Shown here: piece after piece, positions 1-39,439 of the stretch
How positions within the stretch are numbered: the stretch's first letter is position 1
Layout: each line of letters begins with the position of its first letter
DNA from: Sedimenticola sp.
GTDB lineage: Bacteria; Pseudomonadota; Gammaproteobacteria; Chromatiales; Chromatiaceae
DNA length: 39,439 bases
Assembly: GCA_027008705.1 (NCBI GenBank)
Contig: JALVEB010000053.1
Location: 1-39,439, forward strand
Direction of reading: 5' to 3'
The notes under the pieces: generated by a model
The model's database searches: none
What the model was told of the DNA's origin: nothing
The model's input: the letters and a program-made list of their open reading frames with translations, nothing else
Made by a program: the position numbers and the translations under genes

Positions 1-951
1 CTCGACCTGTTCGTGGGTCTCCGCTATCGCGATGTCGATCGTTCCCGGCACGCGCGCCGCCTCGACCACCGCGTCGACCGCCGAATCGATGCAGGCGCTC
101 TGGCCGTCGACCTCGATCATCAGGAGCGCGCCGAGCGCCGGATCCAGGCCGGCGTCGGCGTGTTCGCGCACCATCGCGATCGCGCGGCCGTCCATGAATT
201 CCAGCGCACTCGGGGTCACCGGTTGCGCCATGATCGCGGCGACCGCTTCGGCGGCGGCGCGCACGTCGCGGTAGCCGGCATGCAGGGTGCGCCGGGTCTC
301 CGGCAGCGGAGTCAGCTTCAGCGTGGCCTCGGTGATGATCGCCAGGGTGCCCTCGGAGCCGATGATCAGTCGCGTCAGATCCAGCCCGACGACCCCCTTG
401 GTGGTCATTACGCCGGTGTGCAGGCATTCACCGGCGCCGCTGATCGCGCGCAGTCCGAGGGTGTTCTCGCGCGGCGTGCCGTACTTCACCGCGCGTGGCC
501 CGGCGGCGTTGCAGGCGAGGTTGCCGCCGATGCTGCAAACCGCGCTGCTGGTCGGGTCCGGCGGCCAGAAAAAGCCGTGCGTGGCGGCCGCCTGTTGCAG
601 TTCGGCGTTGGTGACGCCGGGTTCGACGATGGCGAGTCGGTCGGCCGGGTCGATGCGCGGCGTGGCGCGCAGGCGTTCGCTCGAAAGGACGATGCCGTGG
701 CGTTCCGGCACCGCCGCGCCGGCGGTGCCGGTGCCGCGCCCACGCGGAGTCAGTGGCAGGCCGGCCTGGTTGCAATAGCGAACGACCGCTTCGACCTGCT
801 CGCAATCGCGCGGAAACACCACCGCCGCCGGTAACGCATGCAGACGGCTGTTGTCGTAGCCGTAGGCCCAACAATCGCCGACGTCGCTCAGTACCGCATC
901 GGCGCCGAGCAGCGCGCGCAGCGCGCCGGCCGGGTCAGCCGATGAGGTCAA
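1..951 (-). CDS. GlcD-type FAD-linked oxidase, C-terminus cut by window edge
   Basis: FAD-binding oxidoreductase of the PCMH/GlcD (glycolate or D-lactate oxidase) family. It probably oxidises a 2-hydroxy acid and passes electrons to the respiratory chain, but the substrate cannot be told from sequence. The FAD loop PRGRGTGTAG lies at residues 69-78, and the motif PPDPTSS followed by CSIGGN near residues 135-150 is typical of the family. The window edge removes the C-terminal substrate domain; 317 codons are visible. An in-frame TGA at 958-960 bounds the N-terminus, so the most upstream start is the TTG at 951-949, with a weak GGTG upstream. This overlaps the end of dolP by about 17 bases, which suggests translational coupling. 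The N-terminus is shorter than in E. coli GlcD. Confidence 0.85.
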   Translation of the reverse strand, partial: MTSSADPAGALRALLGADAVLSDVGDCWAYGYDNSRLHALPAAVVFPRDCEQVEAVVRYCNQAGLPLTPRGRGTGTAGAAVPERHGIVLSSERLRATPRIDPADRLAIVEPGVTNAELQQAAATHGFFWPPDPTSSAVCSIGGNLACNAAGPRAVKYGTPRENTLGLRAISGAGECLHTGVMTTKGVVGLDLTRLIIGSEGTLAIITEATLKLTPLPETRRTLHAGYRDVRAAAEAVAAIMAQPVTPSALEFMDGRAIAMVREHADAGLDPALGALLMIEVDGQSACIDSAVDAVVEAARVPGTIDIAIAETHEQVE

Positions 952-1516
952 ACAGTTTCACCACGCGTTTCACGCCTTCGACATGCCGCACCAAATCGAC
1001 CACGGTGTCGGCTTCTTTCGCGGTCAGCAGGCCCATCAGATAGACCACCCCGTCGACGGTCACCACCTTGACCCGGGTCGGGTCGAAGTTTTCCAGCTCG
1101 ATGCCGAGCAGCTTGGCCTTGATCTTGGCGGTCAGATAGGCGTCGGCGGTATCGGTTTTCAGCGACAGGCGCGGACCGAGGGTGACCTCATCATAGACCT
1201 GGGTGACGCGCGGAAGACTGGCCGCGAAATCAGCGACGCGGCGGCGGATGTCATTGTTCTCGGCGGTGCCGGCGAGCAGCACCTTGAGGTTGTAGCTGGT
1301 GACGCTGATGTCGCTGTGTTCCGCGATGTCGGCGTGTTTCGTGATGAAATCCATGATCTTCAGTTTGATCGCCTGGTCGTCGACGATCACGCCGCTGGTG
1401 CGGCGGTCATGGACCACGCCGGCGCCGGTCGCGGCGCCGCCGACGACGATCGCGCCACAGCCGCCGAGCAGGAGCGCCAGGAGCAGCAGGGTCGACAGGC
1501 GGAAGAGTTGCTTCAT
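935..1516 (-). CDS. dolP: DolP/YraP-like dual BON-domain lipoprotein
   Basis: Outer-membrane-associated lipoprotein of 193 residues. The signal peptide ends in the lipobox LLGGC, giving a lipidated Cys at about residue 20. Two BON domains follow (about 45-115 and 120-190), including the family phrase VVYLMGLLT near the end of the second. In E. coli the homologue DolP (YraP) binds anionic phospholipid and supports outer-membrane integrity and BAM function. The gene lies 4 bases after diaA in the conserved order lpoA-yraN-diaA-dolP, which strengthens the call. Nothing unusual is seen in the protein. Confidence 0.93.
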   Translation of the reverse strand: MKQLFRLSTLLLLALLLGGCGAIVVGGAATGAGVVHDRRTSGVIVDDQAIKLKIMDFITKHADIAEHSDISVTSYNLKVLLAGTAENNDIRRRVADFAASLPRVTQVYDEVTLGPRLSLKTDTADAYLTAKIKAKLLGIELENFDPTRVKVVTVDGVVYLMGLLTAKEADTVVDLVRHVEGVKRVVKLFDLIG

Positions 1517-1520
1517 TGGG

Positions 1521-2114
<594 letters not shown>

Positions 2115-2123
2115 TTACTCCAG

Positions 2124-2474
2124 TCAGGCGCCAAAGGCATTCTTGATCCACTCCATCCGTTCGCCGGTCATCGCGATGACGTCGAAGCGCAAGGCGCGCG
2201 CGGCGTGTTCGTCATGGTACTGCAAATAGTGTCGCGCGGCGCTGAGCAATTTGCGCTGCTTGGCCGGCGTGACCGATTCGGCGGCGTCACCGAAGCGTGC
2301 ACTGCGTCGGTAGCGCACCTCGACGAATACCAGGGTGTCGCCGTCGAGCATGATCAGGTCGAGCTCGCCGGCGCGGCAGTGGTAGTTGTGGTCGAGCGCC
2401 CGCAGGCCTCGTTCGCTCAGCCAGCGCGCGGCCTGCCGCTCGGCGCGTTGGCCGGTTGCGCGCGCGTCACTCAT
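2124..2474 (-). CDS. yraN: UPF0102 family protein YraN
   Basis: Small protein of 116 residues of the YraN/UPF0102 family, which has an endonuclease-like fold. The motif GELDLIMLDGDTLVFVEVRY (about residues 37-56) carries the Glu/Asp/Glu-x-Arg pattern of this fold. Its function in the cell is not established. The gene overlaps the end of lpoA by 4 bases (ATGA), consistent with translational coupling in the conserved lpoA-yraN-diaA-dolP run. Confidence 0.93.
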   Translation of the reverse strand: MSDARATGQRAERQAARWLSERGLRALDHNYHCRAGELDLIMLDGDTLVFVEVRYRRSARFGDAAESVTPAKQRKLLSAARHYLQYHDEHAARALRFDVIAMTGERMEWIKNAFGA

Positions 2475-4408
2475 GGTCGCAGCTCGGGAGCGGCTGGAGC
2501 GGCAAGGTCTTCTTCTGATTCTGGCGGCGCGTTCAAGGGCATCTCGGCGTAGCCGATCACCGCCGGCCTGCCTTCATGATAGCGCGCCCACACCAGCAGG
2601 CGGTGGATGCGGCGCTCGGCATCGCTGTAGAGGATGCCGGTTCGGCCATCGAGCCGCTGCTCCGGTGCGTAGGCCATGCGCCGCACCTGCCGGGCCAGCG
2701 CCCAGGCGTCTTCGCCGAGCGCGCGCAGGCGGACCACCGCGGCGTTGGTTCCCCGGTTCTCGTCGTCCAGCAGCAGGGCTGGGATGTCGGTGAACTGAAC
2801 GCCTTCGAGGTCGATATCCAGTTCCGGGCGCGGACGGCCGTCATGCACCATCGAGGTGGCGTAGACCGGCAGCCTGCCGGCGCGGTAGAACTTGAACAAG
2901 GGATTGATCTGACGCGCCGCCATCGGTTTGGCGACCAGGAAAATGCCGTCGGCATCAGGCCGGGGACGGGGCTCGAATTCCAGCCTGATGCCGAGGACCC
3001 GGGTGAGCGCATGGAAGCGCCGTTCGCTGTCGTCGATGTTCAGCAGGGCTTTCACCGGCGTGGTGAACTCGTTTCGGGTCGGGTCGTACTCGACGCTTTC
3101 GGCGACCACGCCGCCGAGCGCCTCGAAGTGGCGCTTGAAGGCATCTCGCAGACGCTGCCCGCGCGGGTTCGCCGGGGTCAGCGTCAATGCCACGCGCTGG
3201 CCTTCGCGCCAGGCGCGGTCGGCGGCGAGCAGCGCTTCGTCTTCCGGCGCGAGGCCGAACTGGAACAGGGCCGGCGGCGGCGCGGAGGCGTCGACGGCTC
3301 GGTTCAGGGCCAGCAGGGTCGGGCGTTCGGCCAGATCCTGTCGCGCCAGGGCGGAGACGCGCTGCTTGGCCAGCGGCCCGATCACCAGATCGTGTCCGGC
3401 ATCGCGGATGCGCCGCAGTTGCGCCTCCAATGGCTCCTCGTCACTGGGGTATTCGGTGAGCGACGGCCGTTCGGCCCGGGTATCGGCCCGGTAGGCGCGC
3501 AGCAGGCCGTCCTGGATGAGGCGCGCGGCCTTGCCGATGCGGCCCTGTCGCGGCAGCCACAGGGCGATGCTCCGCGGCGGCGCGATGCTGGCGATCAGCT
3601 TGCGGGCGAACTGCTGTCGCAGGGTGTCGTCCAGCGGGTGCCGGGGATGTCGCAGACGCCAGGCCGCGAGGGCGCGGTCGAGCGCGGTCGCATCGAGCAG
3701 ACTGGCGCGCGCGGCGCGGATCAGGTCGGTCCAGCCCAGGGTCTCCGGGGTGCCGCGCTGGTCGAGCCAGTCGAGATCCTCGTCGCGCAGCTGCATCAGT
3801 TCATCGAGCAGTGTCTGCTGGTTCAGCGCGCGCTGGTCGGGATCGCCGAGCAAGGGGTCGAGCAGGATGCGCTCGGCCGCCTGTCCGCGCCGGTCGCCTC
3901 GCGCGGCGAAGATCCGCGCCTTGTCTTCGTGCAGCATGCGCCGCTGGAGAGGATCGAGCTGGGTTTCATCGATCACGTCGAAGGTTTGCAGCGCGTGCTC
4001 GAGATCGCCGCTTTCCAGGCTCAGATGCGCGTCGAAAAGCAACTTTTCGGCGAGACCGGCCTCGTTCAACGGCAGGTGCGAAAGTTCGTTCGAAACCGCG
4101 CGCGCGGTTTCGAGGTCGCCGGAGGCCACCAGGCTGCGCAGCGCGCCGAGCAGCGCCTTGCCGCGTGTTTCGCCCTGTCGTTTCGCCGCGATCGCGCGGT
4201 AACGAGTGGCTGCTTCGGCATAGCGATGCTGACGGAACAGCTCTCCGGCGCGCGCCAGTTCTCGTTGCGTCGGGCTCTCGGCAGGGGCGGGGCGGACGCT
4301 CTTCGGGCCGCCGCCGCAGGCGGACAGCAGCAGGCTGGTCGCCAACAGCAAAGCCAGCCAGCGGATCGGATGGGAGTGGGTTTTCGGGTCCAAGATGATC
4401 GATTCCAT
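2471..4408 (-). CDS. lpoA: Penicillin-binding protein activator LpoA
   Basis: Outer-membrane lipoprotein that reaches through the periplasm and activates the bifunctional peptidoglycan synthase PBP1A. From the ATG at 4408 it has 645 residues, matching the family. A basic n-region and hydrophobic core lead to the lipobox LLSAC (Cys about 31). TPR-like helices cover about 40-270, and a periplasmic-binding-protein-like domain begins around ALWLPRQGRIGKAARLIQDG. An in-frame GTG at 4453 would add 15 acidic residues, but it lies inside the palindromic element at 4432-4504, so the ATG is preferred. The gene is divergent from rsmI, as is common in Gammaproteobacteria. Confidence 0.93.
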   Translation of the reverse strand: MESIILDPKTHSHPIRWLALLLATSLLLSACGGGPKSVRPAPAESPTQRELARAGELFRQHRYAEAATRYRAIAAKRQGETRGKALLGALRSLVASGDLETARAVSNELSHLPLNEAGLAEKLLFDAHLSLESGDLEHALQTFDVIDETQLDPLQRRMLHEDKARIFAARGDRRGQAAERILLDPLLGDPDQRALNQQTLLDELMQLRDEDLDWLDQRGTPETLGWTDLIRAARASLLDATALDRALAAWRLRHPRHPLDDTLRQQFARKLIASIAPPRSIALWLPRQGRIGKAARLIQDGLLRAYRADTRAERPSLTEYPSDEEPLEAQLRRIRDAGHDLVIGPLAKQRVSALARQDLAERPTLLALNRAVDASAPPPALFQFGLAPEDEALLAADRAWREGQRVALTLTPANPRGQRLRDAFKRHFEALGGVVAESVEYDPTRNEFTTPVKALLNIDDSERRFHALTRVLGIRLEFEPRPRPDADGIFLVAKPMAARQINPLFKFYRAGRLPVYATSMVHDGRPRPELDIDLEGVQFTDIPALLLDDENRGTNAAVVRLRALGEDAWALARQVRRMAYAPEQRLDGRTGILYSDAERRIHRLLVWARYHEGRPAVIGYAEMPLNAPPESEEDLAAPAAPELRP

Positions 4409-4431
4409 GACTACGGGAAGGATAGATATTA

Positions 4432-4504
4432 TATACTCGTCGTCGTCGCCCACGAATTTTCGGCTACCGCGACGGCTCCTCGCACCCGTGGGCGACTGAG
4501 TATA
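4432..4504. repeat. TATACTC-ended palindromic element (copy A)
   Basis: A 73-bp element between lpoA and rsmI. Its outer ends are TATACTC (4432-4438) and GAGTATA (4498-4504). Inside is a perfect 10-bp inverted repeat, GTCGCCCACG (4445-4454) and CGTGGGCGAC (4487-4496). The interior includes GAATTTTCGG and CCTCGCACCCGTGGGC, both repeated in the larger element at 13785-14106. No protein is encoded. Each end also resembles a -10 hexamer (TATACT), so the element could carry promoter activity. Confidence 0.75.
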
Positions 4505-4560
4505 GCCCCTGTCGTTCCCGCCCCAACCGTTTATCAGCTCCTTGCCTGGAAACCAGCTCC

Positions 4561-5406
4561 ATGTCCGAAGCCGTCCTCTATGTGGTTGCCACTCCGATCG
4601 GGAACCGGGGCGATCTCAGCGCGCGCGCGATCGAGACGCTCGGCTCGGTCGACTGGATTGCCGCCGAGGATACCCGTCACAGCGGTCGCTTGTTGCGGGA
4701 CCTGGGTATCGAGCGCCCGTTGCTCTCCTACCATGACCACAACGCCGAAGGGCGCGCGCGGCAACTGTTGGAATACCTCGGGAACGGGCAGTCGGTGGCG
4801 CTGATCTCGGATGCTGGCACGCCGCTGATCAGCGATCCCGGCTATCGCCTGGTGCGCGCCTGTCGCGAGGCTGGCGTGCGCGTCGTGCCTGTGCCAGGCG
4901 CGAGCGCGCTGATCGCCGCGCTGTCGGTGGCCGGTCTGCCCACCGATCGCTTTGCCTTCGAGGGCTTTCCGCCGCGCGCGCCGGGCAAGCGACGCGCCTG
5001 GCTCGCGCCACTGGCCGACGAAACGCGTACCCTGGTGTTCTATGAATCGGCGCATCGCATCGAGGGTTTCCTCGCCGATCTCGCCGCGGTGTTCGGTGGC
5101 GGGCGCGAGGCGGTGATCGCGCGTGAGCTGACCAAGCGCTTCGAGACGCTGACCGGCGGAACGCTGGCGGAGTTGGTGGAGCGCCTCGCCGCCGATCCCG
5201 ACCAGCTGCGCGGGGAATTCGTGGTCGTCACGGCCGGTCGGGAGGCGGGTGCTGGAGAGGCCTCGGCGCGCATCGAGGCGCGCGCCTTGATGCGCGTGTT
5301 GACGCGGGAGCTGCCGGCGGGCAAGGCGGCGGCGCTCGCCGCCGAGCTGCTCGGCGGGAAAAAGAAGCACTATTATTCGATGGCGCTGGCGCTCAAAAAT
5401 GAATGA
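4561..5406 (+). CDS. rsmI: 16S rRNA 2'-O-methyltransferase RsmI
   Basis: SAM-dependent enzyme that 2'-O-methylates C1402 of 16S rRNA at the decoding site. The 281-residue length and motifs fit the family: VVATPIGNRGDLSARAIETL near the N-terminus, EDTRHSGRLL, and the SAM-site phrase SDAGTPLISDPGYRLV. The C-terminal lysine-rich segment (GGKKKHYYSMAL) is typical. The gene is divergent from lpoA with the palindromic element at 4432-4504 between them. Its stop codon lies within a hairpin followed by a T-run (5403-5451) that probably ends the transcript. Confidence 0.96.
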   Translation: MSEAVLYVVATPIGNRGDLSARAIETLGSVDWIAAEDTRHSGRLLRDLGIERPLLSYHDHNAEGRARQLLEYLGNGQSVALISDAGTPLISDPGYRLVRACREAGVRVVPVPGASALIAALSVAGLPTDRFAFEGFPPRAPGKRRAWLAPLADETRTLVFYESAHRIEGFLADLAAVFGGGREAVIARELTKRFETLTGGTLAELVERLAADPDQLRGEFVVVTAGREAGAGEASARIEARALMRVLTRELPAGKAAALAAELLGGKKKHYYSMALALKNE

Positions 5407-5451
5407 TATTCCGCCTGCCCCTGTACAAGTTTTGCGGAATGTCATATTTTT
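5403..5451 (+). terminator. Probable Rho-independent terminator of rsmI
   Basis: ATGATATTCCGC (5403-5414) pairs with GCGGAATGTCAT (5434-5445) as a 12-bp stem with one G-T mismatch and a 19-base loop. ATTTTT follows at 5446-5451. The stem contains the rsmI stop codon. The long loop and AT-rich stem base make it weaker than a classical terminator; it might instead be an operator upstream of fleQ. Confidence 0.45.
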
Positions 5452-5484
5452 GACTGAATCGATATCGCCACGGGCAGTACGCGC

Positions 5485-6987
5485 ATGACATCCGAACCCT
5501 CGCAGGAAAACGACAGCCGTCCGGTCGCCTCGACCGAGGATCTGACCGGGATCAGCATGGTGGTGCTGGACCCGGATCGCGAACATCAACGTTATATCGG
5601 CGATATTCTCGATTTCGTCGGCATTCCCTGTTTGCCGATGCCCGATGTCGATACCACCATCGAGACCTTGCGTGAGCGCGCCGGCGCCGGCGCGGTCTGT
5701 CTGTTGCTCGGCAACGCGATCGCGACCGAGGAGACCGCGCGCCTGATGACCGCGCTCGACGCGCTCGACCAGGCGGTGCCGGTGTTCGAACTGGTGGCGC
5801 GTGACGACGATGCCAAGCGACCCACCGACAGCACGCGCATGCTCGGCGTGCTCAGGCTGCCGACCCAGTACGACAGCTTCATGAGCCTGCTGCACAAGGC
5901 TCATGTCTACATCGAGAGCCATTCCGGCCAGACGCCGAAGCGGCGGCCGCTGGAGCTGTTCCGCAGCCTGTCCGGCAACAGTCGCGCGACGCGTCGTATC
6001 AACAAGCTGGTCGAGCAGGTGGCCAATACCGAGGCGACCGTACTGATCCTCGGCGAATCGGGTACCGGCAAGGAGGTCGTCGCGCGCAAGCTGCATTACC
6101 ACTCCTCGCGGCGCGGCAAGCCCTTCGTGCCGGTCAACTGCGGGGCGATTCCGGCTGATCTGCTCGAAAGCGAGCTGTTCGGCCATGAGAAGGGCGCCTT
6201 CACCGGCGCGATCAGCGCGCGCAAGGGGCGTTTCGAGCTCGCCGAGGGTGGCACCCTGTTCCTTGACGAGATCGGCGACATGAGCATGCACATGCAGGTC
6301 AAGATCCTGCGCGTGTTGCAGGAACGCACCTTCGAGCGCGTCGGTGGCAGCAAGACCCTGCATTGCGACGTGCGCATCATCGCCGCGACCCACCGCGATC
6401 TCGAGCAGGCGATCCAGGATGGCAACTTCCGTGAAGATCTGTTCTACCGCCTCAACGTATTCCCGATCGATATGCCGCCATTGCGCGAGCGCGCCGAGGA
6501 TATCCCGGTACTGGTCACCGACCTGATCCGCCGCATCGAGAACGAGAAGCGCGGCTCGGTGCGCCTGACCCCGGCCGCGGTCACCGCGCTGACCCACTAT
6601 ACCTGGCCCGGCAATGTGCGCGAGCTGGCCAATCTGATCGAGCGGCTCGCGATCCTCTATCCTTATGGTGTCGTCGATGTCATGGATCTGCCCGAGAAAT
6701 TCCGCGAGGGCTACGCCGCCGCCGGCAATCCGGAGCCGACCCCGGCGGTCACCCTGCCCGGCGGCGAGCCGGACACCGTCGCGGTCGAACCACGCCTGCC
6801 GAGTGGCGGCATCGACCTGAAGAGTCACCTCGCCGAGATGGAACAGAGCCTGATCCGACAGGCGCTGGAGGAGTCCGACGGCGTTGTCGCCCATGCCGCG
6901 AAGAAGCTCAATATGCGTCGCACCACGCTGGTCGAGAAGCTGCGCAAGTATGGCATGCAACGGGGTACCGAGAACCGGGGGGTCTGA
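5485..6987 (+). CDS. fleQ: FleQ/FlrA-type sigma-54-dependent transcriptional regulator
   Basis: Bacterial enhancer-binding protein of 500 residues. The N-terminal domain (about 23-145) resembles a degenerate receiver, as in FleQ. The AAA+ domain has Walker A GESGTGKE (190-197), the sigma-54 contact loop GAFTGA (237-242) and Walker B LFLDEIGD around D261-E262. A Fis-type helix-turn-helix ([15 protein letters not shown]) lies near the C-terminus. In Pseudomonas and Vibrio such proteins are master regulators of flagellar genes, and Pseudomonas FleQ binds c-di-GMP to control exopolysaccharide genes. The phrase GVVDVMDLP after the AAA+ domain is FleQ-like. No flagellar or polysaccharide genes lie nearby. 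The sigma-54 gene itself is at 29563-31059. Confidence 0.88.
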
Positions 6988-7008
6988 GCAGGCCGCGGCA
7001 GCGGCCGG

Positions 7009-7854
7009 TCAACGCTCCGCCAGGATCAATACCGGGGCGATCAGGCCGCGCTCGAAGTTGATCCGGGTATTGCGCAGCTTCAGATCGCCATCGGCCAGGG
7101 TGGCGCGCGGGCTGGCCGCGGCGGTGGCGTCCGGCGTGTCCGACAGCAGGCGATCGAAGAATTTCGGTGCGATGGCGCTTCGATCCTCCACCTCGCGCAC
7201 CGTCAGGCCGGCCTCCCGCAGCTGGGATTCGGTCTGCTCCGGGGTCAGCAGACAGCTGATCTCCGGGGTGTCGGCCCATGGAACCGGAAAGCGCAACTCT
7301 CCGTCCCGCAGCCGCATGACATCATATACGGCCAGTCTTCCACCCGGCTTCAGGACCCGCGCCATCTCGCGGTAGAGCCGGGCGCGGTCCGCGATATTCA
7401 TCGCGGCATGCAGGGTGACGAGCGCGTCGAAGCGATGGTCCTCATAGGGCAGGGCGAGGGCGCTTCCGGTTTCGAAATGAAGCCGGTCATCGAGGCCGAC
7501 CGCCTCGGTCAAGCGGATCGCGGCCCGAATGAACGCCGGGGTGAGGTCGATGCCGGTGACCCGACACCCCGTCCGGTGCGCAATGAAGCGCGCCGCGCCG
7601 CCGATGCCGCAACCGACATCCAGCACCTCGTGGTCCGGCGCCAGATTCAGCTTTCCGACCAGGTGTTCGGTCGCTTCCCGGCCACCGATGTGCAGTTCCT
7701 CGAAGGGTGCCAGGTCATCGGGTCGCACCGCGTCCGCGGGAATGCCACGCGCCGCGAGCGTTTCGAGGATGGCGCGGGCCAAATCGTTCTTGCCGTAATG
7801 ACGGGCGACGCTTTGTTCGCGGGCATCATGGGATTGTAATGCTTGCTGAGTCAT
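7009..7854 (-). CDS. Class I SAM-dependent methyltransferase
   Basis: Protein of 281 residues with the SAM-binding motif VLDVGCGIGG (77-86), the acidic post-I strand VTGIDLT, and LPYEDHRFDAL as motif II. The upstream phrase HIGGREAT and overall layout resemble small-molecule methyltransferases of the sarcosine/dimethylglycine or Erg6-like groups. The substrate cannot be assigned. The start overlaps the stop of the Old Yellow Enzyme gene by 4 bases (ATGA), so the two are probably cotranscribed and may act on one compound. It converges on fleQ with 21 bases between them. Confidence 0.85.
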   Translation of the reverse strand: MTQQALQSHDAREQSVARHYGKNDLARAILETLAARGIPADAVRPDDLAPFEELHIGGREATEHLVGKLNLAPDHEVLDVGCGIGGAARFIAHRTGCRVTGIDLTPAFIRAAIRLTEAVGLDDRLHFETGSALALPYEDHRFDALVTLHAAMNIADRARLYREMARVLKPGGRLAVYDVMRLRDGELRFPVPWADTPEISCLLTPEQTESQLREAGLTVREVEDRSAIAPKFFDRLLSDTPDATAAASPRATLADGDLKLRNTRINFERGLIAPVLILAER

Positions 7855-8894
7855 TGCAGGCTGCCGAGCATCGATTCGTCGTACGCGGACAGTGGCTCGC
7901 CGGAGCGGATCCGCTCGACCAGGTCCGGGTTGGCGATGAAGGGGCGGCCCATGGCCACCAGATCCACGCGCCGGGCCTCGAGTTCCCGTTCGGCGGTTTC
8001 CGGGGTGTAGCCGCCACAGCCGATCAGCGTGCCACGGTAACGTTCGCGGACATAGTCGATCGGGCGACCGCCAAGGTAGTCGTAACGCTGCTGCCCGTCG
8101 AATGCGGCGACGTGCACATAGGCCAGTTCCCGCGTATTCAGCTGTTCCAGCAGATAGTCGAATGTTTCCTCATCTCCCGGGCTGTATTCAAGATGGATAT
8201 AGGCTTGCGGGGACAGGCGGATGGCCACCCGCCGGGGGTCGATCGCCGCGCTCAAGCGGTCGAGCACCTCGAGGGCGAAACGGGCGCGGTTGGCCGCGGT
8301 TCCGCCATAGGCGTCGGTGCGCCGATTGGTCTGTTGATGCAGAAACTGGTCCACCAGATAGCCGTTGGCCGCGTGCAGTTCGACGCCATCAAAACCCGCT
8401 TCGGCGGCATTGCGCGCGGCCTTCTCGTAGCGCGTCAGGACTCGTTCGATATCCGCCGCTTCCATCGCCCGCGGTTCCTCATAGGAGAGGTTTTGCGCGC
8501 GGGGCAGGGGGCCGGTCATGCCCACCGCGCTGGGCGCCATCGGTCGGGTTCCGGTATAGTGGCTGTGGGCCATGCGTCCGGTATGCCATAGCTGGCAGAA
8601 GATCCGGCCGCCGGCCTTGTGCACCGCATCGGTCACCTGGGTCCAGGCGCGGACCTGAGCGTCGTCATAGATCCCCGGCGTGCGCGGGTAACCCTGGCCT
8701 TCCGCTTCGATCAAGGTGGCCTCGGTGACGATCAGACCGGCCCCGGCGCGCGCCTGATAATAAGCCACGGAATCGGCCGTCGGCGCGAGATCCTGGTCCG
8801 CGAAACAACGGGTCATCGGGGCCATCACCAGACGATTTTCGAGGCGTAGTCCGTCCGCGACGCTCCAGTTGGAAAACAACGTGGGGAAGGCCAC
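7851..8894 (-). CDS. Old Yellow Enzyme family alkene reductase (NemA-like)
   Basis: FMN-dependent oxidoreductase of 347 residues. Family marks are NRLVMAPMTRCFAD at the N-terminus, QLWHTGRMAH, the substrate-binding HAAN followed by the catalytic-Tyr segment GYLVDQFLHQQTNRRTDAYG, and a C-terminal phosphate loop ending VAMGRPFIANPDLV. Such enzymes reduce activated C=C bonds or nitro groups using NAD(P)H, often during electrophile detoxification. The start is GTG at 8894-8892, with AGGA 8 bases upstream lying in the end of the preceding small gene. The divergent LysR gene is the likely regulator, as is frequent for nemA-like reductases. Confidence 0.93.
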   Translation of the reverse strand: MAFPTLFSNWSVADGLRLENRLVMAPMTRCFADQDLAPTADSVAYYQARAGAGLIVTEATLIEAEGQGYPRTPGIYDDAQVRAWTQVTDAVHKAGGRIFCQLWHTGRMAHSHYTGTRPMAPSAVGMTGPLPRAQNLSYEEPRAMEAADIERVLTRYEKAARNAAEAGFDGVELHAANGYLVDQFLHQQTNRRTDAYGGTAANRARFALEVLDRLSAAIDPRRVAIRLSPQAYIHLEYSPGDEETFDYLLEQLNTRELAYVHVAAFDGQQRYDYLGGRPIDYVRERYRGTLIGCGGYTPETAERELEARRVDLVAMGRPFIANPDLVERIRSGEPLSAYDESMLGSLQ

Positions 8895-8898
8895 TGGC

Positions 8899-9099
8899 TC
8901 ATTCCTCGCGAAAGATCTTCCGGGCGATGATCAGGCCGGGGCAGATGCCCACCGCCGCGGCGAACAGGGTGAATGCCGGCACTACATACAGAAACCAGTG
9001 GACCTTGTCGAAACCTGTCAGCCAGATACCGATCAGAATGACCATTGCGGTGTTGAAGAAAAAGAATCGCATGGCCTTGCTTGCTTTCGCTATTGCCAT
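8899..9099 (-). CDS. Small two-helix inner-membrane protein
   Basis: Protein of 66 residues with two predicted membrane helices (about 12-29 and 34-57) and a basic C-terminal tail. A Cys-Pro pair (ICPG) begins the last part of helix 2. I do not recognise a named family; it is loosely like small YgaP-type or DUF2892 membrane proteins. A clear AGGAG precedes the ATG with a 7-base spacer. It is the first gene of the unit with the alkene reductase (4-base gap) and the methyltransferase, transcribed away from the LysR gene. Confidence 0.75.
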   Translation of the reverse strand: MAIAKASKAMRFFFFNTAMVILIGIWLTGFDKVHWFLYVVPAFTLFAAAVGICPGLIIARKIFREE

Positions 9100-9155
9100 T
9101 TTCCGCTCCTGTTGAATTGCTGTTGATTTGGGAAGGTGGGAGCAGTGTAGGTGTG

Positions 9156-9170
9156 GTTGTTTTCAACAAC
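9156..9170. promoter_or_regulatory. Candidate LysR operator, palindrome 1
   Basis: Perfect inverted repeat GTTGTT-TTC-AACAAC in the 125-bp gap between the divergent small membrane protein gene and the LysR gene. Location and symmetry suit a regulator-binding site or a target overlapping a promoter. It is not an exact T-N11-A box, so assignment to this LysR protein is inference. Confidence 0.4.
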
Positions 9171-9194
9171 AACGGTGTATTTTGTTATTGTTTG

Positions 9195-9212
9195 GGTAAC
9201 ATAAAAGTTACC
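9195..9212. promoter_or_regulatory. Candidate LysR operator, palindrome 2
   Basis: Inverted repeat GGTAAC-ATAAAA-GTTACC, ending 12 bases upstream of the LysR start codon, in the AT-rich part of the divergent promoter region. Paired with the palindrome at 9156-9170 it could give autoregulation of the LysR gene and control of the reductase unit. Confidence 0.45.
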
Positions 9213-9224
9213 AATCCAGGATTG

Positions 9225-10112
9225 ATGAGCGATATCAAGCGTCGCGTGGTGTTCGTCCAAGTCGTCGAGGCCGGAAGTTTCTCCGCCGCGGCCAAGCGTC
9301 TCGGGATCGCGCGCTCGGCGGTCAGCCGGCATATCGCGGCGCTCGAGGCCGAGTATGGCGTACGCCTGCTGAACCGCACCACGCGCCGTCTCGGCCTGAC
9401 CGACGCGGGTCGGATCTTCCACGACAGCAGCGTCCGGATTCTGGCCGAAAGCGAAGCCGCGTCGCGCTGCATCCAACAGTTGCGTGAGCGGCCGACCGGC
9501 ACGCTGAAGGTAGCGGGTCCGACCAGCTTCGCCCGTCAACTCGCGGCCTTGGTGAACGAGTTCAGTAAACTCCACGAGGCCTTGCGCATCGAGCTGCAAC
9601 TCGACGACCGGGTGGTGGACATGGTGGAAGAAGGCATCGACATCAGCATCCGCATCGGCTGGCTCGAGGATTCCCGCCTGATCGCCCGTCGCCTTTGTGA
9701 GGCGCCGCGCATCCTGTGTGCGTCACCGGCGTATCTCGATGCCCATGGAAGGCCGGAAAAACCGGCCCAGCTGACGGAACATGAATGCCTCATCTTCACC
9801 CTGTTGCCAACCCCGCATCAATGGCGCTTTTCGCGTCATAAACGATGCGAAACCGTCTCGGTACGCGGTCGGCTGTCGACCAACAGCGCGATTGCCATGC
9901 ATCGTATGGTGTTGGGCGGAGCGGGCATCGCGCCGTTGTCCCGTTTTCTGATCGAGAAGGATCTCGAGGCCGGGCGGCTGGAGCACTTGTTGCCGGAGTA
10001 CGACTGCGGCAGCGCCGGTATCTACGCGGTCTATCAGGACCGGCGCTATGAGCAGCCCAAGATTCGCCTTTTCATCGACTTCGCGCGCGAGCGGATTCGA
10101 CAGATGTTGTGA
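9225..10112 (+). CDS. LysR-family transcriptional regulator
   Basis: Regulator of 295 residues from the ATG at 9225. The frame stays open upstream, but that extension does not look like a LysR N-terminus. A winged helix-turn-helix fills about residues 1-60 (FVQVVEAGSFSAAAKRLGIA, then SRHIAALE), followed by a two-lobed LysR substrate-binding domain (about 90-290). The sequence resembles the CrgA/DsdC-like group that controls divergent quinone or aldehyde reductases. It is divergent from the membrane protein-alkene reductase-methyltransferase unit, which it probably regulates; the effector is unknown. A strong terminator lies at 10217-10261. Confidence 0.92.
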   Translation: MSDIKRRVVFVQVVEAGSFSAAAKRLGIARSAVSRHIAALEAEYGVRLLNRTTRRLGLTDAGRIFHDSSVRILAESEAASRCIQQLRERPTGTLKVAGPTSFARQLAALVNEFSKLHEALRIELQLDDRVVDMVEEGIDISIRIGWLEDSRLIARRLCEAPRILCASPAYLDAHGRPEKPAQLTEHECLIFTLLPTPHQWRFSRHKRCETVSVRGRLSTNSAIAMHRMVLGGAGIAPLSRFLIEKDLEAGRLEHLLPEYDCGSAGIYAVYQDRRYEQPKIRLFIDFARERIRQML

Positions 10113-10147
10113 GTTTTCCTGAACGTCTGGATCGTTCCGTGTGACCG

Positions 10148-10161
10148 CTCGGACTTCCGAG
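10148..10161. repeat. Short perfect palindrome
   Basis: CTCGGA-CT-TCCGAG lies 36 bases after the LysR stop. It could be a minor hairpin in the 3' untranslated region. No other role is visible. Confidence 0.3.
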
Positions 10162-10216
10162 GTGTCATGGCTCTTGGCGCGGGTGACCGGCTGCCTCCAT
10201 GAGACCCTGAAGCCGC

Positions 10217-10261
10217 CCTCGAGGCAGGCTCCGCGGCGGCATCCCTGCCTTCGAGGTTTTT
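10217..10261 (+). terminator. Rho-independent terminator after the LysR gene
   Basis: CCTCGAGGCAGG (10217-10228) pairs with CCTGCCTTCGAGG (10244-10256), leaving one bulged base, and TTTTT follows at 10257-10261. The GC-rich 12-bp stem directly followed by a T-run is a classical intrinsic terminator. It lies 105 bases downstream of the LysR stop codon. Confidence 0.8.
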
Positions 10262-10344
10262 CGAGCCGACGCCACCCCCGCTCGATCGGTCGCTTGGGCG
10301 CTTAGATGACGTGCTCCGGGCCCTCGAGATGCCGGCCTTGACGC

Positions 10345-10554
10345 TTATCGCTTCCGATATTCCGGATCGGTCCAGCATTTCGGAAGGGGTTCGCCGGATG
10401 GGAAGGTCAGGCGTGCTTTGTCGAACATTTCCGGGTCGGGCAGGTCCTCGCCGATGTTGTAACGCCCGGGGATGGCTTTTTTGAACGGGTCGAAAAGATC
10501 CTGAAGCCCCAGTACCTCGACCAGATGGCCGTTTTCTTTGTCTTGCAGAAACAT
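10345..10554 (-). CDS. Small conserved-looking hypothetical protein
   Basis: Protein of 69 residues, acidic then basic, with no signal peptide or membrane helix. Phrases such as HLVEVLGLQDLFDPF, GRYNIGEDLPDP and FPSGEPLPKCWTDPEY look constrained, and I believe similar short proteins occur in other Gammaproteobacteria, but I cannot name a function. It is a single gene. AAGGGG lies upstream of the ATG, and its leader holds two mutually exclusive hairpins at 10589-10611, so translation or stability may be controlled. There is one cysteine, near the C-terminus. Confidence 0.65.
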   Translation of the reverse strand: MFLQDKENGHLVEVLGLQDLFDPFKKAIPGRYNIGEDLPDPEMFDKARLTFPSGEPLPKCWTDPEYRKR

Positions 10555-10588
10555 GGTGATTCCCCTTATTCAGCAATAACTAACACTC

Positions 10589-10611
10589 GTGACGCGGGGT
10601 GGCGTCACCCC
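10589..10611. promoter_or_regulatory. Two mutually exclusive hairpins upstream of the 69-residue gene
   Basis: GTGACGC (10589-10595) pairs perfectly with GCGTCAC (10602-10608). Alternatively GGGGTG (10596-10601) pairs with CACCCC (10606-10611). The two stems share bases, so only one can form. The site is 35-57 bases upstream of the minus-strand gene at 10345-10554. A protein operator of the same symmetry is equally possible. Confidence 0.4.
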
Positions 10612-10657
10612 AGATCATGAAAATCATCAATTTGGCCGTTTGCACATTTCCACCTTT

Positions 10658-10744
10658 GTAGGCCGGTTCAAGTACCGCGGAACCGGCTACGGCAGCGCCA
10701 CGCAATTGCGCCGCTGCCCGATCCGCTGCGCTTGATCGGGCCTA
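10658..10744. repeat. REP/BIME-like cluster of three hairpins
   Basis: Three consecutive inverted repeats: GTAGGCCGGTTC with GAACCGGCTAC (10658-10690, one bulge); GGCAGCG with CGCTGCC around the inner palindrome CGCAATTGCG (10691-10718); and GCCCGATC with GATCGGGC (10716-10741). The block begins GTAGGCC and ends GGCCTAC, so it is palindromic overall, as in REP-derived mosaic elements. It occupies most of the informative part of the 449-bp gap 10555-11003. Confidence 0.6.
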
Positions 10745-10807
10745 CGCCTTGCCTGGTGAATCTCATTTCCGCTGCTTGGCTGAGTGGTTACTGTATTTTC
10801 ACATTAA

Positions 10808-10821
10808 TTGACTCCAATCAA
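10808..10821. promoter_or_regulatory. Candidate FNR/DNR-family box upstream of the PilZ gene
   Basis: TTGAC-TCCA-ATCAA matches the FNR consensus TTGAT-N4-ATCAA at 9 of 10 positions. It is 183 bases upstream of the PilZ start and about 250 bases upstream of the divergent small gene. No convincing -10 is seen at the class II distance, so it may act at class I spacing or be fortuitous. Confidence 0.4.
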
Positions 10822-11003
10822 GAGATGGGGGCAAAGAGGCTCGGATTCAAGGTTATCCCTAATAGGAAGGGCGCGGGGATGTCTCCATACTCCCCATTTC
10901 CCGATCAAACAACGACAAAGCCCGCGTGCCCGATGTCCGGGCGCAGCCGGCGTGCCTCCCTTTCGCGGGGGGATCCACGGGACGATGTAGCAGGAGTCAC
11001 ACG
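10822..11003. other. Remainder of the intergenic gap before the PilZ gene
   Basis: Together with the hairpins and the box listed separately, this completes the 449-bp gap between the 69-residue gene and the PilZ gene. No convincing coding sequence is seen. Short frames here lack a ribosome site or plausible composition. The last part supplies the AGGAG (10992-10996) used by the PilZ gene. Confidence 0.5.
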
Positions 11004-11459
11004 ATGGATAAACGCAGCTACCCGAGAGTTTTTTGCAGTCTGCCGGTGGATATGAGTCTCCCCGGCCGCTCTTTCGTCGGCCATTACCGTACCGCCAACG
11101 TCAGTCGGCGCGGCTTTTTCGCCTACCATACGCCGCGCTGGGCGATCGGCACCCGTGTCGAGGTGTTGTTTCACTGTCCGGATGAGCCGATCCGGGTTCA
11201 TGCCAAGGTGACGCGCGTCGGCCGCAACGGCGCGGGTTTCGATTTCATCGATGTCGATTCGGGTGAGCAGCAGGCGTTGGAGCACTTGGTGTGTCCGGAA
11301 TGGCATGGTGATGATCTGCTGGCCGGTCAGCTGAAGCTGGCGCCCTATACCGAGACCAGCGATTTTCGCGGCTGGCTGCACCTGACCTCGTTGTTATGCA
11401 CGCATCCGCACATCGGCGGCGGCCTGGCGGGACAATCGACGCTGTCTGCGTCATCCTGA
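11004..11459 (+). CDS. PilZ-domain c-di-GMP-binding protein
   Basis: Protein of 151 residues starting at the ATG at 11004, which has AGGAG 7 bases upstream. The N-terminal PilZ motif RxxxR appears as RSYPR and the second motif as NVSRRG (the D/NxSxxG type), so c-di-GMP binding is likely. The PilZ barrel covers about residues 1-95. The C-terminal 50 residues have no recognised domain. Probably a cytosolic effector acting on motility or surface behaviour; the partner is not evident. A FleQ regulator and a diguanylate cyclase occur elsewhere in the window. Confidence 0.85.
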   Translation: MDKRSYPRVFCSLPVDMSLPGRSFVGHYRTANVSRRGFFAYHTPRWAIGTRVEVLFHCPDEPIRVHAKVTRVGRNGAGFDFIDVDSGEQQALEHLVCPEWHGDDLLAGQLKLAPYTETSDFRGWLHLTSLLCTHPHIGGGLAGQSTLSASS

Positions 11460-11494
11460 ACGTGAGGGCGTGAAGCAGGCCCGCGACGGTTGAA

Positions 11495-11923
11495 TCAGGG
11501 CAGGGCCTCCAGTTTTCGGCGCAATGTCCAGTAGACCTTGCTGAGGCTGTCGCGATATCCCTTGCGCTTGGCGCGCTTGCAGCCGCCGAGGCGGCGGATA
11601 TCGTTGAGGAAGCGGAGGTCGATGCGTTTCCGGAAGTCATCGGGCGCGCTGTGCCATAGCTGGTGTATCAGCTGGCTGGCGGTCAGACCGTAGCGCTCGA
11701 CGCTGAGGCGGGTAACGTTATCGAGGTAGGTCGGCGCGCGGTAGCCCCGGCAACGCCGGTTGTAGGTGTCGTAGAGCATCGCGGCTTCGATCAGTTGGCG
11801 TAGCAGGCGTTGGTGATCCTGTTCGAACAGCGGGCCGTCGTCTTCCCCGGCCCGTAATGCACCGGTCGGCAGCAGCAGACAGCCGCCCAGGCATTGCAGC
11901 AGCTCGCGCCGTGACAGGCTCAT
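11495..11923 (-). CDS. Small exported protein with Tat-like signal, function unknown
   Basis: Protein of 142 residues. The start MSLSRRELLQCLGG carries an S-R-R-x-L-L twin-arginine-like motif, a hydrophobic stretch and a cleavage-type ALRA at about residue 29, so it is probably exported, perhaps folded. The mature part is helical and strongly basic toward the C-terminus (RLGGCKRAKRKGYRDSLSKV). I recognise no family. The start overlaps the lpxH stop by 4 bases, so it is translated from the lpxH message; whether it acts at the envelope with LpxH products is unknown. Confidence 0.75.
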   Translation of the reverse strand: MSLSRRELLQCLGGCLLLPTGALRAGEDDGPLFEQDHQRLLRQLIEAAMLYDTYNRRCRGYRAPTYLDNVTRLSVERYGLTASQLIHQLWHSAPDDFRKRIDLRFLNDIRRLGGCKRAKRKGYRDSLSKVYWTLRRKLEALP

Positions 11924-12639
11924 GGCACTGTCTCGAAGCGCAACCCGTTGTCGTCGGCGCGCAGGCAACCTCCCTGGTCCGCATGCCATTCCGGCAACAC
12001 CCAGCGGTTGGCCGGGCGTCCGTCGAGCAGGAAGGGGTGGTGGCCCGGGCGATGGGTGTGGCCGTGGATCAGGGTGGTGACGCCGTGGCGGCGTAGCGCG
12101 TCGGCCACTGCGCCGGTGTTCACGTCCATGAGGTCGGCGGCTTGCAGGGAGGTGGCCTCGCCGCTGCGTCGGCGGTATTCCCGGGCGAGGATCTTTCGTT
12201 CTTCCAGTGGCTTGGAGAGGAAGTCCGCAATGAATCCCGGGTTGCGAAGCTGCTTGCGCGCCTGTTGGTAGGGGAGATCGTCGGTGCACAGGGTGTCGCC
12301 GTGCATCAGCAAGGCGATGCCGGACGGCAGCTCGGCCGGCGCTTCCTCGGCAAGCAGGGTGGCGCCGGCGCGGCGCAGGAAGTCCGCGCCGATCAGAAAA
12401 TCACGGTTTCCGTGTTGCAGCCATAGGCGCGTGCCGCCATCGGTCAGCGCGCGCAGGGCTTCGCTTATGGCGTCGCCGGCCGGATCGTCGTCGCCGACCC
12501 AGCTGTCGAAGAGGTCGCCAAGGATGTACAGCGCCTCGACGCCGGCGGCCTGTCCGCGCAGAAAACGCAGGAAGCGTTCAGTGGTTTCGGGTCGCTCGGA
12601 CGACAGGTGCAGGTCGGCGATCAGCAGGGCTTGCGGCAT
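11920..12639 (-). CDS. lpxH: UDP-2,3-diacylglucosamine diphosphatase LpxH
   Basis: Peripheral membrane metallophosphoesterase of lipid A synthesis; it hydrolyses UDP-2,3-diacylglucosamine to lipid X and UMP. At 239 residues it matches the family. The metal-binding motifs appear in order: DLHL near residue 9, GDLFDSW (about 41-47), GNRDF (about 79-83) and HGHTH near residue 195. It follows ppiB by 4 bases and overlaps the small Tat-like gene, suggesting one unit. Confidence 0.96.
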   Translation of the reverse strand: MPQALLIADLHLSSERPETTERFLRFLRGQAAGVEALYILGDLFDSWVGDDDPAGDAISEALRALTDGGTRLWLQHGNRDFLIGADFLRRAGATLLAEEAPAELPSGIALLMHGDTLCTDDLPYQQARKQLRNPGFIADFLSKPLEERKILAREYRRRSGEATSLQAADLMDVNTGAVADALRRHGVTTLIHGHTHRPGHHPFLLDGRPANRWVLPEWHADQGGCLRADDNGLRFETVP

Positions 12640-12643
12640 GGTG

Positions 12644-13135
12644 TCAGTCTTCGACCACTTCGACCTTTTCGATTACCACCGGCTCCACCGGTACATCCTG
12701 GTGTCCGGCCTTCATCGTCGTTTCCACGTCCTTGATCCGGTTGACGACATCCATGCCCTCGACCACCTTGCCGAACACGCAGTAGCCCCAGCCGTCCTGG
12801 CCGGGGTAATCGAGAAAGCCGTTGTCGGCGACATTGATGAAGAACTGCGCGGTGGCCGAATGGGGGTCGCTGGTGCGCGCCATCGCAATGGTGCCGGTCT
12901 CGTTGCCCAGGCCATTGGCGGCCTCGTTCTCGACCGGGGCGTTGGTGGCTTTCTGCGCCATGTCCGGCGTGAAGCCGCCGCCCTGGATCATGAAGTTCGG
13001 GATCACGCGGTGGAAGATGGTGCCGTCGTAGAAGCCCTCGTTGACATAATCGAGGAAGTTCGCGCAGGTTTTCGGCGCCTTTTCTTCATCGAGTTCGATC
13101 TTGATGTCTCCGAGATTGGTTTTCATTCGAATCAT
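12644..13135 (-). CDS. ppiB: Cytoplasmic cyclophilin-type prolyl isomerase PpiB
   Basis: Peptidyl-prolyl cis-trans isomerase of 163 residues with no signal peptide, so cytoplasmic. Cyclophilin motifs are intact: [35 protein letters not shown] and the C-terminal [17 protein letters not shown]. The catalytic Arg and Phe of these motifs are present. It lies between lpxH and an exported paralogue, and the pair reads as a tandem duplication with one copy keeping an export signal. Confidence 0.95.
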
Positions 13136-13166
13136 GGTTTTATCCAGTTATTTACGAAATTGATGC

Positions 13167-13739
13167 TTATTTCTTTTCCTCGATTCGGCGAACCGATTCG
13201 ATGAGGACCTCTTGTTCCGGCACATTGCGCATGCCCTGTTTCGTCGTGGTGTTGACGCCGGCGATCCTGTCGACCACGTCCATGCCGGAGACCACCTTGC
13301 CGAACACGGCATAGCCCCAACCGCGGAAGGATTTGTCACGATGGTTCAGAAAGTCGTTGTCGACCAGGTTGATGAAGAACTGTGCGGTGGCCGAGTTCGG
13401 ATCGCTGGTGCGCGCCATCGCGATGGTGCCGCGATCGTTCTTCAGTCCGTTGTCGGCCTCGTTGGGTACCGGGGCATGGGTCTGTTTGCGTTCCATCTCC
13501 GGCGTATAACCGCCGCCCTGGATCATGAAACCGTTGATCACGCGGTGGAAGATCGTGCCGTCATAGAAACCTTCGTCGACATACCGCAGGAAGTTCTTGA
13601 CCGTGGCCGGGGCCTTGCCTGGATATAATTCCAGCACGATATCGCCCAGGCTGGTCTTCATCCGTACCTGGACGGGATCGGCCAGCGCGCTGGTGGTGGC
13701 GATCGCGAACAATAGCAGGGAAAGCAGGAGGGTTCTCAT
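13167..13739 (-). CDS. ppiA: Periplasmic cyclophilin-type prolyl isomerase PpiA
   Basis: Cyclophilin of 190 residues with a Sec signal peptide (hydrophobic core [14 protein letters not shown], cleavage near ALA-D at residue 21), so periplasmic. Active-site motifs [15 protein letters not shown] and [18 protein letters not shown] are complete. It is very similar to its neighbour ppiB, 31 bases downstream, and is probably cotranscribed. E. coli PpiA is a general periplasmic prolyl isomerase without an essential role; the same is assumed here. The upstream sequence opens into the large palindromic region. Confidence 0.93.
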
Positions 13740-13784
13740 GATGTCGGGTTCTCCATGTGGCGAAAAGTATTCTGATTGTCACTG

Positions 13785-14106
13785 CTCACCCCTGCAACGC
13801 CACGCAGTCGCCGCGATTGGTCGTTTCTGGAGGAAACGTCGACGGCAAGGGCGCCGTCGCCGAGCCCGCAGGGAGGTATACTCGCCGCCCATGAATTTTC
13901 GGATTTTCGAGAGCGTTCCTCGCGCCCGTGGGCCAGGCGCGGAAGCGAGTCATAGCCCATTCTATGGCGAGTTTCCGCAACAACGCCCACGGGTGCGAGG
14001 GGCGGTCGCAGTGGCCGAAAAGTCATGGGCGACGAGTATATACTCGCCGTTTTCCGGAAGAAACAGTCAATCGCGGCGGTGCCCTTTGTCGTTGTCGGGG
14101 GGTGAG
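13785..14106. repeat. Large compound inverted repeat with TATACTC-type core (copy B)
   Basis: The outer arms run from CTCACCCC (13785-13792) to GGGGTGAG (14099-14106) and share blocks such as CAATCGCGGCG and AGAAAC in inverted orientation. Within them a core at 13877-14040 runs from TATACTC to GAGTATA and contains two facing copies of the unit also seen at 4432-4504 (CCCATGAATTTTCGG and CCCGTGGGC). The centre is itself palindromic: GCGGAA/TTCCGC and CATAG/CTATG about 13958. The left arm has an extra hairpin (13840-13859, CGACGGC/GCCGTCG). GAGTATATACTC at 14034-14045 suggests abutting units. Short open frames across it read repeat sequence and are not called as genes. Confidence 0.75.
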
Positions 14107-14263
14107 TCGTTACTTCTGACCATGATAGAGATTTACGGGTTCCGGGGGAAGCCGGCATCGATGAAGACCTGGGTGTCGAAGCCCGGTCCCGTACCGAGTG
14201 AAGTTGGAGAAGGGCTTGATCTGTCTCAATTCCCTGGATGCGACACTGGCGTATGCTCGCGCC
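14107..14263. other. Gap between the inverted repeat and the pentapeptide gene
   Basis: With the inverted repeat this makes up the 524-bp region without a supported gene. I see no convincing promoter or coding signal here. A GTG at 14198 opens the pentapeptide frame earlier, but the predicted signal peptide favours the start at 14264. Confidence 0.4.
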
Positions 14264-15016
14264 ATGTTTGTCCGCCTGCTTTCCCTGGGAATCGCCGCCT
14301 GTTCGCTGGCGTCGCCGGTCGCGGCCGCGCCGCGTGGTGACTGCGAACATCCGCTGCCGAATACTGACCTGCGTCATTGCTCATTCGCCGGCCGCCGGCT
14401 CGCCGGTGTCAATCTGCGCGGCGCGCGGCTCGACGGGGTGGATTTCTCCAATGCGCGGATGCCGGGCTGCGACCTGTCGGCGGCCAGTCTGCGCGAAGCC
14501 GATCTGAAATGGGCGCTGCTGCCCGATTGCGTGATCGTCGGCGCCGATCTCGATCATGCCGATCTTTTCCATGTCACATTCGACGGCGGGACGCTGGACC
14601 GCAGCCGTTTTGCCGGCGCCAACCTGTTCGGCGCGAATCTCAATGAGGTGAAGGCGCGCAAGGCGGATTTCAGCGGCGCTTATATGAAGGACATCGCGAT
14701 GGAAGAGAGCGATTTCTCGAACAGCCGCTTTGATCGCTCCTTCATGATGCGCGCGGTGTTGATCGGCAGCCGCTTGCATGGTGCCAGTCTGCGCCATGTG
14801 GTGTTGACCGGCGCGGCCTTCGAACAGGCCGATCTTACCGGGGCGGATTTCAGCCATGCGGTGCTCAATGGCGCCCATTTCAACGAGGCCGATCTGAGCG
14901 GCGCCCGTCTGAGCGGTGCCATCGTGACCAATGTCGTGCTCGATGGCGCGCGGCTCGAAGCGTTGGTCGACCCGCCCGAGGCGCTGTCGGGCGCTGATCA
15001 TGAGGAAAGCGAATGA
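14264..15016 (+). CDS. Exported pentapeptide-repeat protein
   Basis: Protein of 250 residues starting MFVRLLSLGIAACSLASPVA, a Sec signal peptide cleaved near AAA. The mature part is almost entirely A(D/N)LXX-type pentapeptide repeats, which fold as a right-handed quadrilateral beta-helix (for example GVNLRGARLDGVDFSNARM, ADLTGADFSHAVLNGAHFNE). Such proteins act as scaffolds or ligand mimics; no enzymatic motif is seen. Two cysteines near the N-terminus (CEH, RHC) and one in the repeats could form a disulfide or bind metal. The stop overlaps the next gene by 4 bases, and that gene overlaps the ZnuA-SCO fusion, so the three form a tight operon just upstream of nosZ. The ribosome site is weak. 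Confidence 0.85.
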   Translation: MFVRLLSLGIAACSLASPVAAAPRGDCEHPLPNTDLRHCSFAGRRLAGVNLRGARLDGVDFSNARMPGCDLSAASLREADLKWALLPDCVIVGADLDHADLFHVTFDGGTLDRSRFAGANLFGANLNEVKARKADFSGAYMKDIAMEESDFSNSRFDRSFMMRAVLIGSRLHGASLRHVVLTGAAFEQADLTGADFSHAVLNGAHFNEADLSGARLSGAIVTNVVLDGARLEALVDPPEALSGADHEESE

Positions 15017-15351
15017 AGATGAAGAGTTTGGTCTTGTTTCCGCTGCTGGTGCTCATGAGCGTCGGCGCGCGCGCCGAAAGCGATGCGCAATTCGCTGCGA
15101 TCGCGCGGCTTGCGGGTTTGAACGCGGTGGCTTTGCAGTGCCGTTTTCTCGACCAGACTCAGCGTATCAAGGCGGCGTTGGTCGAGCGCCTGCCGAAGAA
15201 GCGCTATCTTGGCGAGTACTTCGATGCCAAGACCAACATGGCCTATATGGATGCGCTCGCCCGCCACGCGGCTTGTCCGGAGAAGTCGCGTCTGGCGGCC
15301 GATATCGGTGCTGCGATCGCGGGCCTGAAAACCGCCTTTTCCGCGCCATGA
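15013..15351 (+). CDS. Small exported two-cysteine protein, function unknown
   Basis: Protein of 112 residues with a Sec signal peptide (core LVLFPLLVLMSVGARA, cleavage near residue 22). The mature 90 residues are predicted helical and hold two cysteines (ALQCRF and HAACPEK) that could form a periplasmic disulfide. No domain is recognised. It is the middle gene of the trio, overlapping the pentapeptide gene by 4 bases and the ZnuA-SCO fusion by 4 bases. This suggests stoichiometric production and a shared job, perhaps in periplasmic copper or redox handling. Confidence 0.8.
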   Translation: MKMKSLVLFPLLVLMSVGARAESDAQFAAIARLAGLNAVALQCRFLDQTQRIKAALVERLPKKRYLGEYFDAKTNMAYMDALARHAACPEKSRLAADIGAAIAGLKTAFSAP

Positions 15352-16781
15352 AACCTTGGTTCGCGCGCTTGGCGTTGGTGTTGGCGCTGCTTGCGCCGCT
15401 TGACGCGGCGGCGGCCGATGGCCTGCATGTGGTGGCGACGATCCGCCCGGTATATGCCTTTCTGCTCGGGCTGATGCGCGACGCCGACACCCCGGAGTTG
15501 CTGATCGATGGGGATCGCACGCCTTATGACTATCGGCTCGACGCGCGCGGCCGCCGATTGCTCGAACAGGCCGATCTGGTGGTTTGGGTCGGTCCGGAGT
15601 TGGAGACATCGCTGGCCACGCCGCTGGCGGCGTTGAAAAAAACCGGTGACGACGGCCCGCGGGTGGTCGAGCTGCTTGCCAGCCAGACATTGAAAATCCT
15701 GCCGTCGCGCGATCGCCCGGATGAGCGCGATCCGTTCTTTTGGCTCGATGACCGCAATGCCCTGATCCTGCTCGACGAGCTCACCGAATGGTTGGTGCGC
15801 ATCGATCCCCAGCGCGCGCATATCTACATCCGCAACCGGCGCCGGATGCGCAAGCCGCTGCGCCGCCTCGACCGGGTTTATGAGTACGGCTACCGTGGCC
15901 TGAAAGGGGCTCCGGGTGTCGCCTATTACGATACCTTGCAGTACTTCGAGCAAGCCTATGCGATGAAGCTGCTCGACCATGTCGGCGCCTCTCCACGGCA
16001 TCCCGGGAGTACCGCCGCGCTGTTGCGCGTGCGTGCCCGGCTGGCTTCCGGCGAGGCGCGTTGCCTGTTGCTGGAGCGCGGCATGCCGGCCCCCGGCCTC
16101 TCGGTGCTGACCGAGGGCCTGAAGGTTCATGTCGGCGAGCTCGACAGCCTCGGGCTCGGCATCGACCCGGGACCGGAGCTCTATCTGAAACTGATGCAAC
16201 ACAATACCGGGGTGATCCGGGAATGCCTCGGGAGCCGGGGCGGCAAGGCGGATGAGCTGCTCGATGCGGGCATCGACGAGGGCGATGCAGGCGATGGCAT
16301 CGGTGGCCGCTTCGTACTCACCGATCAGTTCGGCGACAGCCGCACCGAACAGGACTTCCTGGGGCACTATTCCCTGGTTTATTTCGGCTATACCCATTGT
16401 CCGGACGTTTGTCCGACCACTTTGCAGACGATGGCCAGCGCGTTGCGCCGGCTCGGCGACAAGGCGAAGCGGGTACAGCCGTACTTCATCAGCGTCGATC
16501 CGCAACGGGACTCACCGAGGACCCTGCGCGACTATGTCGCCTATTTCGACCCGCGTCTGATCGGCATGACCGGCACCCCGGCGATGCTGAAGCGCGTCGC
16601 CGCCGAGTTTCGCGTGCGCTTCCGCAAGGGCGAGGTCGATCCGGCGCACCCCGATCTGTACCTCGTCGATCATTCCGCAAGCCTCTATCTGATGGGGCCG
16701 GATGGACGTTTCATCACCAAGTTCGCCAATGGCATCATGCCGCGTGATCTGGCGCGGCGACTGGACGAGATCATTCCCTGA
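15348..16781 (+). CDS. Fusion of a ZnuA-like binding domain with a SCO1/SenC copper chaperone
   Basis: Exported protein of 477 residues. After a signal peptide ending near AAA-DG (residue 23), residues about 24-295 match the ZnuA/TroA metal-binding fold: VVATIRPVYAF, PYDYRLDARGRRLLEQADLV, then WVGPELE and ELDSLGLGI. Residues about 305-477 are a SCO1/SenC thioredoxin-like domain with the copper site C351-PDV-C355 (YFGYTHCPDVCPTTLQTM) and distal H442 (LVDHSASLYLMGPDG). Two ZnuA metal-ligand histidines appear replaced by Y60 and F130, so the N-terminal domain may no longer bind zinc. SCO proteins deliver copper to CuA centres, and NosZ, encoded 249 bases downstream, has one. Role in N2O reductase maturation is inferred. 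Confidence 0.88.
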   Translation: MKPWFARLALVLALLAPLDAAAADGLHVVATIRPVYAFLLGLMRDADTPELLIDGDRTPYDYRLDARGRRLLEQADLVVWVGPELETSLATPLAALKKTGDDGPRVVELLASQTLKILPSRDRPDERDPFFWLDDRNALILLDELTEWLVRIDPQRAHIYIRNRRRMRKPLRRLDRVYEYGYRGLKGAPGVAYYDTLQYFEQAYAMKLLDHVGASPRHPGSTAALLRVRARLASGEARCLLLERGMPAPGLSVLTEGLKVHVGELDSLGLGIDPGPELYLKLMQHNTGVIRECLGSRGGKADELLDAGIDEGDAGDGIGGRFVLTDQFGDSRTEQDFLGHYSLVYFGYTHCPDVCPTTLQTMASALRRLGDKAKRVQPYFISVDPQRDSPRTLRDYVAYFDPRLIGMTGTPAMLKRVAAEFRVRFRKGEVDPAHPDLYLVDHSASLYLMGPDGRFITKFANGIMPRDLARRLDEIIP

Positions 16782-16926
16782 TCCCCGCCTAACCGGCAAT
16801 GGCGGTGCTGCGAAACTGCGTCGCTCTCATTTTTTGCCTTGATCTGACGCATTTCAGGGGTGATCTGAGCAGTTACTTCCCGGTTTGGCTTTTTTTGCGC
16901 TATATCCTTTCCTCAAGTGGGTTCAT

Positions 16927-16940
16927 TTGACCAAGATCAA
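16927..16940 (+). promoter_or_regulatory. FNR/DNR-type box upstream of nosZ
   Basis: TTGAC-CAAG-ATCAA matches the FNR/DNR consensus at 9 of 10 positions, centred 96 bases upstream of the nosZ ATG. A possible -10 hexamer TAGGCT at 16965-16970 places transcription start near 16976, about 42 bases from the centre, as expected for class II activation. It predicts induction under oxygen limitation or nitrogen oxides. Confidence 0.65.
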
Positions 16941-17029
16941 GGTGGCTGCCCGTTTCGCTGTCTAGGCTCAATGGTCGACAGTTTCTGTCACGCTCATACT
17001 GATATTGCTTCGAATCCGCAGGGGGAAAC

Positions 17030-19324
17030 ATGAAGTCAAGATTGACCCAGTTATGCAACGCCATGATCGGGGTGGGGCTCAGCCTCGGTCTGGCGACCAG
17101 CGCTGGGGCCGCGCAATCACTGCAAGATGTGATGAAGGCGCGTGGTCTCACCGAGAAAGATCTGCTGGCCGCCGCCAAGACCTATACGCCGACCGGTGGT
17201 CGCGACGAGTATCTCGCGTTCAGCTCGGGCGGCCAGAGTGGCCAGATCTTCGTCTACGGCATCCCGTCGATGCGTATCCTGAAATACATCGGGGTGTTCA
17301 CGCCGGAGCCGTGGCAGGGCTATGGCTTCGATGACGAATCCAAGGCCGTGCTCGCCGAGGGGCGTATCGATGGCAAGGACATTCTCTACGGTGATACCCA
17401 CCACCCGGCCCTGTCGGAAGAGAATGGCGACTATGATGGCAAGTATCTGTTCATCAACGACAAGGCCAACCCACGCATCGCGGTCATCGATCTTCGCGAC
17501 TTCGAGACCAAGCAGATCGTCGTCAATCCGTTCTTCAAATCGGAGCACGGTGGCACCTTCGTCACGCCGAACACCGAATACGTCATGGAGGCCACCCAGT
17601 ACGCGGCGCCGTACGCGGACGATTTCGTCCCGCTGAGCAAGTTCAACGAGGTCTACCGCGGCGGCCTCGCCTACTGGAAGTTCGACAAGAAGGAAGGGCG
17701 CATCAAGCCCGAGCAGTCCTTCGTCTTCGAGCTGCCTCCGTACAGCCAGGACCTCTCCGATGCCGGCAAGGGGCCGTCGTATGGCTGGGGATTCACCAAC
17801 TCGTTCTGTACCGAGCGCTACGTCGGTGGCATCGAGCGCGGTCGTCCGCCGTTCGAGGCCGGTTGTTCACAGAAGGACACCGACTTCCTGCACATCACCA
17901 ACTGGAAGAAGGCCGCCGAGCTGGTCAAGGCCGGCAAGGTCAAGAAGCAGAAGGGCATGTACCTGATCCCGATCAAGCAAGCCGTCAAGGAAGGCCTGCT
18001 CTATCTGATTCCAGAGCCGAAGAGCCCGCATGGCGTCGATGTCACGCCGGACGGCACCAAGATCATCGTCAGCGGCAAGCTCGATACCCACGTCTCGGTG
18101 TTCAGCTTCAAGAAGATCATGGATGCGATCCAGCACAAGAAGTTCGTTGGCCGGGATCCTTACGGGATTCCAATCCTGAGCATGAAGGACACCTTGCATA
18201 CCCAGGTCGCGCTCGGCCTCGGCCCGCTGCATACGCAGATGGATGCCAAGCCCTGCATCGCCTATACCTCGTTGTATGTCGATTCGCAGATCGCGAAGTG
18301 GGACTACTGTAAGGGCAAGGTGCTCGACAAGGTCAACATCCACTACAACGTCGGTCACCTGATGGCGATGGAAGGCGATACCGCGCACCCGGACGGCAAG
18401 TATCTGGTGTCGTTGAACAAGCTCGCGATCGACCGCTTCAATCCGGTCGGCCCGTTGCACCCGCAGAACCACCAGTTGATCGACATCAGCGGCGACAAGA
18501 TGCAGCTGCTGTACGATATGCCGGTGCCTCTCGGCGAGCCGCACTATGTGGTTGCGATCAAGGCCGACAAGCTGAAGCCAGAGATCCGCTATCGCTCCGG
18601 TTGGAACAGTCGAGCCAACAGTCGTTCGAAGTGGCGTACCCGCGCCGGACGCGAGAAGATCGTGCGTAACGGCAACCACATCGATGTCTACGGCACGGTG
18701 ATCCGTTCCCATATCACGCCGGAGATCATCGAGGCCAAGGTCGGCGACACCGTCTCGCTGCACCTGACCAACCTCGAGCGTGCCGAGGATGAGACCCACG
18801 GCTTCGCGCTGCGCGGTCAGAACGTCAACCTGTCGATCGAGCCGGGCAAGACGGTTTCGGCGACCTTCAAGGCCGATAAGGCGGGCGTCTTCCCGTACTA
18901 CTGCACCGAGTTCTGCTCGGCGCTGCACCTCGAGATGCAGGGCTACCTGCTGGTTGCGCCGAAGAACTACCAGGCCGCCGGCGTCAGCATGAGCGAAGGG
19001 CAGACCTACACCAAGGCCGACTACGAGAAGCAGGTCAAGACCAACCTCGAGACCCAGGCGGTCATCGACTCGGTCGTCGCCTTCATCACCAGTCGCAACT
19101 ACAAGGACTTCAAGCCCGTGGTCGCGTTGGTGGAGGATGCGACCGACCAGCTCGGTTTTGCCGACGAGGCGAAGAAGAAGGCCGAGGAATACGCCAAGAA
19201 GGGCGATTACCACAACGCGACTCTATGGGCCGGTCAGTGGTGGCAGTACCAGGTCAAAACAGCCGACCTGGGTCTGCGCGCCAAGACCTACCTGGAAGAG
19301 CACGGCGCCAAGGTCGTCAAGTAA
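17030..19324 (+). CDS. nosZ: Clade II (Sec-dependent) nitrous oxide reductase NosZ
   Basis: Periplasmic copper enzyme reducing N2O to N2. The signal peptide has no twin arginine and ends near AGA-AQ, and the cluster lacks nosR, both clade II traits. A seven-bladed propeller carries the CuZ histidines H124, H125, H173, H334, H401, H443 and H505 (GDTHHPALSEENG, SEHGGTFV, GPLHTQMD, EPHYVV). The cupredoxin domain holds CuA ligands H590 and C625-x3-C629-x3-H633-x2-M636 (CTEFCSALHLEM). At 764 residues it is longer than usual: about 110 Lys- and Glu-rich residues follow CuA. This tail has no CxxCH, unlike the C-terminal cytochrome domain of epsilonproteobacterial NosZ. It begins the nos operon. Confidence 0.97.
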   Translation: MKSRLTQLCNAMIGVGLSLGLATSAGAAQSLQDVMKARGLTEKDLLAAAKTYTPTGGRDEYLAFSSGGQSGQIFVYGIPSMRILKYIGVFTPEPWQGYGFDDESKAVLAEGRIDGKDILYGDTHHPALSEENGDYDGKYLFINDKANPRIAVIDLRDFETKQIVVNPFFKSEHGGTFVTPNTEYVMEATQYAAPYADDFVPLSKFNEVYRGGLAYWKFDKKEGRIKPEQSFVFELPPYSQDLSDAGKGPSYGWGFTNSFCTERYVGGIERGRPPFEAGCSQKDTDFLHITNWKKAAELVKAGKVKKQKGMYLIPIKQAVKEGLLYLIPEPKSPHGVDVTPDGTKIIVSGKLDTHVSVFSFKKIMDAIQHKKFVGRDPYGIPILSMKDTLHTQVALGLGPLHTQMDAKPCIAYTSLYVDSQIAKWDYCKGKVLDKVNIHYNVGHLMAMEGDTAHPDGKYLVSLNKLAIDRFNPVGPLHPQNHQLIDISGDKMQLLYDMPVPLGEPHYVVAIKADKLKPEIRYRSGWNSRANSRSKWRTRAGREKIVRNGNHIDVYGTVIRSHITPEIIEAKVGDTVSLHLTNLERAEDETHGFALRGQNVNLSIEPGKTVSATFKADKAGVFPYYCTEFCSALHLEMQGYLLVAPKNYQAAGVSMSEGQTYTKADYEKQVKTNLETQAVIDSVVAFITSRNYKDFKPVVALVEDATDQLGFADEAKKKAEEYAKKGDYHNATLWAGQWWQYQVKTADLGLRAKTYLEEHGAKVVK

Positions 19325-19336
19325 GCCTTGGCTGAG

Positions 19337-19399
19337 CCGGCGGTTTGCCGCCGGTTGACGACGCGAGACGAGGGGGCCGCAAGGCTCCCTCGTCGCGTC
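19337..19399 (+). promoter_or_regulatory. Two strong hairpins between nosZ and the first cytochrome gene
   Basis: CCGGCGG/CCGCCGG at 19337-19354 is followed by a longer hairpin at 19360-19399: GACGCGA plus ACGAGGG pairing with CCCTCGT plus CGCGTC, with one bulged base. No T-run follows. It probably protects the nosZ message from exonucleases or partly reduces readthrough, giving more NosZ than accessory proteins. Confidence 0.55.
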
Positions 19400-19436
19400 G
19401 GCCGCATGAAACCATTGAAAAAGAGAGGTTAAGACA

Positions 19437-19760
19437 ATGAATCACGGTAAGAAATCGATGATGGTCGCTTTGGCGATTGCCGCTGCCAGCCTGGCCGGCG
19501 GCGCGTTCGCCGGCGACGGCGCGGCGCTGTACAAGACCAAGACCTGCTGGTCCTGCCACGGCAAGGACGCGAAGACCCCGATCATGCCGATCTATCCGAA
19601 ACTCGCCGGGCAGAATGCCGACTATCTGTTCAACCAGATGAAGGACATCAAGAGCGGCGCGCGAAACAACGGTCAGACCGCGGCGATGAAGGGCGTGATG
19701 GGCCTGGTCAACGAGGAAGAGATGCGTGCGATCGCCGATTGGCTGGCGACCCAGAAATAA
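19437..19760 (+). CDS. nosC1: Monohaem periplasmic cytochrome c (NosC1-like)
   Basis: Cytochrome c of 107 residues with a Sec signal peptide cleaved near AFA-GD (residue 25). One haem site, CWSCH, lies at residues 37-41; M84 or M88 is a candidate distal ligand. The ending EEMRAIADWLATQK is the usual class I C-terminal helix. It probably donates electrons to the CuA site of NosZ, either replacing the fused haem domain of some clade II enzymes or linking to the second cytochrome. GAGAGG lies 8 bases upstream of the ATG. Confidence 0.9.
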   Translation: MNHGKKSMMVALAIAAASLAGGAFAGDGAALYKTKTCWSCHGKDAKTPIMPIYPKLAGQNADYLFNQMKDIKSGARNNGQTAAMKGVMGLVNEEEMRAIADWLATQK

Positions 19761-19812
19761 GCCGCGCCGCGCGGCGGCGCTCGTCGGAGGGACGCATGAG
19801 AGTTATAAGCGT

Positions 19813-19826
19813 TTGATGATAATCAA
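19813..19826 (+). promoter_or_regulatory. Perfect FNR/DNR box before the second cytochrome gene
   Basis: TTGAT-GATA-ATCAA is a full match to the FNR consensus, 122 bases upstream of the dihaem cytochrome gene. It implies an internal promoter driving the second cytochrome and possibly nosB to nosY, separate from the nosZ promoter. No good -10 is evident at class II distance. Confidence 0.65.
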
Positions 19827-19941
19827 TGAGTTTCCTCGACGAGGCATGCGAGACTGACGTCCGATGCGGAGACGTCGCGCGGCGCTCCGTTCCCCAAAAA
19901 CACAGATCGCCCCGGACACAGTGGGCAGGAGAAACAGAACG

Positions 19942-20682
19942 ATGAACTGGGTACTGAAAACCACGACACTCGCAATCGGCCTGGCGGTGGGCGGCTCGGC
20001 GCTGGCCTGGAACGAGAGCGGCGGCGAGAAGGACGAGGCGCTGACCCTGAAGCCCGATCTGGAGCGTGGCATGGAAGTCTTCGAGGTCTGCTCCGCCTGC
20101 CACGGCACCGAGGGTTGGGGGCGCAAGGACGGCACCTTTCCGCAGATCGCCGGTCAGCATCGTACCGTGCTGATCAAGCAACTGGCCGACATCCGCGCGA
20201 AGAACCGCGACAACCCGACGATGTACCCCTTTGCGCTCGATGACCAGATCGCCGGCGCGGCCGGTTACCGTCCGGGGCAGATCAAGCCGGCGCAACTGGT
20301 CGCCGATGTCACCGCCTATATCGCCAAGTTGCCAATGAACCCGGACAACGGCAAGGGCCACTGGGCCGAGGGTACGCCGGAATACGAACAGGGCAAGAAG
20401 CTGTTCAAAGACAACTGCGTCAAGTGTCATGGCGAGCACGGCGAGGGGAATGCCGAGAAGTTCTACCCGAAGATCCAGGGGCAACATTACGAGTACATGC
20501 TGCGCCAGTTCGAATGGATCGAGGCCGGCAAGCGGCGCAACGCCAACCCGGACATGGTCAAGCAGATCAAGGATTTCACGCCGAAAGACCAGAAGATGGT
20601 CATCAACTATGTCTCGCGGATCCCGGTGCCGAAGAAAGACCTGGCGCCGTCGAAAGACTGGATCAATCCGGACTTCGACTGA
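19942..20682 (+). CDS. nosC2: Dihaem periplasmic cytochrome c (NosC2-like)
   Basis: Cytochrome of 246 residues from the ATG at 19942, with AGGAG upstream. The Sec signal peptide ends near ALA-WN. Two class I domains carry CSACH (residues 50-54) and CVKCH (159-163), each followed by an IAGQH/IQGQH-type phrase (PQIAGQH, PKIQGQH), as in cytochrome c4-like electron carriers. With the monohaem protein it probably passes electrons from the quinol pool to NosZ. It has its own upstream FNR box. Confidence 0.9.
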   Translation: MNWVLKTTTLAIGLAVGGSALAWNESGGEKDEALTLKPDLERGMEVFEVCSACHGTEGWGRKDGTFPQIAGQHRTVLIKQLADIRAKNRDNPTMYPFALDDQIAGAAGYRPGQIKPAQLVADVTAYIAKLPMNPDNGKGHWAEGTPEYEQGKKLFKDNCVKCHGEHGEGNAEKFYPKIQGQHYEYMLRQFEWIEAGKRRNANPDMVKQIKDFTPKDQKMVINYVSRIPVPKKDLAPSKDWINPDFD

Positions 20683-20732
20683 AGTCTGCGTCCGGCCCGC
20701 CGCTTGGGACGGACGGCTCATCGCATACCGGA

Positions 20733-20758
20733 GAGGCCCCGCGTGGGCTTCTTCGTTT
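20733..20758 (+). terminator. Weak terminator-like hairpin before nosB
   Basis: GAGGCCC (20733-20739) pairs with GGGCTTC (20745-20751) with one G-T pair, and TTCGTTT follows. It is a weak, possibly partial terminator in the 183-base gap between the dihaem cytochrome gene and nosB. It could lower accessory-gene expression. Confidence 0.35.
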
Positions 20759-20865
20759 CGGGCGCGCCCGGGCTGGGTCCCGTTGCGCGTTCCATGCTCC
20801 ACACTCCATCTCGCCCGGCTTCGCGGTACCGGCGTGGGAACCAATCATAACGGGTGAATTCGATT

Positions 20866-22056
20866 ATGAACGCAACATCCGATACAAAGAAACAGACATT
20901 GATCGTCTCGGTTCTGGTGTTGATCGCGCTTGGGCTGCTCTACCTGATCTATGTGCTGCCGACTTGGTGGGTCTCGCTGACCGCGCCGAACTATCCGAAA
21001 GAAGCCTTTCCCGACGGCGTGCGCATCGAGTTCCATATGAACGGGGTGTTCAACGGCTGCAAGAAGGTCGCGAAGAAAGAGATCTCCGAATCGGTCGCGC
21101 TCGATTGCGTGCACGAGATGGACACCATCAATCACTATGTCGGCATGTATCCGATCGCCGCCGGCGGCCCGATCGAACGGGGTTTCTCGCAGTTCCTGGT
21201 CGCGTTTCTTGGCGTCATGTTGCTTGGTTTCATGTGCACCCGGCCGAAGATCCGCATGGCGATTCTCACGCTCGGTTTCGCCGGCATCGCGGTGTGGATG
21301 TATCTGACCCTGTATGGCGAGAACGGTTTCGAGCTCGAGAACGAAGGCTATGTCAAAGCGCTGGTCACCTCGCTGGATCAGGAAGCCAGCGGCGAGGCCA
21401 AGGAGGGAAGCAGCGGCGGCGGGATCGTCGAGATGCTGCGTGAATCGCTGGAGAAATCCGGTGTCGAGATCAAGATGCCGGAAGAGTTGAAGAAAGAAGA
21501 AGAGGCCAAGGCCCGCATGAGCGAGAAGGAGAAGCTGATCGAGCAGCTGCGTCAGACCTACGAGCGCGACCTGCGCAAGGGGCTGGTTTCCGAGCCGTGG
21601 AACGGCAGCACCTTTCAGGTCATGGCCTGGCATTACGGCAAGAGCCTGGGGCGATACTTCAACAACCAGAAAGAGATCCGGCCGATGGTCAAGAAGCTGA
21701 AGATCGCGATCAATGTGGTGTTCTGGGGCCTGATCGCGGCGATGGCGTTGCTGATCTGGGGCGCGCGCCGCAATGGTGGCCTGCTGTACTGGCTGTTGGT
21801 GCTGGTGCCGATGGCGCTGCCGGTGTTTTTCGTCATCGACTACTCGGCCTGGCTGTGGTGGTACGGCCATACCCTGAACTCGATGGGCGCCTTTTCGGTC
21901 AAGCCGTTCATGCCGACGGTCTTCGGCGATGGCAAGGTGGCCCAGTTCGCGACCCATTCCTATCCGGACAAGGGCTTCTTCGTGATGCTGGCGTTCTCGG
22001 TGGTGTTGGCGTTCGCGGCGTTGATCCGGCGCAAGCAGTTTCGCGCTTCGTCCTGA
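20866..22056 (+). CDS. nosB: NosB-type membrane protein of clade II nos clusters
   Basis: Integral membrane protein of 396 residues found next to nosZ in clade II clusters. Helices are visible at about 12-30, 100-120 and 125-140 and in a C-terminal group (about 280-390), with a Lys/Glu-rich, probably coiled-coil periplasmic or cytosolic segment (about 195-235) between them. Two cysteines (NGCKK, LDCVHE) lie in the first loop. The Wolinella homologue is required for N2O respiration, but its biochemical role is unclear. Start: the ATG at 20866 is preferred over the GTG at 20854; the ribosome site is weak for both. Confidence 0.85.
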   Translation: MNATSDTKKQTLIVSVLVLIALGLLYLIYVLPTWWVSLTAPNYPKEAFPDGVRIEFHMNGVFNGCKKVAKKEISESVALDCVHEMDTINHYVGMYPIAAGGPIERGFSQFLVAFLGVMLLGFMCTRPKIRMAILTLGFAGIAVWMYLTLYGENGFELENEGYVKALVTSLDQEASGEAKEGSSGGGIVEMLRESLEKSGVEIKMPEELKKEEEAKARMSEKEKLIEQLRQTYERDLRKGLVSEPWNGSTFQVMAWHYGKSLGRYFNNQKEIRPMVKKLKIAINVVFWGLIAAMALLIWGARRNGGLLYWLLVLVPMALPVFFVIDYSAWLWWYGHTLNSMGAFSVKPFMPTVFGDGKVAQFATHSYPDKGFFVMLAFSVVLAFAALIRRKQFRASS

Positions 22057-22075
22057 GCGTTCGTGGAGACGCCCG

Positions 22076-23440
22076 ATGAACCCTTGCCCGCGCAGGCGCC
22101 GGTTGCGCGTTCCGTGGCTGGCCTGCCTGTTGATTGCGACCTGGTGTCGGGCTGCCGAGATGCCGTCGCTGCAAGCGCGTATCGATGCCGCCGCCGATAA
22201 CGCGGTGCTGGTACTGAAGCCGGGCGTCTATCGCGGCCCTGTGCTGATCGACAAGCCGTTGACGCTGGACGGCCAGGGCAAGGCGACGATCGACGCCGGT
22301 GGCAAGGGATCGGTGGTATCGATCGACAGCGATGGCGTGACCCTGAAGGGACTGCGTCTGACGAACTCCGGCGAATCCTACAACGACATCGATTCCGGCG
22401 TGCAGGTGCGGGGCGACTTCAACGTACTCAAGGATCTGGTGATCGACAACTGCCTGTTCGGCATCGACCTGGGGCAGTCCAACAACAACATCATCAAGCG
22501 TAACCGGATCTCGTCGAAGCCGTTCGATCTGGGCCTGCGTGGCGATGCGATCCGGCTATGGTACAGCTTTCGCAACAAGGTCACCGATAACACCATCCGC
22601 GACGCGCGCGACACCGTGGTGTGGTATTCCGCGGATAACCTGATCGCCCGCAATGATGCGCGTGGCGGGCGTTATTCGTTGCACTTCATGTATTCGAAGC
22701 ACAACGACGTGATCCACAACCATTATGAGAACAACGCGGTCGGGATCTTCCTGATGTACAGCGACGGCGTGGTGATCCGCGACAACACCATCATCAACGC
22801 CAATGGCCCGACCGGCATGGGCATCGGCTTCAAGGAGAGCTCGAATGTCGAGATCGCGAACAACGATCTGCTCTACAACGCGGTGGGCATCTACCTGGAT
22901 CTGTCGCCCTATCAGCCGGATACCACCAATCGCATCCATGACAACGTGATCGCCTTCAGCGGCATCGGCATCTCGTTTCTCAGCGATTGGCCGGGGAACC
23001 AGATCACCGGGAACGATTTCAAGGGCAATATCACCCAGGTGGCGGTGTCGGGCAACGGCAAGAGTGTCAACCGCAATACCTGGCATGGCAACTACTGGGA
23101 CGACTATCAAGGTTTCGATCTGAATCATGACGGCATCGGCGATCGTCCGTACCAGCTCTACAGCTATGCCGACCGGATCTGGATGGATGTGCCGCCGGCG
23201 CGTTTCTTCAAGGGCACGCCGATGCTCGAAACGCTGGATTTCCTGGAGCGGCTGGCGCCGTTCACGAAACCGGCGATGCTGCTGCAAGACGACAACCCCC
23301 TGCTCGAGCCGCGCTTCACCACGCGCGCGCAACGAGAACGCATCGAGGAACAAAACGATGAAACGGCAAATGACAACACGGCGGATCGTAGTGGTGAATC
23401 CGACGCCTACCGCAAACTGCGGCAATCTTTGGGGCGCTGA
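22076..23440 (+). CDS. nosD: NosD periplasmic copper-centre maturation protein
   Basis: Protein of 454 residues with a Sec signal peptide cleaved near RAA. A right-handed parallel beta-helix of NosD/CASH repeats fills most of the mature part (NDIDSGVQVRGDFNVLKDLV, HNDVIHNHYENNAVGIFLMY). NosD works with the NosF-NosY transporter and NosL to assemble the CuZ cluster of NosZ. The conserved NGKSVNRNTWHGNYWDDY segment is near residue 330-345. The C-terminus is acidic and looks disordered. It follows nosB by 19 bases and precedes nosG by 3. Confidence 0.95.
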   Translation: MNPCPRRRRLRVPWLACLLIATWCRAAEMPSLQARIDAAADNAVLVLKPGVYRGPVLIDKPLTLDGQGKATIDAGGKGSVVSIDSDGVTLKGLRLTNSGESYNDIDSGVQVRGDFNVLKDLVIDNCLFGIDLGQSNNNIIKRNRISSKPFDLGLRGDAIRLWYSFRNKVTDNTIRDARDTVVWYSADNLIARNDARGGRYSLHFMYSKHNDVIHNHYENNAVGIFLMYSDGVVIRDNTIINANGPTGMGIGFKESSNVEIANNDLLYNAVGIYLDLSPYQPDTTNRIHDNVIAFSGIGISFLSDWPGNQITGNDFKGNITQVAVSGNGKSVNRNTWHGNYWDDYQGFDLNHDGIGDRPYQLYSYADRIWMDVPPARFFKGTPMLETLDFLERLAPFTKPAMLLQDDNPLLEPRFTTRAQRERIEEQNDETANDNTADRSGESDAYRKLRQSLGR

Positions 23441-23443
23441 ACC

Positions 23444-24325
23444 ATGAGTGCTCCGAGCAAGCCGCGTAAACACCCGGTCTCACCGAAACGCCGCGAGCAG
23501 AACCGGCGCGAGTTTCTGCGCACCTCGGCTTTCGCGCTCGGCATCGCCAGCGTTTCGCTGCTCGGTTTCGTGCCGGTCGTCGAGGGGCGTTCGGCGCGCC
23601 TGCGCCCACCCGGCGCGATCAAAAAACGCCTCGACGAGCACGAATTTCTGGCCGCCTGCATCAAATGCGGGCAGTGCGTGCAGGTCTGTCCGGTCGAAGC
23701 GATCAAGCTTGGCGACATCGACGATGGCTTCGGTGTGGGCGTGCCCTTCATCGAGCCACGCGAGCAGGCCTGTGATTTCTCCTGCGATGGCCTGCAATGC
23801 GTGCTCGCCTGTCCCACCGGGGCGCTCACCCACCATCTGGATTTTCCCGCCGATGCGCGCATGGGGTTTGCGCGGCTGGCGCGGCCCAAGGCCTGCCTGG
23901 CGGTGCAGGGCAAGGGCTTCAAGGGGGTGGCGCGCGGGCCCGGCTTCAAGGGTATTCTGCGCTACAGCGAGGTCGATCGCTGGAATCCGATCCCGGTCGC
24001 CGAGCATCCCTATGATCTTGAGATCTGCGACCTGTGCGTGCGTCAGTGCCCGATCGAGCAACGCATCATCCAGTGTGCCGAGGAGGACGAGAAGCGCAAA
24101 AAGCAGGGGCCGCAAGCCCTGGTCGCCAAGCGCATCGGTCACGAATGCCCGCCGAAGCACGCGATCACGCTGGAGCCGATCGACTCGGGCGATGGCAAGC
24201 GGCGCATGATGCCGGTGGTACAGGATGGCTGCGTCGGTTGCGGCGTGTGCGAGATGATCTGTCCCGTCGAAAGCGCGGCGATCGTCGTCGATATCGACAA
24301 AGACGCCGACTCGATCGGAGGTTGA
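23444..24325 (+). CDS. nosG: NosG (NapG-like) polyferredoxin with Tat signal
   Basis: Iron-sulfur protein of 293 residues. The N-terminal motif NRREFLRTSAFALG is a twin-arginine signal, so it is folded and exported, probably membrane-anchored. Four cysteine groups could hold four [4Fe-4S] clusters: CIKCGQCVQVCP, CDFSCDGLQCVLACP, CDLCVRQCP with a distal Cys, and CVGCGVCEMICP. In clade II clusters NosG and NosH are thought to form a quinol-oxidising module passing electrons to NosZ or its maturation factors, by analogy with NapGH. It is 1 base from nosH. Confidence 0.93.
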   Translation: MSAPSKPRKHPVSPKRREQNRREFLRTSAFALGIASVSLLGFVPVVEGRSARLRPPGAIKKRLDEHEFLAACIKCGQCVQVCPVEAIKLGDIDDGFGVGVPFIEPREQACDFSCDGLQCVLACPTGALTHHLDFPADARMGFARLARPKACLAVQGKGFKGVARGPGFKGILRYSEVDRWNPIPVAEHPYDLEICDLCVRQCPIEQRIIQCAEEDEKRKKQGPQALVAKRIGHECPPKHAITLEPIDSGDGKRRMMPVVQDGCVGCGVCEMICPVESAAIVVDIDKDADSIGG

Positions 24326-24326
24326 G

Positions 24327-25304
24327 ATGAGAAGAAGCTATATCGTGGAATCCTTGCGTCAGCTGTTCGGCTGGAAACCGACGCGGCCCACCAAGGACGA
24401 ACAGCCGGAGCGCCTGAAGCAGATCTACCAGAGCAAGCGCGGCAAGCTCAGCAAGGCCGATCTGGAGGCCGCGCACATCGAGCACAAACGGCCGTTCGGC
24501 AACAAATGGCAGATCCGTCGCTGGGCGACACTGATCTTCATCAACCTGCTGTTCGTGATCTCCTACCATTTCGACGTGCAATTGGTAGAGGGCGCCTTGA
24601 CCGCGTCGCGCGTGGTCGGTTTTCATATGGCCGATCTGAACTCCGCCTTGCAGGTCACGCTGGCCTACAAGCATGTGGTGCTGAACCTGGTGATCGGCAC
24701 CACCACGGTGTTCGTGTTGTGGCTGCTGCTCGGCGGGCGCACCTTTTGTTCGTGGGTCTGTCCGTACCACCTGGTCGCGGAGTGGGCCGAGTACCTGCAC
24801 CTGTGGCTGGTGAAGAAGAAGATCGTCAAGAACCATGTCTTCAATCGCAAGGTACGCGGCATCTTCTGGTTGATCTTCGGCCTGCTCGCCTTCGCCACCG
24901 GCTATACCGTGTTCGAGACCATCTCGCCGACCGGCATCCTCAGCCGTGCGTTGATCTACGGCCCCGGCCTGGCGCTGATCTGGATCGGCTTTCTGCTGCT
25001 GTTCGAGATCTTCTACTCGCGCCGCGCCTGGTGCCGTTACGCCTGTCCGATCGGGGTCACCTATGGCGTCGTCGGGCTGCTTTCTCCGGTGCGCGTGAAA
25101 TACAACGCCGAGGCCTGTCACCACGAGGGCGACTGCCGCAAGGTGTGCCTGGTGCCCCATGTGCTCGATGTGACCATCCGTGGCGCGGCCTTCGACGTGG
25201 AACAGGACATCGTCGCTGACTGCACTCGCTGCGGCATGTGCGTGGATGTCTGCCCGACCAGCTCGTTGACCTACGAGATCAAGGGCCTGGGCAAGTTTCT
25301 CTGA
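24327..25304 (+). CDS. nosH: NosH (NapH-like) membrane ferredoxin
   Basis: Inner-membrane protein of 325 residues. Four helices lie at about 67-85, 113-135, 172-192 and 208-228. The two NapH signature CX3CP motifs are CSWVCPYH (about 142-147) and CRYACPIG (about 236-243). Two C-terminal ferredoxin-type groups follow, CHHEGDCRKVC and CTRCGMCVDVCP. With NosG it probably takes electrons from menaquinol or ubiquinol. The stop overlaps the nosF start (TGATGA). Confidence 0.93.
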   Translation: MRRSYIVESLRQLFGWKPTRPTKDEQPERLKQIYQSKRGKLSKADLEAAHIEHKRPFGNKWQIRRWATLIFINLLFVISYHFDVQLVEGALTASRVVGFHMADLNSALQVTLAYKHVVLNLVIGTTTVFVLWLLLGGRTFCSWVCPYHLVAEWAEYLHLWLVKKKIVKNHVFNRKVRGIFWLIFGLLAFATGYTVFETISPTGILSRALIYGPGLALIWIGFLLLFEIFYSRRAWCRYACPIGVTYGVVGLLSPVRVKYNAEACHHEGDCRKVCLVPHVLDVTIRGAAFDVEQDIVADCTRCGMCVDVCPTSSLTYEIKGLGKFL

Positions 25305-26188
25305 TGATCCGCTTCGATCATGTCATCAAGCGCTTTCGCCGCAACCAAGTGCTCAAGGGCATCGACCTGGAGATCCAGCGCGGACAGCGGGTCGCGCTGG
25401 TCGGCTCCAACGGCGCCGGCAAGACCACGTTGATCCGCTGCCTGCTCGGTGAGTATCACTGTGAGGGCGAGGTTCGCATCGACGGCCTGGATCCGCGCGC
25501 GCACCGTCGCGAGGTGCTCTCCCGGATCGGCTTCGTGCCGCAGCTGCCGCCGCCGTTGCGCATGCCGGTCGGTCAGCTCATCGGCTTTGCCGCCAGCCTG
25601 TGCGGCTCCGATCCGGCGCGCATTATCCTAGTAGCCGGACAGCTCGGTTTCGACGCCACGGGCTTCCATCACCAACCCTTCGTCAAGCTCTCCGGCGGCC
25701 AGAAGCAGAAGTTGTTGATCGCCATCGCGCTGGGGCGCGACGCCGAGCTGCTGGTGATGGATGAGCCCGCCGCGAACCTCGACCCGGAGGCGCGTCATAT
25801 CCTGTTCAAATTGCTTGCGGAGAAGCAGGACGACGCCGCGATGCTGATCTCCAGCCACCGCCTCGACGAGGTCGCGGCCCTGGTGAACCGCGTCGTCGAG
25901 ATGGATCAGGGCCGCATCGTGCTCGACGACGAAGTCGCCGATACCGTCGATCTGAGCAGCCGCCTGGCCTGCCGCGTGCGCATGACCCGCGCCGAAGACG
26001 CCTTTGCGCGCGCCCTCGGCGCATGGGGCTTTGCCGCCGAGGCCGATGATCCCTTGAGCTGGCGTGGCCATGTGCCCGGTCCCGACCGCTTGCGCTTTCT
26101 CGGCATGTTGTCGCGTTACGCGGCGCTGTTGGCCGGTTTGGAGATGCGCGAGGAAACCGATGATGGAGACAACAAAGATGCGGCCTGA
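25304..26188 (+). CDS. nosF: NosF ABC-transporter ATPase
   Basis: ATPase of 294 residues that, with the membrane protein NosY and periplasmic NosD, supports CuZ assembly, probably by moving a sulfur- or copper-related factor. Walker A is VGSNGAGKTTLIR (about 33-45), the ABC signature LSGGQKQKLLIA and Walker B LLVMDEPAANLD. The ATG at 25304 overlaps the nosH stop; an earlier in-frame start would add residues from inside nosH and is not supported. The end overlaps nosL. Confidence 0.95.
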   Translation: MIRFDHVIKRFRRNQVLKGIDLEIQRGQRVALVGSNGAGKTTLIRCLLGEYHCEGEVRIDGLDPRAHRREVLSRIGFVPQLPPPLRMPVGQLIGFAASLCGSDPARIILVAGQLGFDATGFHHQPFVKLSGGQKQKLLIAIALGRDAELLVMDEPAANLDPEARHILFKLLAEKQDDAAMLISSHRLDEVAALVNRVVEMDQGRIVLDDEVADTVDLSSRLACRVRMTRAEDAFARALGAWGFAAEADDPLSWRGHVPGPDRLRFLGMLSRYAALLAGLEMREETDDGDNKDAA

Positions 26189-26675
26189 AACCCTGTTGCT
26201 GGCTCTTGGCGCCCTGCTCGTCGCGGCCTGTTCCCGCGCGCCCGAAAGCGGCCCGGTCGCGGTTCACTGGGACCGGGATGTCTGCGCGCGTTGCCGGATG
26301 GTGATCAGCGATCGCCACTACGCCGCCGAGATTCGCTACTTCCCTCCCGGCAAGGCATCGCGCGTCGCCTTGTTCGATGATATCGGCTGCGCCGTGCGCT
26401 GGCTCGAAAAACAGCCCTGGCGCAATGACCCCAAGACCGAGATCTGGGTCGCCGACCATCGCACCGGTAAATGGCTGGACGCGCGCAAGGCGCATTATGT
26501 GCGCGTGCCCAACACCCCGATGGAATACGGCCTGGGGGCGCAAGCCGAGAGCGCTCCGGGCAGTCTCGATTTCGCCCAGGCCAAGGCGCATATCGCCGAG
26601 GTCGAGAAACGCTTCGCCAGCGGCGCGCCGGAGCTCGAACGGATCCAGCCGCCAGCAGCCGGAGAACGGCGATGA
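26178..26675 (+). CDS. nosL: NosL copper-chaperone lipoprotein
   Basis: Outer- or inner-membrane lipoprotein of 165 residues that delivers Cu(I) for CuZ assembly. A short signal leads to the lipobox LLVAAC. The NosL copper motif appears as CARCRMVISD (about residues 36-45), with downstream phrases RYFPPGKASRVALFDDIGCA and NTPMEYG typical of the family. The start at 26178 has GGAG 9 bases upstream. ATGs at 26160 and 26163 also have AGGA at reasonable spacing, so the N-terminus may be 5 or 6 residues longer. It overlaps nosF and nosY and sits between them, whereas it follows nosY in many clusters. Confidence 0.92.
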   Translation: MRPETLLLALGALLVAACSRAPESGPVAVHWDRDVCARCRMVISDRHYAAEIRYFPPGKASRVALFDDIGCAVRWLEKQPWRNDPKTEIWVADHRTGKWLDARKAHYVRVPNTPMEYGLGAQAESAPGSLDFAQAKAHIAEVEKRFASGAPELERIQPPAAGERR

Positions 26676-27499
26676 ACCACCTCTGGCTGACCGCCTGGGC
26701 GGATATCGTCGAATCGTTGCGCGCGCGTTGGTTCGTGGTCTACTCCGCCGTGTTCGGCGGCATCGTCGTATTGCTGTTTGCCTTTGGTTTGTCCGAGTCG
26801 CGGGTGATGGGTTTCACCGGTCTTTCGCGCTTGTTGATCACCTATATCGAACTCTCGATGGCGATTCTTCCGATCTTCGTGCTCATCACCACGGTGCGCT
26901 CGGTGGCCGGTGATCGCGAGGCCGGCGTATTCGAATACATGCTGTCGTTGCCGATCAGCCTCTCGGCCTGGTATTGGGGGCGCATGCTCGGGCGTTTCCT
27001 GGTGGTCTTTCTGCCGGTCTTCATCGCCATGCTCGGCGCGCTGCTGTGGGGCATGCTGAAGGGCGGTGAAACGCCGTGGGCGCTGTTTTTCTATTACACC
27101 GCGCTGCTGCTCTCGCTGTGCTGGTGTTTTCTCGGTATCGGCATGTTGATCTCGACGCTGGCGCGTTCGTCCGATATCGCCCAGGGCGCGGCCTTCATCG
27201 TCTGGCTGACCTTGCTGTTGTTCCTCGATCTGATCCTCCTCGGCGTCATGATCCGCGAGGGCCTGTCTCCGGACACCGCCGTCGCGGTTGCGCTGGTCAA
27301 CCCCTTGCAGGTGTTCCGGACCGCCACGATGATGTTGTTCGACCCGCAACTGGTCCTGCTGGGGCCTACCGCCTATGTCATCCTCGATCATTTCGGTCGC
27401 GCGGGCTATATCGCCTTCGCGATCCTCTACCCAATCTTGCTCGGCACCCTGTGCGCTCTCATCGGCTATCAGGCGTTTCGACGCGGAGACCTGCCATAG
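26672..27499 (+). CDS. nosY: NosY ABC-transporter permease
   Basis: Inner-membrane protein of 275 residues with six hydrophobic helices, the permease partner of NosF. Family phrases include TTVRSVAGDREAGVFEYMLS after the second helix and a WGRMLGRF loop. The gene overlaps the nosL stop by 4 bases and ends the nos cluster. A hairpin (27504-27522) follows, then a gap converging on hprK. Confidence 0.94.
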   Translation: MNHLWLTAWADIVESLRARWFVVYSAVFGGIVVLLFAFGLSESRVMGFTGLSRLLITYIELSMAILPIFVLITTVRSVAGDREAGVFEYMLSLPISLSAWYWGRMLGRFLVVFLPVFIAMLGALLWGMLKGGETPWALFFYYTALLLSLCWCFLGIGMLISTLARSSDIAQGAAFIVWLTLLLFLDLILLGVMIREGLSPDTAVAVALVNPLQVFRTATMMLFDPQLVLLGPTAYVILDHFGRAGYIAFAILYPILLGTLCALIGYQAFRRGDLP

Positions 27500-27503
27500 A
27501 GAG

Positions 27504-27522
27504 CGGCAGCGAAAATCTGCCG
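27504..27522. repeat. Hairpin after nosY
   Basis: CGGCAG-CGAAAAT-CTGCCG, a perfect 6-bp stem 4 bases after the nosY stop. No T-run follows on the plus strand. It may mark the 3' end of the nos message. The rest of the gap to hprK (27523-27703) shows nothing definite. Confidence 0.35.
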
Positions 27523-27703
27523 TGACCACTCAGCCGTCAAAGCCCGTGTGATTATATCCCAATAAGGAGCTATGCCCTGTTCCAGGCGAGAGCGGTGCTA
27601 CAGGCCCTTGCGGAAGAGCGTCGTTCAGACACTCGAGGCAATCCGGCATGAACATTTCACTCCATGAGAAAGTTCACACCATGCCCGAGATACGCTGCGG
27701 GTT

Positions 27704-28651
27704 TCAGGGGCTGCGCCGCTCGATCTCGGTACGCTGACGCTCGATGAAATCGGCGTCGGCGGAATAGCCCTTCAGGCGCAGCGCGTGGTTGCGCACTGCG
27801 GTTTCGATCAGGATCGCGATATTGCGCCCCGGCGCGACCGGGATCGTGACTTGGGGGATCTCCAGGCCGAGGATATTGCGGCTGGAATGGCTGCCGGAGA
27901 GGCGGTCGATGCGTTGCAGCTCGTCGTTTTCCAGGTTCTCCAGCTGGATGATCAGGCGCAGGTATTTCATCTGCTTGATTGCGCTGTCGCCGAACATTGC
28001 GCGGATGTTGAGGATGCCGAGGCCCCGTACCTCGAGAAACTCGTGCAATAACGGTGGACAGGTGCCGCTGACGATATCGGGTGCGATGCGGGAGAACAGC
28101 GGTGCGTCGTCGGCGACCAGCCGGTGGCCGCGCGCGATCAACTCCAGCGCCAGTTCGCTCTTGCCGATCGACGGGCTGCCGGTCAACAGCACCCCCATGC
28201 CGAGTACTTCCATGAAGACGCCATGGATGGTTTCACGCTCGGCCAGGGCATGGGTCAGGTAGTACTGGAGGTGGGTAAAGAGCCGTTTGTATTCGATGCT
28301 GGATTTGATCAGCGGCGTGCCGGTGGCTTCGGCGAGTTCGCGCAGCGAGCGCGCCGGGGTGAGGTCGTCGGTGATAATGATGGCGGCGGGTTCGCCCTTG
28401 AACAGGGTGTCCAGGGTCTCGCGGTAGCTGCTTTCCGAGAGGCTGTTCAGGTAGTTCTGTTCGGTGTCGCTGATCAGTTGGATACGGTTGCCGTGGATGC
28501 AGTTCAACGCGCCGACCAGGCTTTGCTTCTCGGTTGCCGGAGTGGCGCCGCGTACTTGTCGCGCGCGCCCGGAACGGCCGGCGATCCAGACCATGCCCAG
28601 GGTGTCGCTGAGGTCGCCGAAGAGTTTGGCGATGGTCAGTTCGTCGCTCAT
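27704..28651 (-). CDS. hprK: HPr kinase/phosphorylase HprK
   Basis: Bifunctional kinase/phosphorylase of 315 residues that phosphorylates a serine of HPr-like proteins. The C-terminal kinase domain has the P-loop GSPSIGKSELALEL (about 155-168), then ADDAPLFSR and the HprK signature ILNIRAMFGDSAI. The P-loop reads GSPSIGKS in place of the usual GxSGxGKS. In Proteobacteria HprK belongs to the nitrogen-related PTS. It overlaps ptsN by 4 bases. rapZ and npr, often next, are absent; the nos cluster converges here. Confidence 0.93.
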   Translation of the reverse strand: MSDELTIAKLFGDLSDTLGMVWIAGRSGRARQVRGATPATEKQSLVGALNCIHGNRIQLISDTEQNYLNSLSESSYRETLDTLFKGEPAAIIITDDLTPARSLRELAEATGTPLIKSSIEYKRLFTHLQYYLTHALAERETIHGVFMEVLGMGVLLTGSPSIGKSELALELIARGHRLVADDAPLFSRIAPDIVSGTCPPLLHEFLEVRGLGILNIRAMFGDSAIKQMKYLRLIIQLENLENDELQRIDRLSGSHSSRNILGLEIPQVTIPVAPGRNIAILIETAVRNHALRLKGYSADADFIERQRTEIERRSP

Positions 28652-29130
28652 GCGCTGGCGGCGAGCGCGCTGTGTGTTTCCAACATCCGGATCAGTTGGT
28701 CCGGGTGGTTGCAGCGCGGGTTGCGCAATGAATCCCGGAAGCCTTGATCGCCGAACAGCGCGGCCAGCGCCGAGAGGATGCGCAGGTGTTCCTCGTTGGC
28801 GCTTTCCGGAGCCAGCAGGGCGAATACCAAGTCCACCGGCGCGTCGTCGATGGCGTCGAAATCGACCGGGTGGTCGAGGCGCAAAAAACTGCCGTAGGCC
28901 TGGTCGATGCCGGCGACGCGCGCATGGGGCAGGGCGACGCCGTGGCCGAATCCGGTACTGCCTAGCCGTTCGCGTTCGAGAAGCTTGTCGAAGATCTGGT
29001 GATCGTCGAGCGCCGGGCTGGCGTGGGCGAGCAGCTTGCCCGCCGTTTCCAGAACGCGCTTCTTACTGGCGGCGTCCGAGGCGCAAACGATGCGGTCGGT
29101 GGTGAGAAAGTTGTCGGGGAAGGTGCTCAT
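28648..29130 (-). CDS. ptsN: Nitrogen-PTS EIIA protein PtsN
   Basis: EIIA-Ntr protein of 160 residues, the terminal phosphate acceptor of the nitrogen-related phosphotransferase system, affecting potassium transport and stress responses. The phosphorylated histidine lies in GHGVALPHARV (about residue 72). Overall length and the phrase LVFALLAPESANEEHL fit the family. It overlaps hprK, and lies 70 bases after hpf in the rpoN operon. Confidence 0.95.
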   Translation of the reverse strand: MSTFPDNFLTTDRIVCASDAASKKRVLETAGKLLAHASPALDDHQIFDKLLERERLGSTGFGHGVALPHARVAGIDQAYGSFLRLDHPVDFDAIDDAPVDLVFALLAPESANEEHLRILSALAALFGDQGFRDSLRNPRCNHPDQLIRMLETHSALAASA

Positions 29131-29200
29131 GACCCGGTGTCCATGCTGCTGCTGGTCGTTTGCGCGATGGTCGATCCGTCTTCCATCGCGCGCCGCGAGA

Positions 29201-29536
29201 TCAGGCGATTCCGCTTTCCACGTCGGGCATCGGAGCCGCGCCGCGCGCGCGGCGGTCGGTCAGCTTTTCCTTGTGTCGGATCACCTGGCGGTCGAGTTTG
29301 TCGATCAGCGCGTCGATCGCGGCGTACATGTTTTCGTCGCTGGCCTCGGCAAAGAGGTCGTTCCCGCTGATGTGTACCGTGGCTTCCGCCTTCTGTTGCA
29401 GTTTCTCGACGCTGAGCACCACGTGGACATTGGTGACATGGTCGAAGTGCCGCTCCAGCTTCTGGATCTTGCTCTCTACATAGTTGCGGAGTGAATCGGT
29501 TAACTCGACATGGTGACCTGTGACACTGATTTGCAT
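29201..29536 (-). CDS. hpf: Short ribosome hibernation-promoting factor HPF
   Basis: Short HPF/RaiA-family protein of 111 residues that binds the 30S decoding channel in stationary phase and promotes ribosome hibernation. The start MQISVTGHHVELTDSLRNYV is standard, as are YVESKIQKLERHF and HISGNDLFAEASDENMYAAI. AAGGAG lies 7 bases upstream of the ATG at 29536. The frame is open further upstream, but that part lies in the rpoN end and is not used. It is the usual gene after rpoN. Confidence 0.95.
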   Translation of the reverse strand: MQISVTGHHVELTDSLRNYVESKIQKLERHFDHVTNVHVVLSVEKLQQKAEATVHISGNDLFAEASDENMYAAIDALIDKLDRQVIRHKEKLTDRRARGAAPMPDVESGIA

Positions 29537-29562
29537 AGTCAGCTCCTTAGGGTTGATGGGCG

Positions 29563-31059
29563 TCAGGCGATGCGCCTGCGCTCGTTGGATGGCGGAATTG
29601 CCATCGATTCGCGGTATTTGGCGACGGTGCGCCGCGCGACTTTTATGCCTTGCTCCGCCAGTATGGTGGCGATTTTGTTGTCGCTCAATGGTTTGCCCGG
29701 TTTTTCCGCCGCGATGAGCTTCTTGATCAGGGCGCGGATCGCGGTCGCCGAGCATTCGCCACCGCTGTCCGTGTTCACATGGCTGGAGAAGAAGTGCTTG
29801 AATTCGAAGGTGCCGCGCGGCGTCAGCATGTATTTGTTCATGGTGCTGCGCGAGATCGTCGATTCGTGCATCTCGAGCCGTTCGGCGATGTCGCGCAATA
29901 CCAGCGGTTTCATCGCCTCGTCACCGTACTCGAAGAAGTTGCGCTGTAGATCGACGATCGCGCGGGCGACGTTCAGCAGGGTGTCGTGGCGGCTTTGCAG
30001 GCTCTTCAGGAACCAGCGCGCTTCTTGCAGGTGGTCGCGCAGGTAGGTGTTTTCCTTGCTGTTGTCGCTGCGGCGGACCAGCGCCGCGTATTCGTTGTTG
30101 ACGCGCACCTTCGGCAGGGCCTCGGGGTTCAGCTCGACCTGCCATTCGCCATCGATCTTGCGCACGATGACGTCGGGGACGATGTATTCTGGCGTGGCGT
30201 CGGCGATCGTCGAGCCAGGCCGCGGGTTCAGCGACTGGATCAGTGTCAGGGCCTGCTTCAGATCGTCTTCGCTGATCTTCAGCCGGCGGCGCAGCGACAG
30301 GCCATCGCGCTTCACCAACTGTTCGAAGGCATCGCGCACGATGCGCAGCGCCAGCTTGCGCGAGGGGGTATCCTCCGGCAGCTGGCGCAGCTGGATCAGC
30401 AGGCAGTCGCGCGGGCCTTGCGCCGCCACCCCGGGGGGATCGAAGTATTGCACGCGGTGGAGCACGGCATTGAATTCTTCCTCGGTGATGGTGTCCTCCT
30501 CGTCACTGGCGTCGACATTCAGCGCGGCGAGCATCTCCTCGGTGCTTTGGCGCAGGTAACCGCTTTCATCGACGGCTTCGATGATGGAGGTGGCGATGGC
30601 CCGGTCGCGCTCGTTGAACGGGGTCAGATTCAGTTGCCACATCAGGTGGTCGTGCAGGGTGTTCGCGGCGCTGCTTTGGGCGAAGATATCGAAGTCGGCC
30701 TCGCCGCTACCCTGACTCGCCGGCAGCGAGGAGGCCGGCGCGGCGGAATCGAAGGTGTCTTCCCAGTTGGAATCGGTGGGGAGCTCGGCCGGAAGCTTCT
30801 CCTCGCCGACGTTGAGTTCCGTTTCGGTGGAGCTGGTGGTGGCGATCGTTTCGGCCGCGCTCAGGTCCTCCAGCGAAACCGTTTCGGTCTCGGGCGGCTT
30901 GGATTCGTCATCGGCTTCGAGCAGCGGGTTGGCGTCGAGCGCGTCCTGGATCTCTTGTTGCAGATCCACGGCCGAGAGCTGCAGCAGGCGGATCGCCTGT
31001 TGCAGCTGTGGCGTCATGGTCAGCTGTTGCCCCAGTTTGAGCTGTAGAGAGAGCTTCAT
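29563..31059 (-). CDS. rpoN: RNA polymerase sigma-54 factor RpoN
   Basis: Sigma-54 of 498 residues. Region I starts MKLSLQLKLGQQLTMTPQLQ with the Gln/Leu repeats that contact activators. An acidic, variable region II (about 50-130) precedes the core-binding domain. The promoter-contacting helix-turn-helix and the RpoN box (ARRTVAKYRE, then SMAIPPSNERRR) close the protein. It recognises -24/-12 promoters with enhancer-binding proteins such as the FleQ type in this window. A TATACTCGTCG motif and a hairpin lie upstream at 31121-31164. Confidence 0.97.
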   Translation of the reverse strand: MKLSLQLKLGQQLTMTPQLQQAIRLLQLSAVDLQQEIQDALDANPLLEADDESKPPETETVSLEDLSAAETIATTSSTETELNVGEEKLPAELPTDSNWEDTFDSAAPASSLPASQGSGEADFDIFAQSSAANTLHDHLMWQLNLTPFNERDRAIATSIIEAVDESGYLRQSTEEMLAALNVDASDEEDTITEEEFNAVLHRVQYFDPPGVAAQGPRDCLLIQLRQLPEDTPSRKLALRIVRDAFEQLVKRDGLSLRRRLKISEDDLKQALTLIQSLNPRPGSTIADATPEYIVPDVIVRKIDGEWQVELNPEALPKVRVNNEYAALVRRSDNSKENTYLRDHLQEARWFLKSLQSRHDTLLNVARAIVDLQRNFFEYGDEAMKPLVLRDIAERLEMHESTISRSTMNKYMLTPRGTFEFKHFFSSHVNTDSGGECSATAIRALIKKLIAAEKPGKPLSDNKIATILAEQGIKVARRTVAKYRESMAIPPSNERRRIA

Positions 31060-31120
31060 GGTTATTGTGTTCTATCCGAAATGCATCCTGTATCGGGATA
31101 GCGGCAGGGCGGCTGGCCGC

Positions 31121-31164
31121 TATACTCGTCGTCCGGATCCCACCCCATCCGTGGGATCTGGTAC
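31121..31164. repeat. TATACTCGTCG motif with adjacent hairpin (copy C, degenerate)
   Basis: TATACTCGTCG at 31121-31131 repeats the left end of the element at 4432. A hairpin follows: GTCCGGATCCCAC (31131-31143) pairs with GTGGGATCTGGTAC (31151-31164) around a 7-base loop with small imperfections. The interior differs from the other copies. It lies between rpoN and lptB. Confidence 0.5.
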
Positions 31165-31275
31165 GTTATTTGTATGCTCCTTGTCGTGTTCTTCAATTCT
31201 AGCGCGAAAGCGCGCGCCTGCCAGCCGTTTTTTCATGTGTCGGCTTGACTGGGGTCAAGGCGTTCGCGTGGTGGC

Positions 31276-32001
31276 CTACATGCGGAATTTTTCGCCGAGA
31301 TAGACCTTGCGAACCTCCTGGTTGTCGAGGATCTCGGCGGGGCTTCCCTCGGCGATGACGCTGCCTTCGTTGATGATGTAGGCGCGATGGCAGATGCCCA
31401 GCGTCTCGCGTACGTTGTGGTCGGTGATCAGGATGCCGATGCCTTTCTCGGACAGGTCCTTGACGATCTGCTGGATGTCCATGACCGAGATCGGATCGAC
31501 GCCGGCGAATGGCTCGTCGAGCAGGATGAAAGCGGGTTCCAGCGCCAGCGCGCGGGCGATCTCCAGCCGCCGGCGTTCGCCCCCGGAGAGGCTCATCGCC
31601 AGATGGCCGCGCAGGTGGGCCAGGTTGAAACGCTCCAGCAGTTCGTCGCACAACAGCTGGCGCTGGTCACGTTGCAGCTTGCGTCCGACCTCGAGCACCG
31701 CGAGGAGGTTGTCCTCCACGCTGAGCTTGCGGAATACCGAGGGCTCCTGCGCCAGGTAGCCCATGCCGAGGCGCGCGCGGCCATGCATCGGCAGGTCGGT
31801 GACGTCGACCTCATGGATATGGATCCTGCCCCGGTCGCACGGGATCAGGCCGACGATCATGTAGAAGCTGGTGGTCTTGCCGGCGCCGTTGGGACCGAGC
31901 AGCCCGACCACCTCGCTGGCCTCGACCCGCAGCGAGACCTCTCGCACCACCGCGCGGTCACGGAAACGCTTGGTCAGGCCGTCGGCGCGCAGCGCGTTCA
32001 T
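31276..32001 (-). CDS. lptB: Lipopolysaccharide export ATPase LptB
   Basis: ABC ATPase of 241 residues that powers the LptB2FG complex extracting lipopolysaccharide from the inner membrane. Walker [17 protein letters not shown] (about 34-49), signature [16 protein letters not shown] and Walker [14 protein letters not shown] are complete. The start overlaps the lptA stop by 4 bases. In order it sits with lptC-lptA upstream and rpoN downstream, as in most Gammaproteobacteria. Confidence 0.97.
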
Positions 32002-32507
32002 TTGGCGTGGTCGGGCTCGATCCGGATATGCACCCGGGTCTTGCCGCTGGCGACCTTGCCGGCCTTGACCACCCCTTTTACGCGGTCATAGACGATGCGG
32101 TCGTTGCGGAAGGTATCCTTGCCCTGCTTCAGTACCGCGTCGCCGCTCAGGATCAACAGCTCGCTGTCGGTATCGTACTCGGCGCGGCGCGCCTGACCGG
32201 TGATCGGCGGCTTGCCGCGCGCCGGCAGTTGGCGGAAGCGCACCGGCGATCCGGTCGCGACGAGGCGCGCGCCCCGTTTCTTGTGACGTCGCACCACGAG
32301 CTTGTCGGCGCGGATCCGCAGGCTGCCCTGGGTGATCTCGACGTGTCCGGAATAGGTGCTGACGCCAAGCTTGTCATCGATATCGGCGCTGTCGGCTTCG
32401 AGCTCGATGGCTTGTTTGCGATCGCTCGGCAGGGCATGGCCGGCGGTGGGCGGCAGAACGAGCGCCAGCAGCGCAAGCAGGGGAAGAATCGAGGCGGATG
32501 GGTTCAT
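31998..32507 (-). CDS. lptA: Lipopolysaccharide transport periplasmic protein LptA
   Basis: Periplasmic bridge protein of 169 residues in the Lpt machine, passing lipopolysaccharide to the outer membrane. From the ATG at 32507 it has a Sec signal peptide ([19 protein letters not shown]), then an OstA beta-jellyroll fold ([35 protein letters not shown]). The frame extends upstream of 32507 but without a signal-peptide context. It overlaps lptC by 4 bases and lptB by 4. Confidence 0.94.
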
Positions 32508-33082
32508 AATGAATCGACCGGGTAGATGGCCCGTACCTGGGCCAGCAGTTTGACACGTTCTTGCGTTCCGAACCATGCCTCCATCCCAAGGGCTTCGACA
32601 TGGCTCGCGCCGTAGCGGATCCGTACCGGGGCGTCGGTTTTCAGATGCTGGTCCGTCAGTTCCAGGGTGATGTCCCGGGTATCCAGCGAGAAAGCCGGCA
32701 TTTCCCCGCCGGCATCGCGCCGCAGGGATACCACGCCGCTGAGGAACAGCAGATCCCCGTCCCCGTTCAGCCAGCCCCGCTGCGCGCGCGCGCGCCAGGG
32801 CGGGCCGTCGTCCGTCTGGCTGACCAGCTTCGGCGCGATGATCTCGCTACGCCCGTCGGCGAGGAAATGGCGCAGGCGGCGGCCCTCGATGCGGCGCAGC
32901 GGGCGTCCATCGGCGCCGAGCGTGACCAGGCTGAAACCGGTGGCTTCATAGTCCGGCATGGCCTGGTCGGCGTGGCGCGACGGGCGCGCGTTCTGGCTGT
33001 TTACCGAGAGCCAATAGCTGGCCGCCGCGAACAATCCCAGCGCCAGCAGGTAGAACAGCGGATGTTCGTCGAAGGGGTTCAC
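32504..33082 (-). CDS. lptC: Lipopolysaccharide export protein LptC
   Basis: Bitopic inner-membrane protein of 192 residues that receives lipopolysaccharide from LptFG and passes it to LptA. One N-terminal helix (about 10-26, FYLLALGLFAAASYWLS) precedes a periplasmic OstA-like domain with the phrase EATGFSLVTLGADGRPLRRI. The start is taken as GTG at 33082-33080, overlapping the kdsC stop, because the frame further upstream lies wholly inside kdsC. This makes kdsD-kdsC-lptC-lptA-lptB a chain of overlapping genes. Confidence 0.9.
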   Translation of the reverse strand: MNPFDEHPLFYLLALGLFAAASYWLSVNSQNARPSRHADQAMPDYEATGFSLVTLGADGRPLRRIEGRRLRHFLADGRSEIIAPKLVSQTDDGPPWRARAQRGWLNGDGDLLFLSGVVSLRRDAGGEMPAFSLDTRDITLELTDQHLKTDAPVRIRYGASHVEALGMEAWFGTQERVKLLAQVRAIYPVDSL

Positions 33083-33603
33083 TCGAGGTAGCTCCGCAGC
33101 ATCGGGTCGAGCAGGCCGCGCGCCTGCAACAACAGTTCGCAGACATCGCGTCCGGCGCCGCGCCCGCCGGGCGACGGCGTTTGCCAGTGGGCATGCTGCT
33201 TGACGAAGGGGTGAGCATCGCCGACCGCGATCGCAAGCCCGACGCGGCTCATCACCGGCAGATCGACGATGTCGTCGCCGACATAGGCGACCGCGGCGTC
33301 GTCGAGGCCGAGACGGGCCTTCAGGTCGGCATAGGCCGGGCGCTTGTCCCGCTGGCCCTGATAGACGTGTTCGATACCGAGGCTCTCCATGCGGATGCGC
33401 ACGACCTCCGAGCTGCGCCCGGTGATGATGGCGACCGTGATGTCGGTATCGCGCAGCATCACCAGGCCGTGTCCATCGCGGGAATGGAAGGCCTTGTACT
33501 CGCGGCCATCGTCGTCGATGAACAGACTGCCGTCGGTCAGCACGCCGTCGATATCGAAGATCACCAGGCGGATCTCGCGCGCCTTTTCCAGAATATCCTG
33601 CAT
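33079..33603 (-). CDS. kdsC: 3-deoxy-D-manno-octulosonate 8-phosphate phosphatase KdsC
   Basis: HAD-family phosphatase of 174 residues releasing Kdo from Kdo-8-phosphate. The nucleophile motif is FDIDGVLTDGSL (about 16-27), motif II ITGRSS and motif III-IV GDDIVDLPVM. Without a cap domain it would form the usual tetramer. The start ATG at 33603-33601 shares one base with the kdsD stop (TGATG). It feeds the lipopolysaccharide core made for the Lpt proteins encoded next to it. Confidence 0.96.
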   Translation of the reverse strand: MQDILEKAREIRLVIFDIDGVLTDGSLFIDDDGREYKAFHSRDGHGLVMLRDTDITVAIITGRSSEVVRIRMESLGIEHVYQGQRDKRPAYADLKARLGLDDAAVAYVGDDIVDLPVMSRVGLAIAVGDAHPFVKQHAHWQTPSPGGRGAGRDVCELLLQARGLLDPMLRSYLE

Positions 33604-34583
33604 CAAACCACCCCCGAGCGTAGAAGATCGTGCATGTTGAAGGCTCCGACCACCTTTTGATCGTCGTCCACCACCAGCAAGGCATTGATTTTATGACGTT
33701 CCATTCGGTTCAGCGCCTCCGCGGCGAGCGCCTCGGCGTCGATCGTGACGCAGTCGGGCGTCATCACCTCGGTCACCGGCGTCGATTTCAGATCCAGGTC
33801 GGCTTCGAAGGTGCGGCGCAGATCGCCATCGGTGTAGATGCCGAGCAGGCGGCCGTTTCCGGAGACCACGGCGGTCATTCCGAGCCCCTTGCGGGTCATC
33901 TCCATCAGGGCTTCGTCGATCGTAGCGTCGGCGTCCACGCAAGGGATGCGTTCGCCGCGGTGCATGATGTCGGCGACGCGCAGCAACAGGCGGCGGCCGA
34001 GGCTGCCGCCGGGATGGGAGCGGGCGAAATCCTCCGGCGTGAAGCCGCGCGCATCGAGCAGCGCGATCGCCAGCGCGTCGCCCATCACCAGCGCGGCGGT
34101 GGTGCTGGAGGTCGGCGCGAGATCATGCGGACAGGCTTCCTGGCGGACGCTGACATCGAGGTTCACCGCGGCCTCGCGCGCGAGCGTCGAATCGGGATTG
34201 CCGGTCAGGCTGATCAAAGGCACGCCGAGCCGCTTGATCAGCGGCACGATCGTCAGGATCTCCGTGGTCTCGCCCGAGTTCGACAGCGCCAGCACCACAT
34301 CGCCGGGCACGATCATGCCGAGATCGCCGTGGCTGGCCTCGCCGGGGTGAACGAAGAACGCCGGAGTGCCGGTGCTCGCCAGGGTCGCCGCGATCTTGCC
34401 GCCGATATGGCCCGACTTGCCCATCCCGGTGACCACCACGCGTGCCTTGCAATGGGCCAGCAGGCGGCAGGCGGCGGCAAAACGGGTATCGATGCGCTCG
34501 CGCAGGCGGCCGATCTCGCGCCACTCGGTTTCGATCACCGCGAGGCCGAGCTGCTGGAACTGTTCGTTGGGGAGCGGACTCAT
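33603..34583 (-). CDS. kdsD: Arabinose-5-phosphate isomerase KdsD
   Basis: Isomerase of 326 residues converting ribulose-5-phosphate to arabinose-5-phosphate, the first step of Kdo synthesis. An N-terminal SIS domain (about 40-175; GMGKSGHIGGKIAATLASTG, HPGEASHGDLGMI) is followed by two CBS domains (about 205-320). The catalytic-site His in EASHGD is present. It is coupled to kdsC and follows yrbG by 22 bases. Confidence 0.96.
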   Translation of the reverse strand: MSPLPNEQFQQLGLAVIETEWREIGRLRERIDTRFAAACRLLAHCKARVVVTGMGKSGHIGGKIAATLASTGTPAFFVHPGEASHGDLGMIVPGDVVLALSNSGETTEILTIVPLIKRLGVPLISLTGNPDSTLAREAAVNLDVSVRQEACPHDLAPTSSTTAALVMGDALAIALLDARGFTPEDFARSHPGGSLGRRLLLRVADIMHRGERIPCVDADATIDEALMEMTRKGLGMTAVVSGNGRLLGIYTDGDLRRTFEADLDLKSTPVTEVMTPDCVTIDAEALAAEALNRMERHKINALLVVDDDQKVVGAFNMHDLLRSGVV

Positions 34584-34605
34584 CGTGGCTTGCGTGTTCC
34601 GTGGT

Positions 34606-35589
34606 TCATGGCAACGACGAGAGCGCGGCCGCCGAATAGAAGAGATAGCCCTCGTAGGCGATGAACGCCAGCGTCAACAGGGCGCCTTCGAAACGATTGA
34701 TGCGGCCCGGCCCGCGAAAGCCGTAAGCCATCAGAAACAGCGCCAGGGTCAGGCTGAGCATCACCGGCAGATCGCGCGTGAGGATCTCCGCGGCCAGAGC
34801 GCCGGGCGCCAGCAGCGCCGGCATTGCCAACACCCCGAGCAGATTGTAGATGTTCGAGCCGATGACGTTGCCGATGGCGATATCATGTTCACCCTTGATC
34901 GCGCTGCCCACCGAGGCGGCCAGTTCCGGCAGGCTGGTGCCGAGCGCGACGATGGTCAGCCCGATGACGAGGTCGCTGACGCCGAAGGCGTGGGCGATGC
35001 CGACCGCGCCCCAGACCAGCATGCGCGAACTCGCCAACAGCACCGCCAGGCCGAGGAGAAACCAGCCGAAGGCCGCGCCGTTGGACATGTCGGCGGGAAT
35101 CTCCTCGTCGATCTCGGCGCCGAACGGGTCGGCCTGGCGTTGCCCGACCGCGATCCGCCAGAGCAGAAACAGCACCACCAGCAGCACGCCGAGCAGGATC
35201 CAGCCGTCGCCCGTCGAAAGCTCGCCGTCCCACATCAGCGCGCAGGCCAGCAGGGTGACCAGGATCAGCATCGGGTATTCGCGTTTCAGCGTCGTCGAGC
35301 CGACGGTCAGCGGCACCACCAGCGCGGTCATGCCGAGCACCAGCGCGACATTGGTGATGTTCGAGCCGATGGCGTTGCCGATCGCCAGCCCCGGATTGCC
35401 GTTCCAGGCCGCCATCAGCGATACCAGCACCTCCGGCGCCGAGGTGCCGAAACCGACGATCGTGAGTCCGATCAGCAGCGAGGAGACGCCGAGGTTGTGG
35501 GCCAGCGCCGCCGCGCCGATGACGAAGCGATCCGCGCCCCAAACCAGCAGCACGAAGCCGAACAGAATCGAAAGAGAAAACCACAGCAT
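34606..35589 (-). CDS. yrbG: Calcium/sodium antiporter YrbG
   Basis: Inner-membrane cation exchanger of 327 residues with about ten helices in two inverted halves. The alpha repeats carry the signature GFGTSAPEVLVSLMAAW then GNAIGSNITN in the first half, and ALGTSLPELAASV then GNVIGSNIYN in the second; the acidic Glu of each (APE, LPE) is present. E. coli YrbG has not been given a firm physiological role. It heads the yrbG-kdsD-kdsC-lptCAB run, divergent from the LysM-FecR gene. Confidence 0.94.
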   Translation of the reverse strand: MLWFSLSILFGFVLLVWGADRFVIGAAALAHNLGVSSLLIGLTIVGFGTSAPEVLVSLMAAWNGNPGLAIGNAIGSNITNVALVLGMTALVVPLTVGSTTLKREYPMLILVTLLACALMWDGELSTGDGWILLGVLLVVLFLLWRIAVGQRQADPFGAEIDEEIPADMSNGAAFGWFLLGLAVLLASSRMLVWGAVGIAHAFGVSDLVIGLTIVALGTSLPELAASVGSAIKGEHDIAIGNVIGSNIYNLLGVLAMPALLAPGALAAEILTRDLPVMLSLTLALFLMAYGFRGPGRINRFEGALLTLAFIAYEGYLFYSAAALSSLP

Positions 35590-35690
35590 GAATCGGAACC
35601 ACCCGCTGATCTGAACGCGCCATTGTTCGGGAAAACGAGCGTCGGTTCAAGCCGCCGCAAGTGGAAACTGGATCGCGGATCGGATACCTG

Positions 35691-35722
35691 GCGCGCCATC
35701 CGTCGGGCGCGCGGGGTATACT
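35691..35722 (+). promoter_or_regulatory. Hairpin followed by TATACT upstream of the LysM-FecR gene
   Basis: GCGCGCC (35691-35697) pairs with GGCGCGC (35706-35712), then TATACT at 35717-35722 could be a -10 hexamer about 134 bases upstream of the start. No clear -35 is seen. The pattern of a GC-rich palindrome next to TATACT recurs elsewhere in the window. Confidence 0.35.
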
Positions 35723-35855
35723 GTGTCGGATTACCGCTGTTTACGTTTTGGGAATGCCATGCTGGTCTAGGCTTTTTGCTTGCAAGACTCAGGTGGAACG
35801 CACACGGGCCATCGCGGACGATGCGGTGTCAATCGGGATGGAATGTAGTTTTGTT

Positions 35856-37511
35856 ATGGTAAAGACAACGAGAGCTTGGCGGTGGTTTGCGCTGCTGGCA
35901 TGGATGGGCGGTTCGTCGGCGATTGCCGGTGACTGGCTGTATCCGGTGCAGCCCGGCGATACGATCTGGGGGCTCAGTCATGAATTTCTGAAGCAGCCTG
36001 GGAAATGGCTCGAGCTGGAGCGTTACAACGCGGTCTCCAACGATCGTTCGATGCCGGTCGGTCATACCTTGCGCATCCCCGAGGCCTGGCTGGTCATGGA
36101 CACACGCCAGGCGGTGGTGGCGGAGGTCGCCGGCGAGGTCCGGGTCGTCGACGGCGCCAGCGGCGAGGCCCGCGCGTTGCGCGCCGGCGAGCGGCTCGGC
36201 GAGCGCGACCTGGTGGAGACGGCGAAGAATGGTGGGCTCAGCGTGCGCCTGCCGGATGGCTCGTTGGTGCGGGTCGGGCCGGACAGTCGCGTCCGGGTCG
36301 ACCGGTTGCGCGATTATGGGCGCCGGCATGTACGGGATATCCGCCTGAAGCTGGAACGTGGCGGAATCGAAAACCACGTTGAGAAGAAACACCGGCCGGC
36401 CGACCGCTTCGAGATCGAAACCCCGGCGGCGGTGACCGCGGTGCGGGGGACAGAGTACCGTCTGACCGCCGAGGCGCATCGCAGCGAGGCCGAGGTGTTG
36501 GGCGGGCGGGTCGGAGTCGCCAACCGCTTCGGCGCGGTCGCGGTCGCGGCCGGGTTCGGCACGGTCGCGCGCGCCGACCGGCCACCGTCGAAGCCGCGTC
36601 CGTTGCTGCCGCCGCCGGAGCTGCTCCTGACGGCCGAACAGCACGATCGCGCGTTGCAAGTGAATTGGCGGGCGGTGGCCGGGGCGGTGGGTTACCAAGT
36701 GGAGGTTGCGCGCGACAGTGGATTTCTGGAGCGTGTCGCTGAAGCCCGGCCGAAGCGTCCGCCCGCTGCATTTCCCGGCCTGCCCGACGGCGACTACCAT
36801 GTGCGCGTGCGCGCGCTCGATGCCCTCGGATTGCGCGGCCGTGAGGCTGTCGGTCGCGTGCGGCTCGATGCCCATCCGTGGCCGCCCGAACTGTTGTCGC
36901 CGAAAGAGGGCGACCGTTTTCCGCCGGTCGGACCCGGCCAGGTGCGCTTGACATGGCGGGCCAGCGACCCCGAGACGCGGGCGTTTCGCCTGCAACTCGG
37001 CCGGCCCGGTCTCCATGCTCCGTTGTTCGATACGGTGCTGAAAAGCCCGGAATTCACACCGCCGAAGGCGCTGACGCCGGGCGAGTATGTCTGGCGGGTC
37101 GCTGCCATCGGCGCTGATGGGGATCAGGGCGAGTTCAGCCCGGCGCGCCACTTCCGCGTGCGTCCGCTGCCGGCGCCGCCGGCGGTGCGCGTCGATGCCG
37201 AGCCGATTCCGCCGACGCGGATCGGCAGTGTGCGCCGTTTCGTCGCACACTTGCCGGAGCCCACGCCGGGGGTCGCCTATGTGCTGCGATTGAGCGAGGA
37301 TCCGGGCGCACGGCGGCTCCGCTGGCAGCGATCCGGGCGCGGGGGCGATGTGGCCTTCATCGTGCGGGATCCGGGGGTGGCCTGGTTGCGTGTGAAACGG
37401 GTGGAGAACGGGCTGGCCGGGCCTTTCGGCGCGCCGGTCAGAATCGAGAATCCCTCCGACCTTGGGCGTCTGCCGTCGGCGCTGTGGGCTTGGCTGCGCG
37501 CGCGGTTCTGA
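35856..37511 (+). CDS. Exported LysM-FecR domain protein
   Basis: Protein of 551 residues from the ATG at 35856; an ATG at 35838 would add six. A signal peptide ends near AIA-GD. A LysM domain (YPVQPGDTIWGLSHEFL, then NDRSMPVGHTLRIP) suggests peptidoglycan binding. A FecR domain follows (about 90-230; VRLPDGSLVRVGPDSRVRV, ETPAAVTAVRGTEYRL). Two or three fibronectin-like segments make up the rest (VNWRAVAGAVGYQVEVARD, DGDYHVRVRALDALG). The next gene, 9 bases downstream, is a CHASE2-GGDEF protein. FecR proteins paired with CHASE2 sensors recur across Proteobacteria, so this is a likely periplasmic partner or ligand presenter. Confidence 0.87.
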   Translation: MVKTTRAWRWFALLAWMGGSSAIAGDWLYPVQPGDTIWGLSHEFLKQPGKWLELERYNAVSNDRSMPVGHTLRIPEAWLVMDTRQAVVAEVAGEVRVVDGASGEARALRAGERLGERDLVETAKNGGLSVRLPDGSLVRVGPDSRVRVDRLRDYGRRHVRDIRLKLERGGIENHVEKKHRPADRFEIETPAAVTAVRGTEYRLTAEAHRSEAEVLGGRVGVANRFGAVAVAAGFGTVARADRPPSKPRPLLPPPELLLTAEQHDRALQVNWRAVAGAVGYQVEVARDSGFLERVAEARPKRPPAAFPGLPDGDYHVRVRALDALGLRGREAVGRVRLDAHPWPPELLSPKEGDRFPPVGPGQVRLTWRASDPETRAFRLQLGRPGLHAPLFDTVLKSPEFTPPKALTPGEYVWRVAAIGADGDQGEFSPARHFRVRPLPAPPAVRVDAEPIPPTRIGSVRRFVAHLPEPTPGVAYVLRLSEDPGARRLRWQRSGRGGDVAFIVRDPGVAWLRVKRVENGLAGPFGAPVRIENPSDLGRLPSALWAWLRARF

Positions 37512-37520
37512 GGATTCGAG

Positions 37521-39200
37521 ATGCCATCCCGAACCTTGTTCGACCGTCGCCTGCCTGTCCTGCTCGCGATCTGCCTGGCGGCGGCGCTGGTGGCGGGCCG
37601 CTTCGACTGGCTGCGGCATTTTGACGAGTTGCTGCTCGATCGATACAACGCCATCCATCCGCTCGGTTTGAGCGATGACCTGCGCATCGTCGCCATCGAT
37701 CAACGCAGTCTCGAGGCGCTCGGTCGCTGGCCCTGGTCGCGGTCGCGGCAGGCTCGCTTGCTGCGACGGCTGAAGGCGGCCGGCGCGGCAGTGATCGTGT
37801 ATGACGTCATGCTCTCGGAGCCCGATCGGGAGCACCCGGGGCAGGATCGGGAACTGGCGCGCGCGATCGCCGCGCACGGTCATGTCGTCCTGCCGGTGCA
37901 GCCGGTGTCGGCCGCGCCGGCCGAGGGCGTGCGCGTGCTCCGCCCGTTGCCCCTGTTTCAGCGGGCGGCGCATGCGCTCGGAGCCGACGATATCGAGGTC
38001 GACGAGGATGGCATCGTGCGGCGCTATTATCTCGAAGCCGGGGTCGCCACGCGCATGTGGCCGGCGCTGGCCGCGCTGTTGGCGAACAGCGATACCGTTG
38101 CCGGCGCCCGCTCGAGCGCGGGTTATTCGGAGCAGGCCGCGCTGCATTGGTTGCGCGACGACGAATTCCTGTTGCGTTTCGCCGGTCCGCCCGGCAGCGT
38201 GCCGGTGATTTCGGCGGTCGATGTGCTCGAGGGCGATCTGCCGAAGAGTCTGCTGAGCGGACGCAAGGTCATCGTCGGCGCGTTGGATCCGTCGCTGGGC
38301 AGCCGTTTCGCGGTGCCGACCCCGCATGGCGCCGGGTTGATGAGCGGTATCGAGATTCAGGCGCAGGCCGCCAATGCCTTGTTGCGACCGCCGTTGTTGG
38401 TTGCGCTGCGTGGTCACCCGTTGCTGTCGATCGAACTCGGCTTGGGCCTGGTCGCGGCGCTGTTGTTGTGGCTGACGCGTGACCGCCCGACCGCGATCGG
38501 CATGACGCTGGCCATCGGCGCCTTGTCGCTGGCCTGGTTCATCGCATTGTCGTTCTTCAATCGCTGGTTGCCGATCGCGGCCCTGGCGATCGGTACGGTG
38601 ATCGCCGGCATGTACCTGGAATCGGCGCGCGCGCGTCGCTACCGGCGCGATGCGCGCACCGATCGCCTGACCCAGCTTTCCAACCGTCGCTCCTTCGATA
38701 TCGAGTTCAAGCGGTTGTGGGCGCGTTGTCAGCGTGGCGGCGGACGCCTCAGCCTGGCGCTGGTCGATATCGACTTCTTCAAGGCGTACAACGATGGCTA
38801 TGGCCATGCGGCCGGTGACAAGGCGTTGGCGACCGTCGCCAGCATCCTGAAGCGCGCGGTCGGCGCGCGTGGCTCGGTGGCGCGCGTCGGAGGCGAGGAA
38901 TTCGCGATCCTGTTGCCCGATTTGCCGGGTTTTCATGCCCAGCGGATTGCCGAGGAGATTCGCGCCAGCATCGAGGCCCATTGCATTCCGCACGATTTTG
39001 CGATCGGGCGCGGCATCCTGACCGTCAGCATCGGCATCGCCACCGCGGTCGACGGCCGGGTGGCCTCTTCGCACGCGTTGTTCGAGTGTGCCGATCAGGC
39101 GCTCTACGAGGCCAAGCGCAAGGGCCGAAATCGGGTCGAGGCGGCATCGATCCGCCGCCAGGCCGAGACGCCGGCGGCGGTCGCGGAACGAACCACATGA
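37521..39200 (+). CDS. CHASE2-domain diguanylate cyclase
   Basis: Membrane protein of 559 residues. One N-terminal helix (about 10-25) leads to a periplasmic CHASE2 sensor domain (about 35-290), then three helices (about 298-370), as is usual for CHASE2 proteins, and a cytosolic GGDEF domain (about 380-545). The active site GGEEF is at residues 457-461, with [13 protein letters not shown] before it, so it is expected to make c-di-GMP. The RxxD inhibitory site that often lies just upstream of GGEEF is not conserved here. It is probably cotranscribed with the LysM-FecR gene 9 bases upstream. Confidence 0.93.
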
Positions 39201-39276
39201 AGGCGGTTGGGATTTGGCCTTCAGAAACGGGGATGGTAGGCTCAGGGCCGGTCGTGGTTTGGGATGGAAGCGAGCG

Positions 39277-39439
39277 ATGTCGATAAAGTCCGATCGTTGG
39301 ATCCGGCGCATGGCCGCCGAGCATGGTCTGATCGAACCCTTCGAGCCGACGCAGATCCGTGAGAACGCGCAAGGCCGTGTCATCTCTCACGGTACTTCGA
39401 GCTATGGCTATGATGTGCGTTGCGCCGATGAGTTCAAGA
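39277..39439 (+). CDS. dcd: dCTP deaminase Dcd, N-terminal part
   Basis: The first 54 codons of dCTP deaminase, which supplies dUTP for dTMP synthesis. The phrases [20 protein letters not shown] and [17 protein letters not shown] are strongly diagnostic. The gene runs off the window; catalytic residues lie beyond. GGAAG is upstream of the ATG at 39277. It follows the diguanylate cyclase by 76 bases on the same strand. Confidence 0.95.

Follow-up and report, generated by a model that had tools for sequence, protein, structure and literature searches.

The DNA analysed here (the window) is a 39,439-nucleotide stretch from Sedimenticola sp. that carries a complete nos cluster of the type nosZ-cytochromes-nosB-D-G-H-F-L-Y, preceded on the same strand by three genes (the trio; Table 1). 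The first encodes a pentapeptide-repeat protein (PPR), the second a small protein with two cysteines (Cys2) and the third a ZnuA-like domain fused to a SCO1/SenC domain (ZnuA-SCO). Neighbouring trio genes overlap by 4 bp and 248 bases separate the end of the fusion gene from the start of nosZ, in agreement with an earlier note on this DNA, which had placed three genes with 4-base overlaps just upstream of nosZ. That all three products are exported, as the note had also proposed, is supported by their N-termini, which by eye are hydrophobic and signal-like, and its description of the proteins themselves is borne out by the Pfam domains and by the presence of two cysteines in the mature part of Cys2. 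The N-terminus of the clade II NosZ was judged by eye to be without a twin-arginine motif. The nos operon ends after nosY, which is the other site at which the trio is found in relatives. Divergent from the trio are two adjoining cyclophilin-type genes, one of which has a Pfam match and a signal-like start.

Table 1. Features of the window, in positions of the whole stretch; nosG, nosH, nosF, nosL and nosY are ORFs whose order is conserved in relatives and whose names derive from sequence and position, not from HMM matches
Feature	Position	Strand	Description	Basis
Cyclophilin-type gene	12644-13135	-	adjoins the next gene
Cyclophilin-type gene	13167-13739	-
FNR/Dnr-type box	14216..14229	+	TTGATCTGTCTCAA, 1 mismatch; 34 bp upstream of PPR start codon	pattern scan
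PPR	14264..15016	+	exported pentapeptide-repeat protein, 250 aa	Pentapeptide PF00805, E 2e-45; 20-orthologue alignment
Cys2	15013..15351	+	small exported protein, 112 aa, cysteines C43 and C88	AF2; 52-sequence alignment
ZnuA-SCO	15348..16781	+	477 residues, ZnuA-like domain, linker, SCO1/SenC domain	Pfam, alignments, AF2, fold comparison
FNR/Dnr-type box	16927..16940	+	TTGACCAAGATCAA, perfect; upstream of nosZ	pattern scan
nosZ	17030..19324	+	clade II (Sec-dependent)	TIGR04246, 881 bits vs cut-off 625
Cytochrome gene	19437..19760	+	c-type cytochrome of nos cluster	PF00034
Cytochrome gene	19864..20682	+	c-type cytochrome of nos cluster, two cytochrome c stretches	PF00034 twice
nosB-type gene	20854..22056	+	membrane protein	position between nos cytochromes and nosD; conserved in relatives; no HMM match
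nosD	22076..23440	+		TIGR04247, 406 bits
nosG	23444-24325	+		sequence, position
nosH	24327-25304	+		sequence, position
nosF	about 25298-26188	+		sequence, position
nosL	26064-26675	+		sequence, position
nosY	about 26669-27499	+	operon end at about 27499	sequence, position
Further FNR/Dnr-type box	10808-10821		perfect
Further FNR/Dnr-type box	19813-19826		perfect
Further FNR/Dnr-type box	31245-31258		perfect

Boxes of the FNR/Dnr type precede both the trio and nosZ. The perfect box before nosZ has counterparts in all 24 of 24 relatives, at about 100 bp from nosZ on its upstream side, and a box is found upstream of the trio in 21 of 65 regions of relatives (2.3 expected), including loci unlinked to nos. 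The box before the trio in the window lies unusually near the PPR start codon, which leaves its role at this site uncertain. These boxes are consistent with control as part of denitrification, for which FNR boxes are not specific. With up to one mismatch allowed, the window contains 10 matches to the pattern against 2 expected.

Gene neighbourhood and association with nosZ

The same gene order of the trio set recurs in dozens of genomes and is therefore more than a product of chance. Gene neighbourhoods were compared across 77 named loci, and the search against nos clusters that the earlier note had called for found the trio genes linked to them in three arrangements. Cys2 is followed directly by ZnuA-SCO at nearly every locus, and this pair lies upstream of nosZ at 24 loci, after nosY at nine and divergent from nosZ at one; three different placements in nos clusters are hard to reconcile with a single inherited chance arrangement. 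Many pair loci are not near nos. When genomes are counted, 30 (that of the window included) carry Cys2 on the same strand as nosZ and about 1.7-2.0 kb upstream of it. Chance adjacency of the trio and nosZ was ruled out by the recurrent linkage and co-occurrence in relatives.

The genes do not travel together equally closely. Cys2 was seen in 73 of the 77 loci that have the ZnuA-like domain, and two of the other four start at a contig edge. In some genomes the SCO gene that follows Cys2 lacks the ZnuA-like domain (loci L127, L133, L135 and L149), which identifies Cys2 and SCO as the core. By sequence, the PPR genes of the different loci are true orthologues, with motifs (GDC...HC.F.GR, DLFH, ME and RAV) conserved across 20 orthologues from both the upstream-of-nosZ and the after-nosY contexts; a PPR orthologue is found with the pair at 19 of the 77 loci, about a quarter. 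The three-gene module of the earlier note therefore stands as regards its Cys2-SCO core, and has to be loosened for the ZnuA-like domain, which is sometimes missing, and for PPR, which is present in only part of the loci. At L110, in a symbiont of a tubeworm, a frameshift or a sequencing error divides the fusion into two frames, one ZnuA-like and one SCO (about 10807-10891), and the alphaproteobacterium Terasakiella brassicae has a stand-alone relative of the ZnuA-like domain (L118:9929-10846) with neither SCO nor Cys2 nearby. In Ca. Sedimenticola endophacoides (L091), near-identical ORFs of 89 aa are repeated and a 342-aa ORF occurs twice (3240-6743 and 13093-14747), in the space that separates nosZ from its cytochrome and farther along, with the appearance of a multiplied mobile element.

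Co-occurrence was assessed in a family sample of 210 Sedimenticolaceae genomes, among them Ca. Thiodiazotropha and tubeworm symbionts, which the window genome brings to 211. Cys2 was found in 83 of these genomes, clade II nosZ in 98 and both in 73 (Fisher p 6e-24, with genomes counted as independent despite their shared ancestry). The earlier note had named a set found mostly in genomes without nosZ as an outcome that would speak against it; the family sample shows the reverse. Among the ten genomes with Cys2 and without nosZ, six still have nosD, so that nosZ is probably missing from the assembly only, and three more are only 72-82% complete. The sole well-assembled exception is the gill symbiont of Solemya velum, whose 99% complete genome yielded neither nosZ nor nosD. 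Here an intact-looking Cys2 and ZnuA-SCO pair (L114, about 8721-11362) lies beside an orphan nosY and is flanked by a transposase-like ORF, which means either that a nos cluster is decaying here or that the pair has a second function; the module may thus serve something else too.

The association extends beyond the family. In a class sample of 369 evenly drawn genomes (Cys2 called at E below 1e-20), Cys2 was found in 11, all of which have nosZ, of clade II in ten. A phylum sample added three Cys2 genomes, each with clade II nosZ, and in one genome of this sample Cys2-SCO directly follows nosY. Outside Sedimenticolaceae, 12 of the 12 Cys2 genomes found have nosZ. In the other direction, Cys2 is absent from 25 nosZ-containing family genomes and from about half of the clade II nosZ genomes of the class sample, which shows that NosZ does not generally depend on the module.

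SCO proteins take part in the assembly of CuA sites, and the role of their family in oxidases raises the possibility that the trio is a cytochrome oxidase assembly factor, for CuA of aa3 or CuB of cbb3 enzymes, that lies near nosZ by accident. FNR boxes are found before cbb3 genes as well, and within the family Cys2 is positively associated with CoxB (p 2e-5). This association is far weaker than that with nosZ, however, and CoxB was not detected in 31 genomes that have both Cys2 and nosZ, several of them single-contig or near-complete. Nor was CoxB matched within 10 kb at any of the 77 named loci, and the other adverse outcome anticipated by the earlier note, a trio next to cytochrome oxidase genes, is thus not what the neighbourhoods contain. 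The window genome encodes five COX1-family proteins, only one of which, itself without an NCBIfam name, has matches at the named loci (three of 77). A separate canonical SCO gene adjoining PCuAC, the usual oxidase pair, lies elsewhere in the same genome, away from the trio. A general role in oxidase assembly was judged unlikely on the strength of the genomes lacking CoxB and its absence from the loci, and the oxidase explanation as a whole is very improbable. The dedicated link to nosZ put forward in the earlier note is upheld by the co-occurrence, the three arrangements, the anaerobic-type promoter boxes, the independence from CoxB and the separate SCO-PCuAC pair. Across bacteria, the three-gene set occurs almost only in nosZ genomes, and its probable role is that of a dedicated helper in loading NosZ with copper; that NosZ is the enzyme served appears very likely.

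Trio proteins and a possible route to CuA

In the fusion protein, ZnuA (PF01297) was matched at residues 28-293 (E 6e-31, 108 bits vs a cut-off of 29) and SCO1-SenC (PF02630) at residues 319-455 (E 9e-49, 165 bits vs a cut-off of 22.8), and both folds are recovered in the AF2 model. The ZnuA-like part superimposes on Citrobacter ZnuA (7rcj) over 262 residues at 2.2 Å (Z 28.9), and the SCO domain on the solved SCO1 structure 6n5u over 158 residues at 1.7 Å (Z 25.9). The SCO ligands, a CxxxC motif (C351 and C355 in the window protein) and H442, are invariant in 56 sequences and are also kept in Bradyrhizobium Blr1131/ScoI, which the domain matches at 137 bits. Trio SCO domains therefore share domain, ligands and fold with SCO1/SenC chaperones such as Blr1131/ScoI and human SCO1, and differ from them in their fusion behind a ZnuA-like domain and their linkage to nosZ. 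In a SCO tree, canonical SCOs of the same families are split from the trio SCOs with 98/97 support on the canonical side, the root and the monophyly of the fused side being unsettled.

The ZnuA-like domain shares sequence, fold and a conserved cysteine pair with ZnuA and other cluster A-I metal solute-binding proteins, but the histidine triad that binds zinc is replaced, usually by Tyr or Phe (Y/F/Y in the window protein), and is kept in three of 56 fusion members as opposed to five of five canonical ZnuA controls. Residues specific to the family are invariant elsewhere in the domain (an EYGYR motif and DTxQYFEQ). The three fusions that keep all histidines (L071, L077 and L084) belong to the Thiodiazotropha group, where close relatives have Tyr/Phe, and may reflect the ancestral state or a reversion. 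Since the zinc histidines are lost in most members, the domain is best described as a pseudo-solute-binding domain. The ZnuA-SCO1 fusion of the earlier note accordingly holds in its domains and fold, and does not hold as a normal zinc- or copper-binding ZnuA. ABC permease or ATPase genes are absent from the trio, and in the window nosF is the ABC gene closest to it; ordinary zinc uptake was rejected on the basis of the lost triad and the lack of an ABC partner.

Cys2 is predicted with high confidence (pLDDT 96) to form a four-helix bundle. Both of its cysteines are among eight residues invariant in a 52-sequence alignment and, from the order of the helices in the model, are expected to share one end of the bundle. 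No Pfam family was matched up to E 1, the best NCBIfam match was at chance level (E 0.1), and there was no sequence match to known copper chaperone families of the PCuAC or Cox17 type. Searches of the PDB by sequence and fold returned weak helical-bundle matches only, none of which surpassed E 3 or Z 5.

Taken together with the linkage to nosZ, these properties suggest that the trio matures clade II NosZ in the periplasm as a module reserved for this enzyme, most likely at its CuA site, a reading to which we assign a probability of about 0.6. CuA is the somewhat favoured target, by analogy with the background of SCO proteins and given the genomic linkage. We infer both the copper cargo and the step taken by each protein, and the individual roles are guesses. 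The SCO domain, with its intact CxxxC and histidine, would bind a single copper and pass it into CuA or, alternatively, would hold both CuA cysteines in reduced form, ready for insertion. Cys2, with its two invariant cysteines and its place beside SCO even where the ZnuA-like domain is missing, may be a thiol or copper partner of SCO, as PCuAC or Cox17 is when oxidases are assembled. With its bilobed fold kept and its zinc site lost, the ZnuA-like domain could serve as a docking or ligand-recognition unit tethered to SCO instead of as a transporter subunit, and the PPR beta-helix might be an optional scaffold. A more specific version, held tentatively and at slightly less than even odds, is that Cys2 and the pseudo-ZnuA-SCO protein with its aromatic pocket replace PCuAC in a CuA assembly dedicated to NosZ, so that the CuA path of clade II enzymes would be separate from that of the oxidase.

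Some of the same features could be read without any copper being carried, as a system for thiol-disulfide exchange that maintains the cysteines of NosZ in reduced form or shields NosZ copper from sulfide. The idea of protection from sulfide comes from the hosts, most of which are sulfur-oxidising bacteria (mainly Sedimenticola, Thiodiazotropha and symbionts of tubeworms and clams), and the thioredoxin-like fold and CxxxC of SCO, like the invariant cysteine pair of Cys2 with its predicted position at one end of the bundle, would suit such a system. The metal-binding histidine of SCO is equally invariant, however, as in copper-binding SCO proteins, making this explanation quite improbable.

Supply or buffering of copper in the periplasm for all of the nos system, CuA and CuZ alike, would accommodate the two gene positions, upstream of nosZ as well as after nosY next to nosL and nosFY, and copper borne by SCO could have several targets. 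The precedent for SCO is CuA, however, and the metal ligands are missing from the ZnuA-like domain in most members. Moreover, NosL, NosD, NosF and NosY are all present here and already serve CuZ (PMC6530538, PMC7558416). This broader supply role is therefore unlikely, if less so than a purely thiol-based one.

Relation to known systems

NosL and NosDFY share with the trio a role in copper maturation of NosZ and a place in the same gene clusters; they are unrelated proteins and serve CuZ, as described for NosL (PMC6530538). A close functional counterpart is found in Paracoccus denitrificans, where senC2 and pcuC mutants reduced less N2O at low copper (PMC7558416, reviewing Sullivan et al. 2013). 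A SCO protein and its partners (senC2, pcuC, Pden_4445) influence N2O reduction there when copper is low, probably via CuA, but the partner is PCuAC, the NosZ belongs to clade I and no ZnuA fusion is reported (PMC7558416). In Bacillus azotoformans a senC gene upstream of nosC3 was proposed to insert CuA copper; like the trio, this SCO gene lies inside the nos region, but it is a single SCO, and ZnuA fusion, Cys2 and PPR are not described there (PMC3475470). With a SCO gene beside nos already noted (PMC3475470) and SCO action on NosZ known, this kind of system is not itself new. Open-licence papers on nosZ with SCO1 and pentapeptide proteins, or on ZnuA with SCO fusions, were not found to describe the combination, and relative to that literature the nos-dedicated arrangement, the fused pseudo-ZnuA, Cys2, PPR and the tight link to clade II nosZ appear to be new.

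Through this association, Cys2 and the degenerate ZnuA domain, two families for which no function has been described, are marked as denitrification genes. Among known enzymes, NosZ is the main sink for the greenhouse gas N2O, and the building of CuZ is partly known; how CuA is loaded, above all in clade II enzymes, is still a question, which this gene set addresses. The set tracks nosZ closely and occurs in culturable Sedimenticola strains, in which the question is directly testable. Strains of Sedimenticola selenatireducens, among them DSM 17993 with L111 and L121, carry two copies of the Cys2 and ZnuA-SCO pair (L111/L121 and L086/L087).
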